64,000 nt of DNA from Capillimicrobium parvum (GCF_021172045.1 NZ_CP087164.1:186001-250000); one strand, 5' to 3'. Counted from the stretch's first letter, positions 1-64,000 are shown. The notes: generated from the letters alone by a model not told the origin. Numbers and translations are program-made.

Positions 1-1
1 G

Positions 2-661
2 CTGGGCGCGTTGTCGATCTGGGCGAGCTTCGCGCTCGTCGTCAACGACGGCCAGACGGTGTCGGTCTTCAGCGCGCCCGCGTTCGGCCCGATCAAGGAC
101 TTCGTCAACCAGGACGTCGGGCCGTTTCCGATCCTGCTGATCTTCGACGCGATTCTCGTGCTCCTCGCCGGCGGTGTTCTGCGCTACACCGCCTTCGGCC
201 GCGCGCTGTTCGCGACGGGGTCCAACGAGGAGGCGGCGCGCCTGAACGGCATCAGCATCAACCGCATCCTGATCGCCGTCTACACGATCGGCGGCCTCGC
301 GGCCGCGCTCGCGTGCGTCGTTCAGGTCGGGCGTCTCACCGCGGCGTCGGCCACGGGCGATCCGACCCTCCTGCTGACGGTGCTCGCCGCCGTGCTCATC
401 GGGGGGACCAGCTTCACCGGCGGCGAGGGCGGCGTCCTCGGCACCGTCATCGGCGTGATCTTCCTCGGCGTCGTCCAGAACGGGCTCACGCTCAGCGGCG
501 TGTCGGCGTTCTGGCAGGGCACGGTCAGCGGCGTCATCCTGATCGCCGCCGTCGGGCTCGGCGTCCTGCGCGACCGCGGCATCAGCCTGCGCCAGCGACG
601 GGCCGCCAAGACCGCACCGGACGCATCGCACCTGGCGCCGCCGGCGCCACCGCCGGCATGA
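2..661 (+). CDS. ABC transporter permease, RbsC/BPD_transp_2 type (5' partial)
   Basis: The frame is open from base 2, so the true start lies before the window; about 219 codons are visible. The protein is membrane-spanning, with several hydrophobic stretches. It carries the cytoplasmic loop ATGSNEEAARLNGI and the GGTSFTGGEG turn seen in ribose/xylose-type importer permeases, and ends in a charged, proline-rich tail. It would form the channel of an importer whose binding protein may be the lipoprotein at 6699-7793. Its stop overlaps the next start (ATGA). The family is secure; the substrate is unknown and, given the oxidative neighbours, need not be a sugar. Confidence 0.9.
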   Translation: MGALSIWASFALVVNDGQTVSVFSAPAFGPIKDFVNQDVGPFPILLIFDAILVLLAGGVLRYTAFGRALFATGSNEEAARLNGISINRILIAVYTIGGLAAALACVVQVGRLTAASATGDPTLLLTVLAAVLIGGTSFTGGEGGVLGTVIGVIFLGVVQNGLTLSGVSAFWQGTVSGVILIAAVGLGVLRDRGISLRQRRAAKTAPDASHLAPPAPPPA

Positions 662-2166
662 CGGCGCCGGTCGCCGCGGCGCGCGGCGCATACGTCCCGT
701 CGGGGGACTACACGCTGATCATCGGCGGCGAGCCGGTGGCCACCGACGACGGCTTCGACGCGATCGATCCGAGCGTCGGCACGCCGTGGACCCGGCTGCC
801 GCAGGCCACCGAGGCGCACGTCGACGCGGCGGTCGCCGCCGCGACGCGGGCCTTCGCGACCTGGCGGCGCACGACCGCTTCGCACCGCCAGCGCGTGCTG
901 TGGGAGATGGCCGATCGCGTCGAGGCCGAGCCCGACCGCTGGGCGTCGCTGCTGGCCACCGAGAACGGCCGGCCGATCCGCGAGGCGTACGCCGCCGACG
1001 TCCCGACGTGCGCCGGCATCCTGCGCTACTTCTCCGGGCTGGCCCGCGACCACCGCGGCGACCAGATCCCGCTCGAGGACCCGGGCAGCCTGGCGTTCAC
1101 CGTACGGGAGCCGCTCGGCGTCATCGCCGCGCTGATCCCGTGGAACTCGCCGATCATCACGCTGGCCAACAAGGTCGGCCCCGCGCTCGCGGCCGGCAAC
1201 ACGCTGGTGATCAAGCCGTCGGAGTACGCGTCGGCGAGCGTCATCGAGTTCGTGCGCGCGGTCGAGGACCTCGTGCCGGCCGGCGTGCTGAACGTGGTGA
1301 CGGGCTTCGGGCCGAGCGTCGGCGCGGCGCTCGTGTCCCATCCCGGCGTCGCGAAGATCACCTTCACCGGCGGCAGCGCCACGGCGCGGCGGATCATGGC
1401 CGCGGCCGGCGGGGCGCTGACCCCGTCGATCATGGAGCTCGGCGGCAAGGGCGCGATGGTGGTCTGCGCCGACGCCGACCTCGACCTCGCCGTGGCGGAC
1501 GCCATGACCGGCATCTACATGGCCAACGGCGAGGTCTGCGTCGCCGCGTCGCGCCTGCTCGTGCACGAGTCGGTCCACGACGAGTTCGCCGAGCGCTTCG
1601 CCGCGCTGGCGCGAGGCATCGTCGTCGGCGACGCGCTCGATCCCGCCACGCAGTTCGGGCCGCTCGTCTCGGCGGCGCAGCTCGAGCGGGTGCGCGGCTG
1701 CATCGACGCAGCGGTCGCCCAGGGCGCCGTCGTGCGCACCGGCGGCGCTGCGCCCGAGCTGCCCGCGGCCCTGGACGGCGGCTTCTTCCTGGCCCCGACG
1801 CTGCTCGAGGACCCGGCCGGCGCGACGAGCGCCTCGCGCGAGGAGATCTTCGGGCCGGTCACGGTGCTCGAGCGCTTCGCGAGTGAGGACGCCGCCGTCG
1901 CCCGGGCCAACGAGGGGCCGTACGGGCTGGCCGCGGGCGTCTGGACCCGCGACCTGGCCCGCGCGCACCGCATCGCCGGCGCGCTCGAGGCGGGGATCGT
2001 GTGGGTGAACAAGTGGTTCGACCTGCCGGCGGGCGTGCCGATGGGCGGCATCGGCGACAGCGGCTTCGGGCGCGAGCTCAGCGCCGAGACCATGCTCGAG
2101 TACAGCGCGCCGAAGGCGATAAACATCGGCCTGGGCGACACCCGCCCGGCCCTCTGGGGGAGATGA
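658..2166 (+). CDS. NAD(P)-dependent aldehyde dehydrogenase
   Basis: A 502-residue cytoplasmic enzyme that would oxidise an aldehyde to a carboxylate. Full ALDH length, with the general-base Glu260 in ELGGKG, the nucleophile Cys294 in NGEVCVAASR and the cofactor-binding FTGGSATARR stretch. The ATG at 658 overlaps the permease stop (ATGA), and translation from it begins directly with the family N-terminus; the open frame continues upstream but only as antisense-like low-complexity sequence. It is a clear paralogue of the dehydrogenase at 5138-6640, with the same N-terminal pattern (PSGxYxLxIGG). It shares an operon with a permease, an SDR and another ALDH, which suggests stepwise alcohol-to-acid oxidation of one imported compound. 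Confidence 0.95.
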   Translation: MTAPVAAARGAYVPSGDYTLIIGGEPVATDDGFDAIDPSVGTPWTRLPQATEAHVDAAVAAATRAFATWRRTTASHRQRVLWEMADRVEAEPDRWASLLATENGRPIREAYAADVPTCAGILRYFSGLARDHRGDQIPLEDPGSLAFTVREPLGVIAALIPWNSPIITLANKVGPALAAGNTLVIKPSEYASASVIEFVRAVEDLVPAGVLNVVTGFGPSVGAALVSHPGVAKITFTGGSATARRIMAAAGGALTPSIMELGGKGAMVVCADADLDLAVADAMTGIYMANGEVCVAASRLLVHESVHDEFAERFAALARGIVVGDALDPATQFGPLVSAAQLERVRGCIDAAVAQGAVVRTGGAAPELPAALDGGFFLAPTLLEDPAGATSASREEIFGPVTVLERFASEDAAVARANEGPYGLAAGVWTRDLARAHRIAGALEAGIVWVNKWFDLPAGVPMGGIGDSGFGRELSAETMLEYSAPKAINIGLGDTRPALWGR

Positions 2167-3005
2167 ACCTGGCGATGGGCAGCGTGTCCTACGACTTCAC
2201 CGGCGACGTGGTGCTCATCACCGGCGCCGCCCGCGGCCTGGGCCGCGACTTCGCCCTGAGCTTCGCGCGCGCGGGCGCGCGCGTGGCGGTCAACGACCTC
2301 GCCGGCCGCGACCTCGGCGACGGCGTCCCGTACGAGACCGGCACGGCCGGCGACCTCGACAAGACGGTGGCCGACGCGCAGGCGCTCGGCGCCGAGGTGC
2401 TCGCGGTGCCCGGCGACGTGACCTCCGAGGCGCACGTGAGCGCCATGGTCGACGCGGTCGTCGAGCGCTTCGGCCGGCTCGACATCCTCGTCAACAACGC
2501 GGGCGTGCACTCCGGCGCCAAGGCGTGGGAGATGACCGAGGCGCAGTGGGACGCGGTCGTCGACGTCGACCTCAAGGCGCCGTGGCTGTGCTCCAAGCAC
2601 GCAGCGCGGCACATGGTCGGGCGCGAGGGAGGCGGCCGGATCATCACGATCTCCTCGACCTCCGGGCTCGTCGGGATTCCCGACCAGGTCAACTACCAGT
2701 CGGCCAAGCACGGCGTCATCGGGCAGATCCGGACGCTCGCGCTGGAGCTCGCGCCGCACGACGTGACCGTCAACGCGATCTGCCCGACCGTGGTGTCCTC
2801 GCCGATGCTCGACCACCTCGTCGAGACGGGCGCTGCGTACTTCCAGGAGGTCGCGCGGCTGTGCGGCGCGTCGACGGTGTTCCCCGGCCTGGACAACCTC
2901 GAGCCGGTCGACGTCTCGCACGCCGTGCAGTGGCTCGCCTCCGACGCGGCGCGCTACGTCACGGGCATCGCGCTCCCGGTCGACGGCGGGTTCACCTGCA
3001 AGTAG
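2163..3005 (+). CDS. Short-chain dehydrogenase/reductase (SDR)
   Basis: A 280-residue classical SDR. It has the Rossmann motif TGAARGLG near the N-terminus, the NNAG motif, and a Ser165-Tyr178-Lys182 catalytic triad (Y-x3-K, with Ser 13 residues before Tyr). It would oxidise or reduce a hydroxyl/carbonyl group with NAD(P). Start ATG 2163 overlaps the preceding stop; an in-frame ATG at 2175 is an alternative. Proteins of this length with an Asp-rich insert after the first strand are often annotated as 3-oxoacyl-ACP reductase or hydroxysteroid-type dehydrogenases, but the substrate cannot be read from sequence. Confidence 0.93.
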   Translation: MNLAMGSVSYDFTGDVVLITGAARGLGRDFALSFARAGARVAVNDLAGRDLGDGVPYETGTAGDLDKTVADAQALGAEVLAVPGDVTSEAHVSAMVDAVVERFGRLDILVNNAGVHSGAKAWEMTEAQWDAVVDVDLKAPWLCSKHAARHMVGREGGGRIITISSTSGLVGIPDQVNYQSAKHGVIGQIRTLALELAPHDVTVNAICPTVVSSPMLDHLVETGAAYFQEVARLCGASTVFPGLDNLEPVDVSHAVQWLASDAARYVTGIALPVDGGFTCK

Positions 3006-3120
3006 ACGGCGCACCGGTGGGCGCCCGTCGTCATGCTTAGCAGCGGGCCGGTACGCCGCCTTTGCTGATTATCGACCAGGCGGTGGGCCCAATCCGACAG
3101 GGCGTACGCCATGCATAAAT

Positions 3121-3145
3121 CTGCACACCACCCAGCTGCTATGTC
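3121..3145 (+). promoter_or_regulatory. Candidate operator copy A (CTGCAC-type motif)
   Basis: This 25-base stretch matches the sequence at 22120-22144 at 21 of 25 positions, including a GCTGC(C/T)ATGTC end. The core is CTGCACACCA. It overlaps the proposed start of the GMC oxidase. A shared regulator is inferred; no binding protein is identified. Confidence 0.35.
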
Positions 3146-5141
3146 TATTATCCTTCCCGAGGAGATGGAGATCACCACCCCAGCGCCCGACTCGGCGGCG
3201 GATCTGGACACCGCCGTGCTGACCGCCGTCTGCGACACCCTGCTTCCGTCGCTGCCGTCCGACGCGCCGGGGGCGCTGGGCGACTACCTGCGCCGCGGCG
3301 CGTCCGATCGTGGCATCCCGCAGGCCGTCGCGGCGGCGGTGCCGGGGCTCCCGCCGCACGTGTGCACGGCGGTCGCGGGCCTCGTCGCGCGCCTCGCGGC
3401 CGCCGGCTTCGCCGGCCTGCCGCTCGAGGAGCGCACTGCGCGCCTGCGCACCGCGGGTGACGAGGTGCCGCAGGGCCGCCTCGCGCTCAAGCAGCTGAAG
3501 GGCATGGTGTTCGGCCGGCTGTTCGGCTCGTTCGACGAGGACCTGCGCAACCCGGTCTGGGAGGCCGTCGGCTTCCCCGGACCCGTCTCTCCCGCTCCCT
3601 CGCCCGAGCAGGCGCCGAAGGTCATCCCGATCGAACCGGTCTCCGGCGAGCACGCCGTGCTCACCGCCGACGTGTGCATCGTCGGCTCGGGCGCAGGCGG
3701 CTCGGTCCTCGCCGCGCGGCTGGCGGAGGCCGGGCGCGACGTGCTCGTCCTCGAAGCCGGCCCGTACCGCAACGAGGCCGACTTCCGCCAGCTCGAGGCC
3801 GAAGGCGCCGAGATGTACCTGGGCGGCGGGCTGATGTGGTCGCACGACGGCGCGATGGGGCTACTCGCCGGCTCGACGCTCGGCGGCGGCACCGTCATCA
3901 ACTCGATGATCTCGCGCCCCGCGCCCGCGGAGGTCCTCGCGGACTGGGCGCGCGACGGCCTCGACGGCGTGGATGAGCCCGAGTTCCAGGCCTGCCTGGA
4001 GCGGGTCAACGAGCGCCTCAACGTCAACAGCGAGGCGACCCACTTCAACCGCAACGCCGAGGTCCTGATCGAGGGCCTGAGCGCGTGCGGACTGGACCAC
4101 CACCGCATGGCGCGCAACGCGTCGCTCGACGACGACCCGCGGATGTGCGGCTACTGCAACGCGGGCTGCCAGCAGGGCTGCAAGCGCTCGACGCTGCGCA
4201 CATACCTCGAGGACGCCGCCGCCGCGGGCGCCCGCTTCGTCGTCGACTGCTTCGCCGAGCGGGTCACCACCGCCGACGGCCGGGCGACCGGCGTCGACGC
4301 GGTCGTGACGAACCGCGAGACCGGCACGGTCACGCGGCTGCGCGTCGATGCGCCGGAGGTCGTGGTCGCCGCGGGCGGCATCGAGTCCCCGGCGCTGCTG
4401 CTGCGCTCCGGCATCGGCGGCGACGCGGTCGGAGCGAACCTGCGCCTGCACCCGAGCTACATGGTCAGCGGCGTCTACGACGAGCCGGTCGAGGCCTGGA
4501 ACGGCCAGGTCATCACGGTCATGTCGTTCGATTTCATGGACCTCGAGGGCGGCGGCGGGTTCTTCATCGCGCCGCTCGGCCTGAGCCCGGCGACGTGGGG
4601 CGGCCAGTCGCCGTGGACCGATGGTGCGGCCTCGCGCGAGCACTTCCGGAAGTTCCCGCACATCGCGGCCTGGCACGCGATCTCCCACGACCACGGCGCC
4701 GGGCGCGTCGTGCTCGGGCCCGACGATCGCGCGCTCGTGCAGTGGGGCCTGGAGGACGAGGTCGACCGCCGCGTCGCCGGCCTCGGGCACGTCGAGCTGG
4801 CCAAGCTGCACCGCGCCGCCGGGGCCAAGGAGGTCTTCACCTTCCACTTCACCGAGCGGCGCTGGCGCGAGGGCGAGGACTTCGAGGCGTTCCTCGACGA
4901 GTTGCGCGACGCGCCGGCCGAGGACGTCACCGCCTACTCGGCGCACCAGATGGGCGCGTGCCGGATGGGGGCCGACCGCCGGGTCGCGGTGGCCGACGGC
5001 CGGGGCGAGCTGCACGACGTCGCCGGCGTGTGGATCGGCGACGGCTCCGCGCTGCCGACCGCGCCGGGCGTGAACCCCATGATCACCATCATGGCGCTCG
5101 CCGAACGCACCGCCATCCGCATGCTGGAGGCGGCGTCGTGA
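3141..5141 (+). CDS. GMC-family FAD-dependent alcohol oxidase/dehydrogenase
   Basis: A flavoprotein of about 666 residues that would oxidise an alcohol to an aldehyde. An N-terminal helical region of about 170 residues precedes the FAD-binding GSGAGG fold (near residue 180). A Cys-rich loop, CGYCNAGCQQGCKRS (near 335), is as in long-chain alcohol oxidases. The C-terminal domain has HQMGACRMG (near 600) and GDGSALPTAPGVNPM (near 633). The start is uncertain: ATG 3141 is used, but ATG 3111 and ATG 3165 are in frame and none has a well-spaced ribosome site. The aldehyde product would suit the flanking dehydrogenases. Substrate class (long-chain, terpenoid or aromatic alcohol) is inference. Confidence 0.9.
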   Translation: MSIILPEEMEITTPAPDSAADLDTAVLTAVCDTLLPSLPSDAPGALGDYLRRGASDRGIPQAVAAAVPGLPPHVCTAVAGLVARLAAAGFAGLPLEERTARLRTAGDEVPQGRLALKQLKGMVFGRLFGSFDEDLRNPVWEAVGFPGPVSPAPSPEQAPKVIPIEPVSGEHAVLTADVCIVGSGAGGSVLAARLAEAGRDVLVLEAGPYRNEADFRQLEAEGAEMYLGGGLMWSHDGAMGLLAGSTLGGGTVINSMISRPAPAEVLADWARDGLDGVDEPEFQACLERVNERLNVNSEATHFNRNAEVLIEGLSACGLDHHRMARNASLDDDPRMCGYCNAGCQQGCKRSTLRTYLEDAAAAGARFVVDCFAERVTTADGRATGVDAVVTNRETGTVTRLRVDAPEVVVAAGGIESPALLLRSGIGGDAVGANLRLHPSYMVSGVYDEPVEAWNGQVITVMSFDFMDLEGGGGFFIAPLGLSPATWGGQSPWTDGAASREHFRKFPHIAAWHAISHDHGAGRVVLGPDDRALVQWGLEDEVDRRVAGLGHVELAKLHRAAGAKEVFTFHFTERRWREGEDFEAFLDELRDAPAEDVTAYSAHQMGACRMGADRRVAVADGRGELHDVAGVWIGDGSALPTAPGVNPMITIMALAERTAIRMLEAAS

Positions 5142-6640
5142 GCGCGGCTCCGGCAGCCTCCGAGGCGCCGTACGCGCCGAGCGGCGCGTACGGCCTGTTC
5201 ATCGGCGGCGACGAGTTCGCGGGCTCGGGCGAGTTCGCCGCGATCAACCCGAGCACCGGCACGCAGTGGGCGACGCTCGCGGAGGCGACCCCCGGCGAGG
5301 TCGACCGCGCGGTCGCGGCCGCGAAGGCGGCGTTCACCGGCTGGCGGCGCTCGACCCTCGAGCAGCGCCAGCAGGTGCTGCTCGCGCTCGCCGACGCGAT
5401 CGAGGCGACGCCCGACTGGCCGCGCCTGCTCGCCACGGAGAACGGGCGGCCGATCCGCGAGGCGCTCGGCGCCGACGTGCCGGTCGCCGCCGGGGTGCTG
5501 CGCTACTACGCCGGGATCGTCCGCACGCTGCACGGCGAGAACCTCGCCCCGTCGGACCCCGACATGCGCGTGTTCACCCAGCGCGAGGCGCTCGGCGTGA
5601 TCGCCGCGATCATCCCGTGGAACTCGCCGCTGATCTCCGCTGCGCTGAAGCTCGGCCCGGCGCTGGCGACCGGCAACACCGTGGTCCTCAAGCCGTCCGA
5701 GTTCGCCGCGGCGAGCGTCGTCGAGCTCGCGCGCCGCACCGCCGGCCTCCTGCCGCCCGGCGTCGTCAACGTCGTGACGGGGATGGGACCCGCGGCGGGC
5801 GCCGCGCTCGTCGCCCACCGCGACGTCGCGAAGATCTCGTTCACCGGCGGCGTCCAGACCGCCCGCCACATCGCCCGCGCCGCAGCCGAGCACCTCACGC
5901 CGGCCATCTTCGAGCTCGGCGGCAAGAGCGCGTTCGTCATCTGCCCCGACGCCGACCTCGACGCCGCCGTCCAGGACGCCCTCAGCGGCATCCTGGCCCA
6001 GAACGGCGAGGTCTGCTTCGCGGCGTCCCGGCTCTTCCTGCACGCCGGCATCCGCGACGACTTCCTCGAGCGGATGGCCGGCGCCGTCGCCGGTGTTCGT
6101 ATCGGCGACGCGCTCGACCCCGCCACCCAGGTCGGGCCGCTCGTGTCGGCCGGCCACCGGGAGCGGGTGCTCGGCTACGTCGAGCGGGCGCGCCAGGAAG
6201 GTGCGGACGTCATCGTCGGCGGACGCGAGCGGGTGCTCGAGCAGCCGCTGCGCGACGGGTTCTACATGGAGCCCGCGATCGTCGACGACCCCACGGGCCG
6301 CACGACGGCCGCGCGGGAGGAGATCTTCGGGCCGGTGGTGGTCGCCCAGTCGTGGACCGACGACGACGAGGTCGTCGCGCGGGCCAACGACAGCGACTAC
6401 GGGCTGGCGGCCGGGGTGTGGACGACCGATCTCGGTCGCGCGCACCGCATGGCCGATCGGCTCGAAGCGGGAACCGTCTGGGTGAACACCTGGTTCCAGG
6501 TGCCGCCCGGGCAGCCCCTCGGGGGCGTGAAGTCGAGCGGGCACGGGCGCGAGATGTGCGCCGAGACCCTGCTCGAGTACAGCAGTGCCAAGGCCGTGTC
6601 CATGCGACTGGACGCGACGAGACCACCGGCCTGGGCGTGA
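5138..6640 (+). CDS. NAD(P)-dependent aldehyde dehydrogenase (second copy)
   Basis: A 500-residue ALDH with catalytic Glu259 (FELGGKS) and Cys293 (NGEVCFAASR), and a C-terminal GGVKSSGHGRE pattern. Start GTG 5138 overlaps the GMC oxidase stop (GTGA), indicating translational coupling, so it probably removes the aldehyde made by that oxidase. It is paralogous to the enzyme at 658-2166, and the two bracket the SDR and GMC genes, suggesting a local duplication with divergence of substrate range. The very long open frame upstream of 5138 is a shadow of the GMC gene. Confidence 0.95.
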   Translation: MSAAPAASEAPYAPSGAYGLFIGGDEFAGSGEFAAINPSTGTQWATLAEATPGEVDRAVAAAKAAFTGWRRSTLEQRQQVLLALADAIEATPDWPRLLATENGRPIREALGADVPVAAGVLRYYAGIVRTLHGENLAPSDPDMRVFTQREALGVIAAIIPWNSPLISAALKLGPALATGNTVVLKPSEFAAASVVELARRTAGLLPPGVVNVVTGMGPAAGAALVAHRDVAKISFTGGVQTARHIARAAAEHLTPAIFELGGKSAFVICPDADLDAAVQDALSGILAQNGEVCFAASRLFLHAGIRDDFLERMAGAVAGVRIGDALDPATQVGPLVSAGHRERVLGYVERARQEGADVIVGGRERVLEQPLRDGFYMEPAIVDDPTGRTTAAREEIFGPVVVAQSWTDDDEVVARANDSDYGLAAGVWTTDLGRAHRMADRLEAGTVWVNTWFQVPPGQPLGGVKSSGHGREMCAETLLEYSSAKAVSMRLDATRPPAWA

Positions 6641-6698
6641 GGACCACGCGGGGCCCGATCAAGGGCGGCCGCGGAGACGACAACAGGAGGACGGCAGC

Positions 6699-7793
6699 AT
6701 GACAAGGTGGTTGGCATTGCCAGCAGTGCTTGCGGTGGCGTTGCTCGCAGGATGCGGCAGCGACAGCAGCAGCAGCACGAGCACCAGCGCGAGCACCGGC
6801 TCGGACACGGCGGCGAGCACCGCCGCGAGCACGACCAGCGCGGATTCGAGCGCTCCCCCCGACAAGGGCGGCAAGGGCGCGAAGGTCTCCTACATCAGCC
6901 CGGTCGCGGCGCAGCCCGGCCAGCAGGAGGTCAACCTCGGCCTGGAGATGGGCGCCAAGGAGCTCGGTTGGGAGACCAACGTCCTCGACGCGAACCTGTC
7001 GCCGGACAAGCAGGTGGCCAACGTCGACACGGCGATCACGCAGGGCCGCAACGCGATCACGTCGTGGACGCTCGATCCGGGCGCCGCGGCCGGCGCGTAC
7101 ACCCGCGCGATCGCGCAGGGCATCCCGGTCGTCGGCATGAACTCCGAGGGCGAGGGCGTCACCGCGACGGTGTGGTGGCAGTACAGCATCTGCGAGCCGG
7201 GCGGACCGAACGAGCAGGATGCGCAGTTCATCGCCAAGCAGCGGCCCGGCGGGAAGGTGATCGTCATGGGCGGGCCTCCGGCACCGTCGATCATCACGTC
7301 CGTGAAGTGCTTCACCGCGGCGGCCAAGAAGGCCGGCCTGGACGTCATCAACGAGACCGACAACACGTCGGACACGGCGGATGCCGCGCAGCGCCTGATG
7401 CAGGACCTGCTCACGAAGTACCCGGACGTCGACGCGGTCTGGAACTACAACGACCAGTCCGCGCTGGGCGACTCGGCGGCCATCACCGGCGCCGGCAAGA
7501 AGGTCGCCGACGCGACGAGCAAGGACGGCATCATCGTCATCGGTCACAACGGTGACAAGGACGCGATCACGGCCATCAAGGACGGCCGCCTGACCGGCAC
7601 CTGGGACCCGGACAACGTGGCCTCGGGCATGGCGGCGATCAAGCAGATGCAGACCGCGCTGGCGGGCGGGGCGGACAAGACGTATCCCCCGCTGACGGTG
7701 AAGTCGACGTTCTACAGCAGCGAGAACATCGACACGTTCAAGCCCGCCGCCGAGCGCAGCATGACGCTCGACACGATCCCGCTCGGGAACTGA
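6699..7793 (+). CDS. ABC-type substrate-binding lipoprotein (Peripla_BP_4 family)
   Basis: A 364-residue exported lipoprotein. A signal peptide ends in the lipobox LLAGC, so Cys should be lipidated and anchor the protein outside the membrane. A Ser/Thr/Ala-rich linker of about 40 residues follows, then a two-lobed ribose-binding-type domain. AGGAGG at 6685-6690 gives an ideal ribosome site and fixes the start. It is a close paralogue of the protein at 17070-18146, sharing LSPD(K/R)QV, the QDLLTKYPD block and a KCF(T)DAAK-like region. Neighbouring genes suggest capture of an oxidisable aromatic or terpenoid rather than a sugar (inference). Confidence 0.92.
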   Translation: MTRWLALPAVLAVALLAGCGSDSSSSTSTSASTGSDTAASTAASTTSADSSAPPDKGGKGAKVSYISPVAAQPGQQEVNLGLEMGAKELGWETNVLDANLSPDKQVANVDTAITQGRNAITSWTLDPGAAAGAYTRAIAQGIPVVGMNSEGEGVTATVWWQYSICEPGGPNEQDAQFIAKQRPGGKVIVMGGPPAPSIITSVKCFTAAAKKAGLDVINETDNTSDTADAAQRLMQDLLTKYPDVDAVWNYNDQSALGDSAAITGAGKKVADATSKDGIIVIGHNGDKDAITAIKDGRLTGTWDPDNVASGMAAIKQMQTALAGGADKTYPPLTVKSTFYSSENIDTFKPAAERSMTLDTIPLGN

Positions 7794-7800
7794 TCGGGCA

Positions 7801-9459
7801 GTGAGTCAGACCATCCGCAGCGCGGGTGGGCCGGACGCAAGCGGAGCGGCGGCCCTGGACGGGTCGCCGCTTCGCGGTCTCTGCGCCCGCGAGCAGACGC
7901 TGCCCGCGTTGCTCGAGCGCCAGGCCGCGCGCTACGGCGACAAGCCGCTCCTGCGCATCGGCGACCTGGAGCGCAGCTACGCCGGCGTCCGCGATGCCGC
8001 GGTCGCGACCGCGGGCCGGCTGCAGGCCGCCGGCCTGGAGCGCGGGGACCGCCTCGCGCTCATGTGCGAGAACCGCGTCGAGCTGCTCGACCTCATCCTC
8101 GGCGCCACGTGGATCGGCGCCGTCGCGGTCCCGCTGAACACGGCGCTGCGCGGCGAGCAGCTCGCGCACCAGCTGCGCAACTCCAGCGCGCGCGTGCTGG
8201 CGATGGACAGCGCCCTCGTCGAGGTCCTCGCGCACGCCGAGGGCATCGATGCCCTCGAGCAGGTGTGGGCCCTCGACGGCGTTCCGGCCGATGTCCCCAC
8301 CGGCCGCTTCACCGTCACCGAGGCGCCGTCCGGCGACGCCCCGGTGCCCGCCGCCGCGGTCGGCCCGGGGGAGACGGGCGCGATCCTCTACACGTCCGGG
8401 ACGACCGGCGCGTCGAAGGGCGTCTGCTGCCCGCACGCCCAGTTCTTCTGGTGGGGCGTGCTGGTGGGCGAGATGCTCGAGATCGGCGAGGACGACGTGC
8501 TCTACACGTGCCTGCCGCTGTTCCACACGAACGCGCTCAACGCGTTCGTCCAGGCGCTCGTGGCCGGGGCGACCTACGAGCTCGGCCCGCGCTTCTCGGC
8601 CTCGCGCTTCTGGGAGCAGATCGCCGCTTCGGGCGCGACCGTCACCTATCTGCTCGGGGCGATGATCAACATCCTCATGTCGCGCCCGCCGTCGGAGGCC
8701 GACCGTGCGCACACGGTGCGCACGGCGCTGGCGCCGGCGACGCCGGTCGCGCTGTTCGACGCGTTTCGCGAGCGCTTCGGTGTGCAGCTCGTCGAGGGCT
8801 ACGGGTCCACGGAGACGAACTGCGCGATCGGCGAGAGCTGGCGCAACCAGCGCCCGGGCTGGATGGGGCGCGTGCGCAACGGCTTCGACGCGCGGGTCGT
8901 CGACGCCGACGACGCCGAGGTGCCGCCCGGCGAGGCGGGCGAGCTCGTGCTCCGCCACGGGCCGCCGTTCGCGTTCGCCACCGGGTACTTCGCCATGGAC
9001 GACAAGACCGTGGAGTCGTGGCGCAACCTGTGGTTCCACACCGGCGACCGCGTCGTGCGCGACGAGGACGGCTGGTTCCGCTTCATGGACCGCCTCAAGG
9101 ACGCCATCCGCCGCCGCGGCGAGAACATCTCGTCGTTCGAGGTCGAGCAGGCGCTCCTCGACCACCCCTCGGTGGCCTCCGTGGCGGTGTTCCCGGTCGC
9201 GTCGGAACTGGCCGAGGACGAGGTCGCCGCGGCGATCGTGCTGCGCGAGGGCGCCGGCGCGGACCCCGTGGCGCTCATCCGCCACTGCGAGCCGCGCCTG
9301 GCCTACTTCGCCATCCCGCGCTACCTGAGCTTCGTCCAGGCGCTGCCGCTGACCGAGAACGGCAAGGTCCGCAAGGCCGTGCTGCGCGACGGCGGCATCA
9401 CCGCCGACATGTGGGACCGCGAGGCCGAGGGCGTCGAGGTGCGGCGGATCGGGCGCTGA
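7801..9459 (+). CDS. AMP-forming acyl-CoA synthetase/ligase
   Basis: A 552-residue ANL-superfamily enzyme: acid + ATP + CoA to acyl-CoA. The P-loop YTSGTTGASKG lies near residue 197, the adenylate motif GYGSTET near 332 and the hinge region DRLKDAIRRRGENIS near 430. The C-terminal catalytic Lys lies in LTENGKVRK. Start GTG 7801 lies 7 bases after the binding-protein stop. The overall pattern resembles crotonobetaine/carnitine-CoA ligase-like proteins, but substrate prediction from sequence is unreliable. It probably activates the acid formed by the upstream oxidase and dehydrogenases and closes the operon. Confidence 0.93.
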   Translation: MSQTIRSAGGPDASGAAALDGSPLRGLCAREQTLPALLERQAARYGDKPLLRIGDLERSYAGVRDAAVATAGRLQAAGLERGDRLALMCENRVELLDLILGATWIGAVAVPLNTALRGEQLAHQLRNSSARVLAMDSALVEVLAHAEGIDALEQVWALDGVPADVPTGRFTVTEAPSGDAPVPAAAVGPGETGAILYTSGTTGASKGVCCPHAQFFWWGVLVGEMLEIGEDDVLYTCLPLFHTNALNAFVQALVAGATYELGPRFSASRFWEQIAASGATVTYLLGAMINILMSRPPSEADRAHTVRTALAPATPVALFDAFRERFGVQLVEGYGSTETNCAIGESWRNQRPGWMGRVRNGFDARVVDADDAEVPPGEAGELVLRHGPPFAFATGYFAMDDKTVESWRNLWFHTGDRVVRDEDGWFRFMDRLKDAIRRRGENISSFEVEQALLDHPSVASVAVFPVASELAEDEVAAAIVLREGAGADPVALIRHCEPRLAYFAIPRYLSFVQALPLTENGKVRKAVLRDGGITADMWDREAEGVEVRRIGR

Positions 9460-9484
9460 GACCGGCCGTCGCGCCCGGCGGGGT

Positions 9485-10804
9485 TCACGGCGCCCCGCAC
9501 CAAGCGGCGATGGTCACCGCCAGCACCTGAGCGGCGCTGACGAGGTCGTCGACGGCGACGTTCTCGTCGGGACTGTGAGCCACCGCCATATCGCCGGGCC
9601 CGAACGTGACGACGGGAATCCCTGCCCGCTCGATCCAGGTCGAGTCGACCGACGCACCCACGGCGGCCGGAGACGCCGGCGAGGGCGCGGGAACCGCCGT
9701 GCCGGTGACGGCCTCGATCGCGCCGCCGACGACGCCGACGATCGGCTCGGACCACGGGGTCTGAAACGGCGGCCAGTCGTATCCCCAGCTGAAGACTGGT
9801 GGATGCCGGGCCAGCCACGCGTCGGCCGCGCACCGCTCGGCCACGAACGCCTCGACGCGCGTCTCGACGTCGCGGCCCGTCCAGCCGGGCGGGTACCAGA
9901 GCCCGTACTCCAGCAGCGCCTCCGCCGGGAAGAAGACCGGTGCCGGCTGTCCCGGCGCACCCACCGAGCTGAACGTCCCGGGATGCAGCGTGAACGATCC
10001 CTCCGGAAACCAGGGATGCAGGGGCTCGGCCGCCCACGCACGTTCGAGGTCCTGCAGCGCCTGAACGACCAGGATCGCCTTCTCGAGCGCGTTGACCCCG
10101 ACGGCCTCGCCGCCCGGGCGCTGGGTGAGCCACCGGTTCGCGTGGTGGGTGCTGCGTCCCTCGACGCGCACGGCGAAGGAACGGTAGCCCGGCGAGGCGG
10201 CGGTGAGCGCCGACCTCGTCGGCTCCAGGTTGATCGCGGCGTCGGCCACGAAGCCCGCCTCCAGGACCGCCGTGGTGCCGAGCTCGTGCTCCATGGCCTC
10301 CTCGCCCACGACGCCGTGCAGCTGGACCTCGCCGGCGAGGTCGACGCCGGCGTCGCGCAGCCCGGCGAGGGCCGCCCAGCCGGCGGCCAGCGGACCCTTC
10401 ATGTCCGCGGCCCCGAGCCCGACGAGCACGCCATCGTGGCGCTCCGGCCGCCGCGGGTCGGCGATCGTCCAGGCGCTCGGGTCCGCGGGGGGCACCGTGT
10501 CCATGTGGCCGTTGAGCAGCAGCGAGCGCCCACCGCCGCCACCCTCGGCGACCGCGATCACGTTCTGGCGCCCGGGATCGGGGCCGACCCGCTCCACCCG
10601 CATGCCGATCTGCGCGCACCGCTCGCCGAGCGCGTCGCCGGCCCGCCCCTCGCCGCCGGGTGCCGCGCTCGCCTCGGGATAGGAGGCGTTGGTGCTGTCG
10701 ACGCGGATGAGCGTCTCGGCGAGGTCGACGAGGTCGTCCCTTCTGGCCGCGACGGCTGCCTTGACCGCGTCGACGACCTCCGTCGTCAGGATGGCATCGC
10801 CCAT
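9485..10804 (-). CDS. M20-family metallopeptidase/deacylase (ArgE/DapE type)
   Basis: A 439-residue zinc hydrolase predicted to cleave an amide bond, such as an N-acyl amino acid or small peptide. The metal site is visible: His100 and Asp102 in GHMDTVP, Asp134 in GAADMKGP, and the catalytic Glu168-Glu169 pair in GEEAMEHELG. A late FGPGDMAVAHSPDE motif is also present. Its start lies 1 base beyond the stop of the upstream NTF2-like gene, so the two are co-transcribed. It converges on the acyl-CoA ligase with a 25-base gap. Confidence 0.93.
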   Translation of the reverse strand: MGDAILTTEVVDAVKAAVAARRDDLVDLAETLIRVDSTNASYPEASAAPGGEGRAGDALGERCAQIGMRVERVGPDPGRQNVIAVAEGGGGGRSLLLNGHMDTVPPADPSAWTIADPRRPERHDGVLVGLGAADMKGPLAAGWAALAGLRDAGVDLAGEVQLHGVVGEEAMEHELGTTAVLEAGFVADAAINLEPTRSALTAASPGYRSFAVRVEGRSTHHANRWLTQRPGGEAVGVNALEKAILVVQALQDLERAWAAEPLHPWFPEGSFTLHPGTFSSVGAPGQPAPVFFPAEALLEYGLWYPPGWTGRDVETRVEAFVAERCAADAWLARHPPVFSWGYDWPPFQTPWSEPIVGVVGGAIEAVTGTAVPAPSPASPAAVGASVDSTWIERAGIPVVTFGPGDMAVAHSPDENVAVDDLVSAAQVLAVTIAAWCGAP

Positions 10805-10805
10805 G

Positions 10806-11210
10806 TCAGCCCCGGGCGAGGGTCTCGGCCATGGTCCGGGTGTCCGACCACGACCGGTGCAGGGTCATGCGCCCGTTCTCGACGCGCCAGAGGTTGATGA
10901 ACGAGCCGGCGACCTCGTGGCCGCCCGGCGTCCGGCCGTGCTGGGTGCCGACGACGAACACGACGCCGTCACCGGCGTCGTAGAACTCCTCCGGCGTCGG
11001 CGCGAAGCTCGCCCAGTACTCCGGGTAGCGGTCGAAGACGGCGAAGACCTCGTCGATCCCGCGCGTGGTGCCCGCGCCTTCGGGGACGAAGTACCCCGCC
11101 GGCTCGACCCATTCGATGTCCTCATGCATCAGCTCGCGTACGCGGGTGAGGTTGCCGGCGTTGAACGCGCTGTACAGCTCGCGCACCAGGTCGACGTCGG
11201 ACTGTGTCAT
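10806..11210 (-). CDS. NTF2-fold / SnoaL-like protein (copy 1)
   Basis: A 134-residue small alpha+beta barrel protein. It has the block DIEWVEPAGYFVPEG followed by RGID, nearly the same as in the two copies at 14909 and 16604. Members of this fold include ketosteroid isomerases, polyketide cyclases and limonene-epoxide hydrolase, so a small-molecule isomerase or hydrolase role is possible. Start ATG 11210 is preceded by AAGGAG at a 6-base spacing; the frame extends upstream to 11270 but without support. It is co-transcribed with the M20 hydrolase and divergent from a TetR regulator. Confidence 0.85.
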   Translation of the reverse strand: MTQSDVDLVRELYSAFNAGNLTRVRELMHEDIEWVEPAGYFVPEGAGTTRGIDEVFAVFDRYPEYWASFAPTPEEFYDAGDGVVFVVGTQHGRTPGGHEVAGSFINLWRVENGRMTLHRSWSDTRTMAETLARG

Positions 11211-11251
11211 CGGGATCTCCTTGTTCATAGGTAGGTTGCGGTGCCTCAGCG

Positions 11252-11830
11252 ATGCCCGCCGCCGGTGCACCCACGTCGCCGTCTGGCGACCCTGTCGCGA
11301 CGCGGCAGGCCATCATCGAGGCCGTCGTCCGGCTTGCTGGGCGCGACGGCTTCGATGCGCTGACGTATCGCGCGGTCGCGGAAGAGGCAGGCGTCTCGCA
11401 CGGGCTGCTGCGCTACCACTTCGGGTCCCTCGACGCCGCGGTCCACGAGGCGCTGCACTGGACCGTCGACGAGGCCATCGCGCGCAGCCCGCTGACCGGG
11501 GCCGACGATCTCGACAGCTTCGCGGCATCGCTCTCGCGGCTCGTCGCCCAGAGCCCGGAGCACGTCGCGTTCCAGTGGGGGCTGGTCATGCACGCGCAGC
11601 GCAAGCCCGAGCTGGTCGAGGCCATCCGCGAGTTCCAGGCGCGCTACGTCACCCAGATCCAGGCGCAGCTCGAGCGCTTCGGCTTCCCGTCCGAGCGGGC
11701 TCTCGCCCGGACCGTCTTCGCCGTGCTCAACGGCATCGTCCTCTCGCAGCTCGTCTCGCGCGACCCGGCCGAGACCGACGCCGAGATCGCGATCCTCCGC
11801 GAGATGCTCGAGGGCCTGCGCCACCGCTAG
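11252..11830 (+). CDS. TetR/AcrR-family transcriptional regulator
   Basis: A 192-residue regulator with an N-terminal TetR helix-turn-helix (AVAEEAGVSHGLLRYHFGS, residues about 38-56) and a ligand-binding C-terminal domain with a conserved VFAVLNGIVLSQLV stretch. It is paralogous to the TetR at 24363-24956. Its start is only 41 bases from that of the divergent NTF2-like/M20 pair, so it probably controls that pair and itself. Its TAG stop overlaps the TAG stop of the converging copper amine oxidase by 2 bases, so the two genes cannot be separated by a terminator. Confidence 0.9.
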   Translation: MPAAGAPTSPSGDPVATRQAIIEAVVRLAGRDGFDALTYRAVAEEAGVSHGLLRYHFGSLDAAVHEALHWTVDEAIARSPLTGADDLDSFAASLSRLVAQSPEHVAFQWGLVMHAQRKPELVEAIREFQARYVTQIQAQLERFGFPSERALARTVFAVLNGIVLSQLVSRDPAETDAEIAILREMLEGLRHR

Positions 11831-13710
11831 TGGCAGTGGGCGGTGGCGGACGGCGGAACGTCGAGCGCCGGGTTGCGGTCGAAGAACCCGGCGGGCTTGA
11901 GCGTGAAGCCGATATAGGCGGTGGGCATCACGGGCCAGTCCTCCGGCCGGGGGATGTGGTGGTGGCCGAACGAATACCAGAGCACGATGTCCTCGTCGGC
12001 GATGCGCCGGTCCTGGGCGACCCATCGCGGCAGGCCGTCCATGCCCTCGTGCTGGTTGGGATAGTCGCCGGCTGCGTAGCGCTCCGAGGGGTCGTAGCGC
12101 GTCACCCACACATGATGGTGCGCGAAGCCGGCCCGGCGGTGCTGCGGGCTGCCGGGCCGCGAGAACAGCCGAGCGTTCTCTCCGTGCAGGAGCTTGTAGG
12201 CGACCGGCTGGCCGACCGCGTTCGTGCTTTCGCGGTTGACGACGAGCCAGGCGCGGGCCGAGGACAGGTCGATGTCTGACGGGGCGTCGAGCTCGGTCTC
12301 GTAGAGGCGACGCACGGCGGAGAACCCGTTGCCGTAGGGATCCTCCTCCTCGGTCGTGGGCACGCTGTCGACCTGCACGACGGCGTTGGCCTCGCCGTCG
12401 AGGTCGAAGTCGAGCCGGGCGCTGAAGAAGTGCTGGTGGTACATCGCCTGCAGTCCCGGCGCGACCAGCGTCCCGTGCTTCGGGGTCTCGCCGGGAGCCA
12501 CCGCACCGGTCGAGACGATGCCGGTCAGCTTGACCTCGTGCTCGATGGTCCCGTCCTGGTAGAGGTACCAGAAGAACCCGTACTCGTAGTTGCCGATGGT
12601 CGACATCGAGGAGACGACGAGCCGGCGTGAGCGACGCACCTCGGTGTGGTCGTTGCGGAAGTCCCAGTGCTTCCACAGGACGCCGTAGTCCTCCTCGTGC
12701 AGGCAGATGGCGTTGGGATGGTGGACGACCTCGCCGCGCGAGTCGTTGACGTCCACGTCGAAGTAGTGGATCAGCCCGAGGCAGTCGCACCCGAGCTCGA
12801 GCGAGTTGACCAGGGTGCCGACGAGGTTCTCGCCGATGTCGAGCGGGCCCTGGATGTGCCGGGTGGGTGTGGGGTCGGCGTACGGGACCGCCATCTCGCA
12901 GATCGATGCACGGTGCATGATCGAGCGAACGCGGCCGCCGTCCTCGTAGCCCACTTCGTGCAGCACGAGCCCTTCCCGCGCCGTGAAGCCGACGCGCAGG
13001 CGCCACTTCTGCCAGCGCACCTGCCAGCCGTCCACGACGAAGCTGGGCCCCTCGCGCTGGATGATCTCGAGCGGCTTGGGCGCCTCGCGCTCCTCGATCG
13101 GCAGGTGGCCGCTGCGGTACTCGCCCGGGTCGGCGTCGGGGACGGGGACCGCGCCGTGGTCGGTGACCGAGATGACCTCGCCGCGGTGCAGGTCGACGAC
13201 CGCGACGATCCCCTCGATGGGGCGGGCGTACGTGTTGCCGTCCGGGTACGGGCGCATCCACGCCAGCGCGCGGCAGATCCGCCGCTCGGTGCGGTCCCAG
13301 TTGCCGGGGGGCACCGGGTCCACGCAGACGAGGTCGAGCTGGTCCTCGAGGCCGCGCCTGCGCAGGGCCTCGAGGAAGTCGGGATGCTCGCGCACCAGGC
13401 GCTCGCACTCCTCGTACTCCTCGACCATGATCGCCGGCTGGACGCCATCCACGCGCTCCCAGGCCACCACGGCATCGCCGGTCAGCGAGACGAGCCCCTC
13501 GAACGAGGCCTGGTGCGCGGGATCGAGGACGACGAGCTCGGCGATCCGCTCGACCGGCGCGCCGGAGGTCCACGCGCGGACCGTCTCCTTCGGCGGCTCC
13601 CGAAGGGTCACGGTGACGAAGCGCACCCGCTCGCCGAGCTCACGGTCACGCCGGGCGATGCGGACGGCGGATGCGATCTCGGTTGCGGTGAGTGGGTCGA
13701 GCGGGTGCAT
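11827..13710 (-). CDS. Copper-containing primary-amine oxidase
   Basis: A 627-residue enzyme converting RCH2NH2 + O2 + H2O to aldehyde, NH3 and H2O2. Tyr375 in TIGNYEYG is the topaquinone precursor. Copper ligands are His425 and His427 (YHQHFF), with the third His inside the HHH at 531-533. Length and motif order match bacterial amine oxidases such as phenylethylamine/histamine oxidase. Start ATG 13710 follows a strong promoter so closely that the mRNA should be leaderless or nearly so. No signal peptide is seen, so it is cytoplasmic. It is divergent from a LuxR-type regulator, a likely controller. Aromatic monoamine substrates are inferred. Confidence 0.95.
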   Translation of the reverse strand: MHPLDPLTATEIASAVRIARRDRELGERVRFVTVTLREPPKETVRAWTSGAPVERIAELVVLDPAHQASFEGLVSLTGDAVVAWERVDGVQPAIMVEEYEECERLVREHPDFLEALRRRGLEDQLDLVCVDPVPPGNWDRTERRICRALAWMRPYPDGNTYARPIEGIVAVVDLHRGEVISVTDHGAVPVPDADPGEYRSGHLPIEEREAPKPLEIIQREGPSFVVDGWQVRWQKWRLRVGFTAREGLVLHEVGYEDGGRVRSIMHRASICEMAVPYADPTPTRHIQGPLDIGENLVGTLVNSLELGCDCLGLIHYFDVDVNDSRGEVVHHPNAICLHEEDYGVLWKHWDFRNDHTEVRRSRRLVVSSMSTIGNYEYGFFWYLYQDGTIEHEVKLTGIVSTGAVAPGETPKHGTLVAPGLQAMYHQHFFSARLDFDLDGEANAVVQVDSVPTTEEEDPYGNGFSAVRRLYETELDAPSDIDLSSARAWLVVNRESTNAVGQPVAYKLLHGENARLFSRPGSPQHRRAGFAHHHVWVTRYDPSERYAAGDYPNQHEGMDGLPRWVAQDRRIADEDIVLWYSFGHHHIPRPEDWPVMPTAYIGFTLKPAGFFDRNPALDVPPSATAHCH

Positions 13711-13718
13711 TCTCCAAA

Positions 13719-13746
13719 TGTATAAGCCGGGATGAGCGGCAGTCAA
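13719..13746 (-). promoter_or_regulatory. Sigma-70-type promoter of the amine oxidase
   Basis: On the minus strand TTGACT (13746-13741) and TATACA (13724-13719) are separated by 16 bases. Transcription should start around 13711-13713, at or within a few bases of the ATG at 13710. It lies in the 67-base divergent gap with the LuxR-type gene. Confidence 0.65.
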
Positions 13747-13777
13747 GGGGGCCTGCCCGCGATACCCTGAGGGCCCC

Positions 13778-14830
13778 ATGAGAGACGAGGCCGCGTTCGG
13801 ACTGGTGGAGCTTGCGCGGGACTTGGCCACGGCGGAGTCGGAGGCGGACCTGGAACGTGTCTATCTCGAACGCCCGGCGCCGGTTTCCGCGATGCCGATG
13901 CGCGGCCTGTATCTGTTCGATCCGTGCACGCGGGCCGTCGAGCGCTACGCGGCGACGAACGTCAGCGACGTGTTCCTGGCCCGCTACGAGCGAGTCGGCC
14001 GCAGCGAGGACCCGAACATCGCGTGGCTGACCCACCACCGGCGGGCCGCATACAGCCTGCGCGGGCGCTCGTCGCGCGACTGGATGGAGTCGCGCGTCTA
14101 CCGTGAGGTCTTCTCGATCCACTGCATGGTGCACGCCGTCCAGGCGCCCGTCGTAGTCGACGGCCAGCTGGCGGGCACGCTGGCGTTCGGCAGCCCCGAT
14201 TCGCGGCCGCCGCTGACCGCCGCGGAACTGCGGCTCCTCGAATGCGCAGCGGGCGTCTTCAGCCTCGCACTGGCCGGGGTGCGGCGCAGTGAACGGCTGG
14301 AGCACCGCCACATCCAGGCGCTGTCGGCGTTGGACGTCAGCACCACGCCGATCCTGATGGTCGAGGACCCGGGCGACGTGGTCCGGCTCAACGCGGCGGC
14401 CGAGCGCCTGCTCGACCGTACCGTCGAGGGCCGCGACCTCGCCTACGCGTTGATCGCACGCCGGACGACGCGCGAGCGCTCGTTCTCACGCGAGGCGCGG
14501 GTGCGCTGGCTCGGCGGGGGCGAGGGCGTCATCCGCGCCGAGTCGCGGCCGAGCGGCGACGACGCTCGCGGCACCGTGACCGTCCTGTCCTGCGACGGGG
14601 GGCCGCCCGCCCTCACGACGCCGCGCTGGTCGGCGCTGACCGACCGCGAGCGCGATGTGACGCGGCTGGTGGCCATGGGGTACACGGATGCGGAGATCGC
14701 GCGGGAGCTGTCGCTGAGCGTGCACACGGTGAAGCAGTACCTCAAGTCCGTGTACCGGAGCGTCGGCGTGCGATCGCGGGTCGAGCTGGCGCGGCGGGTC
14801 CTGACGGAGGCGTCCTTCCCGACGGCGTGA
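13778..14830 (+). CDS. GAF-domain LuxR-family transcriptional regulator
   Basis: A 350-residue regulator. Residues about 20-175 look like a GAF sensor domain and about 180-265 like a PAS-type segment. The C-terminus (about 283-345) is a LuxR helix-turn-helix (LTDRERDVTRLVAMGY, then SLSVHTVKQYLKSVY). GAF-LuxR proteins of this layout activate catabolic operons, including those for amines and aromatics. It sits between the divergent copper amine oxidase and the downstream NTF2/epoxidase operon and may control both. A perfect inverted repeat lies just past its stop. Confidence 0.9.
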   Translation: MRDEAAFGLVELARDLATAESEADLERVYLERPAPVSAMPMRGLYLFDPCTRAVERYAATNVSDVFLARYERVGRSEDPNIAWLTHHRRAAYSLRGRSSRDWMESRVYREVFSIHCMVHAVQAPVVVDGQLAGTLAFGSPDSRPPLTAAELRLLECAAGVFSLALAGVRRSERLEHRHIQALSALDVSTTPILMVEDPGDVVRLNAAAERLLDRTVEGRDLAYALIARRTTRERSFSREARVRWLGGGEGVIRAESRPSGDDARGTVTVLSCDGGPPALTTPRWSALTDRERDVTRLVAMGYTDAEIARELSLSVHTVKQYLKSVYRSVGVRSRVELARRVLTEASFPTA

Positions 14831-14831
14831 T

Positions 14832-14870
14832 CCCTCGTTCGAGGGGGTCGCAGGACTCCTCGAACGAGGG
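14832..14870. repeat. 13-bp perfect inverted repeat (operator or terminator)
   Basis: CCCTCGTTCGAGG (14832-14844) and CCTCGAACGAGGG (14858-14870) are exact reverse complements around a 13-base loop. Each arm is itself almost palindromic. There is no T-run after it, and it sits 38 bases upstream of the start of the NTF2/epoxidase operon, so an activator site is as likely as a terminator. Confidence 0.6.
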
Positions 14871-14908
14871 CTTGTGGGGGTGGCGGGCCCCCATCCAAGC
14901 TGCCGGGC

Positions 14909-15313
14909 ATGGCACAGAGCATCGACGTCGTCCGCGAGGTCTTCGCGGCGTTTGAACGTGGGGACATCGAACGGGTCCTCGAACTGCTCGACGAGGACGT
15001 CGAGTGGATCGAGCCGGCGGGCTACTGGGTGGCCCCCGGACGGTCGCGCGGCCGCGCCGCGGTCGAGGACATCATCGCCGCCTATCCCGACCGGTGGGCG
15101 GAGATCGCACTCGAGCCGGAGACGTTCATCGAGGCCGGCGAGCACGTGATCGTGCTCGGCAGCGAGCACGGGACCGCCCGCGAGACGGGGCGCTCCTTCC
15201 GCGGGCGGTTCGCGAACGTGTTCGTGGTGCGGTCCGGGCGGGTGGTGTCGCTGGAGGCGTTCACCGACACCGCCTTGCTGTGGAAGGCGCTCGGCGGCCA
15301 GCCCGCCGACTGA
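14909..15313 (+). CDS. NTF2-fold / SnoaL-like protein (copy 2)
   Basis: A 134-residue protein with the family block DVEWIEPAGYWVAPG then SRGRAAVED, aligning along its length with the copies at 10806 and 16604. It precedes a StyA-like epoxidase by 13 bases. Because limonene-epoxide hydrolase also has this fold, the pair flanking the epoxidase could hydrolyse or isomerise its epoxide product; that is inference, and I did not identify the Arg-Asp-Asp triad of that enzyme. The ribosome site is weak. Alternative role: a ketosteroid-isomerase-like or purely structural partner. Confidence 0.82.
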   Translation: MAQSIDVVREVFAAFERGDIERVLELLDEDVEWIEPAGYWVAPGRSRGRAAVEDIIAAYPDRWAEIALEPETFIEAGEHVIVLGSEHGTARETGRSFRGRFANVFVVRSGRVVSLEAFTDTALLWKALGGQPAD

Positions 15314-15326
15314 GGATCGAGGCGAG

Positions 15327-16604
15327 ATGTCCCAGAAGAGCACCAGCGTGGCGGTCGTCGGAGCCGGGCAGGCCGGGCTGCAGCTCGCGCTCGGCCTCGC
15401 CGGCGACGGCGTCGACGTGACGCTCGTCACCGACCGCGACGCGCAGGCGATCCGCTCGGGCCGCGTGCTGTCGACGCAGTGCATGTTCGGCACGGCGCTG
15501 GCCATCGAGCGCGAGCTCGGCATCGACCACTGGCAGGACGACACCCCGCAGATCCCCGGCATCCGCTACAGCGTCGGCGGCCCCGACGGCGAGCTCGCGA
15601 TGCAGTTCCGCGGCGCGTTGCGGCGGCCCGGGCAGTCGGTGGACCAGCGCCTGAAGATGTCCGCGTGGCTGGAGGAGCTGGCCGAGCGCGGAGGTCGCGT
15701 CGCCATCGGGACGCTCGACGTCGACGACGTCGAGGCGCTCGCGCGCGACCACGACCTCGTCGTCGTCGCCTCCGCCAAGGGCGCGATCCGTGAGCTGCTG
15801 CCCGAGATCTTCCCGCGCGACCCCGCCCGCTCGCCGTACGACCGCCCGCAGCGCAACCTCGGGGTCGCCTACGTCGGCGGGTTCGAGGCGCTCGACCGGC
15901 ACTACTTCTCGATCAACATCATCCCGGGCGTCGGCGAGTGCTTCATCGGCCCGGCGCTCACGCTCGACGGGCCGTGTCACACGATGTGCTTCGAGCCGCG
16001 TCCCGGTGGTCCAATGGACGTCTTCGCCGACGCGCCGCTCGACGACGGTGAGTGCTGGCTCGCGGTGTGCCGGGAGGTGCTCGAGCGGTTCATGCCCTGG
16101 GAGGCCGAGCGCTGCGGCGCGGACCTGCGGCTCACCGATCCCGGCGGCACGCTCAAGGGGGCGATCACCCCGGTCGTCCGCGAGGCGGCGGGGCGCCTCC
16201 CGTCGGGCCGCCCGGTCCTCGGGCTCGGCGACGCGGTGGTGCAGAACGACCCGCTGGTCGGGCAGGGCGCGAACAACGCCACCAAGGCGGCGATCGTCGT
16301 CCAGCGCGCGATCCGTGAGCATCCCGGCGGCCCGGTCGGCGCCGAGTGGACGGCGGCGGTCGCCGGCCGCTGCTGGGAGGCGGTCCGCTGCTCGACGACG
16401 TGGACGAACCTCATGCTCAACCCGCCGGCGCACATCGGCGACCTCCTCACGGAGGCCGCGAACCGTCCCGCGTTCGCCGACACGCTCGCCAACGGCACCG
16501 ACGACCCGACGTCGCTGTTTCCCTGGATCGAGTCGCCCGAGGGCGTGCGGGCCGCGGCGGCCGAGGCTGAGCCGGGCGCGGCCGCGCTGGGCAGGGCCGT
16601 CTGA
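15327..16604 (+). CDS. Styrene/indole-monooxygenase-like FAD epoxidase (StyA type)
   Basis: A 425-residue group-E flavoprotein monooxygenase homologue (StyA is about 415 residues). The N-terminal FAD fold VVGAGQAGLQLALGL starts near residue 10. The signature GLGDAVVQNDP followed by LVGQGANNATKAA lies near residues 298-323; the GQG-NNA form is typical of styrene monooxygenase oxygenase subunits. These enzymes epoxidise styrene-like alkenes or oxidise indole using FADH2 from a separate reductase (StyB). No StyB-like reductase is visible in the window, so reduced flavin must come from elsewhere. A good ribosome site (GAGGCGAG) precedes ATG 15327. It is sandwiched between two NTF2-fold genes. Confidence 0.88.
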   Translation: MSQKSTSVAVVGAGQAGLQLALGLAGDGVDVTLVTDRDAQAIRSGRVLSTQCMFGTALAIERELGIDHWQDDTPQIPGIRYSVGGPDGELAMQFRGALRRPGQSVDQRLKMSAWLEELAERGGRVAIGTLDVDDVEALARDHDLVVVASAKGAIRELLPEIFPRDPARSPYDRPQRNLGVAYVGGFEALDRHYFSINIIPGVGECFIGPALTLDGPCHTMCFEPRPGGPMDVFADAPLDDGECWLAVCREVLERFMPWEAERCGADLRLTDPGGTLKGAITPVVREAAGRLPSGRPVLGLGDAVVQNDPLVGQGANNATKAAIVVQRAIREHPGGPVGAEWTAAVAGRCWEAVRCSTTWTNLMLNPPAHIGDLLTEAANRPAFADTLANGTDDPTSLFPWIESPEGVRAAAAEAEPGAAALGRAV

Positions 16605-17017
16605 TGGCGCGGGAGCCGGTCACCGTGGCGGCCGAGGTCTACGAGGCGTTCAACCGCGGTGACATCGGTCGGGTGGCCGAGCTGTTCCACCCGGACATCG
16701 AGTGGGTCGAGCCGCAGGGGTACTTCCTGCCGGAGGGCCGCGGCGTGAGCCGGGGGCGCGACGTCATCCTCGGGTTCCTCGAGGGGTTCGGCCGGTACTG
16801 GTCGCACTTCGAGGTGCACGCCGACCGGATCTGGGACGGCGGGGGCGGCGAGGTGCTGATGTGGGGCCGTCAGAAGGGAACGGCGCGGGAGACCGGGCGG
16901 TCGTACGAGGGGCCGGTGGCGAATCTGTGGGTGGTTCGCGACGACCTGATCACCCGCCACGAGAGCATCGGCGACACCTGGTCGATCGCCGACGCGCTCG
17001 GCGGCAGGGACAGCTGA
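16604..17017 (+). CDS. NTF2-fold / SnoaL-like protein (copy 3)
   Basis: A 137-residue paralogue of the proteins at 10806 and 14909, with DIEWVEPQGYFLPEG and SRGRDV. Its ATG overlaps the stop of the StyA-like gene by 1 base (TGATG), so the two are translationally coupled. That coupling argues for a direct functional link with the epoxidase. It shares GTARETGRS with copy 2, so these two form the closer pair. Confidence 0.85.
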   Translation: MAREPVTVAAEVYEAFNRGDIGRVAELFHPDIEWVEPQGYFLPEGRGVSRGRDVILGFLEGFGRYWSHFEVHADRIWDGGGGEVLMWGRQKGTARETGRSYEGPVANLWVVRDDLITRHESIGDTWSIADALGGRDS

Positions 17018-17069
17018 GCGGCGCGCGGGCGCCGGAGCCAACGATTCACCCTGGAGAGAGAGGACGGAC

Positions 17070-18146
17070 ATGAACTGCAAGCGACTTGACGTGGCGGTCG
17101 CGACGATCGCCACGCTCGCATGCGCGCTGCTCCTGGCGGCGTGCGGGAGCAGCGACAACGAGAGCACGAGCACGAGCACGAGCGCGGCCACGGCCACGGC
17201 CACGGCCGCGGCGGACGCCGCCGCGACGACCGCCACCTCCGGTGCCGAGGAGGTCGTCATCGGGCACGTGAGTCCGAACCTGTCGAACCCGACGCTCGCC
17301 GCGCTCGACCTCGGCCAGAAGCGGGCGGCGCAGCAGCTCGGCTGGTCGGTGCGGACGGTCGACGCCGGGCTCTCGCCCGACCGACAGGTCAGCAGCATCG
17401 ACACGCTGATCAACCTGCGGGTCGGCGCCCTCACCACGTGGGTCCTCGACCCCGGCCCCGTCGACGCGGCGCTCGGGCGCACCCGCGACGCGGACATCCC
17501 GGTCGTGACCTTCAACTCGCCCTCGGAGCTCGTCAACACGAACATCAAGACCGAGCTCTCCACCTCGTGCAAGCCGTTCTCCTACGAGGCCGACTACATC
17601 GCCGAGCGCATCCCGGGCGCGTCCGTGCTCGTCATCGGCTCGCCGCCGGTGCCCGCCCTGCAGTTCCGCATCAAGTGCTTCACGGACGCGGCGAAGGCCG
17701 CGGGGCTGAAGGTGCTCGACCGCGAGGACAACATGGAGGACAGCGCCGCGCGCAGCCAGGCCATCACGCAGGACCTGCTCACCAAGTACCCCGACACTGA
17801 CGCGGTGTGGGCGTACAACGATCCCACGGCGATCGGCGCGGCCGCCGCGGTGACGAGCGCGGGTCGCGACGTGTGGTCCGGTGACAAGGAGGGTGTGATC
17901 GTCATCGGCAACAACGGCGACGCCGATGCGATCGCGGCGATCCGCGCCGGAGCGCTGACGCTCACCTACGACGAGAACACGTTCGAGGCCGGCGCCGCGG
18001 CGGTCGAGGTGCTCGTGCCGGTGCTGCGCGACGGCAAGCCGGTGTCATCCATGCCGGCCGAGCGGGCCATCCCGAGCGATCCGGTGGACGCCTCGAACGT
18101 CGAGGAGTGGGTGGCGCCGGAAGAGCGCGCCGCCCAGGTCGGCTGA
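17070..18146 (+). CDS. ABC-type substrate-binding lipoprotein (second copy)
   Basis: A 358-residue lipoprotein: signal peptide ending LLAAC, a Ser/Thr/Ala-rich tether, then a ribose-binding-type domain. It is clearly paralogous to 6699-7793 (LSPDRQV, LLTKYPD and the INxR-VGALTTW region). A purine-rich ribosome site (GGAGAGAGAGGA) lies upstream of ATG 17070. No permease or ATPase is beside it, so it may serve the transporter whose permease ends at 661. Placement after the StyA-like operon suggests the epoxidase substrate or a relative is the ligand (inference). Confidence 0.9.
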   Translation: MNCKRLDVAVATIATLACALLLAACGSSDNESTSTSTSAATATATAAADAAATTATSGAEEVVIGHVSPNLSNPTLAALDLGQKRAAQQLGWSVRTVDAGLSPDRQVSSIDTLINLRVGALTTWVLDPGPVDAALGRTRDADIPVVTFNSPSELVNTNIKTELSTSCKPFSYEADYIAERIPGASVLVIGSPPVPALQFRIKCFTDAAKAAGLKVLDREDNMEDSAARSQAITQDLLTKYPDTDAVWAYNDPTAIGAAAAVTSAGRDVWSGDKEGVIVIGNNGDADAIAAIRAGALTLTYDENTFEAGAAAVEVLVPVLRDGKPVSSMPAERAIPSDPVDASNVEEWVAPEERAAQVG

Positions 18147-18179
18147 CGCGGCGGCCGGGACGGCGTCCGGCGCCGCGGT

Positions 18180-18206
18180 TGCCTCGGCGGCATAGCCGCC
18201 GAGGCA
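18180..18206. terminator. Bidirectional hairpin terminator
   Basis: TGCCTCGGCGGC and GCCGCCGAGGCA form a perfect 12-bp stem with a 3-base ATA loop, between the converging binding-protein gene (stop 18146) and iorB (stop 18208). No U-tract is present, which is common in high-GC actinomycetes. Confidence 0.75.
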
Positions 18207-18207
18207 G

Positions 18208-19881
18208 CTACGCCGGCTGCAGGGCGCCGGCCTTCGCCTGCAGGAGCGCGCCGTCCTCGTCGGCCAGCGCAGCGTCGCGCAGGTCGGCGAGACGGATGGC
18301 CGCACCGGGCTTGCCGAGCAGTCTGCGGGCCGCGTCCATCAGCACCGCGAAGCTCTCGTTGCCGTGCTCGTACGTGCTGCCGTAGCCCTTGAGCACGCGC
18401 TGGCACTCGATGATCTCGGTGGCGAGGTCGGGGTCGGTCCGGGCGGCGTCAAGCGCCTGGGCTATCCACTGCTCGATCGCGGCCTGCTCGCGGACGAAGC
18501 GCACCGACCGGGGGCGCAGCGGCCGGATGCGGGCCATGGTCGTCAGCAGCGTGTAGCCGACGACGGAGTTGGTGTTGAGGATCATGCCCTTGTGCGTTGT
18601 CGCGCGCACGATCCTGCGGAACGTCCGCGACCGCGACAGCGGCTCGCCGAGCCAGGTCGGCAGCGTGTCGACGATCTCGTCGACCTGGGGGTGCAGGAAC
18701 TCGCGGACCTGCATGAGCTGGTTGTCGCGGACCTTGGCCTCCTGGCGGATGCGGTCCATGCGCCGCATCCGCACCTTCTGCGCGGCCACCTGGATGGTGT
18801 CCTGGTAGCACATCCACAGCGCGATGTGACGGGCCGCCTCACGGGTGAGCCGCGCGTCGCCCTCGGGGTCCGGATCGACGGCCGCGAAAGCCCCGACGCG
18901 TGCGAGGAAGCGCTCGGCGTAGGCGCGGTCCTGGTAGACCGCCGTGCGCACGAGCCCATGCAGGATCATCGAGCGCGCCGCGGCGGGCAGGCCGCGCACC
19001 TGCTCCGCCAGGTCGCGCAGGCCGGGACCCACGAGCGACGCCGGGTCGGTCGAGGCGATGCGGTTACGCTCGGCCTCCGCGCCCGCCTTCGTTGTCTCCG
19101 TCGATCCCGACGACGACGCGCCGTTGGACACCGGCAGCTCGATGAGTCTCGGCGTGACCGGGTCGACCTTCTGTGAGCCCGCGACCGCCTCTTCGGAGGC
19201 GTCGGCCGGCGGGGCCGTCTGCGTGGTCGCCACGTCGAAGCCCGCGGCAAACGCGGCCAGGGACGCCTCGACGCCCTTGCCGGAGGCCGTGATCGACTCT
19301 TCGAACTGCTCGCGCGAGAAGGGCAGCGCCCCCGAGCCGGCGAGCGCTCCGAACAGCGACGCGCTGATCACGCTGCCCTTCTGCTCGGCCAGATCGGCGA
19401 AGTCCGCGGCGACCAGCCGCCTGGACGCGCGCCGCGCGCCCTCGATCAGCTTCGCGTCGTCGACGCGCCCGTCGCCGAGGGCGACCTTCTCGTCGATCGA
19501 GTAGACGCGGTTGGTGGACGTGATCAGCGTGGTGCGGTCGGCGGTGGAGAAGCCGCGCTGGATCGCGCGGCCGGATTCCATGAGCTCGCTGGCGATGACG
19601 ACGTCGACTTCGCCCGGGGTGGGGAAGATGCTCATGACCGGCTCGCTGCGCACGGGCGGGGCGCCCTGGTCCGGCGCCGCGTCCCGGGGCGGGAGCATCT
19701 CGACGTAGTAGACCGTGGCGCCGGTGCGCTGGGCGACGCCGGCGACGGAGGTGTTCTGGGCGTGGAAGCCGGCGCGTTCGGCCGTCGCGACGATCCAGTC
19801 GGCGAGCACGCCGCCGCCCTCGCCGCCTAGGGCGAGGATGGCCAGCGTCAGCGGGCGGCGGCCTTCGGACCAGCTCGACAT
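18208..19881 (-). CDS. iorB: Indolepyruvate:ferredoxin oxidoreductase beta subunit (IorB, long form)
   Basis: A 557-residue gamma/beta-type subunit of a 2-oxoacid:acceptor oxidoreductase. The N-terminus LAILALGGEGGGVLADW begins the pyruvate-ferredoxin-oxidoreductase gamma fold. The protein is much longer than the roughly 200-residue archaeal IorB and has the extra C-terminal domain common in aerobic bacteria. With IorA it would convert indolepyruvate or another arylpyruvate plus CoA to arylacetyl-CoA, CO2 and reduced acceptor. Start 19881 overlaps the iorA stop by one base. The cofactors sit in IorA. Confidence 0.9.
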   Translation of the reverse strand: MSSWSEGRRPLTLAILALGGEGGGVLADWIVATAERAGFHAQNTSVAGVAQRTGATVYYVEMLPPRDAAPDQGAPPVRSEPVMSIFPTPGEVDVVIASELMESGRAIQRGFSTADRTTLITSTNRVYSIDEKVALGDGRVDDAKLIEGARRASRRLVAADFADLAEQKGSVISASLFGALAGSGALPFSREQFEESITASGKGVEASLAAFAAGFDVATTQTAPPADASEEAVAGSQKVDPVTPRLIELPVSNGASSSGSTETTKAGAEAERNRIASTDPASLVGPGLRDLAEQVRGLPAAARSMILHGLVRTAVYQDRAYAERFLARVGAFAAVDPDPEGDARLTREAARHIALWMCYQDTIQVAAQKVRMRRMDRIRQEAKVRDNQLMQVREFLHPQVDEIVDTLPTWLGEPLSRSRTFRRIVRATTHKGMILNTNSVVGYTLLTTMARIRPLRPRSVRFVREQAAIEQWIAQALDAARTDPDLATEIIECQRVLKGYGSTYEHGNESFAVLMDAARRLLGKPGAAIRLADLRDAALADEDGALLQAKAGALQPA

Positions 19882-22046
19882 CAGGCCGCGACCTCGAACC
19901 GGGCGGCGCGCCGCTCGATCCCCCGTGAGGCGACCTTCATCCACCCTGAGCGGATCCGGGCCAGCGTGCGATCCTTCTTCGTCGGGTTCTGCACGACGTC
20001 GGTCCGGTAGAACGACGGGCACAGCACCGCCGCATGCGCGTTGGCCCCGCAGACCCCGCAGCCGACGCAGCTGTCGAGGACCGTGGCGACCGGGTCCTGG
20101 CGCAGGGGGTCGGGGTTGGACTTGATCGTCAGCGACGGGCAGCCGGAGATGCGGATGCACGCGTGATCGCCGGTGCACGTCTCCTCGTCGACGCCGAAGC
20201 GCTCGCGCACGACGCGCTTGCCCTCCTTCAGGGCCTGACGCATCTCGGGCTTGACGCGGCGCTGGCGGTTGAGCTGGCACTCGCTCTGCATCACGAGCAG
20301 CTTGGGGCCCTCTTCCTCGGTCGTCAGCGCGTCGAGGAACGAGTCGCGGACCTTCGTGACGTCGTAGGTGTGGTCGATGGTGCGCGCCCACTCGACGCCG
20401 ACGCCGCGGGCGGCCTTCTCGATCGGGTGCTGCGTCGACCGGTGGGACACCGTCGCCTCCGAGGAGAGCACGTCCTGGCCCCCGGTCGCGGCGGCGTAGT
20501 CGTTGTCGACGACGACGAGCAGTTGGTCGTTCTTGTTGAAGACCGCGTTGCCGACGCCGCTGGTCAGGCCGTTGTGCCAGAAGCCGCCGTCGCCCATGAT
20601 CGCGATCGTCCGATTGTCGGCGTCCTTGGAGTTCAGCGCCGCGGCGCCGGCGGAGCCCAGGCCGTAGCCCATCGTCGTCGCGCCGAGGTGGAACGGGGCG
20701 TTGATCGAGAACAGGTGGCAGCCGATGTCCGCGCTGACGTGATGCTCGCCGGTCTCCCGCTCCGCGAGCTTGAGGCCGCTGAAGATCGGCCGCTCCGGGC
20801 AGCCGGTGCACAGCCCGGGCGGGCGGGGCAGGACGGCCTCGGCGTCGACCTTCGGCGCGAACGGGCTGTCCGGGTCGTCCTTGTCGCGCAGCAGCGCCGG
20901 CTCGTGCTCGACGAGCTCGGGCATGTGCTTGCGCAGGAACTCCGCGACCCCGCGCGTCACCGCCGCCGACGTGTACTCGCCGGCCACGGGCAGCATGTCC
21001 TTGCCGTGCAGGGCGACGTCCGAGCCCGCGCGCCGCAGGATCGTGTTGAGGTTCTGCTCGATGTAGTCGGGCTGCCCCTCCTCGACGAGCAGCACCGCGC
21101 GCTTGTCCTTGACGAAGTCGAGGATCTCCTCGTCGACGACCGGATACGTCACGTTCATGACGTACAGCGGCAGCCTGGTGTTCCCGTAGGCGTCCGAGCA
21201 GCCGAGCAGCTCGAGCGAGCGGTTCAGCGTGTTGTAGAGACCGCCCTGCGTGATGATGCCGATGTCCGCGCTGCCGTTGGCGATCACCTCGTTGAGGCCG
21301 CGCTCGCGGATGAACTTCACGGCGGCGGGCCAGCGCTCGTTCACCTTCTCCTGCTCGTGCAGGAAGCTCGCGGGCGGCAGGACGATGCGGCTGACGTCGC
21401 GCTTGGGGTTCTCGGCCGCCTCGGTCACCGTCATCGGCGGGCGCTTGTTGTCCTTGGCGACGAACGAGCCGGTCAGGTGGCAGGAGCGCAGCCGCAGATC
21501 GAGCATCACCGGCGTGTTGCTGGCCTCCGACAGCTCGAACCCCGCCTCGACCGCGTCGACGATCGCGCTGATGTTCGGCCGCGGGTCGAGCAGCCACATC
21601 TGCGACTTCATCGCAAACGCGTGCGAACGCTCCTGCATGATGCTCGAGCCCTCGCCGTAGTCCTCGCCGAGGATGATCAGCGCGCCCCCGGTGACCCCAC
21701 CGGAGGCCAGGTTCGCCAGCGCGTCCGACGCCACGTTCAGGCCGACCGTCGACTTGAACGTCACCGCACCACGCAGCGGGTAGTGGACCGACGCGGCCAG
21801 CATCGCCGCCGCGGTCGCCTCCGACGCACTGTTCTCGAAGTAGACGTCGAGCTCCTCCAGGATCTCCTGGGCGTCGCCCAGCACGTCCATCAGATGGGAG
21901 ATCGGCGCACCCTGGTAGCCGCCGACGTATGCCACGCCGGACTGCAGCAGCGCCTTGGTGACGGCGAGGATGCCCTCGACGTGGAGCTCGGTGCCGGCGC
22001 CATGACGCAGCTGCTGCACCTCGCCGGCAAAGGACCGCTCGGCCAT
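19881..22046 (-). CDS. iorA: Indolepyruvate:ferredoxin oxidoreductase alpha subunit (IorA)
   Basis: A 721-residue thiamine-diphosphate enzyme. GYQGAPISH marks the N-terminal pyrimidine-type domain, and the TPP motif runs from MGDGGFWHNG to VVVDNDYAAATGG. The C-terminal ferredoxin domain has one Cys-rich site CTGDHAC-x5-CP, with Asp where the second Cys usually is, and one full site CVGCGVC-x8-CP. GAAGGAG precedes ATG 22046. It makes arylacetyl-CoA from arylpyruvates such as those derived from Trp, Phe or Tyr, which links to the amine oxidase and acyl-CoA chemistry nearby. Confidence 0.95.
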   Translation of the reverse strand: MAERSFAGEVQQLRHGAGTELHVEGILAVTKALLQSGVAYVGGYQGAPISHLMDVLGDAQEILEELDVYFENSASEATAAAMLAASVHYPLRGAVTFKSTVGLNVASDALANLASGGVTGGALIILGEDYGEGSSIMQERSHAFAMKSQMWLLDPRPNISAIVDAVEAGFELSEASNTPVMLDLRLRSCHLTGSFVAKDNKRPPMTVTEAAENPKRDVSRIVLPPASFLHEQEKVNERWPAAVKFIRERGLNEVIANGSADIGIITQGGLYNTLNRSLELLGCSDAYGNTRLPLYVMNVTYPVVDEEILDFVKDKRAVLLVEEGQPDYIEQNLNTILRRAGSDVALHGKDMLPVAGEYTSAAVTRGVAEFLRKHMPELVEHEPALLRDKDDPDSPFAPKVDAEAVLPRPPGLCTGCPERPIFSGLKLAERETGEHHVSADIGCHLFSINAPFHLGATTMGYGLGSAGAAALNSKDADNRTIAIMGDGGFWHNGLTSGVGNAVFNKNDQLLVVVDNDYAAATGGQDVLSSEATVSHRSTQHPIEKAARGVGVEWARTIDHTYDVTKVRDSFLDALTTEEEGPKLLVMQSECQLNRQRRVKPEMRQALKEGKRVVRERFGVDEETCTGDHACIRISGCPSLTIKSNPDPLRQDPVATVLDSCVGCGVCGANAHAAVLCPSFYRTDVVQNPTKKDRTLARIRSGWMKVASRGIERRAARFEVAA

Positions 22047-22095
22047 ACGTCTCTTCTCCTTCAGGGTCCGTGTCTGCGCGCTCGATCGCGCGCAC

Positions 22096-22144
22096 CCTGC
22101 ACGCTACTCAAGCAACATCCTGCACACTACCACGCTGCCATGTC
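22096..22144. promoter_or_regulatory. Candidate operator copy B upstream of iorA
   Basis: CCTGCACGCTAC (22096-22107) and CCTGCACACTAC (22119-22130) are near-identical direct repeats 23 bases apart, 50-85 bases upstream of the iorA start. The second continues into the 25-base block shared with 3121-3145. An activator or repressor site is inferred. Confidence 0.45.
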
Positions 22145-22230
22145 GACTACGGCGCCGGGCAAGCGCCGCACGCGGGTGATGGGCCGGCCCGCGAATCGCG
22201 CGGGATCGGGTGACGCCCGAACCGGATAGC

Positions 22231-22815
22231 TCAAACGCGATGCCCGCTGAGGATGATCTCGACGAGCTTGTCCGCCAGGTCGGACTCGACCGGTGCGTGG
22301 GTCACGAGCGTGCGCAAGAAGACGACGCCCCCGATGATGTCGATGATCAGCTCGGCGTCGACGTCCTCAGGCAGGTCTCCTCGCGCGACGGCGCGTTGGA
22401 TCGCCTGGATGCCGGAGGCGCGGGTCGGTGCGACGCACAGGCGCCGGAAGTCGGCGGCCAGTTCCGAATCGCGCGCCAGGTCGGCGGCGAGGCCAGGCAC
22501 GATCGCGCCGTAGGTCGTCGCGGTCAGCGTCTCCGCGACGCCGCGTGCGTAGGCGACCAGGTCGCCGCGCGTGTCACCGCTGTCGGGCGCCCTGACCTCG
22601 AAGATGCCCCTGAGCGCTTCCAGCACGACTGCGCCCTTCGATGGCCACCAGCGGTAGATCGTCGTTCTCCCGACCCCTGCCCGCGCGGCGACGCCCTCCT
22701 TCGTCACGCCCGCATAGCCGCGTTCGGCCACGAGCGCCACGGTCGCCTCGAGGATGCGGCGCCGCGCGTCGGGATCGCGCCTGCGCCCGGGGCCGCGACG
22801 GGTCTGGTCGTTCAT
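22231..22815 (-). CDS. TetR/AcrR-family transcriptional regulator
   Basis: A 194-residue regulator. The helix-turn-helix is at about residues 30-60 (GVAARAGVGRTTIYRWWPSK), and the C-terminal domain resembles TetR_C with DVDAELIIDIIGG. Start ATG 22815 has GGAG at a 7-base spacing; the frame runs further upstream but unsupported. It lies 55 bases downstream of the flavin monooxygenase on the same strand, so they are probably one operon and it is the local regulator. The ligand is unknown. Confidence 0.9.
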   Translation of the reverse strand: MNDQTRRGPGRRRDPDARRRILEATVALVAERGYAGVTKEGVAARAGVGRTTIYRWWPSKGAVVLEALRGIFEVRAPDSGDTRGDLVAYARGVAETLTATTYGAIVPGLAADLARDSELAADFRRLCVAPTRASGIQAIQRAVARGDLPEDVDAELIIDIIGGVVFLRTLVTHAPVESDLADKLVEIILSGHRV

Positions 22816-22870
22816 CGCGTGCTCCGGTGTCGGGGTCGCGCGCGGCCCGGTGGCACGCATCGGCGAGGCG

Positions 22871-23983
22871 TCACGATGCCGCCCGCGCGGCCCGTACCCC
22901 GAGGCGCTCCAAGCGCGGCAGCACCTCGTCGGCAAACAGCGGCAGCTCGTCCGCATAGTTCACGAAGCCGACGGCGACTCCGTCGAAGCCGGTGCCATGG
23001 ATGCGCGCGAGCTCGGCTGCGACGTCGTCGGGGTCTCCGACGATCGGATATGTGCCCCCGCCGCCGGCGAACCGCTGGCGGTAAGTGGCGAAGTACTCCG
23101 GCGGGAACGACTGCGCGTGCACGCCCATCTGTGCCATGAGGCGGTCGACTGCGGGCCAGTCGGCCTCGTCGTGGGCGTAGTGCTGATGGTAGGCCTCCGC
23201 CTCCTCCCTGGTCGGCCGGCACACGACGTAGACGGGCGTCAGCACGCCCACCGTCCGCCCGTGGCCGGCGGCGAGCCGGCGGAAGTCGGCGAGCTCGCGC
23301 TGGGAACGGTCGAGCGTCACGATGACCGTGAACAGGAAGTCGCAGTTGCGCGCGGCGAAGTCCCGCCCCGCCGGTGACGACCCCGCGTTGAGAAGGAGCG
23401 GGGTCGTGCCGCCGTACGGCGCAGGGCGACCGATTGCGCCGCGCAGTCGGAAGTGGGCGCCGTCGTAGTCGAAGGGTTCGTCGCTGGACCAGATCCTTCG
23501 CGCGATGTCCAGCCATTCATCGCCGAACGCATAGCGGTCGTCGTGCTCGCGCTGGCGCATCCCGAACATCGCGAACTCATCGTCGTTCCATCCACAGACG
23601 ATGTTGACCCCGAACCGCCCGTGGCCGATGTGGTCGGCGGTGGCCATCTGCATCGCTGCGTAGGCCGGGTGGACGAGCGGCACGTGGACGGTGGCGATCA
23701 CCGAGATCCGCTCGGTCGCGCCGAGGACACCGCATGCCCATGTCGTGCTCTCGAGGTTGACGGTCTGGAAGTCGCCGGCCCCGTCGTAGCCCTTCCAGCG
23801 GGCGCCGGAAAGCAGGAAGTCCAGGCCGGCGGCTTCGGCGTCCCGCGCGAGCAGCAGGTTCTGGTCCCAGGTCGCGCGCCAGCGCTCGGCGACCATCGTC
23901 GGGATGATCCCGCCGCGGAGATTCGGCGAGAACAGGCCGATCCTGAAGCGGTCGCCGGTCCCCATGTCGGCACGCGACGCCAT
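22871..23983 (-). CDS. Luciferase-like (LLM class) FMN-dependent monooxygenase
   Basis: A 370-residue TIM-barrel flavoprotein. The block VNLESTTWACGVLGATERI, then HVPLVHPAYAAMQ and GHGRFGVNIVCGWN, is typical of the alkanesulfonate/dimethylsulfone (SsuD/SfnG) branch of the luciferase family. These enzymes use FMNH2 and O2 to cleave C-S bonds or hydroxylate, and need a separate flavin reductase, which is not seen here. GAAGGGG lies just before ATG 23983. A second, different LLM enzyme lies across the divergent gap at 25039. Sulfur-compound use is suggested, not proven. Confidence 0.88.
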   Translation of the reverse strand: MASRADMGTGDRFRIGLFSPNLRGGIIPTMVAERWRATWDQNLLLARDAEAAGLDFLLSGARWKGYDGAGDFQTVNLESTTWACGVLGATERISVIATVHVPLVHPAYAAMQMATADHIGHGRFGVNIVCGWNDDEFAMFGMRQREHDDRYAFGDEWLDIARRIWSSDEPFDYDGAHFRLRGAIGRPAPYGGTTPLLLNAGSSPAGRDFAARNCDFLFTVIVTLDRSQRELADFRRLAAGHGRTVGVLTPVYVVCRPTREEAEAYHQHYAHDEADWPAVDRLMAQMGVHAQSFPPEYFATYRQRFAGGGGTYPIVGDPDDVAAELARIHGTGFDGVAVGFVNYADELPLFADEVLPRLERLGVRAARAAS

Positions 23984-24000
23984 GCTGCCCCTTCCCGAGG

Positions 24001-24029
24001 ATTACGATACAGTACATAGCGTATTGCAA
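24001..24029 (-). promoter_or_regulatory. Possible promoter of the LLM monooxygenase
   Basis: On the minus strand TTGCAA (24029-24024), 17 bases, then CGTAAT (24006-24001), in an unusually A/T-rich patch 18-46 bases upstream of ATG 23983. Each box matches consensus at about 4 of 6 positions. Confidence 0.35.
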
Positions 24030-24155
24030 TCGCGCGGATGACGCACCGCGCCACCCCGAAGCCTGCGGTTCCAGGTCTCTCCGGCATTTCCGACCATGTC
24101 GCGCAACCGGCACCCAGCCTCGCCGACGCCCGAGGCGACCACGACGAGAAGGCTC

Positions 24156-24254
24156 TCGGTCGTGTGCGCCGTCTTTGCACCCGGCGATCGGTCCGAGCCG
24201 GTGAGCGGCGGCTATCGCATCTCCGGCGCATGGCGCGATGCGTCCGGCAGCCCG
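24156..24254 (+). pseudogene. Relic of an HsaA/DszC-type (acyl-CoA-dehydrogenase-fold) flavin monooxygenase
   Basis: About 31 codons read VFAPGDRSEPVSGGYRISG followed by AWRDASGS. This closely fits the mid-domain signature of acyl-CoA-dehydrogenase-fold flavin monooxygenases (P-G-x-A-x-x-V-x-GGYR-V-SG-x-W-x-x-ASG). The similarity stops abruptly on both sides: no FAD domain precedes it and no helical C-terminal domain follows. It looks like a degraded remnant left between two LLM monooxygenase genes. Such enzymes (HsaA, DszC, SfnB) often work beside DszA/SsuD-type LLM proteins, so loss from this module is plausible. Judged by eye only. Confidence 0.5.
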
Positions 24255-24362
24255 TCGTTCTCGGCATCGAGGAGTCCGTCATCGCCCATTGAGGCGGCGT
24301 CGAGTCCCCTGAGCACCGGTCTTTGGAGTCATCCCGTGGCCGCCTGATGGGACGATCCTGCG
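24255..24362. other. Remainder of the 379-base gap 23984-24362
   Basis: The gap between the divergent LLM gene and the TetR gene holds the possible minus-strand promoter (24001-24029) and the monooxygenase relic (24156-24254). In the rest (24030-24155 and 24255-24362) I see no gene, hairpin or clear promoter. The TetR start at 24363 has no recognisable ribosome site. Confidence 0.5.
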
Positions 24363-24956
24363 ATGAGCAGCTCTGAGGCAGGGGGTGGGCACCGACGCGG
24401 CGGTGGGCGCCAGGCATTGATCGAGGCGCTCGTGCGCGTCGCTGCGCGCGAGCGCCTCACGCAAGTCACAACCCGCTCGGTGGCGGCCGAGGCCGGGGTC
24501 ACGCACGGCCTCGTGCGCCATCACTTCGGGACGCTCGAGGCCATGATCGAAGAAGCGCTGGCCTGGGCCGCGGCCGAGGCCGTGATCGGCTCGGGGTTGC
24601 GCGCCGAGGGCGGTGATCTCGCGGCTCTCGCCTCCGATCTGGCCGTGCTCATCGACGAAGATCCCGAGCACGCGGCATTCCAGCTCGAGGTCATTCTCGA
24701 GGCGCGTCATCGCGAAGGGCTCCGCGAGCGGGTGCAGGAGAACTACGACGCGTACCACGACGTCGTCGCCGGGTCGCTGGCGCGCCTGGGCCTGCCCTAC
24801 GACCTCGATCTCGCGCGGCTCGTCTTCGCCGCGCTGAACGGGCTCGTCATCAACCAGCTGATCTTCGGGCGCCCCGAGGAGACCGAGCGCGGGCTGCACT
24901 GGCTGCGCCGCCTGCTCGAGCATGAGCGGGTCGAGCCGTCGCCCGACCGTGCTTGA
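24363..24956 (+). CDS. TetR/AcrR-family transcriptional regulator
   Basis: A 197-residue TetR with helix-turn-helix SVAAEAGVTHGLVRHHFGT (about residues 39-57) and a C-terminal LVFAALNGLVINQLIFG stretch. Both regions align with the TetR at 11252-11830, so the two are paralogues regulating separate modules. The promoter of the downstream LLM gene overlaps its stop codon, so read-through and separate expression are both possible. No ribosome site is visible at 24363. Confidence 0.88.
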   Translation: MSSSEAGGGHRRGGGRQALIEALVRVAARERLTQVTTRSVAAEAGVTHGLVRHHFGTLEAMIEEALAWAAAEAVIGSGLRAEGGDLAALASDLAVLIDEDPEHAAFQLEVILEARHREGLRERVQENYDAYHDVVAGSLARLGLPYDLDLARLVFAALNGLVINQLIFGRPEETERGLHWLRRLLEHERVEPSPDRA

Positions 24957-24981
24957 CGAACGGATAGTCGAGCTATACGTT
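24953..24981 (+). promoter_or_regulatory. Sigma-70-type promoter of the DszA-like monooxygenase
   Basis: TTGACG (24953-24958) includes the TetR stop codon. TATACG (24974-24979, spacer 15) or TACGTT (24976-24981, spacer 17) follows, within an A/T-rich patch. A GAGGAGA ribosome site and ATG 25039 lie downstream. Confidence 0.5.
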
Positions 24982-25038
24982 TGGATTGTCGGAGAGGGCG
25001 GGACCGTCCCGCCGAACCCCACGCGAGGAGAGACCCAG

Positions 25039-26379
25039 ATGGCTGGCCGGCGCATGGCGTTCTCGGCGATCCTGCTCAACAGCATCGCGCCCATCCCCGA
25101 TGGCATGTGGCGTCATCCGCGCGCCGCGAACGGATACGACTTCGCGACGCCGGAGTACTGGGAGGACATCGCGCGCACGCTTGAGCGCGGCGGATTCGAC
25201 GCGGTCTTCCTCGCGGATCTGCTGCATCCGCACGAGGTCTACGCCGGCAGCCACGAGCCCACCCTCCGCTTCGGCGCGCAGTGCCCGATCCACGACCCCC
25301 TGATGCTCGTGCCGATCATCGCCCGGGCGACGCGTCATCTCGGGATCGGCGTCACCGTCTCGACGAGCGCCGAGTATCCGTATCAGCTGGCGCGCCGGCT
25401 CTCCACGCTCGACCACCTGACCGGCGGGCGCGTCGGCTGGAACGTCATCACGTCGTTCAACGAGGGGTCGTTCCGGGCGCTGGGCATCGATCAGCCGCCG
25501 CGCGACGAGCGTTACGCCCGCGCCGACGAGTTCCTCGATCTCTGCTACCAGCTCTGGGACAGCTGGCAGCCGGACGCGATCGTGGAGGATCGGGAGAGCG
25601 GCGTCTACGCGAATCCGGCGAAGGTCTCGCGGGTCGAGCACGAGGGCAGGTACTTCCGCTGCGACGCCCTGTTCCCGGTCAAGCCCTCCCCGCAACGCCG
25701 CCCGGTGATCTTCCAGGCCGGCTCCTCCCCGGAAGGTCGAGAGTTCGCGGCCCGTCACGGCGAGATCATCTTCGCCATCCAGCAGTGGACCCCGGAGATG
25801 CGCGCCTTCGACGACGACTTGCGCGGCCGGATCGCGGCGGCGGGCCGCGACCCGCAGGCGGTGAAGCTCATCTACCAGCTGCAGGTCGTCACCGGCGAGA
25901 CGGAGGAGGCGGCGCGGGCGAAGCTCGCGGAGCTCCAGAGCCTCGTCCGGGTGGAGGGCGCGCTCACGCTCTTGTCCGGGATCGTCGGCTACGACTTCTC
26001 GCGCCACGCCCCCGGCGATCCGCTGACAGACGTCTCGGCCACCGGGGTGCGGGCCGGCCTGGAGTCCATCCTCGCCGCATCCAGCCGCCGGGACGGCGGC
26101 TTCACGATCGCGGACGCTGCACGGCTGTACGGCCTGAGCAGCGGCTCGCCCCTGGTCGTCGGAAGCCCGAGCCAGGTCGCCGACCAGCTCGAGGAGTTCG
26201 CCGACGAGGGCGGGGCCGACGGCTTCAACCTCCTGGCCACCGACATGCCGGGCTCCTACCGCGACTTCGTCGATCTCGTCGTCCCGGAGCTCCGGCGCCG
26301 AGGCCGCGTGCGGGCCCACTATGCGGGCAGCACGCTGCGCGAGAACCTGGCGCAGGAGGTCGCTGCGTTTGCTGGCTGA
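25039..26379 (+). CDS. LLM-class flavin monooxygenase, NtaA/SnaA/DszA family
   Basis: A 446-residue FMN-dependent enzyme. Its length and blocks (YWEDIARTLERGGFDAVFLAD, in two parts; HLTGGRVGWNVITS; VIFQAGSSPEGREFAARH) match the nitrilotriacetate/pristinamycin/dibenzothiophene-sulfone monooxygenase family. It would oxidise its substrate with FMNH2 and O2 from an external reductase, probably breaking a C-N or C-S bond. Start ATG 25039 has GAGGAGA upstream; the frame extends back to 24922 but overlaps TetR. An MFS transporter follows after 21 bases. Confidence 0.9.
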   Translation: MAGRRMAFSAILLNSIAPIPDGMWRHPRAANGYDFATPEYWEDIARTLERGGFDAVFLADLLHPHEVYAGSHEPTLRFGAQCPIHDPLMLVPIIARATRHLGIGVTVSTSAEYPYQLARRLSTLDHLTGGRVGWNVITSFNEGSFRALGIDQPPRDERYARADEFLDLCYQLWDSWQPDAIVEDRESGVYANPAKVSRVEHEGRYFRCDALFPVKPSPQRRPVIFQAGSSPEGREFAARHGEIIFAIQQWTPEMRAFDDDLRGRIAAAGRDPQAVKLIYQLQVVTGETEEAARAKLAELQSLVRVEGALTLLSGIVGYDFSRHAPGDPLTDVSATGVRAGLESILAASSRRDGGFTIADAARLYGLSSGSPLVVGSPSQVADQLEEFADEGGADGFNLLATDMPGSYRDFVDLVVPELRRRGRVRAHYAGSTLRENLAQEVAAFAG

Positions 26380-26400
26380 ACGTGCCGGCGAGCGGCACCG

Positions 26401-27687
26401 ATGCGACCGGCGGTCCTCGCCGGCACCGGCACGGGGTCGCTGACGTTGGTGACGCGCGTCCCTGCCGCCGACCCGGCAACGGATGGCCTCCCGGCCGGGA
26501 CGGCCCGCAGGCAGCTCGGGCTGGTCGCCGCCGTCCAGGTCCTGGCCATGTCGGTGTGGTTCTCGACCGCCGCGGTCGTCCCGTCGCTCGAGCGCGAGTG
26601 GGAGATCTCGAGCGCAGGCGCTGCGTGGCTGACCACCGCCGTGCAGGTCGGTTTCGTCGCGGGCGCGGTCGTCTCGGCGGCCATCAATCTCAGCGACCGG
26701 GTCTCCGTGCCCCGGCTCATCGCCGCCTGCGCGGTGGCGGCGGGCGCCGCGAACCTGCTGGTCGCGCTGGTGGCCGGCGGGCTGGAGGCCGCGATCGTGC
26801 TGCGCTTCGCCACCGGGATCGCGCTCGCGGGCGTGTATCCCGCGGGCGTCAAGCTGATGGCCTCGTGGTTTCGCACCGGTCGCGGTGCGGCGATGGGTGC
26901 GCTCGTGGGTGCCCTCACGCTCGGCTCCGCGATGCCGCACCTGGTCAACGGGCTCGGCGGGCTGCCGTGGGAAGAGGTCCTCATCGTCACGAGCCTGCTG
27001 GCCTTCGCCGCCGGCGGGGCCGCCCTGCGCCTGCGGGAAGGTCCTCTTCTCGGCGCGGGCGCCCCCTTGCACCCCGCCTATGTGCGCGAGATGTTCTTGG
27101 ACCGCTTCCAGCTGCGCGTGAACCTCGGCTACTTCGGCCACATGTGGGAGCTGTACGCGTTCTGGACCTGGCTGCCCGCCTATCTGCTCGCGAGCCTGGA
27201 GGCGTGGGATCCTCGCACCGACTGGCGCGTGGGCGCGGGGCTCGCGGCCTTCGCGGTGATCGGCGTGGCCGGAGCCGCCGGATGCATTGCCGGCGGGCTC
27301 GCCGCGCGACGAGCCGGATCGGCTCGTGTGGCCTTCCTGGCGATGGTGGTCAGCGCGGCGTGCTGTGTCCTCAGCGGCCTTGTCTTCGGTGTGGGACCCT
27401 GGCTGCTGCTGCCGTTCCTCATGGTGTGGGGCTTCGCGGTGATCGCGGACTCGGCGCAGTTCTCGGCGGCACTCAGCGACGCGGCGGATCCGCGCTACGT
27501 CGGCACGGCGCTCGCGGCGCAGATGGCGATCGGCTTCATCATCACGGTGGCGACCATCCGGCTGCTGCCGCTGCTCGCCGACCAGGTTGGATGGCGGTGG
27601 AGCCTGACCGCGCTGGCGGCCGGGCCCGCCTTCGGTGCCGCCGCGATCCGCACGGTCTCGTCGACGCGGCCCGCTCGCGGCGCTTGA
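26401..27687 (+). CDS. MFS transporter
   Basis: A 428-residue membrane protein with about 12 hydrophobic segments and MFS loop motifs, for example RFATGIALAGVYPAGVKLMASW in the first half (given here as two joined pieces, helix 4 to loop). It resembles cyanate/nitrate-type MFS proteins. It starts 21 bases after the LLM gene and would import the monooxygenase substrate or export a product. No local binding protein is present. Confidence 0.88.
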   Translation: MRPAVLAGTGTGSLTLVTRVPAADPATDGLPAGTARRQLGLVAAVQVLAMSVWFSTAAVVPSLEREWEISSAGAAWLTTAVQVGFVAGAVVSAAINLSDRVSVPRLIAACAVAAGAANLLVALVAGGLEAAIVLRFATGIALAGVYPAGVKLMASWFRTGRGAAMGALVGALTLGSAMPHLVNGLGGLPWEEVLIVTSLLAFAAGGAALRLREGPLLGAGAPLHPAYVREMFLDRFQLRVNLGYFGHMWELYAFWTWLPAYLLASLEAWDPRTDWRVGAGLAAFAVIGVAGAAGCIAGGLAARRAGSARVAFLAMVVSAACCVLSGLVFGVGPWLLLPFLMVWGFAVIADSAQFSAALSDAADPRYVGTALAAQMAIGFIITVATIRLLPLLADQVGWRWSLTALAAGPAFGAAAIRTVSSTRPARGA

Positions 27688-27871
27688 GTGGCTCCTCCCG
27701 CGGGGGCATCCCGCCTCGCCGAACCCACCCGGCTGTGACGGGCGGCCTGTCTTGCCAATCCGAACCCTCGGCCGCCTGCCCGCGGGACACGGCTACCGTG
27801 CCGTTCCTCAGTGCGGCGCGTGCGGCGAGCGTCCGGCGCCCGTATGACCGACCGATGACCGAGGAGAACCC

Positions 27872-29146
27872 GTGGACGTGAGCGTGAGCGGGCCGGATGA
27901 CGTGAGGGCCTTGACCAGCGGAGGTGCGTCGACGCTGCCCGCGGTCGCGCCGGTTCCGTCCGCCCCGCGCTCGGCGCAGCCGATCGTCGGCGGCGGGGCG
28001 CTCAGCCCGGCCGAGCAGAGCCGCCGCCACGACCTGCTGCAGGGCCTCATCGCCGACCGCGACCTCGACGGCCTGATCGTCGTGGCCAACGACTACCGCG
28101 GCCACAAGGGCACGCTGCGCTGGGTCACCGACTACAACCTCGCCCACCGCCACGGCTTCGCGTTCGTGCCGCGCGGCCGCGAGCCCGAGCTGATCCTGCC
28201 GCAGAACATGCAGCAGGGCTTCTCCTCGCAGGGCTGGGAGACGCCCGTGCGCTACGCGCGGCGCGCCGTGCAGGGCGTCGTCAACGCGATCGGCGAGCTG
28301 CCGGGCCACGAGCGCATCGGCATCGTGGGCCTCGGCGAGATCATGCGCGTCGCCGACGCCGAGCTGCTCAAGCGCAGCCTGCCCGCCACCCAGTTCGTCG
28401 ACGTCACGATGGACTTCGAGCAGCTCCGCGCACAGAAGTCCGCCGAGGAGCTCGCCGGCGTGCGCGAGTCGACCTACATCGTCGAGCGCTGCTTCGCGCG
28501 CCTGCTGGAGATCGCCCGGCCGGGCATCACCGAGCGCGAGATCGGCGCGGAGATGTACCGGACGATGTACCTGCTCGGCGGCGAGGACCCGCTGTTCCTG
28601 AGCATGAGCGGCGTGCGTCAGGCCGACGGCACGGTCGCGCCCGCGTGGAACCCGCCGCGCGACCGCGTCCTGCACGTGGGCGACCAGTTCGTGTTCTCCT
28701 TCGAGCTCATCGGGCCGCTCGGCTACTGGATGGAGTTCGCGCGCGCCGTCGTGTTCGGCACGCCGACCGACGACCAGGTGCGCCTGAACCGCGCCGCCGC
28801 CGAGGGCATGCGCGCCGCGGCCGAGCGAATGGTGCCCGGCGCGACGCCGGCCGCCGTCCAGCGCGGACTGCTCGACGCCGTGGAGCGCCACGACGCCGGG
28901 TCGGCGTACTGGTCCGGCCACGGCCTCGGCCAGGACGTCCTCGAGGAGCCCTGGATCGGGCGCGAGGTCGTCGACGCCGACGACGCGGTCGACTGGACGC
29001 TGTCCGAGCGGATGGTGCTCGCCATGCACCCGATGGTCCTCGACCGCGACCGGCGCGGCATCGCGTACCTCTCCAACAGCTACATCGTCACGCCCGACGG
29101 CGGGCAGGCCGTCTCCCAGATCCCCCTCGACATCCACGTCCTGTAG
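27872..29146 (+). CDS. Creatinase-like M24-family protein (copy 1)
   Basis: A 424-residue protein with an N-terminal creatinase/prolidase domain and a pita-bread C-terminal domain. The usual dinuclear-metal ligands of M24 peptidases are not kept: the Asp-Asp pair is Glu278/Glu288 (FSFELIGPLGYWME), the Glu of the EP motif is His (MVLAMHP) and the last Glu is missing (SNSYIVT); the SGHGLG His is kept. A creatinase-type non-metal hydrolase is therefore more likely than an aminopeptidase. GTG 27872 follows GAGGAGA. It begins the large co-directional cluster and abuts hyuB. Confidence 0.85.
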   Translation: MDVSVSGPDDVRALTSGGASTLPAVAPVPSAPRSAQPIVGGGALSPAEQSRRHDLLQGLIADRDLDGLIVVANDYRGHKGTLRWVTDYNLAHRHGFAFVPRGREPELILPQNMQQGFSSQGWETPVRYARRAVQGVVNAIGELPGHERIGIVGLGEIMRVADAELLKRSLPATQFVDVTMDFEQLRAQKSAEELAGVRESTYIVERCFARLLEIARPGITEREIGAEMYRTMYLLGGEDPLFLSMSGVRQADGTVAPAWNPPRDRVLHVGDQFVFSFELIGPLGYWMEFARAVVFGTPTDDQVRLNRAAAEGMRAAAERMVPGATPAAVQRGLLDAVERHDAGSAYWSGHGLGQDVLEEPWIGREVVDADDAVDWTLSERMVLAMHPMVLDRDRRGIAYLSNSYIVTPDGGQAVSQIPLDIHVL

Positions 29147-30910
29147 ATGCCCCAAGCAGCGGACCCCATCCTCGCGTCGGTCCTCCAGCGCCGCGTCGTC
29201 GCCGTTTCGCGCGAGATGGCCACGGTGCTCATGCGCTCGTCGCGCTCGCCGATCTTCAACGAGGTCGGCGACCTCGTGACCGTCGTCTTCGACCGCGCCG
29301 GGCGCACGCTGGCGCAGACCGAGTTCGCCTCGATCATCGCCTTCGGCGCCGGGCCGTCGCTGGCCGCGGTCATCGAGGCGTTCGGCGACGACGTCCACGA
29401 CGGCGACGTCTTCATCCACAACGACGTCTACAGCGGCGGCAACCAGTTCGCCGACGTCGGGCTCTACATGCCGGTCTTCCACGACGGCGAGCTCGTCGCG
29501 TGGACCGCCAGCAAGGGCCACATCGTCGACATCGGCGGCATGACGCTCGGCGGCTACGACCCCGCGTTCCGCGAGGTCTGGCAGGAGGCGTTCCGCATCC
29601 CGCCGCTGCGCCTGCACGACCGCGGGGTCCCGCGCGAGGACGTCGAGCGCCTCGTGCGCGCGAACGTGCGCCTGGATCTGACGTGGGAGGACATCCAGTC
29701 GATGATCGGCGCCTGCACCATCGGGCGCCGCCGGCTGCTGGAGGTCTACGAGCGCTACGGCACCGAGACGATCGACCGCCACATGGACGTCGTCATCGAG
29801 GCGTCCGAGCGCCAGGTGCGCGCGGAGGTCGAGCGCTGGCCCGACGGCGTCTACCACGGCGAGAGCTTCATGCAGTCCGACGGCGTGGACCCGTCGCGGC
29901 GGCTGCGGGTCGCCGTCGAGGTCACGATCGCCGGCTCGGAGATCACGTTCGACTTCTCCGGAAGCGACGACCAGACCGAGGGCTTCACGAACATGCCGGC
30001 GGCGTCGGCGATGGGCGCCATCTCGATCGCGTTCCTCATGCTGCTGAACGCGAGCGGCGTGACGGTCCCGACGAACGCCGGCCTCTTCGCGCCGATGCAC
30101 ACCGTCTTCCGCGAGGGGTCGCTCATCAACCCGCGCTTCCCCGCCGCGACGGTGTTCGGCAACCAGATGTGCGACGAGGTCGTCGAGTCGATCATGATGG
30201 CGCTCGCCGAGCCGCTCGCCGACCGCGTCTGCGCCGGGTGGAACCAGTTCCTGCCCTCGGCGATCTCCGGCATCGACCCGCGCACCGGCGGGGTCTACGT
30301 CGACTTCGTGCTGTTCTCGCGCGGCGGTTCCGGCGCGATCAAGGGCACCGACGGCTACGACGCGCTCGGGTTCACCGGCACGCCCGGCTCGATGAAGTCG
30401 CAGGACATGGAGATCTTCGAGCTCTCCACGCCCCACCACGTCGACTACCTCGAGCTCGATCCGGACTCCGCGGGCGCCGGCCAGTGGCGCGGCGGCTACG
30501 GGACGAAGACCCGCTTCCGCTTCCTCGGCGAGGGCGTGCGCGGCTCGACGCTCGGCGACGACAGCGCCGCCGAGGGCGCGGTGCCGGCCCAGGGGCTGTT
30601 CGGCGGCCGCGACGGCGGGCTGAACACCCTGCGGCTGACGATGCCCGACGGCACCGCGCGCGACTGGGGCTCCAAGGAGGCGGTGGCGATCCCCACGGGC
30701 GCGATCTGCGACTCGATCCACGGCGGCGGCGCCGGCTACGGCAGCCCGCTGGCGCGCGACCCGCGCCTCGTCGTCGACGAGGTCCGCGAGGGGCTGCTGA
30801 GCCGCGAGCGGGCGCGCGAGGTGTACGGCGTCGCGGTGCTGGACGACGCCAGCGGACACGACGAGCTCGAGACGGACCGTCTGCGGGCGGCGGAAGGGAC
30901 GACGGCATGA
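29147..30910 (+). CDS. hyuB: Hydantoinase/oxoprolinase subunit B (copy 1)
   Basis: A 587-residue HyuB-family protein (ATP-dependent hydrolysis of cyclic amides, with HyuA). Family marks include IFNEVGDLVTVVFD, VFIHNDVYSGGNQF, FDFSGSDDQTEGFTN and the late GGGAGYGSPLARDP. The ATG directly abuts the M24 stop and its own stop overlaps hyuA (ATGA). Known relatives act on 5-oxoproline, N-methylhydantoin, caprolactam or, as carboxylases, acetone/acetophenone. The neighbouring amine-handling enzymes favour a lactam or cyclic ureide (inference). Confidence 0.93.
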   Translation: MPQAADPILASVLQRRVVAVSREMATVLMRSSRSPIFNEVGDLVTVVFDRAGRTLAQTEFASIIAFGAGPSLAAVIEAFGDDVHDGDVFIHNDVYSGGNQFADVGLYMPVFHDGELVAWTASKGHIVDIGGMTLGGYDPAFREVWQEAFRIPPLRLHDRGVPREDVERLVRANVRLDLTWEDIQSMIGACTIGRRRLLEVYERYGTETIDRHMDVVIEASERQVRAEVERWPDGVYHGESFMQSDGVDPSRRLRVAVEVTIAGSEITFDFSGSDDQTEGFTNMPAASAMGAISIAFLMLLNASGVTVPTNAGLFAPMHTVFREGSLINPRFPAATVFGNQMCDEVVESIMMALAEPLADRVCAGWNQFLPSAISGIDPRTGGVYVDFVLFSRGGSGAIKGTDGYDALGFTGTPGSMKSQDMEIFELSTPHHVDYLELDPDSAGAGQWRGGYGTKTRFRFLGEGVRGSTLGDDSAAEGAVPAQGLFGGRDGGLNTLRLTMPDGTARDWGSKEAVAIPTGAICDSIHGGGAGYGSPLARDPRLVVDEVREGLLSRERAREVYGVAVLDDASGHDELETDRLRAAEGTTA

Positions 30911-33018
30911 GCTACCGGCTCGGCATCGACGTCGGCGGGACGTTCACGGACTTCCTGCTGCTGGGCGACGAGACGCAGCTCGTCCACAAGACGAGCTCGA
31001 CGCCCGACGACCCGTCACGGGGGTTCGTGCGCGGCCTGGAGGAGATCGCGGAGCGCCTCGGCGTCGCCTTCGGCGACTTCATGGCCTCGATCGAGCTGAT
31101 CGTGCACGGCACGACGGTCTCGACGAACGCCGCCCTGACCGGCAACGGCGCGCTCACGGGCGCGCTGCTCACCGAGGGCTTCCGCGACACGCTGCGCCTG
31201 CGCGACGGCACCCGCGCCACGCCGTACGACAACCACCTCACGCCGCCGCGGCCCCTGGCCGCCCGCGAGCGCACCCACGGCGTCGGGGAGCGCATCGGCC
31301 CCGAGGGCCAGGTGCACCGGGCGCTCGACGAGGACGGCGTGCGCGCCGCCGCGGCCGCGCTGCGCGCCGACGGCGTCGAGGCGGTCGCCGTCTCGTTCAT
31401 GCACTCGCCCCAGAACGACGCGCACGAGCGCCGCGCGCTGGAGATCCTCGGCGAGGAGCTGCCCGACGTCTACGTGACGGCGTCGCACGAGCTGCTGTCG
31501 CAGATCCGCTACTACCCGCGCACGAGCACGACCGTCCTCAACGCCTACGTCGGGCCGATCATCAGCCGCTACATGGCGGCGCTGACCGAGCGCCTCGACG
31601 GCCTGCGCTTCGCCGGCGTGCTGCTGATCATGCAGTCCAACGGCGGCGTCGCCACGCCGGCCGAGGTGTCGCGCCGCGCCGCGCTGTCGCTGCTGTCCGG
31701 TCCCGCGGCCGGACCCACCGCGGGCATCGAGCACCTGTCCCGGGCCGGGATCGCCGACTGCCTCACCGTCGACATGGGCGGCACGAGCTTCGACGTCGCG
31801 ATGGTCAAGGACGGGCGGCCGGTGACGATGACCGACGCGGTCGTCGCCGAGTGGCCGCTCGCGCTGCCGACGATCGACATCCACACCATCGGCGCCGGCG
31901 GCGGCTCGATCGCCACCGTCGACGAGGGCGGCCTGCTCCACGTCGGCCCGCAGAGCGCGGGCGCCGAGCCCGGCCCCGCGTGCTACGGGCGGGGCGGCAC
32001 CCTGCCGACGGTCACCGACGCCGACCTGGTGCTCGGCTACCTCAGCCCGGACAACCCGCTCGCGGGCGGCATGCGGCTCGACCTCGAGGCCGCGCGCGCG
32101 GCGTTCGCGCCGGTGGCCGACGCGCTCGGCGTGTCGATCGAGGAGGCCGCGGCCGGCGTCTACGACATCGTCAACGTGAACATGGCGACCGGCGTGCGCG
32201 ACGTCACCGTGCGCCGCGGGCTGGACCCGCGCGACTTCCCGGTCGTGGTGGCCGGCGGCGCCGGGCCGGTCCACGCGGCGGCGATCGCCGCCGAGCTTGA
32301 GGTCGCGCTGCTGTGCGTCCCGCGCGAGTCGTCGATCTTCTGCGCGGCGGGCATGCTCATGTGCGACTTCCAGCACGACGAGGTGCGCGCGCTCAAGCGG
32401 CCGCTCGCCGACGTCACGAGCGACGAGCTGGCGGCGGTGCTCGACGGGCTGGCCGCGCACGGCCGCGGCACGCTGCACGGCGAGGGCGTCGGCGACGACG
32501 CGATCTCGTTCCAGGCCTCGCTGGACCTGCGCTACGTCGGCCAGTGGCACGAGCTGCAGGTGCCGCTGGACTGGACGCCGGGCGGGGCGCCCGGGCTCGA
32601 GGCGATGGCCGAGCGCTTCCACGCGGTCCACGACCGCATGTTCGGCTACGCGTCGCCGAGCTCCGCGATCGAGTGCCTGGCGGTGCGGCTGAGCGCCGTC
32701 GGCGCCACGCCGAGCCCCGACCTCAGCGACCTCGACGAGATGGCCGTGGGCCGCGAGGCGCCCAGCGGCAGCCGCGAGACGTGGTCGCCGCGCCGCCGCG
32801 CGATGGCCGGCACGCCGGTCTACGACGGCCACGGGCTGCGCCCCGGCTTCGAGGTGTCCGGCCCGGCGATCGTCGAGCTGGCGACGACCACGATCGTCGT
32901 GCTCGAGGGCTTCGATCTCATCGTCGACCGGCGCGGCGCCTTCCTGCTGTGCGCCGGCGAACACGGCCGCGCGCTCGCCGAGCCGCTCGTCCCGGCGCTG
33001 GACTCGACCGCTTCCTAG
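30907..33018 (+). CDS. hyuA: Hydantoinase/oxoprolinase subunit A (copy 1)
   Basis: A 703-residue HyuA-family protein with an actin/Hsp70-like ATP-binding fold: GIDVGGTFTDFLL at the N-terminus, VHGTTVSTNA, DMGGTSFDVAMV and HTIGAGGGSIA. It partners HyuB for ATP-driven ring opening of a cyclic amide. Start ATG 30907 overlaps the hyuB stop; the open frame extends far upstream only as a shadow of hyuB. It is followed by the ferredoxin gene with its own ribosome site, which continues the operon. Confidence 0.94.
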   Translation: MSYRLGIDVGGTFTDFLLLGDETQLVHKTSSTPDDPSRGFVRGLEEIAERLGVAFGDFMASIELIVHGTTVSTNAALTGNGALTGALLTEGFRDTLRLRDGTRATPYDNHLTPPRPLAARERTHGVGERIGPEGQVHRALDEDGVRAAAAALRADGVEAVAVSFMHSPQNDAHERRALEILGEELPDVYVTASHELLSQIRYYPRTSTTVLNAYVGPIISRYMAALTERLDGLRFAGVLLIMQSNGGVATPAEVSRRAALSLLSGPAAGPTAGIEHLSRAGIADCLTVDMGGTSFDVAMVKDGRPVTMTDAVVAEWPLALPTIDIHTIGAGGGSIATVDEGGLLHVGPQSAGAEPGPACYGRGGTLPTVTDADLVLGYLSPDNPLAGGMRLDLEAARAAFAPVADALGVSIEEAAAGVYDIVNVNMATGVRDVTVRRGLDPRDFPVVVAGGAGPVHAAAIAAELEVALLCVPRESSIFCAAGMLMCDFQHDEVRALKRPLADVTSDELAAVLDGLAAHGRGTLHGEGVGDDAISFQASLDLRYVGQWHELQVPLDWTPGGAPGLEAMAERFHAVHDRMFGYASPSSAIECLAVRLSAVGATPSPDLSDLDEMAVGREAPSGSRETWSPRRRAMAGTPVYDGHGLRPGFEVSGPAIVELATTTIVVLEGFDLIVDRRGAFLLCAGEHGRALAEPLVPALDSTAS

Positions 33019-33029
33019 GAGACATTGCG

Positions 33030-33236
33030 ATGAGCGATCCCGAGACCCTCGACGTCATCGTCGACATGGACCTGTGCGACGGCCACGGTCAGTGTGAGTT
33101 CGCCGCGCCCGCCGTCTTCCAGCTGGACGACGAGGGCGAGCTGCAGTACGAGCCGCATCCGCCGGCGTCCGAGCGCGGCCGCGTGGAGCAGGCGATCCGG
33201 CTCTGCCCCGTGCAGGCCATCAAGCTCGGCTCGTGA
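33030..33236 (+). CDS. [3Fe-4S]-type ferredoxin
   Basis: A 68-residue small ferredoxin with Cys16-x5-Cys22 (CDGHGQC) and Cys59-Pro. His replaces the second Cys of the usual C-x2-C, giving the three-Cys pattern of [3Fe-4S] ferredoxins that feed oxygenases and P450s. AGGAGA lies 7 bases before ATG 33030. Its stop overlaps the reductase start (GTGA). It should carry electrons from the reductase to the Rieske oxygenase downstream. Confidence 0.92.
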   Translation: MSDPETLDVIVDMDLCDGHGQCEFAAPAVFQLDDEGELQYEPHPPASERGRVEQAIRLCPVQAIKLGS

Positions 33237-34444
33237 AGCGGATCGTCGTCGCCGGCGCCTCGCTCGCCGGCCTGCGCGCCGCCGAGGGCCTGCGTGCGGA
33301 GGGCTTCGACGGCGAGCTGGTCATCGTCGGCGACGAGGCGCACGCGCCGTACAACCGGCCGCCGCTGTCGAAGGAGCTGCTGGCCGGGGACGTCGACCGC
33401 GCCGACGTCGAGCTGCAGGCGGTCGGCGACCTGTCCGCCGAATGGCGGCTGGGCGTCGCGGCGACGGGCCTCGACCTCGCGGCGCGCCGCGTCGCGCTGG
33501 CCGACGGCAGCGAGCTCGCCTACGACGGCCTCGTCATCGCGACGGGGGCGGCGGCGCGGCCGCTCCAGGCCGGCCATCACCTCGACGGGGTCTTTCTGCT
33601 GCGCACGCTCGACGACAGCCTGCGCCTGCGCGCGGCGCTCGACGAGGCGCGCACGCTCGTCGTGGTCGGCGCCGGGTTCATCGGCTGCGAGGTCGCCGCC
33701 ACCGCACGCAAGCTCGGGCTCGAGGTGACGATGGTCGACGTCGCGCCCGCACCGATGCAGCCCCGCGTGGGCGACGTCGTCGCCGGCTGGGCCGCGGGCC
33801 TGCACGCCGACCGCGGCGTGCGGCTGGTGCTCGGCACGGGCGTCGCCGCACTCGAGGGCGACGGCCGCCTGACGGCCGTGCGCCTCGCCGACGGCACGCG
33901 CATCGAGGCCGACGTCGCCGTCGTCGGGCTCGGCAGCGTGCCGAACACCGGCTGGCTGGAGGGCTCGGGCGTCCCGCTCGGCAACGGCGTCGTCTGCGAG
34001 GCGACGCTCGCGGTCCAGGGCGTGCCGAGCGTGGTGGCGGCCGGCGACGTGGCGAGCTGGCCGCACGCTCCCGCGGGCGGCGGGCTGCTGCGCGTCGAGC
34101 ACTGGTCCAACGCCGTCGAGCAGGGCGCGTGGGCCGCGCGCACGCTCCTGCACGGCGGCGAGCAGGCCGGGCCGTTCCAGACGCTGCCGTCGTTCTGGTC
34201 CGATCAGCACGGCGTCCGCATCCAGTCGATCGGCCTGCCGGGCCTCGGGGACGAGAGCGTCGTCGTGGAGGGCAGCCCGGAGGAGGGCGCGTTCGCGATC
34301 CTCTACGGACGCGACGGCCGCGTCGTCGGCGCGCTCTCGGCGGGACTGCCGCCGCGCCGGCTCGCCCGGCTGCGCAAGGCCGTGATGGGCGGGGCCGGCC
34401 TGCGCGAGACGGCCGCCCGGGCGACCGAGTCCGCCGCGGCCTGA
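33233..34444 (+). CDS. FAD-dependent NAD(P)H:ferredoxin reductase
   Basis: A 403-residue putidaredoxin-reductase-type flavoprotein. The first Rossmann motif is GASLAGLRAAEGL, then NRPPLSKELLAG, a second nucleotide fold GAGFIGCEVAATA, and the C-terminal FAD contact VVAAGDVASWP. Start GTG 33233 overlaps the ferredoxin stop. It would transfer electrons from NAD(P)H to that ferredoxin. A strong hairpin lies immediately downstream, before the oxygenase genes. Confidence 0.94.
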   Translation: MKRIVVAGASLAGLRAAEGLRAEGFDGELVIVGDEAHAPYNRPPLSKELLAGDVDRADVELQAVGDLSAEWRLGVAATGLDLAARRVALADGSELAYDGLVIATGAAARPLQAGHHLDGVFLLRTLDDSLRLRAALDEARTLVVVGAGFIGCEVAATARKLGLEVTMVDVAPAPMQPRVGDVVAGWAAGLHADRGVRLVLGTGVAALEGDGRLTAVRLADGTRIEADVAVVGLGSVPNTGWLEGSGVPLGNGVVCEATLAVQGVPSVVAAGDVASWPHAPAGGGLLRVEHWSNAVEQGAWAARTLLHGGEQAGPFQTLPSFWSDQHGVRIQSIGLPGLGDESVVVEGSPEEGAFAILYGRDGRVVGALSAGLPPRRLARLRKAVMGGAGLRETAARATESAAA

Positions 34445-34459
34445 CCCGCGTCGTCGAGC

Positions 34460-34494
34460 GTCGACTTCCTCAGCCTCCGGCTGAGGAAGTCGAC
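34460..34494. terminator. 16-bp perfect stem hairpin inside the cluster
   Basis: GTCGACTTCCTCAGCC (34460-34475), loop TCC, and its exact reverse complement (34479-34494). It is the most stable hairpin noticed in the window. It lacks a U-tract. It may attenuate or end transcription between the reductase and the Rieske alpha gene, or protect an mRNA end. Confidence 0.6.
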
Positions 34495-34575
34495 ACTCGG
34501 TCCCTGACCGAACGGCGGCGCGCCGGCCCGCGGCCGGGTTCGACCACTCCGAACGCTCGCCCGCGCGCGAGGCTC

Positions 34576-34594
34576 GGCACCGTAACGTGGTGCC
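34576..34594. promoter_or_regulatory. Inverted repeat and possible -10 directly before the Rieske alpha start
   Basis: GGCACC-GTAACGT-GGTGCC is a perfect 6-bp inverted repeat whose last base touches the ATG at 34595. TAACGT (34583-34588) fits the actinobacterial TANNNT -10 box at the distance expected for a leaderless transcript starting at the A of ATG. No ribosome site is present, which agrees. Confidence 0.45.
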
Positions 34595-35920
34595 ATGTCG
34601 ACCACGCGAGAGCGCGCCACCGGCGACCTCTACGACCAGCTCGTCCTCGAGGACCGCGTCCACCGCCGGATCTACACCGACCAGGACATCTTCACCGAGG
34701 AGATGACGAAGGTCTTCGGCGCGTGCTGGGTCTACGTCGGGCACGCCAGCGAGCTCAGCGGGGCCAACGCGTTCATGACCGGCACGCTGGGCGGCCGGCC
34801 GATCATCATCACGCGCGACGCCGGCGGCGACATCCACGTCCTGCTCAACCGCTGCCTGCATCGCGGCGCCACGGTCTGCCGCGTCGAGCGCGGCCGCGCG
34901 AAGCGCTTCGTGTGCCCCTACCACGGCTGGTCCTACGCGAACGACGGCAGCCTGACCGGCGTGCCGTGGCCGAGCGGCTACGCCCCGGAGTTCGATCCCG
35001 CCAAGTACAGCCTCGGCCGGGCCAGGGTCGCCGTCTACCGCGACTTCATCTTCGCCACGCTGCACCCGTCGCCGCCGGCCATCGAGGACCACCTCGGCGC
35101 CGCCCGCCCGCTGCTGGACTACTGGATCGACCGCTTCCCCGGCGGCAAGGTCACCGCCCGCAGCGGCGCGCACCGGATGGACTGCCAGTCGAACTGGAAG
35201 CTCGTCATGGACAACTCGACCGACGGCTATCACCCCGCGTTCAGCCACCGGGCGCTGCTGCAGATGGCCCAGCGCCTCGGTGAGACGAAGGACATGGCGT
35301 ACTTCGCCGAGAGCCCGGACGACGGCGACATGTACTGCCGGTACCTCGGCAACGGGCACTCGTTCATCGACCAGCGCCCGAACTACCGCAAGCCCGGCGA
35401 CTACTGGGCCACGCAGCGCCCGACGCCGGGCCGCGAGGCGATCGAGGCGCGCATCCGGGCCCAGTACGGCGAGGAGGAGGCCACGCGCCTGCTCGACCTC
35501 ACCGTCGGCTCGCAGATGAACCTCTCGATCTTCCCGAACCTCCTGATCATCGGAAACCAGATCCAGTCCCTGCGCCCGGTGGCGGTGGACCGGACGATCC
35601 TGCTCTGGCAGGCGACGACGTCGGAGGAGCTGCCCGAGGAGCTCAACACCCTGCGCATGCGCACGCAGGAGGACTTCCCGAGCTTCGGCGAGCCCGACGA
35701 CCTCGCGAACTTCGGCGAGTGCCAGCGGGGGCTGTCGATCCCGGAGGTCGAGTGGGTGCTGATGAACCGCGGCTACGGCATCGAGGGTCGCCAGTCGCTC
35801 GACCCGGACGGGGGCGTCACCGCTCCGACCACCGACGAGACGCCGATGCGCGGCTACATCCACCACTGGAAGGCGCTCATGCAGTCCGACACGCCGGTCG
35901 TGGCCGAGGGGGTGGCGTGA
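34595..35920 (+). CDS. Rieske aromatic-ring-hydroxylating dioxygenase, alpha subunit
   Basis: A 441-residue catalytic subunit. The Rieske [2Fe-2S] ligands are Cys87, His89, Cys107 and His110 (CLHRG then CPYHGW). The mononuclear iron ligands are His213 and His218 (DGYHPAFSH), with a bridging Asp at about 206 or 210 and a C-terminal Asp in the EPDD region. It inserts O2 into an aromatic ring using electrons from the upstream ferredoxin/reductase. With the GS-like and amidotransferase-like genes downstream it matches the aniline dioxygenase type of system. A leaderless start is probable. Confidence 0.95.
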   Translation: MSTTRERATGDLYDQLVLEDRVHRRIYTDQDIFTEEMTKVFGACWVYVGHASELSGANAFMTGTLGGRPIIITRDAGGDIHVLLNRCLHRGATVCRVERGRAKRFVCPYHGWSYANDGSLTGVPWPSGYAPEFDPAKYSLGRARVAVYRDFIFATLHPSPPAIEDHLGAARPLLDYWIDRFPGGKVTARSGAHRMDCQSNWKLVMDNSTDGYHPAFSHRALLQMAQRLGETKDMAYFAESPDDGDMYCRYLGNGHSFIDQRPNYRKPGDYWATQRPTPGREAIEARIRAQYGEEEATRLLDLTVGSQMNLSIFPNLLIIGNQIQSLRPVAVDRTILLWQATTSEELPEELNTLRMRTQEDFPSFGEPDDLANFGECQRGLSIPEVEWVLMNRGYGIEGRQSLDPDGGVTAPTTDETPMRGYIHHWKALMQSDTPVVAEGVA

Positions 35921-36507
35921 TGGCGGCCGAGCTCAACGACCCCTCGCGCTACTCGACGTACGTCGACCCCGAGTTCTACGCCGCGCTGGCGCGCCACACG
36001 GCCGAGCTCGACGAGCCGGCCGCACCGGTCGACGCGGCCACCCGCGATGCCTGCGCCGCGCTGCTGTACCGCGAGGCCCGGCTGCTCGACGAGGGCCGCC
36101 TCGAGGACTGGCTCGAGCTCTTCGTGCCCGAGTGCCTGTACTGGATGCCGATGACGCCCGGCGGCGGCGAGCCGACGACGGAGGTCACGCTCGCCTTCGA
36201 CGACCGCCGGCGGCTCGAGGACCGCATCGCCTGGCTGCGCAGCGCCTACATCTGGAGCCAGATCCCGCGCTCGCGCACGCGCCGCTCGATCACGAACATT
36301 GAGGTCGTCCAGGCGCAGGCGCCCGGCGAGCTGCTCGTCCGCTCGAACTTCGTCGTCCACGACGTGCGACCGGGCTATCACGCGACGTTCCCCGGCTGGA
36401 CCGCCCACCGGCTGCGCGCCGAGGGCGACTCGTGGCTGATCGCGATCAAGCAGGTCAACCTGCTCGACAGCGACCAGGCTCATCAGAACCTGTCGATCAT
36501 CTTCTGA
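35920..36507 (+). CDS. Ring-hydroxylating dioxygenase, beta subunit
   Basis: A 195-residue NTF2-fold small subunit. Typical features are ACAALLYREARLLDEGRLEDWLELF (two pieces), PECLYWMP and SRTRRSITNIEV. It has a structural role in an alpha3-beta3 oxygenase. The ATG overlaps the alpha stop by one base (TGATG). It is unlike the SnoaL-type proteins of the 10-17 kb region despite sharing the fold. Confidence 0.93.
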   Translation: MAAELNDPSRYSTYVDPEFYAALARHTAELDEPAAPVDAATRDACAALLYREARLLDEGRLEDWLELFVPECLYWMPMTPGGGEPTTEVTLAFDDRRRLEDRIAWLRSAYIWSQIPRSRTRRSITNIEVVQAQAPGELLVRSNFVVHDVRPGYHATFPGWTAHRLRAEGDSWLIAIKQVNLLDSDQAHQNLSIIF

Positions 36508-36534
36508 CCGCCTGACCTGACTGGAGGCATGAAC

Positions 36535-38064
36535 ATGCTGACGAGCAACGCTCTCGCCCGCGCCACGAACGGCGACGCCGCGGTGGGCCGGGTCGGGTTC
36601 ATCCGCGACCACGGGCTGTGGAGCGAGGCGCAGGCCGCCGGCGCCCACGAGCTGGTCCGCCGCCTGGACGGGCTGCGCACCGTCCGCGTCTCCTGGGCCG
36701 ACCAGCACGGCCTCGTGCGCGGCAAGACCCTGCCGGTCGACGTGTTCCGCAGCGTGCTGCGCAACGGCATGCGCGTCAACACCGGCCCGGTGATCATGGA
36801 CACCGGCTCGGCGATCGCGTTCAACCCGTTCATGCCCGGCGGCGGGTTCGACAGCCTCGACATGGAGGGCTGCCCGGACGTCGTCTGCGTCCCGGACCCG
36901 TCCACGTTCCGCGTCCTGCCCTGGGCCGACCGCACCGGCTGGGTGCTGTGCGACATGTACTTCCAGAACGGCACCCCGTTTCCGTACTCCTCGCGCGCCA
37001 TCCTCAAGAACGCGGTCGCCGAGCTCGACCGGCGCAACCTCGACTGCCTGATCGGCGTCGAGCTCGAGTGGACGCTGACGAAGCTCATCGACCCGAAGCT
37101 CAGCCCCAGCTCGCTCGGCGCCCCCGGCGCCCCCGGCGAGCCGCCCGAGGTCGAGGCCGTCACCGCCGGCTACCAGTACCAGTCCGAGGTCAACGCCGAC
37201 CTCATCGCGCCGCTCATGGACACCCTGCTCGAGCAGCTCGCCGGTGCCGGCCTGCCGCTGCGCTCGCTCGAGGACGAGTGGGGCCCCTCGCAGATGGAGT
37301 TCACGTTCGACCCGCAGAGCGCGCTCGAGGCGGCCGACACCGTGCTGCTGTTCCGCAGCGCGGTCCGGCAGATCTGCCGCCGTCACGGCTACCACGCCAC
37401 GTTCATGTGCCGTCCGGGCCTGCCGGGCTTCTTCTCGTCGGGCTGGCACCTGCACCAGTCGCTCGTCGACCGCGTCTCCGGCGTCAACGCGTTCGCCGCG
37501 ATGGACGGCGAGGCGGAGCTCACGCCGCTGGGCCTGCGGTACGTCGCGGGCCTGCTCGAGCACGCCCGCGAGGCCTCCGCGTTCGTCATCCCGACCGTCA
37601 ACGGCTACAAGCGCCTGCAGCCGTACTCGCTCGCGCCGGACCGCTGCCAGTGGGGCACGGAGAACCGCGGCTCGATGATCCGCGTGACGGGCGGCCCCGG
37701 CGACCCGACGACGCACCTCGAGAACCGCGCCGGCGAGCCCGCCGCCAACCCGTACCTCTACATCGCCTCGCAGGTCTTCGCGGGCCTCGACGGCATCGAC
37801 CGCGGGCTCGACCCGGGCCGGCCGACCGACAACCCGTACGAGCACGACGCGCAGACGCTGCCGAAGTCCCTGGCCGAGGCCGTCGACGAGCTCGACGGCT
37901 CGGAGCTGTACCGCCGGACGATGGGCGACGCGTTCGTCGACTACATCGTCGGGCTCAAGCGCTCGGAGGTCGGGCGCTTCGAGACCGCGGTCGACGGCCT
38001 CCCGCCGGAGCAGCTCGCCGAGGTGACGGACTGGGAGCACCGTGAGTACTTCCAGACCTTCTGA
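36535..38064 (+). CDS. Glutamine-synthetase-like gamma-glutamyl-amine ligase
   Basis: A 509-residue GS-family protein: an N-terminal beta-grasp-like region and a catalytic domain with the ELEWT metal site, EFTFDPQSALEAAD (replacing the usual E-x-x-x-G-Q) and GWHLHQSL in place of GxGxHxHxSL. It is more divergent than housekeeping GlnA and resembles the gamma-glutamylanilide/amine ligases (TdnQ, AtdA1, IpuC) that join glutamate to an amine with ATP. GGAGG lies 7 bases before ATG 36535; ATG 36529 is too close. The position next to the Rieske genes supports an amine-activation role. Confidence 0.88.
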   Translation: MLTSNALARATNGDAAVGRVGFIRDHGLWSEAQAAGAHELVRRLDGLRTVRVSWADQHGLVRGKTLPVDVFRSVLRNGMRVNTGPVIMDTGSAIAFNPFMPGGGFDSLDMEGCPDVVCVPDPSTFRVLPWADRTGWVLCDMYFQNGTPFPYSSRAILKNAVAELDRRNLDCLIGVELEWTLTKLIDPKLSPSSLGAPGAPGEPPEVEAVTAGYQYQSEVNADLIAPLMDTLLEQLAGAGLPLRSLEDEWGPSQMEFTFDPQSALEAADTVLLFRSAVRQICRRHGYHATFMCRPGLPGFFSSGWHLHQSLVDRVSGVNAFAAMDGEAELTPLGLRYVAGLLEHAREASAFVIPTVNGYKRLQPYSLAPDRCQWGTENRGSMIRVTGGPGDPTTHLENRAGEPAANPYLYIASQVFAGLDGIDRGLDPGRPTDNPYEHDAQTLPKSLAEAVDELDGSELYRRTMGDAFVDYIVGLKRSEVGRFETAVDGLPPEQLAEVTDWEHREYFQTF

Positions 38065-38314
38065 CGCCGATCTGGAAAGGCTGGTCGCCGAGCAGCGCGC
38101 CGAGATCCGCCGCCTGCGCCGCCACGTCGCGCGGCTGGAGGCGGTCGTGGCCGAGGCGCGCCAGGCGACGCTCTGGGACTTCTCGGTGTACGAGCAGCTG
38201 CCGGACCCGAGCTGGGTGGCGATCGACCGCGACACGGCCGATCGCCTCCTGCTGTCCCTGGAGGACGTCGACGACTGGCGACCGTGGCGCTCGACGCTCG
38301 AGCGCCGGCCGTGA
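38042..38314 (+). CDS. Small coiled-coil protein of unknown function
   Basis: A 90-residue protein I do not recognise. Its first half is a charged Leu/Arg/Glu-rich helix, probably a coiled coil (LVAEQRAEIRRLRRHVARLE). The second half is Trp/Asp-rich, ending DWRPWRSTLERRP. Start GTG 38042 lies inside the last 23 bases of the GS-like gene and its stop overlaps the amidotransferase-like start (GTGA). It fills the only gap between those two genes with no spare bases, which argues that it is translated. It may be an adaptor or assembly subunit (inference). Confidence 0.7.
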   Translation: MSTSRPSDADLERLVAEQRAEIRRLRRHVARLEAVVAEARQATLWDFSVYEQLPDPSWVAIDRDTADRLLLSLEDVDDWRPWRSTLERRP

Positions 38315-39033
38315 GACCCAGCGGGTCCCCGCACGGCGACGCTCGCGCCCGGAGCGCCGCGACATCGGGGGCGCCCTGGGTGTGCGTCCGTCACGCCGAG
38401 TTCGAGGGCGCCGGCGTGTTCGCCGATGTCGCGGCCGAGCGCGGGATCGAGCTGCGCGAGGTCAAGACCGATCTCGGTGAGCCGGTGCCCGGGGTGGACG
38501 ACGTCGGCGGCGTGATCGTGCAGGGCGGCCCGTTCAGCGTCGCCGAGGCGCAGACCGTCGGGCACCTCGCCGACGAGATGCGCCTGCTGGCCGACGCGGC
38601 GCACGCCGGCCTGCCGGTGCTCGGCATCTGCCTCGGCGCCCAGCTGCTGGCCGGCGGGCTCGGCGCGGACGTCGGCCCCGCGCCGCGCGAGGAGCGCGGC
38701 ATGGACGACGTGCGCCTGACCGAGGCGGGCCTCGCAGACCCGGTCCTCGGGCCCGAGGGCCCCGGGCTGCGCATCTTCCAGTTCCATGGCGAAGCGTTCA
38801 CGCTTCCGCCGGGCGCGGAGCGCCTCGCGACCGGGGACGGCTGCCCCGAGCAGGCCTTCCGCATCGGCACGCGCGCCTACGGGCTGCAGTTCCACCACGA
38901 GCTCCCCGACCCCTTCGCCGCCTTCATCCCCGCGCACGTGCGCCCGACCCCCGACGAGCGAGCCGCGCTCAACCGCTTCGGGCGCCGGATCGCCGACCGA
39001 TTCTTCGCCGTGGCCACCGAGGAGACCCCATGA
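38311..39033 (+). CDS. Class-I glutamine-amidotransferase-like hydrolase (TdnT/AtdA2-like)
   Basis: A 240-residue protein with nucleophile Cys107 in GICLGAQ and the His195/Glu197 partners in QFHHE (QFHPE in most members). The family hydrolyses gamma-glutamyl amides. In aniline clusters the equivalent protein breaks down gamma-glutamylanilide and limits its toxic build-up. GTG 38311 overlaps the coiled-coil gene and the stop overlaps the next M24 gene, so it sits within a translationally coupled chain. Confidence 0.88.
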   Translation: MRPSGSPHGDARARSAATSGAPWVCVRHAEFEGAGVFADVAAERGIELREVKTDLGEPVPGVDDVGGVIVQGGPFSVAEAQTVGHLADEMRLLADAAHAGLPVLGICLGAQLLAGGLGADVGPAPREERGMDDVRLTEAGLADPVLGPEGPGLRIFQFHGEAFTLPPGAERLATGDGCPEQAFRIGTRAYGLQFHHELPDPFAAFIPAHVRPTPDERAALNRFGRRIADRFFAVATEETP

Positions 39034-40232
39034 ACCTGAACCGCATCCCGGCCAGCCCCCTGCGCGGCCTGGCCCAGACGCAGCAGGCGGTGCCGGTCGC
39101 GACGCCGGCCACGCTGCTGCAGCGCCGGGCGTCCCGCGCCCGGGAGCTCATGCTGGCCGACAACCTCGACGCGCTCGTCGTCTTCGGCCGCGGACACATC
39201 ACCGAGTACGGCGACGCCGCCTTCCTCACCGGCTATGCGCCCGTGGCCCGCATGTCGTACGCCGTGCTGACGCGCAGCGGCCGCGGGCCGGTGCTCGTCG
39301 CCCCGACGCCGGCCGATCGCTGGTACGCGGCCCGGCTGCCGGATGCGCCGGAGGTGCGCCTCGCGGGCGAGGGCGACGTGGTCTCGGGGCGTGACGACCT
39401 GGCGAGCGCGGCGGCCGCCGTGCTCGCCGAGGAGCGCGCCGACCGGGGCCGGATCGGCATCACGGGCCTGCGCGGCCTGCTGCCGGTCGGCGAGTTCGAC
39501 GCGCTGCGTCGGGCGCTGCCCGACGCCGAGCTCGTCGACGCCGGCTCGCTCATGTCCCGGCTGAAGCTCCTCAAGGAGGACGAGGACGTCGCCGAGATCC
39601 GGCGGACGGTCGCGATCGCCGACGCGGGCTTCATCGCCGCCCGCCAAGCGCTGCGTCCCGGCGCCACCGAGGCCGAGGTCGGCGCCGCGATCTACCAGGC
39701 GGTCTTCTCCCGCGGCACCCGCGACGCGCTCATCTTCGCCAGCGCCCAGCCGTACTTCTTGTCGTGGACGACCGACCGGCCGTTCCGCAACGGCGACCTG
39801 GCCACGATCTACGTGGAGATCGTGGGCCCGACGGGCTACTGGGTCGAGGTCGGCGGCATGGTCGCGCTCGGCACCCCGGAGCCCGAGCAGCTGCGCGTCG
39901 CCGAGGCGTGCCTGGAGGCGGCGCGGCGCGCCGAGGCGCACCTGCGCCCCGGCTCGACGGCCGGCGAGGTGGCGCGGTCCATCGACGGCGTCGCCGCCGA
40001 GGAGGACCTGCATTCGGGGCTGTGGCACGGCCACGGCATCGGCGTCGACCACGACAGCCCGGTCATCACGGCCGCCGACGACACGCCGCTGGCGCCGGGC
40101 ATGGTCATCGCCGTGCACCCGAACTTCTCGACCGCCGACGAGCGCTTCGGCGCCAGCGTGGTCGACACGTACCTGATCACCGACGACGGCTTCGACCGGC
40201 TGTCGGCCGTCCCCCAGGAGATCCTGCGATGA
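39030..40232 (+). CDS. Creatinase-like M24-family protein (copy 2)
   Basis: A 400-residue paralogue of 27872-29146. It too lacks the standard metal ligands: VEIVGPTGYWVE keeps Glu/Glu rather than Asp/Asp, the EP Glu is His (MVIAVHP) and the last ligand is absent (VVDTYLIT); HGHGIG retains the His. It overlaps the amidotransferase-like gene upstream and hyuA downstream by 4 bases each. Loss of the same ligands in both copies suggests a conserved non-metal function, such as creatinase-like C-N cleavage. Confidence 0.85.
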   Translation: MNLNRIPASPLRGLAQTQQAVPVATPATLLQRRASRARELMLADNLDALVVFGRGHITEYGDAAFLTGYAPVARMSYAVLTRSGRGPVLVAPTPADRWYAARLPDAPEVRLAGEGDVVSGRDDLASAAAAVLAEERADRGRIGITGLRGLLPVGEFDALRRALPDAELVDAGSLMSRLKLLKEDEDVAEIRRTVAIADAGFIAARQALRPGATEAEVGAAIYQAVFSRGTRDALIFASAQPYFLSWTTDRPFRNGDLATIYVEIVGPTGYWVEVGGMVALGTPEPEQLRVAEACLEAARRAEAHLRPGSTAGEVARSIDGVAAEEDLHSGLWHGHGIGVDHDSPVITAADDTPLAPGMVIAVHPNFSTADERFGASVVDTYLITDDGFDRLSAVPQEILR

Positions 40233-42310
40233 GCTACACGATCGGCATCGACGTGGGCGGCACGTTCACGGACTTCGTCCTGACCTCGAGCGGCAGCACG
40301 GAGCTGCGCGTCCACAAGTCGCCGAGCACGCCGAGCGACCCGTCGGACGGCGTTATCACCGGGCTCGGCGAGCTCGCGGAGCTCGAGGGCCTCGACCTCG
40401 CCACGTTCCTCGACCGGACGGCCATGATCGTCCACGGCACCACGGTCACGACGAACGCGGTGCTCACCGAGCGCGGCGCCCGCACCGGCCTGCTGACCAC
40501 AGAGGGCTTCCGCGACGTGCTCGAGATGCGCCGCGGCGTGCGCAGCCGCACGCACCTCTACGACAACAAGTACACGGCGCCGCCGCCGCTGGTGCCGCGC
40601 CACCTGCGCCTGCCCGTGCGCGAGCGCGTCGACGCCTCCGGAACCGCGCTCGTCGAGCTCGACCGCGACGCCGCGAGGGCCGCGGTGAGCGAGCTGCTCG
40701 GCCTCGGCGCGGAGGCGATCGCCGTCTGCTTCATGCACGCCTACGCCGACGACGCGCACGAGCGCGAGGTCGCCGAGATCGTCCGCGAGCTGGCGCCCGA
40801 CGTGTTCCTCTCGGTCTCGTCGGAGGTGCTGCCGCAGGTCCGCCTCTACGAGCGGGTGTCGACGACGGCGATGAACGCGTACGTCGGCCCGGTCCTGCGC
40901 CGCTACGTCGAGCGCCTCGTCGCGCGCCTGAACGACGAGCGCTTCGGCGGCGTGCTGCTCGTCATGCAGTCCAACGGCGGGGTCGCGATCCCCGAGATCG
41001 TCACCCACCTGCCGGCGAGCACGGTCCTGTCGGGGCCGGCGGGTGGCCCGGTCGCCGGCCTGGCCCACGCCCGCGGCGCCGGGTCCGAGGACTGCCTGAT
41101 CGTCGACATGGGCGGCACCAGCTACGACGTCTCGCTCGTGCGCGACGGCGAGGTGCAGGTCACGCACGACGGCGAGGTCAACCGCCAGTCGGTGTCGCTG
41201 CCGATGATCGACGTGCACACGATCGGCGCCGGCGGCGGCTCGATCGGCTGGCTCGACGAGGGCGGCCTCCTGCACATGGGCCCGCAGAGCGCGGGCGCCG
41301 ACCCGGGCCCCGCGGCCTACGACCGCGGCGGCACCGAGCCGACCTGCACGGACGCCGACATCGTGCTCGGCTACATCGACCCGGACTACTTCCTCGGCGG
41401 ACGGATGCCGCTGCGCGTGGATCTCGCCGAGCAGGCGATCGAGCGGCGCATCGCCGGCCCGCTCGGACTCGGGGTCGTCGAGGCGGCCGCGGCGATGTAC
41501 GACGTCATCAACCTCGTCATGGCCGCGGGCACGAAGGACATGACGCTCGCGCGCGGCGTCGACGCGGCGGAGTTCCCGCTGGTCGCCGCCGGCGGCGCGG
41601 GCGCGCTGCACGCCGGCATGATCGCGGCCGAGCTCGACCTCTCGACGGTGATCATCCCGCCGACCTCGTCGGTGCTCTGCGCGCTGGGGATGGTCCTCGC
41701 CGACCTGCGCCACGACTACGTCCAGGCCCACCGCGTCCTGTGGAGCGCGTTCGACCCGGCGGCCGCCCGCGAGCTGCTCGACGGGATGCTCGCGCAGGGC
41801 GCCGCCGCGCTGGACCGCGAGGGCGTCGAGCCGGCCCGCCGGCGCGAGCGGGTGACCGCCGACATGCGCTACATCGGCCAGCACCACGAGGTCGCCGTCG
41901 AGTTCCCGCTCGCCGATCTCGATGGCGGCGCGGAGGGCATGGACCGCATCGAGGCGGCGTTCACCGCGCGCCACGAGCAGCTGTACGGCTTCAGCGCCCC
42001 GGGCAGGCCGATGGAGGTCATCGGCCTGCACGCCACCGTGCTGGGCCGCCGCGAGGCGCCGGAGCTGCAGCAGCTGGCGGCGGAGAGCGGCGACACGCTG
42101 AAGGGCCACCGCCGCGCCTGGCTGCCGACCGAGCGCCGCCTCGAGGACGTCGAGGTCCACGACGGCCACCGGCTCGCGCCGGGCCAGCACGTCGCCGGGC
42201 CGGCGATCGTCGAACGCGCCACCACAACCGTGCTCGTGCCCGAGCGCTTCACGCTGACCGTCGACCGCCTCGGCAGCCTCATCCTGAGCAACAAGGAGCA
42301 GTCCCGATGA
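40229..42310 (+). CDS. hyuA: Hydantoinase/oxoprolinase subunit A (copy 2)
   Basis: A 693-residue HyuA-family ATPase subunit: GIDVGGTFTDFVL, VHGTTVTTNAV, DMGGTSYDVSLV, HTIGAGGGSIGW. It is clearly paralogous to 30907-33018 but has diverged through most of its length. The order here is M24-hyuA-hyuB, while copy 1 is M24-hyuB-hyuA, so the two modules are not a simple recent tandem duplication. The 4-base overlap with both neighbours indicates coupled translation. Confidence 0.94.
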   Translation: MSYTIGIDVGGTFTDFVLTSSGSTELRVHKSPSTPSDPSDGVITGLGELAELEGLDLATFLDRTAMIVHGTTVTTNAVLTERGARTGLLTTEGFRDVLEMRRGVRSRTHLYDNKYTAPPPLVPRHLRLPVRERVDASGTALVELDRDAARAAVSELLGLGAEAIAVCFMHAYADDAHEREVAEIVRELAPDVFLSVSSEVLPQVRLYERVSTTAMNAYVGPVLRRYVERLVARLNDERFGGVLLVMQSNGGVAIPEIVTHLPASTVLSGPAGGPVAGLAHARGAGSEDCLIVDMGGTSYDVSLVRDGEVQVTHDGEVNRQSVSLPMIDVHTIGAGGGSIGWLDEGGLLHMGPQSAGADPGPAAYDRGGTEPTCTDADIVLGYIDPDYFLGGRMPLRVDLAEQAIERRIAGPLGLGVVEAAAAMYDVINLVMAAGTKDMTLARGVDAAEFPLVAAGGAGALHAGMIAAELDLSTVIIPPTSSVLCALGMVLADLRHDYVQAHRVLWSAFDPAAARELLDGMLAQGAAALDREGVEPARRRERVTADMRYIGQHHEVAVEFPLADLDGGAEGMDRIEAAFTARHEQLYGFSAPGRPMEVIGLHATVLGRREAPELQQLAAESGDTLKGHRRAWLPTERRLEDVEVHDGHRLAPGQHVAGPAIVERATTTVLVPERFTLTVDRLGSLILSNKEQSR

Positions 42311-44124
42311 CCGACGCCGCGACCACCCCGGCGGCCGCGTCCGTCCAGGGCGACGCCGCGACCACCCCGGCGGCCGCGTCCGTCCAGGGCGACGACGCGA
42401 TCCTCACCTCGATCATGGCCAGCCGGCTGAAGACGATCGGTCAGCGCATGGGCGTCGTGGTCGAGCGCAGCGCGCGCTCGCCGCTGCTCGTCGAGGGCCG
42501 CGACTTCTCGCTGGGCATCTACGCCGCCGACGGCACGCTGCTCGAGCAGACCGAGTACATCCCGGTCCTCGGCTACGCGACCACGCCGGCGATGCGCTAC
42601 ATCGCCGAGTACTTCGGCGACGACGTGGCGGAGGGCGATGTCGTCCTGCACAACGACCCGTACACCGGCGGCAACCAGCTGTCGGACTGGAAGGTCACCA
42701 AGCCCGTCTTCCACGAGGGCGAGCACGTCGCCTGGGTCGTGATCGCCGCGCACCAGGCCGACGTCGGCGGCGCGGTGCCGGGCTCCTACAACCCGGACGC
42801 GACCGACATGTGGCAGGAGGGCCTGCGCATCACGCCGCTGAAGCTCTACGACGGCGGCCGGCGCCGGCAGGACGTGTGGGACTTCGTGTTCGGCAACGTC
42901 CGGCTGCCGATCGTCGCCGACGACATCACGGCGATGATGGGGGCCTGCACGGTCGGCGAGCGCGAGCTCAAGGCGCTGCTTGCCCGCTACGGCCGCGGCG
43001 CGTTCGACACCGCCTGCGCCCGGCTGCTCGACGCGTCGGAGGCCAGCGCCCGCGCGGTCGTCGAGCGGATCGCCGACGGCACCTACGAGGCCGAGTGGTA
43101 CGTCCACGACGACGGCATCGACCACGACGGCGAGTGGACGATCCGCGTCGCGGTGAGGGTCGAGGGCGACGAGATCACGTTCGACTTCTCGAAGTCCGAC
43201 GACCAGGCGACCGGCTACGTCAACGCGCCGCTGGCGGTGACGCTGTCGTCGGTGATGATCGCCTTCTTCATGATCGCCGACCAGGATCTGCCCCACAACG
43301 ACGGGATCATGCGCGTGGTCAAGGTCGTCGCGCGCGAGGGCTCGATCGTCCATCCGAAGTACCCCGCGCCGACGGGGTTCGGCAACCACCTGTCCGACCA
43401 GATCGCCGCGGTGATCATGCTCGCGCTGGCGCCGGCGATGCCGCAGACCGTCACCGCATCGTGGAACCACCTGCTCGCGACGCTCGTCTCCGGGTGGGAC
43501 GACCGCATCGACGGCCCGTACGTCGACATCCTCATCAACGCCTGCAAGGGCGGCGGCGGCGGGACGTACGGCGCCGACGGCTACGACCACATCGGCCTCA
43601 TCACGTCGGGCGGCGCGATCGCCGCGCAGGACCCGGAGATGTACGAGGTCGTCAACCCGCACCGGCTGCGCAAGTTCGAGTACGCGCCGGACTCGGCGGG
43701 CGCCGGCCAGTGGCGCGGCGGCCTCGGCGTCGAGACGGAGTTCGAGTTCCTCACGTCGGGGACGATCGCCAGCGTGTTCGGCGACGGCGGCACGCCCGAG
43801 ACCGCGGCGTTCGGCATCCTCGGCGGCCGGTCGGGCAGCCCGAACGAGATCGAGCTGCGCTACCCCGACGGCCGCGTCGAGCGTCCGCGGCTGAAGGACC
43901 TCGTCACCGACATTCCCGCCGGGACGGTCTACCGCCAGGTCGCCGGCGGCGGGGGCGGCTACGGCGACCCGCACGCGCGGGCCGCGGAGCGCGTGCTCCA
44001 GGACGCGCGCCACGGCTACGTCTCGCTCGAGAACGCACGCGAGGTCTACGGCGTGGCGATCGACGCGCAGACGTGGACGATCGACGAGGCCGAGACCGCG
44101 CGGCTGCGGGACGGCGCGGGCTGA
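42307..44124 (+). CDS. hyuB: Hydantoinase/oxoprolinase subunit B (copy 2)
   Basis: A 605-residue HyuB-family subunit with VVLHNDPYTGGNQLSDWK, FDFSKSDDQATGYVN and GGGGGYGDPHARAAE. Its N-terminus carries an extra 26 residues made of two identical 13-residue units (DAATTPAAASVQG), encoded by a perfect 39-bp tandem repeat and absent from copy 1. ATG 42307 overlaps the hyuA stop. It ends the 16 kb co-directional cluster, meeting the minus-strand IclR gene 11 bases on. Confidence 0.93.
   Translation: MTDAATTPAAASVQGDAATTPAAASVQGDDAILTSIMASRLKTIGQRMGVVVERSARSPLLVEGRDFSLGIYAADGTLLEQTEYIPVLGYATTPAMRYIAEYFGDDVAEGDVVLHNDPYTGGNQLSDWKVTKPVFHEGEHVAWVVIAAHQADVGGAVPGSYNPDATDMWQEGLRITPLKLYDGGRRRQDVWDFVFGNVRLPIVADDITAMMGACTVGERELKALLARYGRGAFDTACARLLDASEASARAVVERIADGTYEAEWYVHDDGIDHDGEWTIRVAVRVEGDEITFDFSKSDDQATGYVNAPLAVTLSSVMIAFFMIADQDLPHNDGIMRVVKVVAREGSIVHPKYPAPTGFGNHLSDQIAAVIMLALAPAMPQTVTASWNHLLATLVSGWDDRIDGPYVDILINACKGGGGGTYGADGYDHIGLITSGGAIAAQDPEMYEVVNPHRLRKFEYAPDSAGAGQWRGGLGVETEFEFLTSGTIASVFGDGGTPETAAFGILGGRSGSPNEIELRYPDGRVERPRLKDLVTDIPAGTVYRQVAGGGGGYGDPHARAAERVLQDARHGYVSLENAREVYGVAIDAQTWTIDEAETARLRDGAG
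42313..42390. repeat. Perfect 2 x 39-bp in-frame tandem repeat
   Basis: Positions 42313-42351 and 42352-42390 are identical, encoding DAATTPAAASVQG twice at the N-terminus of HyuB copy 2. Exact identity over 39 bases implies a recent duplication or slippage. Confidence 0.9.
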
Positions 44125-44135
44125 GCGGTCAGGCC

Positions 44136-44984
44136 CTACGCGGCGGCGACGACGCGGCGCAGCGCCGCGTCGGACGCCAGGACCGGGTGCGGCGGGTCCT
44201 CCGCCGTCACGGCGGCCGCCGCGTCGCGCTCCTCGGCGTTGGCGCGGCGCAGCTCGCGCGACATCGTCTCGGCGGCCTCGACGACGGCCTGGCGCAGCGC
44301 CCTCTCGTGCGTGCGGAAGCGCGACGTCGGCACGGCGATCGAGAGCGCCGCAACGGTCATTCCGCGCTCGAGGCGCACCGGCGCCGCGACACCGCTGACG
44401 CCCGGCACGCTCTCCTCGACGTCGTACGCGTAGCCGACGCGCCGGACCTGCTCGAGCTCGCCGTGCAGGCGGTCGAGGTCCGTGACGGTGTTCGGCGTCA
44501 TCGCGCGCAGGCCCTCGACCGACGCGATGCGCGCGACCTCGCCGCGCGGGCGCACGGCGAGCAGGACCTTGCCGGTCGCGCTCGCGTGGGCCGGCCAGCG
44601 CGCGCCGATCGGGGCGCCGGCGAAGCGCACCGGGTGCGTGCCTTCGAGGCGCTCGACGAACAGGACCCGGCCGCGGTCGAGGACGGCGAGCTGGACGGTC
44701 TCGCGGTGCTGGGCGACGAGGGCGCGCATCAGCGGCAGGGCGGTTCCGCGCAGGTTCAGGCTCGCCTTCAGCGTCTCGCCGAGGTCGAGGAAGCGCCAGC
44801 CGAGCCGGTAGCGGCTCTGGTTCGTACAGCTCAGCAGGCCGACGCCGGCGAGGCTGACGAGCAGCGCATGGGCGCTCGACTTCGCGATGCCGAGCCGCTC
44901 GGCGACCTCCGTGACGCCCCACTCCGGGCGGTCGACCGAGAACAGGTCGAGGACCGGGCCGATCTTCTTGACGGTCAGCAGCAT
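44136..44984 (-). CDS. IclR-family transcriptional regulator
   Basis: A 282-residue regulator with an N-terminal winged helix (VAERLGIAKSSAHALLVSLAG, in two pieces) and the IclR effector domain, including SATGKVLLA and YDVEESVPGVSGVAAPV. A GAGGAG ribosome site precedes ATG 44984, 19 bases after the GntR stop. It probably regulates the adjoining Rieske/hydantoinase cluster, whose last gene it faces; IclR proteins usually respond to aromatic or short-chain acids. Confidence 0.92.
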   Translation of the reverse strand: MLLTVKKIGPVLDLFSVDRPEWGVTEVAERLGIAKSSAHALLVSLAGVGLLSCTNQSRYRLGWRFLDLGETLKASLNLRGTALPLMRALVAQHRETVQLAVLDRGRVLFVERLEGTHPVRFAGAPIGARWPAHASATGKVLLAVRPRGEVARIASVEGLRAMTPNTVTDLDRLHGELEQVRRVGYAYDVEESVPGVSGVAAPVRLERGMTVAALSIAVPTSRFRTHERALRQAVVEAAETMSRELRRANAEERDAAAAVTAEDPPHPVLASDAALRRVVAAA

Positions 44985-45003
44985 GCCCGTGGCTCCTCTG
45001 TCG

Positions 45004-45699
45004 TCATCGTGCGCCGCCCGCGGCTTCGATCAGCTCGACGGCCGTCTTGCGGCCGAGCTCCACATGGGCGCGAATCACCTTCTGCGCGGCGGGGAGGTCG
45101 CCCGCCTCGTATGCGCGGTACAGCGCGATGTGCTGCTCGCACAGCTCGTCGGTCAGCCCCTCGACGTTCCAGCCCGACAGCACGCGCTCCATCAGCAGGC
45201 TGACGCGCAGGTTGGCGTAGACGGAGGACAGCGCGTCGTTGCCGGCGTAGTCCAGCATCAGCCGGTGGAAGCTCTGGTTGGCCTGGATGTAGCGGCGCAG
45301 GTCCCACGCGTGGTCCTCGGCCATCGTCTCGAGCGTGGCGTCGAGGGCCACCCAGAGCTCGGCGAGCTGCTCGGGTGAGAGCGTGCCGATCGCCCGCTCG
45401 GCGGCCATCAGCTCGAGCGCCAGGCGGATCTCGTACTCCTCGTCGAGCGCCTTCGTCGTCAGCGGCGTGACGGTGTACCCGCGGCGCGAGCGCACGTCGA
45501 CGAGTCCCTCGGCCGCGAGGCGCGTCAGCGCCTGGTGCACCGGGCTGCGCGAGACGCCCAGCTGGCTCGAGAGCGTCGTCAGGTTCAGCTTCTCCCCGGC
45601 CCGCAGCTCGCCGGACAGCAGCGCGGCGCGCAGGTGGTCGTAGACCTTGCGGTTGAGATCTGAATGCTCGATGGGAGCAGGCAGGAGGGTGTCGGTCAT
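45004..45699 (-). CDS. GntR-family transcriptional regulator (FadR/FCD type)
   Basis: A 231-residue regulator. The N-terminal winged helix has LNLTTLSSQLGVSRSPVHQAL (two pieces) and an all-helical FCD effector domain follows, with metal-site His residues in NQSFHRLML and ELCEQHIALYRA. Start ATG 45699 is chosen by family length; an upstream ATG 45762 (252 residues) would match a near-leaderless transcript from a TACATT -10 at 45779-45774. It is co-transcribed with iclR. A FadR-type operator lies upstream, suggesting autoregulation. Confidence 0.9.
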   Translation of the reverse strand: MTDTLLPAPIEHSDLNRKVYDHLRAALLSGELRAGEKLNLTTLSSQLGVSRSPVHQALTRLAAEGLVDVRSRRGYTVTPLTTKALDEEYEIRLALELMAAERAIGTLSPEQLAELWVALDATLETMAEDHAWDLRRYIQANQSFHRLMLDYAGNDALSSVYANLRVSLLMERVLSGWNVEGLTDELCEQHIALYRAYEAGDLPAAQKVIRAHVELGRKTAVELIEAAGGAR

Positions 45700-45791
45700 G
45701 CGCTGGGTCAGGCGGACGGGGGCGGCTGCAAGCCGACGCGGTAGGTGCTCCGTGCGCGACATGAGACGCGTGGAATGTATCACGACACCAG

Positions 45792-45802
45792 AGGTCCGAC
45801 CA
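45792..45802. promoter_or_regulatory. FadR-type GntR operator
   Basis: AGGTCCGACCA contains GTCCGAC, fitting the GTM-N-KAC consensus of FadR-subfamily GntR operators with symmetric GGTC/GACC arms. It overlaps the expected -35 region of the gntR promoter. Confidence 0.5.
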
Positions 45803-45890
45803 GTTCCGGGCTGCACGAGATCGGTGGGACATGAGGCGGATTGCGGGCCCGCCCGGCGCTGCGGCCGGGGGCGGGCGACGACCAGCGTGC

Positions 45891-47093
45891 TCACGCGGGA
45901 GCTCGCGCGTCCTCGCGCGCCCCTTCGGTGAGCAGCTCGAGCGCCGCGTGGGCGAAGAGCCGCACGCCGATGCCCAGCGAGTCCTCGTCGATGTCGAACC
46001 GGGGGTTGTGGTGGTCGTGGACGATGCCGCGCTCGGCGTTGCCGGCCCCCACCAGCACGAAGCACCCCGGCGCCCGCTCCAGGAACGCCGAGACGTCCTC
46101 GCCGCCCATGATGATCTCGCCCTCGCTCACGGCGGCGTCGCCGAACGCCTGGCGGGCGGCGCGGGCGACGCTCGCCGTCACGCCCTCGTCGTTGATGACG
46201 GCGCGATAGCCGCGCGTGTACTCGACCTCGCACGTCGCGCGGTGCGCCCGGCAGACGCCCTCGGCGACCTCGGCGATCCGGCGCTCGAGCAGGTCCTGGA
46301 CCGCGGGCGAGAACATGTTCGTGCCGCCGGTGATCTCGGCGGTCGGCGGGATGACGCCGACCGAGTTGCCGGCGTGGAACCCCGTGACGCCGACGATCGC
46401 CGGCTCCCGCGGATCGACCTCGCGGGCCACGAGGTGCTGGAGCGCCTCGACGACCTGGGCGCCGATCGCGATCGGGTCGACGGCCAACTGCGGCATGCCG
46501 ATGTGGCCGCCGACGCCGCGCACCTCGATGCGGAAGACGTCGCAGGCCGCCATCGCGCGGCCGGGCCGGGCGACGATCGTGCCGACGGGGAGGGGCGACC
46601 AGAGATGCAGGCCGATGACCTGGTCGACCCCGTCCATGACGCCGGCGTCCACCATCCCCTGCGCACCGCCGGGCAGCGTCTCCTCGCCCGGCTCGAAGAG
46701 GAAGCGGATCTCGCCCGGAAGCTGGTCCTGCAGGCGGGCGAGGACGGTGGCCGCGCCGAGCAGGATGGAGGTGTGCCCGTCGTGGCCGCACGCGTGCATC
46801 ACGCCCGGGTTCGTCGAGGCGAACGGCAGGCCCGTGGCCTCCTCGATCGGCAGCGCGTCCATGTCGGCGCGGATGGCGAGCGTGGGGCCCGCGCGCCCGC
46901 CGGCGAGACGGCCGACGACGCTCGTGCCGGAAGGGCGCGAGACCTCGATGCCGAGCTCGGCGAGGCGTTCGGCGACGAACCGCGAGGTCTCGGTCTCCTC
47001 GAACGAGAGCTCCGGATGGGCGTGCAGGTGACGGCGCCAGCCGACGACGTCCGGAGCGACGGCGGCGGCGAGATCGTCGAGCGAATCGCGCAT
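45891..47093 (-). CDS. M20D-family amidohydrolase (IAA-amino-acid-hydrolase-like)
   Basis: A 400-residue dinuclear metal amidohydrolase. HLHAHPELSFEE opens the protein. The metal motif HACGHDGHTS supplies Cys and His ligands, and EPGEETLPGGAQ the catalytic Glu pair. A later GVGGHIGMPQ carries the bridging His. Relatives hydrolyse N-acyl amino acids, including indoleacetyl conjugates. It is transcribed away from the thiolase-like operon, with only 33 bases between starts. A gntR-iclR pair lies downstream on the same strand. Confidence 0.93.
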   Translation of the reverse strand: MRDSLDDLAAAVAPDVVGWRRHLHAHPELSFEETETSRFVAERLAELGIEVSRPSGTSVVGRLAGGRAGPTLAIRADMDALPIEEATGLPFASTNPGVMHACGHDGHTSILLGAATVLARLQDQLPGEIRFLFEPGEETLPGGAQGMVDAGVMDGVDQVIGLHLWSPLPVGTIVARPGRAMAACDVFRIEVRGVGGHIGMPQLAVDPIAIGAQVVEALQHLVAREVDPREPAIVGVTGFHAGNSVGVIPPTAEITGGTNMFSPAVQDLLERRIAEVAEGVCRAHRATCEVEYTRGYRAVINDEGVTASVARAARQAFGDAAVSEGEIIMGGEDVSAFLERAPGCFVLVGAGNAERGIVHDHHNPRFDIDEDSLGIGVRLFAHAALELLTEGAREDARAPA

Positions 47094-47126
47094 GCGCCAC
47101 GTCAGTCTACGGATCACCGCGCTGCT

Positions 47127-48341
47127 ATGCAAACCAAGTACGGTAGCGGGGTGATCGCGCCGGATCAGCGGATGGGCTCCGGGGGAGGCGGCGCCCCCGC
47201 CGCGATCGTCGGCGCTCACGAGACGCCGTACACGCGCCACCCGGCCGAGGGCCGCGACACGCGGTCCTACCTCGCGGAGGCCGTCGCCGGCGCCCTGGCG
47301 GACGCCGGTATCGAGCATGCCGCGGTGGACGGGCTCGGCGTGTCGTCGTTCTCGCTCGCGCCCGACCACGCGATCGACCTCGCCTGGCGGCTCGGGCTGC
47401 ACGTCCGCTGGCTCATGGACGACGCCAACGGCGGCGCCGGGGCGCTGAACATGCTCGGCCACGCCGTCCGGGCGATCGAGGCCGGCGACGCCGAGACGAT
47501 CGTCCTCGTCTCCGGCGACCACCTCGACCGGGCCGCGTTCCGGACGCTCGTCGAGCAGTACAACCGGGCGACCGCCGACGAGCTCGTGCCGCTCGGGTAC
47601 GCCGGGCCGAACGCGCTGTTCGCGATGCTCACGCAGCGCTATGCGGACGAGCACGGCCTGACGCGGGAGGACCTCGCGTGCATCCCGATCGCGCAGCGGT
47701 GGTGGGCGGGCCGCAACCCGGGGGCCGTCTACCGCGAGCCCCTGACGCTCGAGGACTACCTGGCCGCGCCGTACGTCGCCGAGCCGCTCACGCGCTACGA
47801 CTGCGTGCCGGTGGTGACGGGAGCGGACGCGGTCGTGGTCAGCGCGGCGCCGGCGCGGCGCCGGCGGGGCGCGGCGCCGCACGTGCGCGTCCGCGCGGTG
47901 GCGGCGCTGCACAACCCCGACGACCAGCAGGGCGACGGCGTGCATCCCGGCTTCGCGGAGGTCGCCGCGCGGCTGTGGCCGGTCGCGGGCGCGGGCCCCG
48001 GCGACGTCGACGCCGCGTTCCTGTACGACGACTATCCGGTGATGGCGCTGGTCCAGGCCGCGGAGCTCGGCCTGGTGCCGGGCGGCGACCTGGCCGGCTG
48101 GCTGCACCGCGACCTGCTCGAGCGCCGCTGGCCGCTGAACACCTCGGGGGGTCAGCTCTCCGCGGGGCAGGCCGGTGCGGCGGGCGGCATGCACGGTCTG
48201 GTGGAGGCGGTGCACCAGTTGCGAGGCCGGGCGGGCGAGCGCCAGACGCCGGCTTCGCTGGCGCTCGTCGCGGGCTACGGGATGGTGCTCTACCGCCACG
48301 GGGCGTGCCACAACGCGGCGGTGCTGGAGCGGATCGGTTGA
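47127..48341 (+). CDS. Thiolase-superfamily protein lacking thiolase catalytic residues
   Basis: A protein of about 404 residues with the thiolase/SCP-x fold (AAIVGAHETPYTRHP at the start, NTSGGQLSAGQAG near the end). The nucleophilic Cys region reads DDANGGAGALN, with no Cys, and the NxxGGxxxxGH His is Gln. So it cannot work as a normal thiolase. Similar proteins paired with a DUF35 partner act as retro-aldolases (Ltp2-type) in side-chain degradation, and a DUF35 gene lies two genes downstream. Starts at 47127 (ATG), 47151 (GTG) or 47172 (ATG) are possible. Confidence 0.85.
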   Translation: MQTKYGSGVIAPDQRMGSGGGGAPAAIVGAHETPYTRHPAEGRDTRSYLAEAVAGALADAGIEHAAVDGLGVSSFSLAPDHAIDLAWRLGLHVRWLMDDANGGAGALNMLGHAVRAIEAGDAETIVLVSGDHLDRAAFRTLVEQYNRATADELVPLGYAGPNALFAMLTQRYADEHGLTREDLACIPIAQRWWAGRNPGAVYREPLTLEDYLAAPYVAEPLTRYDCVPVVTGADAVVVSAAPARRRRGAAPHVRVRAVAALHNPDDQQGDGVHPGFAEVAARLWPVAGAGPGDVDAAFLYDDYPVMALVQAAELGLVPGGDLAGWLHRDLLERRWPLNTSGGQLSAGQAGAAGGMHGLVEAVHQLRGRAGERQTPASLALVAGYGMVLYRHGACHNAAVLERIG

Positions 48342-49327
48342 GCGCGCTGCGCCGGCTGCTCGGCTGCCGGGTGCCCATCCAGCAGGCCGGGTTCGGCTCG
48401 TCGCTGAACGTGGACCTCGTCGCCGCGGTGGCCGGCGCGGGCGCGATCGGGACGGTGGGCGCCGCCCTCGCGAGCCCGGCCGAGCTCGAGGCGGCGCTCG
48501 GGGAGATCCGCCGGCGCACCGACGACGGCGCGGTTGCGGTGAACTTCGTCGAGCCGTTCTTCGACCGGGCCGCCCACGGCGCGGTGCTCGAGGTCGCCGC
48601 GGCCGGCGCGGACCTCGTCGAGTTCTTCTACGGCGACCCGGACGCGGCGCTGATCGAGGCGATCCACCGCGGCGGCGCGCGGGCGGGCTGGCAGGTCGGC
48701 TCGGTCGACGAGGCGCTGGCCGCCGCCGGATGCGGCGTCGATGTCGTTGCGGTGCAGGGCATCGAGGCCGGCGGACACGTCCGGGCGACGGCGGGCCTGC
48801 TGCCCATGCTCGCGGCCGTGCTCGACCGGGTCGAGGTGCCGGTCATGGCGGCGGGCGGGATCGCGTCGCCGCGCGCGATGGCCGCGGCGCTCGCGGCCGG
48901 CGCCGCCGGCGTGCGGATGGGGACCCGGTTCGTGGCCTGCGCCGAGGCCGACTTCCACGCGGGCTACAAGGCGGCGCTCGTAGCCGCGGGTCACGGCGAC
49001 ACGGTCTACACCGCGGCGTTCCGCGAACTGTGGCCGGGCGCGCCACATCGCGTCCTGCGCAGCGCGATCGCCGCCGCCGAGGCCAACCCGGCGCCGGTGG
49101 TCGCGACGATGTCCGCCGGCGCCGAGCGCATCGACGTGCCCCGGTTCGCCGGCTTCGCCCCGGTCGCGGACGCCGACGGCGACGTCGCCGCGATGGCGCT
49201 GTTCGCCGGGGAGGGCGTCGGCGACATCGACGACGTGCCGCCCGCGGCCGAGATCGTGCGCCGCTTCGCGGACGGGGCGGCTCGGCTGCTGGGTGCGATG
49301 CCGGTTGACGCCTCCGGGGCGTCTTGA
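48338..49327 (+). CDS. Nitronate-monooxygenase-like FMN flavoprotein (NMO/2-nitropropane dioxygenase family)
   Basis: A 329-residue TIM-barrel flavoenzyme: PIQQAGFGSSLN near the N-terminus, QGIEAGGHVRA holding the probable catalytic His, PVMAAGGIASP and the phosphate-binding GVRMGTRF. The family oxidises nitronates or, in related members, reduces enoyl-thioesters. TTG 48338 overlaps the thiolase-like stop (TTGA), in line with the coupled operon. Nitronate chemistry would suit the nitrile/amide genes downstream, but the exact reaction is not certain. Confidence 0.88.
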   Translation: MSALRRLLGCRVPIQQAGFGSSLNVDLVAAVAGAGAIGTVGAALASPAELEAALGEIRRRTDDGAVAVNFVEPFFDRAAHGAVLEVAAAGADLVEFFYGDPDAALIEAIHRGGARAGWQVGSVDEALAAAGCGVDVVAVQGIEAGGHVRATAGLLPMLAAVLDRVEVPVMAAGGIASPRAMAAALAAGAAGVRMGTRFVACAEADFHAGYKAALVAAGHGDTVYTAAFRELWPGAPHRVLRSAIAAAEANPAPVVATMSAGAERIDVPRFAGFAPVADADGDVAAMALFAGEGVGDIDDVPPAAEIVRRFADGAARLLGAMPVDASGAS

Positions 49328-49683
49328 AAGTATCTGCACATCAGCCCGGTGATGTGCAGCCAATGAGTCGATCGACGCCGTTCGCCGTCCTGCGCTGCGC
49401 GAGCTGCGGGCGCACGGCCTGGCCGGCGCCCGCCATGTGCGCGCGCTGCGGGGGCCTGGCGTTCGACGCCGAGCCCGCGGCCGGCGGCACGCTCGAGTCG
49501 GCCACCACCGCCGCCGGCGGGCCGGATGGCGAGGCGGTCACGCTCGGCACGGTGCGCACGAACGCCGGGCCGGTCGTCGTCGCCCGTGTCATCGGCGCGC
49601 GGCCGGGCAGCGAGGTGGCGCTGCGCCTGCGCGACGGCGCGCTCGAGGCCTGGCGTCCTCGACGGGCGAGGGCGGCGGCCTGA
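49324..49683 (+). CDS. DUF35 OB-fold protein with rubredoxin-like zinc ribbon
   Basis: A short protein of 119 residues from TTG 49324, or 106 from ATG 49363. Two Cys pairs, CASCG and CARCG, form a zinc ribbon, and a beta-rich OB-fold follows. DUF35 proteins pair with thiolase-superfamily enzymes, forming acyl-CoA channels or aldolase complexes, so the partner is probably 47127-48341. Start choice matters: the TTG gives the usual TTGA overlap, but a strong hairpin (49334-49359) would then lie inside the gene. Confidence 0.82.
   Translation: MKVSAHQPGDVQPMSRSTPFAVLRCASCGRTAWPAPAMCARCGGLAFDAEPAAGGTLESATTAAGGPDGEAVTLGTVRTNAGPVVVARVIGARPGSEVALRLRDGALEAWRPRRARAAA
49334..49359. promoter_or_regulatory. 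26-bp palindrome containing the CTGCAC motif
   Basis: CTGCACATCA, six bases, then TGATGTGCAG: perfect 10-bp arms. Each arm matches the CTGCAC-R-Y-Y-A core at 3121 and 22120. It lies 3 bases before ATG 49363, so it may be a dimer-binding operator or an RNA hairpin limiting access to that start. Confidence 0.55.
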
Positions 49684-50492
49684 GCTTCTTCACCACCCCG
49701 TCCGGCGTGCGCCTGCGCCTCTCGGACCGCGGCGAGGGCGCGGACACGATCGTGCTCGTCCACGGTTGGAAGGGCTCGCACCGGCTGTGGGACCACACGA
49801 TCGCCCGGCTCGAGGAGCGCCACCGCGTGGTGGCGTTCGACCTGCGGGGCATGGGGGAGTCCGACAAGCCCCGCGGCGCGTACGACTTCGACGAGCTCTC
49901 CGGCGACCTCGCCGACGTGATCGCCGGGCTGGGCCTCCGCGACGTCACGCTCGTCGGCTGGTCGATGGGCTGCACGGTGTCGCTGCGCCACATGGAGCGC
50001 GGCGGGGCGGGCGTCGCGCGGCTCGTGCTGCTCAACGGTCCGCTCAAGCTGACGCGCACCGACGACTTCCCGCACACGATGACCCAGGAGCAGCTCGACG
50101 GCTACCTGACCGGCCTGGCCGACGGCTGGCCGGGCAGCGAGCGGGCGTTCCTCGCCGACTCGCTGCTGCCGGCGACGGACCCGCTGGTGCTCGACTGGAT
50201 CTACGCCATCGCGCTGCAGACGCCGCTCGACGTGGCGCTGCGCGTCGTGCGCGAGCAGGCCAGGCTCGACATGCGCCCCGCCGTTCGCGGCTTGGGCGTC
50301 CCGGTCCGGGCCGTCTACTCCCGCTTCGATCCCTACTACCCGGTCAGCCTCGGCGAGGAGATCGCCGCGGCGGCGCCCGACGGTTCGCTCGCGGTGCTCG
50401 AGCACAGTGCGCACTGCGCGCCGATCGAGGAGCCGGCGGCGTTCGTCGCCGTCGTCGAGGACTTCATCGCCGGCCGGCCGGCCCCGGCCTGA
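49680..50492 (+). CDS. Alpha/beta-fold hydrolase (probable CTG start)
   Basis: A 270-residue hydrolase with oxyanion motif VHGWKGS, nucleophile Ser95 in GWSMG, the acid in SRFDPYYP and His in EHSAHCAP. No ATG, GTG or TTG is available between the DUF35 zinc ribbon and residue 10. CTG 49680 overlaps the DUF35 stop as CTGA, and translation from it gives SFFTTPSGVRLRL, the standard N-terminus of this family. GTG 49707 is the fallback but removes the first strand. It could cleave an ester, a C-C bond or an amide. Confidence 0.85.
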   Translation: MSFFTTPSGVRLRLSDRGEGADTIVLVHGWKGSHRLWDHTIARLEERHRVVAFDLRGMGESDKPRGAYDFDELSGDLADVIAGLGLRDVTLVGWSMGCTVSLRHMERGGAGVARLVLLNGPLKLTRTDDFPHTMTQEQLDGYLTGLADGWPGSERAFLADSLLPATDPLVLDWIYAIALQTPLDVALRVVREQARLDMRPAVRGLGVPVRAVYSRFDPYYPVSLGEEIAAAAPDGSLAVLEHSAHCAPIEEPAAFVAVVEDFIAGRPAPA

Positions 50493-50512
50493 CCCCGAAC
50501 CCAGGAGCACGC

Positions 50513-51586
50513 ATGCCACGCATCGCGGTCGTCCAGATCGAGCCCTCGTACATGGATCCCGCCGCCGGGCTCGCGCGCATCGAGCAGTTCACCGCCCAGG
50601 CGGCTGCCCAGGGCGCCGAGATCGTCGTCTTCCCCGAGCTGCTCGTGCCCGGCTACCCGCGCTACATCGGTGACCCGTTCCCGCACACCGACGAGGGCGA
50701 GGCGTCCTGGACGGACGTCCAGCGCTACCACCGTGCCTACGTCGAGCACGCCCAGGTCGTGCCCGGCCCGTACACCGACGCGCTCGGCCACGTCGCGCGC
50801 TCGCACGGCGTGACGCTGGTGGTGGGACTGGCGGAGCGCCACCCGTCGATCCGCTCGACGCTGTGGAACACCGGTGTGGTCATCGGCCCCGACGGCCGGT
50901 ACCTCGGCAAGCACCGCAAGCTCGTCTCGGTCATGCACGAGCGCCTGTACTTCAACCGCGGCGGCCGCGAGGACATCCGCACCTTCCAGACGCCCGAGGC
51001 CAACCTCGGGGTGTGTCTCTGCTTCGAGAACCTGCAGCCGTTGTTTCGCCGGGCGCTCGGGCGCCTCGGCGAGGAGATCCATTGCGCCCTGTGGACCGGG
51101 CCGACGCCGCGGCCGATGGCGGCGGAGGGCGTGCACCTCGAGCAGCACCGCGAGATGGGCATCACCCACGCGCTGGACACCGGCACCTTCGTCGCCATCT
51201 CCAGCCAGGTGACGGCGCGTGAGCCCGACGGCGGCGAGCACGGGTCGTGGTGGTCGCACAGCGGCGGCAGCTACATCATCGATCCGCTGGGCCGCACGAT
51301 CGCCTCGGTGCCGGACTGGGAGGAGGGCATCGCGCTGGCCGACTGCGATCTGTCGCTCATCGACGACGCGCGCCTGGTGTGGAACGCGTTCTCCGACGAC
51401 GCGCGCGACGACCTCTTCGGCCCCGGGCCGGTCGGGGACGCCGTGTCGGCGCTGTCGCCGCCGGTGCCCGCGCCGGGGCTCGCCGCCGCCGCGGACGGCC
51501 AGGTCGGTCCTGCGCCGGGCCGGCTCGCGCTGCCGTCGGCCGAGGGCGCCTACGAGGCGAGCGGGGTGAGCGGCCATGGCGACTGA
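50513..51586 (+). CDS. Nitrilase-superfamily amidohydrolase (copy 1)
   Basis: A 357-residue carbon-nitrogen hydrolase with the full Glu42 (FPELLVPG), Lys136 (GKHRKLV), Cys170 (CLCFEN) triad. Nitrilase-branch members turn R-CN into R-COOH + NH3. AGGAG precedes ATG 50513. The C-terminal 50 residues are Ala/Pro-rich and probably disordered. The last 11 bases overlap the second nitrilase, which is divergent in sequence, so this is not a recent duplicate. Confidence 0.92.
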   Translation: MPRIAVVQIEPSYMDPAAGLARIEQFTAQAAAQGAEIVVFPELLVPGYPRYIGDPFPHTDEGEASWTDVQRYHRAYVEHAQVVPGPYTDALGHVARSHGVTLVVGLAERHPSIRSTLWNTGVVIGPDGRYLGKHRKLVSVMHERLYFNRGGREDIRTFQTPEANLGVCLCFENLQPLFRRALGRLGEEIHCALWTGPTPRPMAAEGVHLEQHREMGITHALDTGTFVAISSQVTAREPDGGEHGSWWSHSGGSYIIDPLGRTIASVPDWEEGIALADCDLSLIDDARLVWNAFSDDARDDLFGPGPVGDAVSALSPPVPAPGLAAAADGQVGPAPGRLALPSAEGAYEASGVSGHGD

Positions 51587-52538
51587 CGGCAGGGCCGCCG
51601 GGACGTTCCGCGCCGCGGCGGTCCAGGACGGCAGCGTCTGGCTGGACCGCGTGGGGAGCACGGCCAAGGCGTGCGAGCTGATCGCCGAAGCCGGCCGCGG
51701 CGGCGCCGACATCGTCGCGCTGCCCGAGAGCTTCATCCCCGGCTTTCCGTACTGGCTGTTCACCGCGCCGCTGATGGAGGGCGCCGCGTTCCACCGCCGC
51801 CTGCACGACGAGGCGGTCGAGATCCCGGGCCCGACGATCACCGCGCTGGGCGAGGCGGCGGCCGAGGCGGGGGTCACCGCGGTCGTCGGCATCACCGAGC
51901 GCGACCCGGGCCGGATCGGCACGCTCTACAACACGAACGTCGTGCTCGGCCCGGACGGGTCGCTGCTCGGCAAGCACCGCAAGCTCGTGCCGACGTGGGC
52001 CGAGCGCGCGGTGTGGGCGGGCGGCGACGGCTCGACGCTGTCGGTGTTCGACACGCCGCACGGCGCGCTGGGCACCCTGAACTGCGGGGAGAACGTCAAC
52101 ACGCTGGCGCGCTACGCGCTGCTGGCCGCGGGCGAGCGCATCCACGTCGCGAACTTCCCGTCGTGCGCGCCGCTCGGCGGGCGCCACACGAACACGAACG
52201 AGGTGTACCTCCCGGCCGCCGCGCACGCGTACGAGGGGCGGCTCTACAACATCGTCAGCCAGGAGTACGGGTCGCCGGAGCTGTGCGAGGAGCTCGGCGT
52301 GCCGTTCGTCGCGGACGCGTGGAACTGCATCTCGGGCGTCATCGGGCCGGACGGCGACTGGATCGCCTCGCTGCGCGACGAGCGCGGCATCGTCTACGCC
52401 GACTGCGACCCCGACGTGACCGTCAACGGCCGCCTGTACCACGACATCGTCGGCCACTACAACCGCTTCGACGTGTTCCGCCTCACCGTGGACCGCTCCG
52501 AGCAGGTGGCGATCGCCGACGCGCCACCGCGCGCGTGA
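51576..52538 (+). CDS. Nitrilase (copy 2)
   Basis: A 320-residue nitrilase: Glu51 (LPESFIPG), Lys136 (GKHRKLVPT) and Cys170 in GTLNCGENVN, the CGEN pattern common in bacterial nitrilases. Nitriles would be hydrolysed to acids, with amides as a possible side product that the amidase downstream could finish. Start ATG 51576 lies inside the first nitrilase; the stop overlaps the amidase (GTGA). Having two nitrilases in one operon suggests a dinitrile, or two nitrile substrates. Confidence 0.93.
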   Translation: MATDGRAAGTFRAAAVQDGSVWLDRVGSTAKACELIAEAGRGGADIVALPESFIPGFPYWLFTAPLMEGAAFHRRLHDEAVEIPGPTITALGEAAAEAGVTAVVGITERDPGRIGTLYNTNVVLGPDGSLLGKHRKLVPTWAERAVWAGGDGSTLSVFDTPHGALGTLNCGENVNTLARYALLAAGERIHVANFPSCAPLGGRHTNTNEVYLPAAAHAYEGRLYNIVSQEYGSPELCEELGVPFVADAWNCISGVIGPDGDWIASLRDERGIVYADCDPDVTVNGRLYHDIVGHYNRFDVFRLTVDRSEQVAIADAPPRA

Positions 52539-53992
52539 ACGGGACGCCGGCCGGCGAGCCGTCGGCGGTGACCTGGCTCGCGCGGCTGCGCGCGGGCGAG
52601 CTCAGCGCGCGCGAGCTCGCCGAGCGCACGCTGGCCCGGCTCGACGCCGCCGCGGCGCTCAACGCGGTCGTGGAGCGTCGCGACGACGCGGTGCTCGCGG
52701 CCGCGGATGCCGCCGACGCGCGGCGCCGCCGCGGCGAGGAGCGGCCGTTGCTCGGGCTGCCGCTGACGGTCAAGGACGTGCTCGACGTCGCGGGCTGGCG
52801 CACCGCGGCCGGCTCGCTCGCTCGCGCCGATCACCGCGCGGACGCGGACGCCACGGTCGTCGCGCGGCTGCGCGGCGCGGGAGCGATCGTGGTGGCGCGC
52901 ACGAACGTGCCCGAGTGCTCGTGCTCGTTCGAGACCGACAACCTGATCGCCGGCTGCACGCGCCACCCGCTCGACCCGGAGCGGACCTCGGGCGGGTCGT
53001 CGGGCGGCGAGGCGGCGCTGCTCGGCGCGGACGCGTCGATCGCGGGGGTCGGCACGGACGGCGGCGGCTCGATCCGCGCGCCGTCGCACTTCTGCGGGAC
53101 CGTGGGCATCCGGCCCACGGTGGGCCGCACGCCGGAGACCGGCATCTGGCCGCCGACGCGTGCGACGGGGATGATGGACCTCACGTGCGTCGGGCCGATG
53201 GCGCGGCACGTCGAGGATCTGCCGCTGCTGCTCGCCGTGATGGCCGGTGCCGACGGGGTCGATCCGTACGCCGTCGACCAGCCGCTCGGCGACTGGCGCG
53301 GCCACGAGCCGGCCTCCTGGCGCGTCGCGTTCTACGACGACCACCCGCGCGTGCCGTCCACGACGCCCGGCACGCGCGCGGCGGTTCGCGCCGCGGCGGC
53401 CGCGCTCGAGGCCGCGGGTGCGCGGGTCGAGGAGATCGCGCCGCCCGACGCGGGCGTCGGCGACATCGCCGGCCGTTCGTCGACCGAGCTGTTCTTCGCC
53501 GCTTCCGGTGCCGACGGCGGCGCGCACCTGCGTCGCGCGGTCGCCGCCGCCGGCGGGCGCCACCATCCCCAGTTCGCCGCGCTCCTCGGCGACGGTCGCG
53601 GGCCCGAGCCGAGCGCGGACGCGTTCTTCGAGACCCAGCGCCAGGTGTTCGCCTACCGCGCCGAGGTCCGCCGCGCGCTGGCCGCGTACGACGTGGTCCT
53701 CAGCCCGGTGGTGGCCGGGCCGGCCCCCCGGCACGGCGAGCCGCCCGCGGGGCTGCCGTCCGAGGACTACCTCCGCTACGAGGCGTTCGAGTACTGCCAC
53801 GTCAACGCCGTCGCCGGTCTGCCGGCCGCCGTGGTGCCGGCCGGGGTCGAGGACGACCTGCCGGTCGGGGTGCAGATCGCCGCCGCGCCGTACCGGGAGG
53901 ACCTGGCGCTCGCGGCCGCGCGGGCGCTCGAGCAGGCGCTGGGCGGGTTCGCGATCAACCGGCGCCTGGCCCACGACAGGGCGGCCGCGTAA
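52535..53992 (+). CDS. Amidase-signature (AS) family amidase
   Basis: A 485-residue Ser-cisSer-Lys amidase: Lys80 (TVKDVLD), cis-Ser155 (SGGSSGG) and nucleophile Ser179 (GTDGGGSIRAPS). It converts amides to acids and ammonia. GTG 52535 overlaps the nitrilase stop and it is the last gene of the coupled operon starting at 47127. A 208-base gap with no recognisable terminator follows. Confidence 0.93.
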   Translation: MNGTPAGEPSAVTWLARLRAGELSARELAERTLARLDAAAALNAVVERRDDAVLAAADAADARRRRGEERPLLGLPLTVKDVLDVAGWRTAAGSLARADHRADADATVVARLRGAGAIVVARTNVPECSCSFETDNLIAGCTRHPLDPERTSGGSSGGEAALLGADASIAGVGTDGGGSIRAPSHFCGTVGIRPTVGRTPETGIWPPTRATGMMDLTCVGPMARHVEDLPLLLAVMAGADGVDPYAVDQPLGDWRGHEPASWRVAFYDDHPRVPSTTPGTRAAVRAAAAALEAAGARVEEIAPPDAGVGDIAGRSSTELFFAASGADGGAHLRRAVAAAGGRHHPQFAALLGDGRGPEPSADAFFETQRQVFAYRAEVRRALAAYDVVLSPVVAGPAPRHGEPPAGLPSEDYLRYEAFEYCHVNAVAGLPAAVVPAGVEDDLPVGVQIAAAPYREDLALAAARALEQALGGFAINRRLAHDRAAA

Positions 53993-54200
53993 GCGGCTGC
54001 ATGCTCCTTGCGCCTCCCGTTCGCCGCGCCGCGCCGCGCACAATAGTCGTCGTCCGCTGCCCAAGATGGACGTCGAAGCGGACGGCGTGTAGGGATTCTT
54101 TGCGCTCGCACGCAGTTTCGTTCGTCACCCTTGCGGCAGGTGCTGCGGGCGCAGGAGGCTGCCGCCATCGCCCAGATCGAGCTTGAGAAGGTTCGTATAG

Positions 54201-55478
54201 ATGACTGCAGCAACCGCCGTCGGCGTTCCATCACTGGAGACCATGGAGGGGTTGAGCTCGCGCATGAAATTCGGAACGTTCATGCCGCCGCTACACCCTC
54301 CGCACACGAGCGTGACGCGAGATCTGTCTCGTGACCTCGAGCTCGTCGAGTGGATGGACGACCTCGGGTTCGACGAGGCGTGGTTCGGCGAGCATCACAC
54401 TTCCGGGTACGAGATCATCACCGCGCCTGATCTGATGATCATGGCGGCCGCGGCGCGGACCCGGCACATGCGACTGGGCACCGGAGTCGTGTCACTTGCG
54501 TACCACCATCCGCTCGTCGTGGCCAACCGGATCGCCCAGCTCGATCACCTCACTCGGGGTCGCGTGCTGTTCGGCGTCGGTCCCGGATCACTGCCGTCCG
54601 ACGCGAAGATGCTCGGCATCCCGTATACGGAGAACCGGCGCCGGATGGAGGAGAGCATGGACGTGATCATGCATCTCTTCACCTCCGACGAGCCACTGAC
54701 AGTGGAGACAGACTGGTTCAAGCTTCACGAGGGACTGCTGAACTTCGAGCCCTACCAGCGCCCTCACCCGCCGGTGTTCGTCGCGTCGGTGGCCTCTCCC
54801 AACGCTCCGCGCATCGCCGGCAAATGGGGGCTGCCGCTCCTGTCTCTCACCGGAAACAACGTCCAGAACTTCGCGATCATCCGTGAGCAGTTCGCGATCC
54901 TCCGTCAACGCGCGGAGGAGTTCGGGGCTCCCATCGCGCCACGATCGGAGTGGCGCCTCACCGGCCCGATGCACATCGCGGAGACGCGCGAGCAGGCGGA
55001 GCGCGAGGTCGCATTCGGGCTCGAGGACTGGATCAAGTACTTCTTTCGCGTCCCAGTCGACTTCTTCAAGCTCAAGGACGAACTGGGCAACGAGATCGAG
55101 GATGCGACCGACATAGAGGTCATCCGCGGGACCGGGTTCGGTGTCATCGGCACCCCGGACGACGCCATCGCCCACCTCGAGCGGCTCCAGCGGGAGACCG
55201 GTGGCTTCGGCGCGTACCTCCTTCTTGCGCACAGCTGGGCAAATCGTGAGGCGACGCTGAAGTCCCACGAGCTCATCGCCCATTATGTGATCCCGCACTT
55301 CCAAGGAGCGCTCAAGCGCCGGCAGTCACGGTGGGCGGACATGCAGGCAACGCTAGGCGAGACGTTCGACCAGATGCGGGCGGGGATGGACGAGGCGGTC
55401 GAACGTCACAACCGGGAGTACGGCGGCGGCGCAGGGCTGGCCGAGGGCCGGATCGCCGCGGTGCCCGACCCGATATAG
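54201..55478 (+). CDS. LLM-class monooxygenase, limonene-1,2-monooxygenase-like (copy 1)
   Basis: A flavoprotein of 425 residues from ATG 54201 (GAGAAGG at 9 bases) or 404 from ATG 54264, where the family-standard MKFGTF starts. Blocks include GFDEAWFGEHH, GTGVVSLAYHHPL and RGRVLFGVGPGSLPSDA. Such enzymes use FMNH2 or FADH2 and O2 to epoxidise or hydroxylate terpene-like substrates. It is a clear paralogue of 59574-60785, with an ABC importer set between the two. A reductase supplying reduced flavin is not present locally. Confidence 0.88.
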   Translation: MTAATAVGVPSLETMEGLSSRMKFGTFMPPLHPPHTSVTRDLSRDLELVEWMDDLGFDEAWFGEHHTSGYEIITAPDLMIMAAAARTRHMRLGTGVVSLAYHHPLVVANRIAQLDHLTRGRVLFGVGPGSLPSDAKMLGIPYTENRRRMEESMDVIMHLFTSDEPLTVETDWFKLHEGLLNFEPYQRPHPPVFVASVASPNAPRIAGKWGLPLLSLTGNNVQNFAIIREQFAILRQRAEEFGAPIAPRSEWRLTGPMHIAETREQAEREVAFGLEDWIKYFFRVPVDFFKLKDELGNEIEDATDIEVIRGTGFGVIGTPDDAIAHLERLQRETGGFGAYLLLAHSWANREATLKSHELIAHYVIPHFQGALKRRQSRWADMQATLGETFDQMRAGMDEAVERHNREYGGGAGLAEGRIAAVPDPI

Positions 55479-55587
55479 GTCCGTACCCACGCCGCGGATG
55501 GTGTACCGCGCGCGGGCACGCGCTGGGTGACGCATCTCGTCCCCAACCTGAGTGATGACTGCTGACCATCGGAAGGAGAGGTCTGAC

Positions 55588-56835
55588 GTGCAACGGACGG
55601 GAATGCTTCGCAGATTAATGGTGACACTGGGTGCCGCCTTGCTCATGGGCGTGGCGGTCGTCGCCAGCGGATGCGGCAGCTCCGATTCGAGCGCCACCGA
55701 TTCGAGCGCCGCCGCTCCGGCAGACACCGGCGCCGCAGCGTCGACCGCAACGCAGGACCCGGGTGCATCGACGACGGCGCCCGCCTCGGGGCCCGACCTC
55801 AGCGCCCTCGAGGCCAAGCTCGCCGAGTTCAGCGCGGCGCCGCAGTTCACGCATCCCGGTCCCCCGATCGACGTCGCCTCGCTGAAGGGCAAGAAGTTCT
55901 TCGTCATCCCGCTGGCCTACAACACGGAGTTCAACAAGCTGCAGGCGGATGCCACCGTCGAGGCCGGCAAGGTGGCCGGAGTCGACGTCGAGGTGCACAG
56001 CACCACGGGGACGCCGGCGCAGTGGCAGCAGGGGATGGCGCGTGCCATCCAGAACAAGGCCGCCGCGATCATTCTGCAGGGGCCTGATCCGAACATCCTC
56101 GTCCCGCAGATCCGCCAGGCCAAGGCGGCGGGGATCCCGGTCATAAGCTCCCACTACGTCGACGTCGACGATGCCGCGGAGACGCTCAAGAAGATCCCGA
56201 ACCTCACGGTTGGCGTCCCGGGTCCGTTCTCGGTCGCGTCCCGCCTGCTGGCGGATTACGTGACGGTGGCCTCCAAGGGCAAGGCGAAGACGCTGTACGT
56301 CCCGCTCGACGACTTCGGCGCCCTGCAGGCGACGATGAAGAAGGCCTACGAGGAGGAGTTGGCCAAGGTCTGTCCTGACTGCACGGTCACCACCGCGAAC
56401 ACCACGTTCGCCAAGGTCGCCGATACGCCGAGCGCCATCCAGTCGGCGCTGCGCCGCAACCCGGACATCGACTGGATCGTGCCGGCGTTCGACCTGTCGG
56501 TGCCGTACATCGAGACCGCCCTGAAGACGATGAACAACCGGACGACGAACATCGCGTCCTTCAACGCCACGAGCGCCGTCCTGAAGCTGATGCAGCAGGA
56601 CAACAATCCACTGAAGGCCGACGTCGGCGAGCCGATTCCGGTGATGGGCTACACGTCGCTTGACCAGGCGATGCGCTTGGCCCTCGGCGAGAAGCCCGTC
56701 GAAGAGCCCGTCTTCATGCGGATCTTCACGCCGGAGAATGTCGACGAGGCGGGCACTCCCCCCACCGCCGTCGATGGGTACGGCGATCCGCAGGAGTTCA
56801 TCGACGGCTACAAGAAGCTCTGGGGCGTCGGCTGA
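55588..56835 (+). CDS. ABC-type substrate-binding lipoprotein (third)
   Basis: A 415-residue lipoprotein. GGAAGGAGAGG supports GTG 55588; the signal peptide ends VVASGC (lipobox) and is followed by an Ala/Ser/Thr-rich tether, then a ribose-binding-type domain. It is more distant from the two other binding proteins in the window. The ATPase follows after 4 bases and the permease after that, so this one has a complete importer. Confidence 0.92.
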   Translation: MQRTGMLRRLMVTLGAALLMGVAVVASGCGSSDSSATDSSAAAPADTGAAASTATQDPGASTTAPASGPDLSALEAKLAEFSAAPQFTHPGPPIDVASLKGKKFFVIPLAYNTEFNKLQADATVEAGKVAGVDVEVHSTTGTPAQWQQGMARAIQNKAAAIILQGPDPNILVPQIRQAKAAGIPVISSHYVDVDDAAETLKKIPNLTVGVPGPFSVASRLLADYVTVASKGKAKTLYVPLDDFGALQATMKKAYEEELAKVCPDCTVTTANTTFAKVADTPSAIQSALRRNPDIDWIVPAFDLSVPYIETALKTMNNRTTNIASFNATSAVLKLMQQDNNPLKADVGEPIPVMGYTSLDQAMRLALGEKPVEEPVFMRIFTPENVDEAGTPPTAVDGYGDPQEFIDGYKKLWGVG

Positions 56836-56839
56836 TCCG

Positions 56840-58453
56840 ATGAACGGACGGCCTGACGACATGACCTCGTCAGTGGTCGCCGGGGGCATCTCCTGTCCCC
56901 CGGCGACCCCCGCGCTATCCGTGCGGGAGGTGACCAAGGTCTTCGGCGTCATGAAGGCGCTCGACCGAGCAAGCGTCGACGTCTACCCGGGTGAGATCGT
57001 CGGGCTGCTCGGCTCCAACGGCTCGGGCAAGTCGACGCTCATCAAGATCCTCGCCGGCTTCCATCAGGCCGATGGCGGGGAGGTCCGGGTCGACGGCGAG
57101 CCCATCGTCCTCGCGGCGGGGCTGGAGGCCCGCGACCATGGACTGCGGTTCGTCCACCAGGACCTCGGGCTGATCTCGTCGCTGACCGTCCTCGAGAACC
57201 TGCTGATCGGCAGCATCTCGACGGATCGCAGCCTGACGATCGCCTGGCGCAGCGAGCGGCGCCGCGCGCGCGGGTTGTTTGAGCAGTACCGCCTCCAGGT
57301 CGACCCCGATGCGCTGGTGGAGGAGCTACCACCGATCAAGCGCGCGATGCTCGCGATCGTGCGGGCCGTCGCGGACTTCCCGTCCGCGGCCGTCGACGAT
57401 CAGGGCGCGCCGGGCGACCGCGTTACCAGGGGCCACGGCGTACTGGTCCTCGACGAGCCGACCGTGTTCCTCTCGGGCCCCGAGCGAGCGCTGCTCTTCG
57501 ACCTGGTGCGCCGGCTCTCCGCCGACGGGGTCGGCGTGCTGTTCGTCTCGCATGATCTCGAGGAGATTCGCGAGCTCTGTGACCGCGTGGTGGTACTGCG
57601 CGACGGCCAGGTGTGCGGTAACGCGTGCCTCGAGGACGTCGACGACGAGGCGATCGTCCGCCTGATCGTCGGTCGGGAGGTAGCCCAGTTCGCCAAGGAG
57701 CCGCGCAACGGCTCCGGCGTGGCGCGGGGGCTGTCCGTCGAGGTCAGGGGTCTGTCGGGGCCTGGCGTCGTCGACATCGACCTCACGATCGGCGAAGGTG
57801 AGATCCTCGGCGTCACCGGGCTGTCGGGGTCCGGCTTCGAGGCGGTGCCGTATCTGCTGTACGGGGCGCTGCCGGCCGACGCGGGCCACCTGGTCATCGA
57901 TGGCGTCGAGCATGACCTGTCGGCGTTCTCACCGGACGCGGCCATCGACGCCGGCATGGTCCTGGTGCCAGCGGACCGTCCCGCTGATGCGGTCGTCGCC
58001 GACCTCACGCTGGCGGACAACATCAGCCTTCCGGTCCTGTCGAAGTTCGTCTCCGGTGGGCGTCTGCGCAATCGCGACATGAAGCAGGCGTGTCTGGAGC
58101 TGCTTCGACGCTTCCGGGTCAAGCCGGCCGACCCGCAGGCGCTGATGGGCGCGCTCAGCGGGGGCAACCAACAGCGGGCCGTCCTGGCGAAGTGGCTGCA
58201 CCTCGACCCGCGCATGATGCTCCTCGATGAGCCCACCCAGGGTGTCGACGTGGGGGCGCGGCAGGACATCCTGCGGATGCTTCGTGCGGCGGCAGACAGC
58301 GGCGTGGCGATCGTCTGCGCCAGCTCAGATCACGACCAGCTTGCGGTGCTCTGCGACCGGGTCATCGTGTTCCGCAACGGGCGACCGCGGCGCGAGCTGG
58401 TCGGCGACGACCTCACCAAGCACCACATCAGCGAGGCCGGCCTGCGGGCTTGA
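56840..58453 (+). CDS. Sugar-type ABC importer ATP-binding protein, two NBDs (RbsA/MglA-like)
   Basis: A 537-residue protein with two nucleotide-binding domains. NBD1 has Walker A GSNGSGKST and Walker B VLVLDEPT, but the signature LSGGQ is replaced by LPPIKRA, a drift common in this family. NBD2 has a degenerate Walker A (GLSGSGFEA) but a normal LSGGNQQRAVLAKWL and LLDEPT. An extra 20-residue loop precedes Walker B in NBD1. Start ATG 56840 or ATG 56861. Energises the importer formed with 55588 and 58479. Confidence 0.93.
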   Translation: MNGRPDDMTSSVVAGGISCPPATPALSVREVTKVFGVMKALDRASVDVYPGEIVGLLGSNGSGKSTLIKILAGFHQADGGEVRVDGEPIVLAAGLEARDHGLRFVHQDLGLISSLTVLENLLIGSISTDRSLTIAWRSERRRARGLFEQYRLQVDPDALVEELPPIKRAMLAIVRAVADFPSAAVDDQGAPGDRVTRGHGVLVLDEPTVFLSGPERALLFDLVRRLSADGVGVLFVSHDLEEIRELCDRVVVLRDGQVCGNACLEDVDDEAIVRLIVGREVAQFAKEPRNGSGVARGLSVEVRGLSGPGVVDIDLTIGEGEILGVTGLSGSGFEAVPYLLYGALPADAGHLVIDGVEHDLSAFSPDAAIDAGMVLVPADRPADAVVADLTLADNISLPVLSKFVSGGRLRNRDMKQACLELLRRFRVKPADPQALMGALSGGNQQRAVLAKWLHLDPRMMLLDEPTQGVDVGARQDILRMLRAAADSGVAIVCASSDHDQLAVLCDRVIVFRNGRPRRELVGDDLTKHHISEAGLRA

Positions 58454-58478
58454 CAACGAGTGAAGGAGGAAGCCACCC

Positions 58479-59519
58479 TTGTCTGAGACCTCTGCGCCGG
58501 CGACCGCGACGACCGGCGTCCCTCCAACCGGCGCGGATGACCCGGCGACCGATCCCCGGCGACACCGCTCGCTGACGGGCGACATCGCGCAGCGCTTCGC
58601 GCTCGTCGGCTGCTGGATCGTGATGATCGCGGCCTTCGGCGCGGCGCTCGGCGACACGTTCCTGAGTTGGTCGAACTTCGGCAACATGTTCAGCTCGCAG
58701 ACAGTTCTGCTGGTGCTGGCCCTTGGCCTGATCGTCCCGCTGACATCCGGCGACTTCGATCTCTCCGTCGCATCCGTGCTGACGATGACGGGCATCGTCA
58801 TCGGCCTCCTCAACGTCAACCATGGCTGGTCGATCTGGGCGGCGATCGTCGTCGCGCTCGCCCTCGCGCTGACGATCGGACTGCTCAATGGGCTGCTGAT
58901 CGTCCTCTTCGACGTCGACTCGTTCATCGTGACGCTCGGCTCGTCGACCGTGCTCGCCGGCGTCGCGCTGTGGGTCAGCGGGGGCGCGACGATCACCGGA
59001 ACCTCCGAAGTGCTCAGCAACCTCGTCATTGTCGATCAGCTCTTCGGCGTGTCGCTGCAGTTCTACTACGGACTTGTTCTCGTCGGGCTGATGTGGTTCG
59101 TCTTCGAGTTCACCCCGGCGGGCCGCCGGCTGCTGTTCGTCGGGCGAGGGAGAAGCGTGGCGCGGCTCAGCGGGGTGAAGGTCAATCGCGTGCGCGTGTA
59201 CGCGCTCGTGGCGAGCGCCGGGATGGCCGGGCTCGCGGGCGTCATCTTCACCGGAACGACCGGCGGTGCCGACCCGACGTCGGGAGCGACATTCCTGCTG
59301 CCGGCGTTCGCCGCCGCGTTCCTCGGATCGACCACGATCAAGCCTGGCCGGTTCAACGCGATGGGCACGCTGGTTGCCGTCTATTTCCTGGTGACCGGCA
59401 TCACCGGACTGCAGCAACTCGGCGCCGACACCTATGTGCAGCAGCTCTTCTACGGCGGTGCGCTCCTCGTGGCCGTCGTGGTGTCCAGCGTCGTGCGTAA
59501 GCGGCGGGCGCGGGTGTGA
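58479..59519 (+). CDS. ABC importer permease, RbsC type
   Basis: A 346-residue membrane protein with about 8-10 hydrophobic segments, DFDLSVASVLTMTG near the first third and the GRGRSVARLSGVKV loop that contacts the ATPase. GAAGGAGGA lies 8 bases before TTG 58479. The N-terminal 40 residues are polar and Thr/Pro-rich. Completes a three-gene importer between the two limonene-monooxygenase-like enzymes. Confidence 0.92.
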   Translation: MSETSAPATATTGVPPTGADDPATDPRRHRSLTGDIAQRFALVGCWIVMIAAFGAALGDTFLSWSNFGNMFSSQTVLLVLALGLIVPLTSGDFDLSVASVLTMTGIVIGLLNVNHGWSIWAAIVVALALALTIGLLNGLLIVLFDVDSFIVTLGSSTVLAGVALWVSGGATITGTSEVLSNLVIVDQLFGVSLQFYYGLVLVGLMWFVFEFTPAGRRLLFVGRGRSVARLSGVKVNRVRVYALVASAGMAGLAGVIFTGTTGGADPTSGATFLLPAFAAAFLGSTTIKPGRFNAMGTLVAVYFLVTGITGLQQLGADTYVQQLFYGGALLVAVVVSSVVRKRRARV

Positions 59520-59573
59520 CCGACTCACCGATGACGCACACGAATCACCGCCATCGAACGGAGATGTAGCGAC

Positions 59574-60785
59574 ATGAAGTTCGGAGTGTTCCTGGCGCCG
59601 TTTCACGCAAAGCGTAAGAATCCGACGCTCGCGCTCGAGCACGACATCGAGTTGATAGCGAACATGGACCGCCTCGGGTACGACGAGGCGTGGATTGGCG
59701 AACACCATTCCGGTGGCGTCGAGCTCATTCCCTCACCGGAGATCATGATCGCCACGATGGCCGAGCGGACCCGTCACATCATGCTCGGGACCGGTGTCAT
59801 CTCCCTCGCCTACCACCATCCACTCAATGTGGCGGAGCGCATGGTGTTCCTCGATCACATCACCCGAGGACGCGTCATGATGGGCGTCGGTCCCGGGGCC
59901 CTCGCTGTCGACGCCTACCAGCGCGGCATCGAGCCCAAGGACCAGCGGCGGCGGATGTCGGAGTCGCTCGAGGTGATCGTCGAGTTGCTCAACGGCGACG
60001 CGCCGGTCAACCGCGAGTCCGATTGGTTCACTGTCCGCGAGGCGCACCTGCACATGCGGCCTTACCAGCGGCCGTGCTTCGAGATCGCGGTGGCGTCGTT
60101 GCTCTCGCCGTCCGGACCCGAGCTGGCGGGACGGCTCGGCGCCTCGCTCCTGTCGATCGGCGCGACACTGCTCGAGGACGGCGTGGAGGCGCTCGGAGCG
60201 TTCTGGAGCGTCTATGAAGAGACGAGCGAGCGCCACGGGAACGTCGCCAGCCGGGACAACTGGCGCGTGGTCGCTCCGTGGCACATCGCCCCGACGCGCG
60301 AGCAGGCGCTGGCGGAGGTCGAGTACGGGATCAAGGAGTGGGTCGAGTACGAGCTCGAGGTCGCCAACCTGCCGCTGGTCGGTGACGCACGGACGCCGCG
60401 CGAGGCGGCCGAGCGGATGATCGACATCGGAGCGGCCGTCATCGGGACGCCCGACGACGCCATCGCCATGATCGACAACATGATCGAGTCATCGGGCGGG
60501 TTCGGCACCTTCCTGAACATGATCTGCGACTGGGCCGACCACGATGCGCAGATGCGCTCTTTCGAGCTGTTCGCCAACGAGGTGATGCCGCGGTACCAGG
60601 GCAGCATCGCCGGCCTGGAGCAGTCCTACGCCTGGGGCAAGAGCCGCAAGGGCGTGATCGCTCCCAAGGTCAATGAGGCGTTCCTGGACTCGACGAAGAA
60701 GTACTACGGCGACGACCATGACCGCACGCGCAAGATGCAGGCCATGGTCGGCGCGGAGGACGAGGCCATCGAGACCGCGTCATGA
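59574..60785 (+). CDS. LLM-class monooxygenase, limonene-1,2-monooxygenase-like (copy 2)
   Basis: A 403-residue flavoprotein: MKFGVFLAPFH start, GYDEAWIGEHHSGG, GTGVISLAYHHPL, RGRVMMGVGPGALAVDA. Closely parallel to 54201-55478 along its length. GGAG precedes ATG 59574. The stop overlaps the amidohydrolase start (ATGA). Two such enzymes around one transporter suggest two successive or alternative oxidations of the imported compound. Confidence 0.9.
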   Translation: MKFGVFLAPFHAKRKNPTLALEHDIELIANMDRLGYDEAWIGEHHSGGVELIPSPEIMIATMAERTRHIMLGTGVISLAYHHPLNVAERMVFLDHITRGRVMMGVGPGALAVDAYQRGIEPKDQRRRMSESLEVIVELLNGDAPVNRESDWFTVREAHLHMRPYQRPCFEIAVASLLSPSGPELAGRLGASLLSIGATLLEDGVEALGAFWSVYEETSERHGNVASRDNWRVVAPWHIAPTREQALAEVEYGIKEWVEYELEVANLPLVGDARTPREAAERMIDIGAAVIGTPDDAIAMIDNMIESSGGFGTFLNMICDWADHDAQMRSFELFANEVMPRYQGSIAGLEQSYAWGKSRKGVIAPKVNEAFLDSTKKYYGDDHDRTRKMQAMVGAEDEAIETAS

Positions 60786-62413
60786 CCGCCGTCACCGCCG
60801 ACGTCGTCGTTCGAGCTGGAGCGATCCACGCGTTCGACGGCTCAGATCGCCGTGCGCGTTCGCTGGCGATCCGCGGGACCGAGATCCTGGCGATGGGGGA
60901 CCGTCCCGATGATCTCGACGAGTTGATCGGTGCTCGAACCCGCGTGGTGCACGACCCCGAGCTTGTGCTGCTGCCGGCATTTCACGACACGCACATGCAC
61001 CAGATGTGGACGGCGGTGGACGCGCACGGCGTGGCGCTGGGGCACACGCGCTGCATCGCGGACGTCGTGGGCGCCGTTGCCGTGCGCGCCCGTGAGACGC
61101 CGCCCGGCGAGTGGATCGTCAGCTCCGCGAGCTGGCACGAGACGACCCTCGCCGAGAACCGCATGCCGACCGCCCAGGAGATCGACGCGGCGACGCGTGA
61201 GCATCCTGTGGTGCTGCGTCGCGGCGGGCACAACCTCGTCGCGAACTCCATGGCGCTCGCGCGGGCGGGCATCGATCGAGACACGCCGAACCCGGAGCGC
61301 GGCACGATCGTCCGGGGCTCCGACGGGAGCCCCACCGGGTGGCTCATCGAACCGCTGGCGATGAAGCCCGTCCTGGACCTCCTTCCACCGTTCTCGTTTG
61401 AGGACCGCGTCGACGCGCTCGGCAAGCTCTGTCGGGAGCTCAACGCGCACGGTATCGCCGCCGTGCGCGATGCGGGATCCGACCCGGGGGCGCCGCAGGT
61501 GTTCCAGGCGCTGCACGACCGCGGCGGGCTGACCACGCGGTCGCGGATGATGATCATGCTCACGCTGACGGGTGACACCGAAGCGAAGATCGCCGAGATC
61601 GAGAGCTGGCCTGTCCATACCGGTTTCGGGGACGACATGCTGCGCATCGACGCGCTCAAGCTGCTGCTCGATGGCGGTGTCGAGGCGGCCGCCATGGACG
61701 AGCCCTACGCGAACGACCCCGACTTCCGCGGCCACCTGCTCATCGAGCCCGACGAGATCGAGCAGCTCGTGACCGTGGGCCTTGACCGCGGGTGGAAGGT
61801 CGGCGCGCACGCGTTCGGCGACTTCACCACCCGCACGCTCGTCGACGTCTACGAGCGGGTGCTACGCACGCGCCCCGACCTGCCGCCGGGGACGCTCGTC
61901 ATCGAGCACGCGGGCTTGGCCGGCCCGGATGTGCGCCGACGGGCGATCGAGCTCGGGATCGGGATCAGCGTCCAGTATCCGGTCCTCTACCGGCTCGCCG
62001 CCAACGCGGTGCGCTACTGGGGCCCTGAGCGCGCGGACCGGATCTTCCCGATCCGCGAGTGGATCGAGGAGGGCGCGGTCGTCGGCGGCGGAAGCGACGC
62101 GTTCGTGGCGGACTGGGACGTCCTCGCCGGCGTCCGCGGGATGGTGACCCGCGAGACGGCCGTCGCCGGCGTGCAGGGCGCGCGCTCGGCGATCGACCGG
62201 CGCACCGCGTTCGAGCTCTACACGAATCGCGCAGCCGAGTTCGTCGGCGAGGGCGATCGCCGTGGCTCGCTCGTGCCCGGACAGCTCGCCGACATCGTCG
62301 CCTTCCGCGAGGACCCGCTCACATGTGAGCTCGATGCGCTCACGGAGCTCGATGTGGCGCTCACGCTCGTCGGCGGGCGTGCGGTGCACGATCCGGGCGG
62401 CGCGTTCGCGTGA
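60782..62413 (+). CDS. Amidohydrolase-family protein (YtcJ-like, Amidohydro_3)
   Basis: A 543-residue TIM-barrel metal hydrolase. The metal-site HxH lies in PAFHDTHMH, with later ligands suggested by GAHAFGD, VIEHAG and GGGSDAF. YtcJ-like members hydrolyse amide or C-N bonds in small molecules, but few are characterised. It overlaps the upstream LLM gene. The Rid protein that follows often handles reactive enamine/imine products, so cleavage may release such an intermediate (inference). Confidence 0.9.
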   Translation: MTAVTADVVVRAGAIHAFDGSDRRARSLAIRGTEILAMGDRPDDLDELIGARTRVVHDPELVLLPAFHDTHMHQMWTAVDAHGVALGHTRCIADVVGAVAVRARETPPGEWIVSSASWHETTLAENRMPTAQEIDAATREHPVVLRRGGHNLVANSMALARAGIDRDTPNPERGTIVRGSDGSPTGWLIEPLAMKPVLDLLPPFSFEDRVDALGKLCRELNAHGIAAVRDAGSDPGAPQVFQALHDRGGLTTRSRMMIMLTLTGDTEAKIAEIESWPVHTGFGDDMLRIDALKLLLDGGVEAAAMDEPYANDPDFRGHLLIEPDEIEQLVTVGLDRGWKVGAHAFGDFTTRTLVDVYERVLRTRPDLPPGTLVIEHAGLAGPDVRRRAIELGIGISVQYPVLYRLAANAVRYWGPERADRIFPIREWIEEGAVVGGGSDAFVADWDVLAGVRGMVTRETAVAGVQGARSAIDRRTAFELYTNRAAEFVGEGDRRGSLVPGQLADIVAFREDPLTCELDALTELDVALTLVGGRAVHDPGGAFA

Positions 62414-62452
62414 CCGCAGGACGATCACCATCATGAACGGAGAACGAGGAGC

Positions 62453-62812
62453 ATGAGCATCCATCGCAAGGCGCACTCCGGCGGCGTCGGCTACAGCCTG
62501 TCGACGAGCGTTCAGGGCCCGGGCGAGCTGATCTACGTCTCGGGGGTGATCGGTACGGGCGACACGCTGGCCGAGCAGACCGGCTCCTGCTTCGATCAGA
62601 TCGAGCAGGCTCTCGCTGCGCACGGCGCGACTCTGGCCAGCGTCGTGCGGATAACGAGCTATCTGACCTCCCTCGATGAGTACGGCGACTTCTCGCGGAT
62701 CCGCGGCGAGCGGTTCGACGACGACCTCCCGAGCTCCACCGCAGTGCAGGTTGCCGGTCTCCTCTTCGACGGTCTCATCGAGATTGATGCCATCGCTTTC
62801 CTGCCTGCATGA
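62453..62812 (+). CDS. RidA/YjgF-family protein lacking the RidA arginine
   Basis: A 119-residue Rid protein with the family order: YVSGVIGTGDTLAEQT, RITSYLTSLDEY and IEIDAIAFLP. RidA archetypes deaminate enamines/imines using an Arg in the (A)RS region; here the position reads LPSSTAVQVA, with Ser in place of Arg. That puts it in the non-archetypal Rid subfamilies found in catabolic operons. CGGAGA precedes ATG 62453. The stop overlaps the transporter start. Confidence 0.9.
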   Translation: MSIHRKAHSGGVGYSLSTSVQGPGELIYVSGVIGTGDTLAEQTGSCFDQIEQALAAHGATLASVVRITSYLTSLDEYGDFSRIRGERFDDDLPSSTAVQVAGLLFDGLIEIDAIAFLPA

Positions 62813-63990
62813 GCCGCGTCACGTCGCCGGTCATCGCCGGCGTCGTGACGGCGCTCGTGGGCTTCGCCGGCACGTTCGCGATCGTGCTGGCGGGCTACCG
62901 AGCGATCGGCGCCACCAACGCCGAGGCGGCGTCCGGGATCCTGGTGCTGACGGTCGGGGCCGGGGTCGTGGGCATCGTGCTCGCCGCCCGCTACCGCATG
63001 CCGATCGGCATTGCCTGGTCGACCCCGGGCGCCGCGCTCCTGGCCTCCAACGGGGCGATCGACGGTGGCTATCCGGCGGCGCTCGGTGCGTTCGTCGTGT
63101 GTGGGCTGCTGCTCGTGGTGGCCGGGCTGTGGCGGCGGTTCGGCTCGGCTTTGGAGGCCATCCCGGCACCGCTGGCCAACGCGGTGCTGGCGGGTGTCCT
63201 CGTGCCGGTCTGCCTGGCGCCCCTCGAGGCGGTGTTCCGGTCTCCCTCCGTGGCGATCCCGACCGTCGTGACCTGGCTGCTGCTGATGTGGTGGCGCGCC
63301 CGTTGGGCCGTCCCGGGCGCGTTCGCAGTCATGGCGATCGCGGTCGCCATCGACCCGCTCGAGCCCGGCGGCGGGTTCGGCGGCGGCCTGCCGGAGCTGT
63401 CGTTCACGTTGCCGGCGTTCACGGTGGCCGGGGTGGCGGGGCTCGCCCTGCCGCTCTTCATCGTCACCATGGCCTCGCAGAACATCCCGGGGCTCAGTGT
63501 TCTGCGGAGCTACGGCTACCGGCCCCCGCTCAGGCCCATCCTCGTCTCCACAGGCGGCGCCAGCGCCTTGATCGCCCCCTTCGGGGCGCACACGCTCAAC
63601 CTGGCGGCCATCACCGCGGCGATGCTCGCAGCGCCGTCGGTCGATCCGGTGCCCGCTCGCCGGTGGATCGCGGCAGCCGGCGCCGGCGCCGTCTATGTCG
63701 TGCTTGGCCTGTGCTCGGGGCTCGTGATGGCCGTTCTGGCGTCGGCTCCGCTGCTGGCGGTCAAGGCGGTCGCCGGCCTGGCGCTCCTCGCGACGCTGCG
63801 CCGGTCGCTCACGGCGGCGCTCGAGCCTCCGGGGCAGCGCTTGGCGTCCATCGTCGCGATGGGCATCTGTGCCTCGCCGCTGATGTTGTGGGGCATCGGC
63901 GCACCGCTCTGGGGTCTGCTCGCCGGCCTCGTGCTGTTTGTGGCGATGGGGCGGGCGAAGCACTCATGGCAGTTGGCTAGAAAGTGGTGA
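62809..63990 (+). CDS. benE: BenE-type benzoate/H+ symporter family transporter
   Basis: A 393-residue membrane protein with about 12 hydrophobic segments. Diagnostic stretches are GIAWSTPGAALLA, TMASQNIPGLSVLRSYGY and FGAHTLNLAAITAAM. BenE imports benzoate with protons; relatives take up other aromatic acids. ATG 62809 overlaps the Rid stop (ATGA), so it belongs to the operon. It may import an aromatic acid or export a product of the upstream oxidations. Confidence 0.92.
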   Translation: MSRVTSPVIAGVVTALVGFAGTFAIVLAGYRAIGATNAEAASGILVLTVGAGVVGIVLAARYRMPIGIAWSTPGAALLASNGAIDGGYPAALGAFVVCGLLLVVAGLWRRFGSALEAIPAPLANAVLAGVLVPVCLAPLEAVFRSPSVAIPTVVTWLLLMWWRARWAVPGAFAVMAIAVAIDPLEPGGGFGGGLPELSFTLPAFTVAGVAGLALPLFIVTMASQNIPGLSVLRSYGYRPPLRPILVSTGGASALIAPFGAHTLNLAAITAAMLAAPSVDPVPARRWIAAAGAGAVYVVLGLCSGLVMAVLASAPLLAVKAVAGLALLATLRRSLTAALEPPGQRLASIVAMGICASPLMLWGIGAPLWGLLAGLVLFVAMGRAKHSWQLARKW

Positions 63991-64000
63991 AGAGCAAGAT

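Follow-up and report, generated by a model that had tools for sequence, protein, structure and literature searches.

Why a putative aniline-type dioxygenase operon should lie between two gene sets predicted to hydrolyse cyclic amides, and whether the two serve one pathway, is the question raised by positions 27872-44124 of the 64,000-nt stretch of the Capillimicrobium parvum genome analysed here (the window). We think it reasonably probable that an arylamine core was inserted into an amide island and that its enzymes work as proposed below; the reading draws on gene content, order and family, catalytic residues, phylogeny and the independence of the flanking modules. The locus holds 13 genes, all on the plus strand and assigned to families by Pfam and NCBIfam profile matches, with coordinates, strand and families agreeing with the first-pass annotation, which had described a thirteen-gene co-directional cluster. 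Its further remark that the genes mostly overlap by 4 bases holds for 6 of the 12 junctions (hyuBa/hyuAa, ferredoxin/reductase, alpha/beta, GAT/M24b, M24b/hyuAb and hyuAb/hyuBb), or 7 if the amidotransferase-like gene (GAT) starts at 38311, but not for a 150-bp, hairpin-bearing gap between the reductase and alpha genes, which interrupts the cluster.

Sequence comparison supports the identification of the genes at 34595-39033 as an aniline-type arylamine oxygenase core, as had been proposed at first reading. The Rieske dioxygenase alpha subunit (34595..35920; Pfam) falls inside a clade with 99/96 support in a maximum-likelihood tree, together with alpha subunits of the Delftia dca type and of Pseudonocardia, Corynebacterium, Rhodococcus and Dietzia. 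Its nearest relative is that of Pseudonocardia (61% identity), followed by those of Nostoc, Corynebacterium, Rhodococcus and Dietzia (57%) and the Delftia dca alpha (49%). The beta subunit (35917..36507; PF00866) is 48-53% identical to beta subunits of actinobacterial aniline clusters. Upstream lie a ferredoxin gene (33030..33236; Pfam Fer4_15/Fer4_13) and a gene for an FAD-type ferredoxin-NAD(+) reductase (33233..34444; HcaD/AndAa-like by Pfam and NCBIfam), the latter 34-41% identical to the reductases of actinobacterial aniline clusters. The ferredoxin is of the single-cluster 4Fe-4S/3Fe-4S type, whereas those of other actinobacterial aniline clusters are annotated as 2Fe-2S, and the hairpin stands between the ferredoxin-reductase pair and alpha; both points count against the reading preferred below.

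The glutamine synthetase-like protein (GS-like; 36529..38064) is a candidate gamma-glutamyl-arylamide synthetase on the basis of its Pfam match, its similarity to NpaA1 and its pocket residues. It is 53% identical to the plasmid-encoded dca/tdn-type GS (Delftia dca type), in further agreement with the first reading, and its closest solved structure is 8wwu, that of the 1-naphthylamine glutamylating enzyme NpaA1 (PMC11335346). That study links a set of positions to the entry tunnel or to binding of the amine. Of these, F86, E232, E234 and W235 are unchanged and F75 is replaced by Met; position 201 carries the Tyr of AtdA1 and position 81 the Ile of the Delftia dca-type GS. In the GS tree, NpaA1 groups with the dca and actinobacterial aniline GS enzymes in a 100/100 clade that does not include this protein. 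An arylamine is thus the likely substrate, though not necessarily aniline; given the replacement of F75 and the position outside the 100/100 clade, the amine may not be aniline-like. GS relatives within the same genus were set aside as paralogs (30-40% identity only).

The small gene that follows (38042..38314), described at first as coiled-coil, proved to belong to a small family (cc) conserved in actinobacterial aniline clusters. Five homologs of it were found in actinobacterial aniline-type clusters, and the six sequences have the motifs WDF..Y, W(L/V)A(I/L/V)DR and D.W.PW in common. The protein matched no Pfam or NCBIfam family, and a search of a phylum-wide sample of 395 other genomes returned one weak match only. 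The cc protein marks actinobacterial aniline clusters. An AlphaFold prediction gave one long helix (residues 8-48) with the remainder uncertain, the prediction, made from three sequences, being weak (mean pLDDT 69.5). The class I glutamine amidotransferase-like GAT (38284 or 38311..39033; Pfam GATase, TdnT/AtdA2-like) is 33-42% identical to the GAT proteins of aniline clusters, has the Cys (GICLGAQ) and His-x-Glu (FHHE), and lies beside the GS-like and oxygenase genes, as in aniline-type dioxygenase clusters (tdn/atd/dca/cad).

Comparison with known systems shows both the familiarity of the core and the oddity of its setting. On plasmids pCOCCU, pDND3A and pDK2035-69, from Corynebacterium, Rhodococcus and Dietzia, the order is alpha-beta-(cc)-GAT-GS-ferredoxin-reductase beside catA, with an IS3 element between the cc-type small gene and GAT on pDND3A; in Pseudonocardia it is alpha-beta-cc-GAT-GS. 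The cad aniline cluster of Rhodococcus sp. DH-2, which yields catechol and cis,cis-muconate, has the same named enzyme set (PMC11596033). The locus shares alpha, beta, GAT, GS-like, ferredoxin and reductase genes with cad and the three plasmid clusters, and cc with the plasmids. It differs from these actinobacterial clusters in that GS precedes cc and GAT (cc, elsewhere between beta and GAT, here follows GS rather than directly following beta), in that the ferredoxin-reductase pair lies upstream and its ferredoxin is unlike theirs, in having no adjacent catA, and in that two M24-HyuAB modules flank the core. The proteobacterial tdn/atd/dca and npa systems (PMC11335346) likewise have GS-like, GAT-like and Rieske alpha/beta genes, but no cc was found there, their reductase is of another type, and they have no HyuAB.

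The upstream module consists of M24a (27872..29146), hyuBa (29147..30910) and hyuAa (30907..33018), and the downstream one of M24b (39030..40232), hyuAb (40229..42310) and hyuBb (42307..44124), HyuA being the ATP-binding and HyuB the metal subunit. For both pairs, assigned by Pfam, the best NCBIfam match was caprolactamase, at scores under the equivalog cut-offs of 1000 (CapA: hyuAa 656 and hyuAb 665 bits; CapB: 344 and 385 bits). Alignment of HyuAa/HyuBa to the two-subunit ATP-dependent lactamase CapAB of Pseudomonas jessenii (6yra, chains A and B) showed that the ATP motifs and the Asp-His-Asp-His metal ligands, essential in CapAB by mutagenesis (PMC8453981), are kept, and the same motifs and metal tetrad can be read in HyuAb/HyuBb. 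We propose that each pair uses ATP to hydrolyse a stable cyclic amide or imide, in line with the initial view of them as ATP-using openers of cyclic amides. They depart from CapAB in scoring under the equivalog cut-offs and in being accompanied by M24 proteins and an arylamine core. A recent duplication was rejected as the origin of hyuAa and hyuAb, whose products are 49% identical to each other but 64 and 66% identical, respectively, to their separate orthologs in G192, a genome from another genus of the same family. Both M24 proteins (Pfam Creatinase_N and Peptidase_M24) carry the creatinase N-terminal domain; prolidase alignments and sequence reading placed Glu at the second Asp and His (MHP or VHP) at the first Glu, so that the canonical Asp-Asp-His-Glu-Glu dimetal ligand set is incomplete. 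Because of this domain and the several missing peptidase metal ligands, M24a and M24b are probably creatinase-like non-peptidases.

Two other activities within the HyuA/HyuB superfamily were weighed against the lactamase assignment. ATP-dependent carboxylases of the acetone/acetophenone carboxylase type belong to the same superfamily, and weaker NCBIfam matches to Apc subunits were obtained; however, CapA scores were about twice those for Apc (656 versus 330 and 665 versus 373 bits) and the cluster has no additional Apc-type subunit, which makes this reading highly improbable. 5-Oxoprolinase is also a member of the superfamily (PMC8453981), and the core would turn over gamma-glutamyl compounds; the glutamyl group of gamma-glutamyl arylamides could accordingly leave as 5-oxoproline and be recycled to glutamate with ATP. 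Yet the nearest NCBIfam entry is caprolactamase, albeit under cut-off, HyuAB is absent from the other aniline-type clusters inspected, and both modules exist without the core, so that we consider a 5-oxoprolinase role quite improbable. Hydrolysis of a cyclic amide or imide is retained for both pairs in what follows.

The 150-bp gap that follows the reductase gene contains a 21-nt inverted repeat (34455..34499; 95% complementary, 3-nt loop), and it folds far more stably than shuffled sequences (z = -5.9). Repeat and fold analysis placed the hairpin in a dispersed family that recurs across the genome, a stricter pattern finding 7 further genomic sites against 0 for the reversed control. The hairpin is probably the end of a first transcription unit and, because it lies in this gap, two units are likely: M24a-hyuBa-hyuAa-ferredoxin-reductase and alpha-beta-GS-cc-GAT-M24b-hyuAb-hyuBb. 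A sigma-70 promoter scan returned no match. Directly 5' of the alpha start codon lies GGCACC-N7-GGTGCC (34576..34594, by pattern match), the sole perfect copy within the window and a possible operator. Beyond the cluster, on the minus strand, are genes for an IclR-type regulator (44136..44984; Pfam; PcaR/PcaU-like, with 155 bits to NCBIfam TIGR02431, below cut-off), convergent with the cluster, and a GntR/FCD regulator (45004..45711, start approximate; Pfam). The Dietzia aniline cluster likewise has an IclR-type regulator, and the GntR/FCD protein matches, at 41%, the FCD regulator encoded divergently from alpha in Pseudonocardia.

The history of the locus was approached through relatives that carry the modules. 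In G192, M24a-hyuBa-hyuAa occurs in the same order (M24a 50% identical) on contig C350, near orthologs of the IOR-like genes of the window. On contig C343, hyuAb and hyuBb (66 and 73%) lie among orthologs of the AMP-ligase, M20, thiolase-like, alpha/beta-hydrolase, GMC-oxidoreductase and copper-amine-oxidase genes of the window; the stretches read on the two contigs contained neither the core nor M24b. In genome G038, M24b-hyuAb-hyuBb (47, 58 and 61%) accompanies an FCD regulator and an ABC transporter, and the core is absent. A search for alpha at E<=1e-90 in 232 genomes of the order found it in its own genome only and in none of the 231 others. Judged by this distribution, the HyuAB modules are independent of the core. 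Given that the core is missing from G192 and elsewhere in the order, its most likely history is insertion into an amide-catabolic island of greater age, in which two caprolactamase-like HyuAB modules were already present; loss of the core elsewhere is a possible alternative, and the G192 assembly is fragmented.

This distribution also bears on whether the modules and the core belong together. According to the first-pass annotation, the HyuAB modules serve to release an arylamine, a purpose that the analysis does not support. In one dedicated pathway of this kind, a lactam, hydantoin or N-acyl arylamine would be opened or deprotected by both M24-HyuAB modules, and the arylamine thus freed would pass to the core for degradation. 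The tight overlaps joining core and b-module speak for such a pathway, as do amidases near GS genes of the same family in Rhodococcus and Prescottella, a CN-hydrolase gene placed between the GS and GAT genes of Streptomyces and of genome G238, and the pathway-level precedent of the linuron hydrolase HylA feeding the dca system (PMC5911999). Against it, relatives carry both modules without the core, the a-module is cut off from the core by the hairpin, and about 80 GS-family loci, with flanks of up to 10 kb, showed no conserved linkage, the co-occurrence of HyuA/B with GS-like genes that had been suggested as a check amounting to one weak antisense HyuB match. We regard a single pathway served by both modules as rather doubtful. 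Equally doubtful is a purely accidental neighbourhood, with modules that serve unrelated island functions merely beside an inserted arylamine operon: their independent presence in G192 and G038, the conservation of the flanking island without the core and the division of the cluster by the hairpin would all fit, but a chance junction would rarely give GAT and M24b a 4-base overlap. The first reading had itself held that it would fail if the modules occurred apart from the core with no conserved linkage, and the evidence comes close to this, both modules occurring apart from the core in relatives; the 4-base overlaps that join GAT-M24b-hyuAb-hyuBb in C. parvum speak against full refutation.

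The arrangement that we favour is a core inserted beside older modules. All of the reactions below are inferred, as are the electron-transfer pairing, the insertion event and the substrate. The GS-like enzyme would couple glutamate to an aromatic amine at the expense of ATP, the alpha/beta oxygenase would turn the gamma-glutamyl arylamide into a catechol, freeing the nitrogen, a ferredoxin and a reductase (probably the pair encoded at 33030-34444) would supply the electrons, and the GAT-like protein would hydrolyse surplus gamma-glutamyl arylamide. A catA (intradiol dioxygenase) gene and an MR_MLE-family gene are present about 39 kb upstream of the cluster (at about G000:C1:172.6-174.9 kb), so a catechol product could be processed, the ring being opened by intradiol dioxygenase and muconate cycloisomerase. 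The HyuAB pairs would hydrolyse a stable cyclic amide or imide with ATP. Because of its tight overlap with the core at GAT, the b-module is the better candidate for the same pathway, in which it would make or trim the arylamine, and a pathway shared by b-module and core is plausible; the a-module, beyond the hairpin, probably retains an older island role. In a more specific form, which we put forward as speculative and unlikely, an ATP-dependent HyuAB lactamase and its M24 partner would open a lactam, benzo-fused or N-aryl, and the resulting arylamine would be gamma-glutamylated and dioxygenated by enzymes from the same operon. We know of no lactam-to-catechol route of this sort described for aerobic bacteria. 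An oxindole or indole-derived substrate, suggested by neighbouring genes and precedent, was also considered. By analogy, the closest parallel would be HylA with dca in Variovorax WDL1 (PMC5911999), where amide hydrolysis precedes arylamine glutamylation and dioxygenation; HylA, though, is a phenylurea hydrolase, whereas the candidates here are ATP-dependent HyuAB enzymes with M24 partners and a first step that is conjectural. In the annotated stretch of Variovorax SRS16 the dca genes have no amide hydrolase gene next to them.

The locus is a new combination of known parts, an amide hydrolase and an arylamine dioxygenase. The first-pass annotation knew of no arylamine cluster with two such modules, and none was found here; a full-text search of the literature pairing "hydantoinase" and "aniline dioxygenase" gave no hits. 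To our knowledge, most HyuAB enzymes are uncharacterised. If the b-module does feed the core, stable aryl lactams would gain a defined, ATP-driven entry into catechol metabolism, which would be useful for bioremediation and for finding natural HyuAB substrates. If it does not, the locus would clearly illustrate the insertion of an arylamine operon in a family-specific amide-catabolic island.

The thirteen-gene cluster (27872-44124, forward strand) lies in a large catabolic island, spanning about -11 kb to 53 kb in window coordinates, that is conserved in rearranged gene order on two contigs (C343 and C350) of G192, a genome from another genus of the same family. Genes shared by the two genomes include those for an AMP ligase, a GMC oxidoreductase, a copper amine oxidase, an IOR-like protein, a thiolase-like protein, an M20 protein and HyuAB. 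An IOR-like gene (19881-22046) encodes a TPP enzyme resembling the indolepyruvate-ferredoxin-oxidoreductase alpha subunit (NCBIfam IOR_alpha, 281 bits, under cut-off), with 81-85% identity to a G192 protein close to the M24a-hyuBa-hyuAa module. Upstream of the window, at about 171.7-174.9 kb of the contig (L152 5670-8912), a catA-like intradiol dioxygenase gene and an MR_MLE-family (muconate cycloisomerase-like) gene are accompanied by a divergent upstream ORF.

Two inverted repeats precede the Rieske alpha gene. GCGTCGA(G/C)TTCCT...AGGAA(G/C)TCGACGC (34455-34499) recurs at contig positions 113793, 586497, 1298605, 2175665, 3058580, 3966271, 4712692 and others, and is possibly a terminator-like or repetitive element. 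The perfect palindrome GGCACC-N7-GGTGCC (34576-34594) abuts the alpha start codon; it may be an operator, or else the alpha transcript may be leaderless.

A CN-hydrolase gene flanked by GS-like and glutamine amidotransferase-like (GAT) genes (G238, Streptomyces tendae plasmid; L107 8025-9026, L127 13508-14548) is a further pairing of an amide hydrolase with the window's GS family. Prescottella equi and Rhodococcus qingshengii plasmids (L124, L126) group GAT, AmiS/UreI transporter, amidase, GS-like and acetate-CoA ligase genes in what looks like an N-acetyl arylamine pathway of acetanilide or paracetamol type. A styrene-monooxygenase-like flavoprotein (15327-16604) and the copper amine oxidase (11827-13830) are encoded at most 16 kb away from the cluster; the island's substrate could conceivably be of aromatic-amine or indole type.
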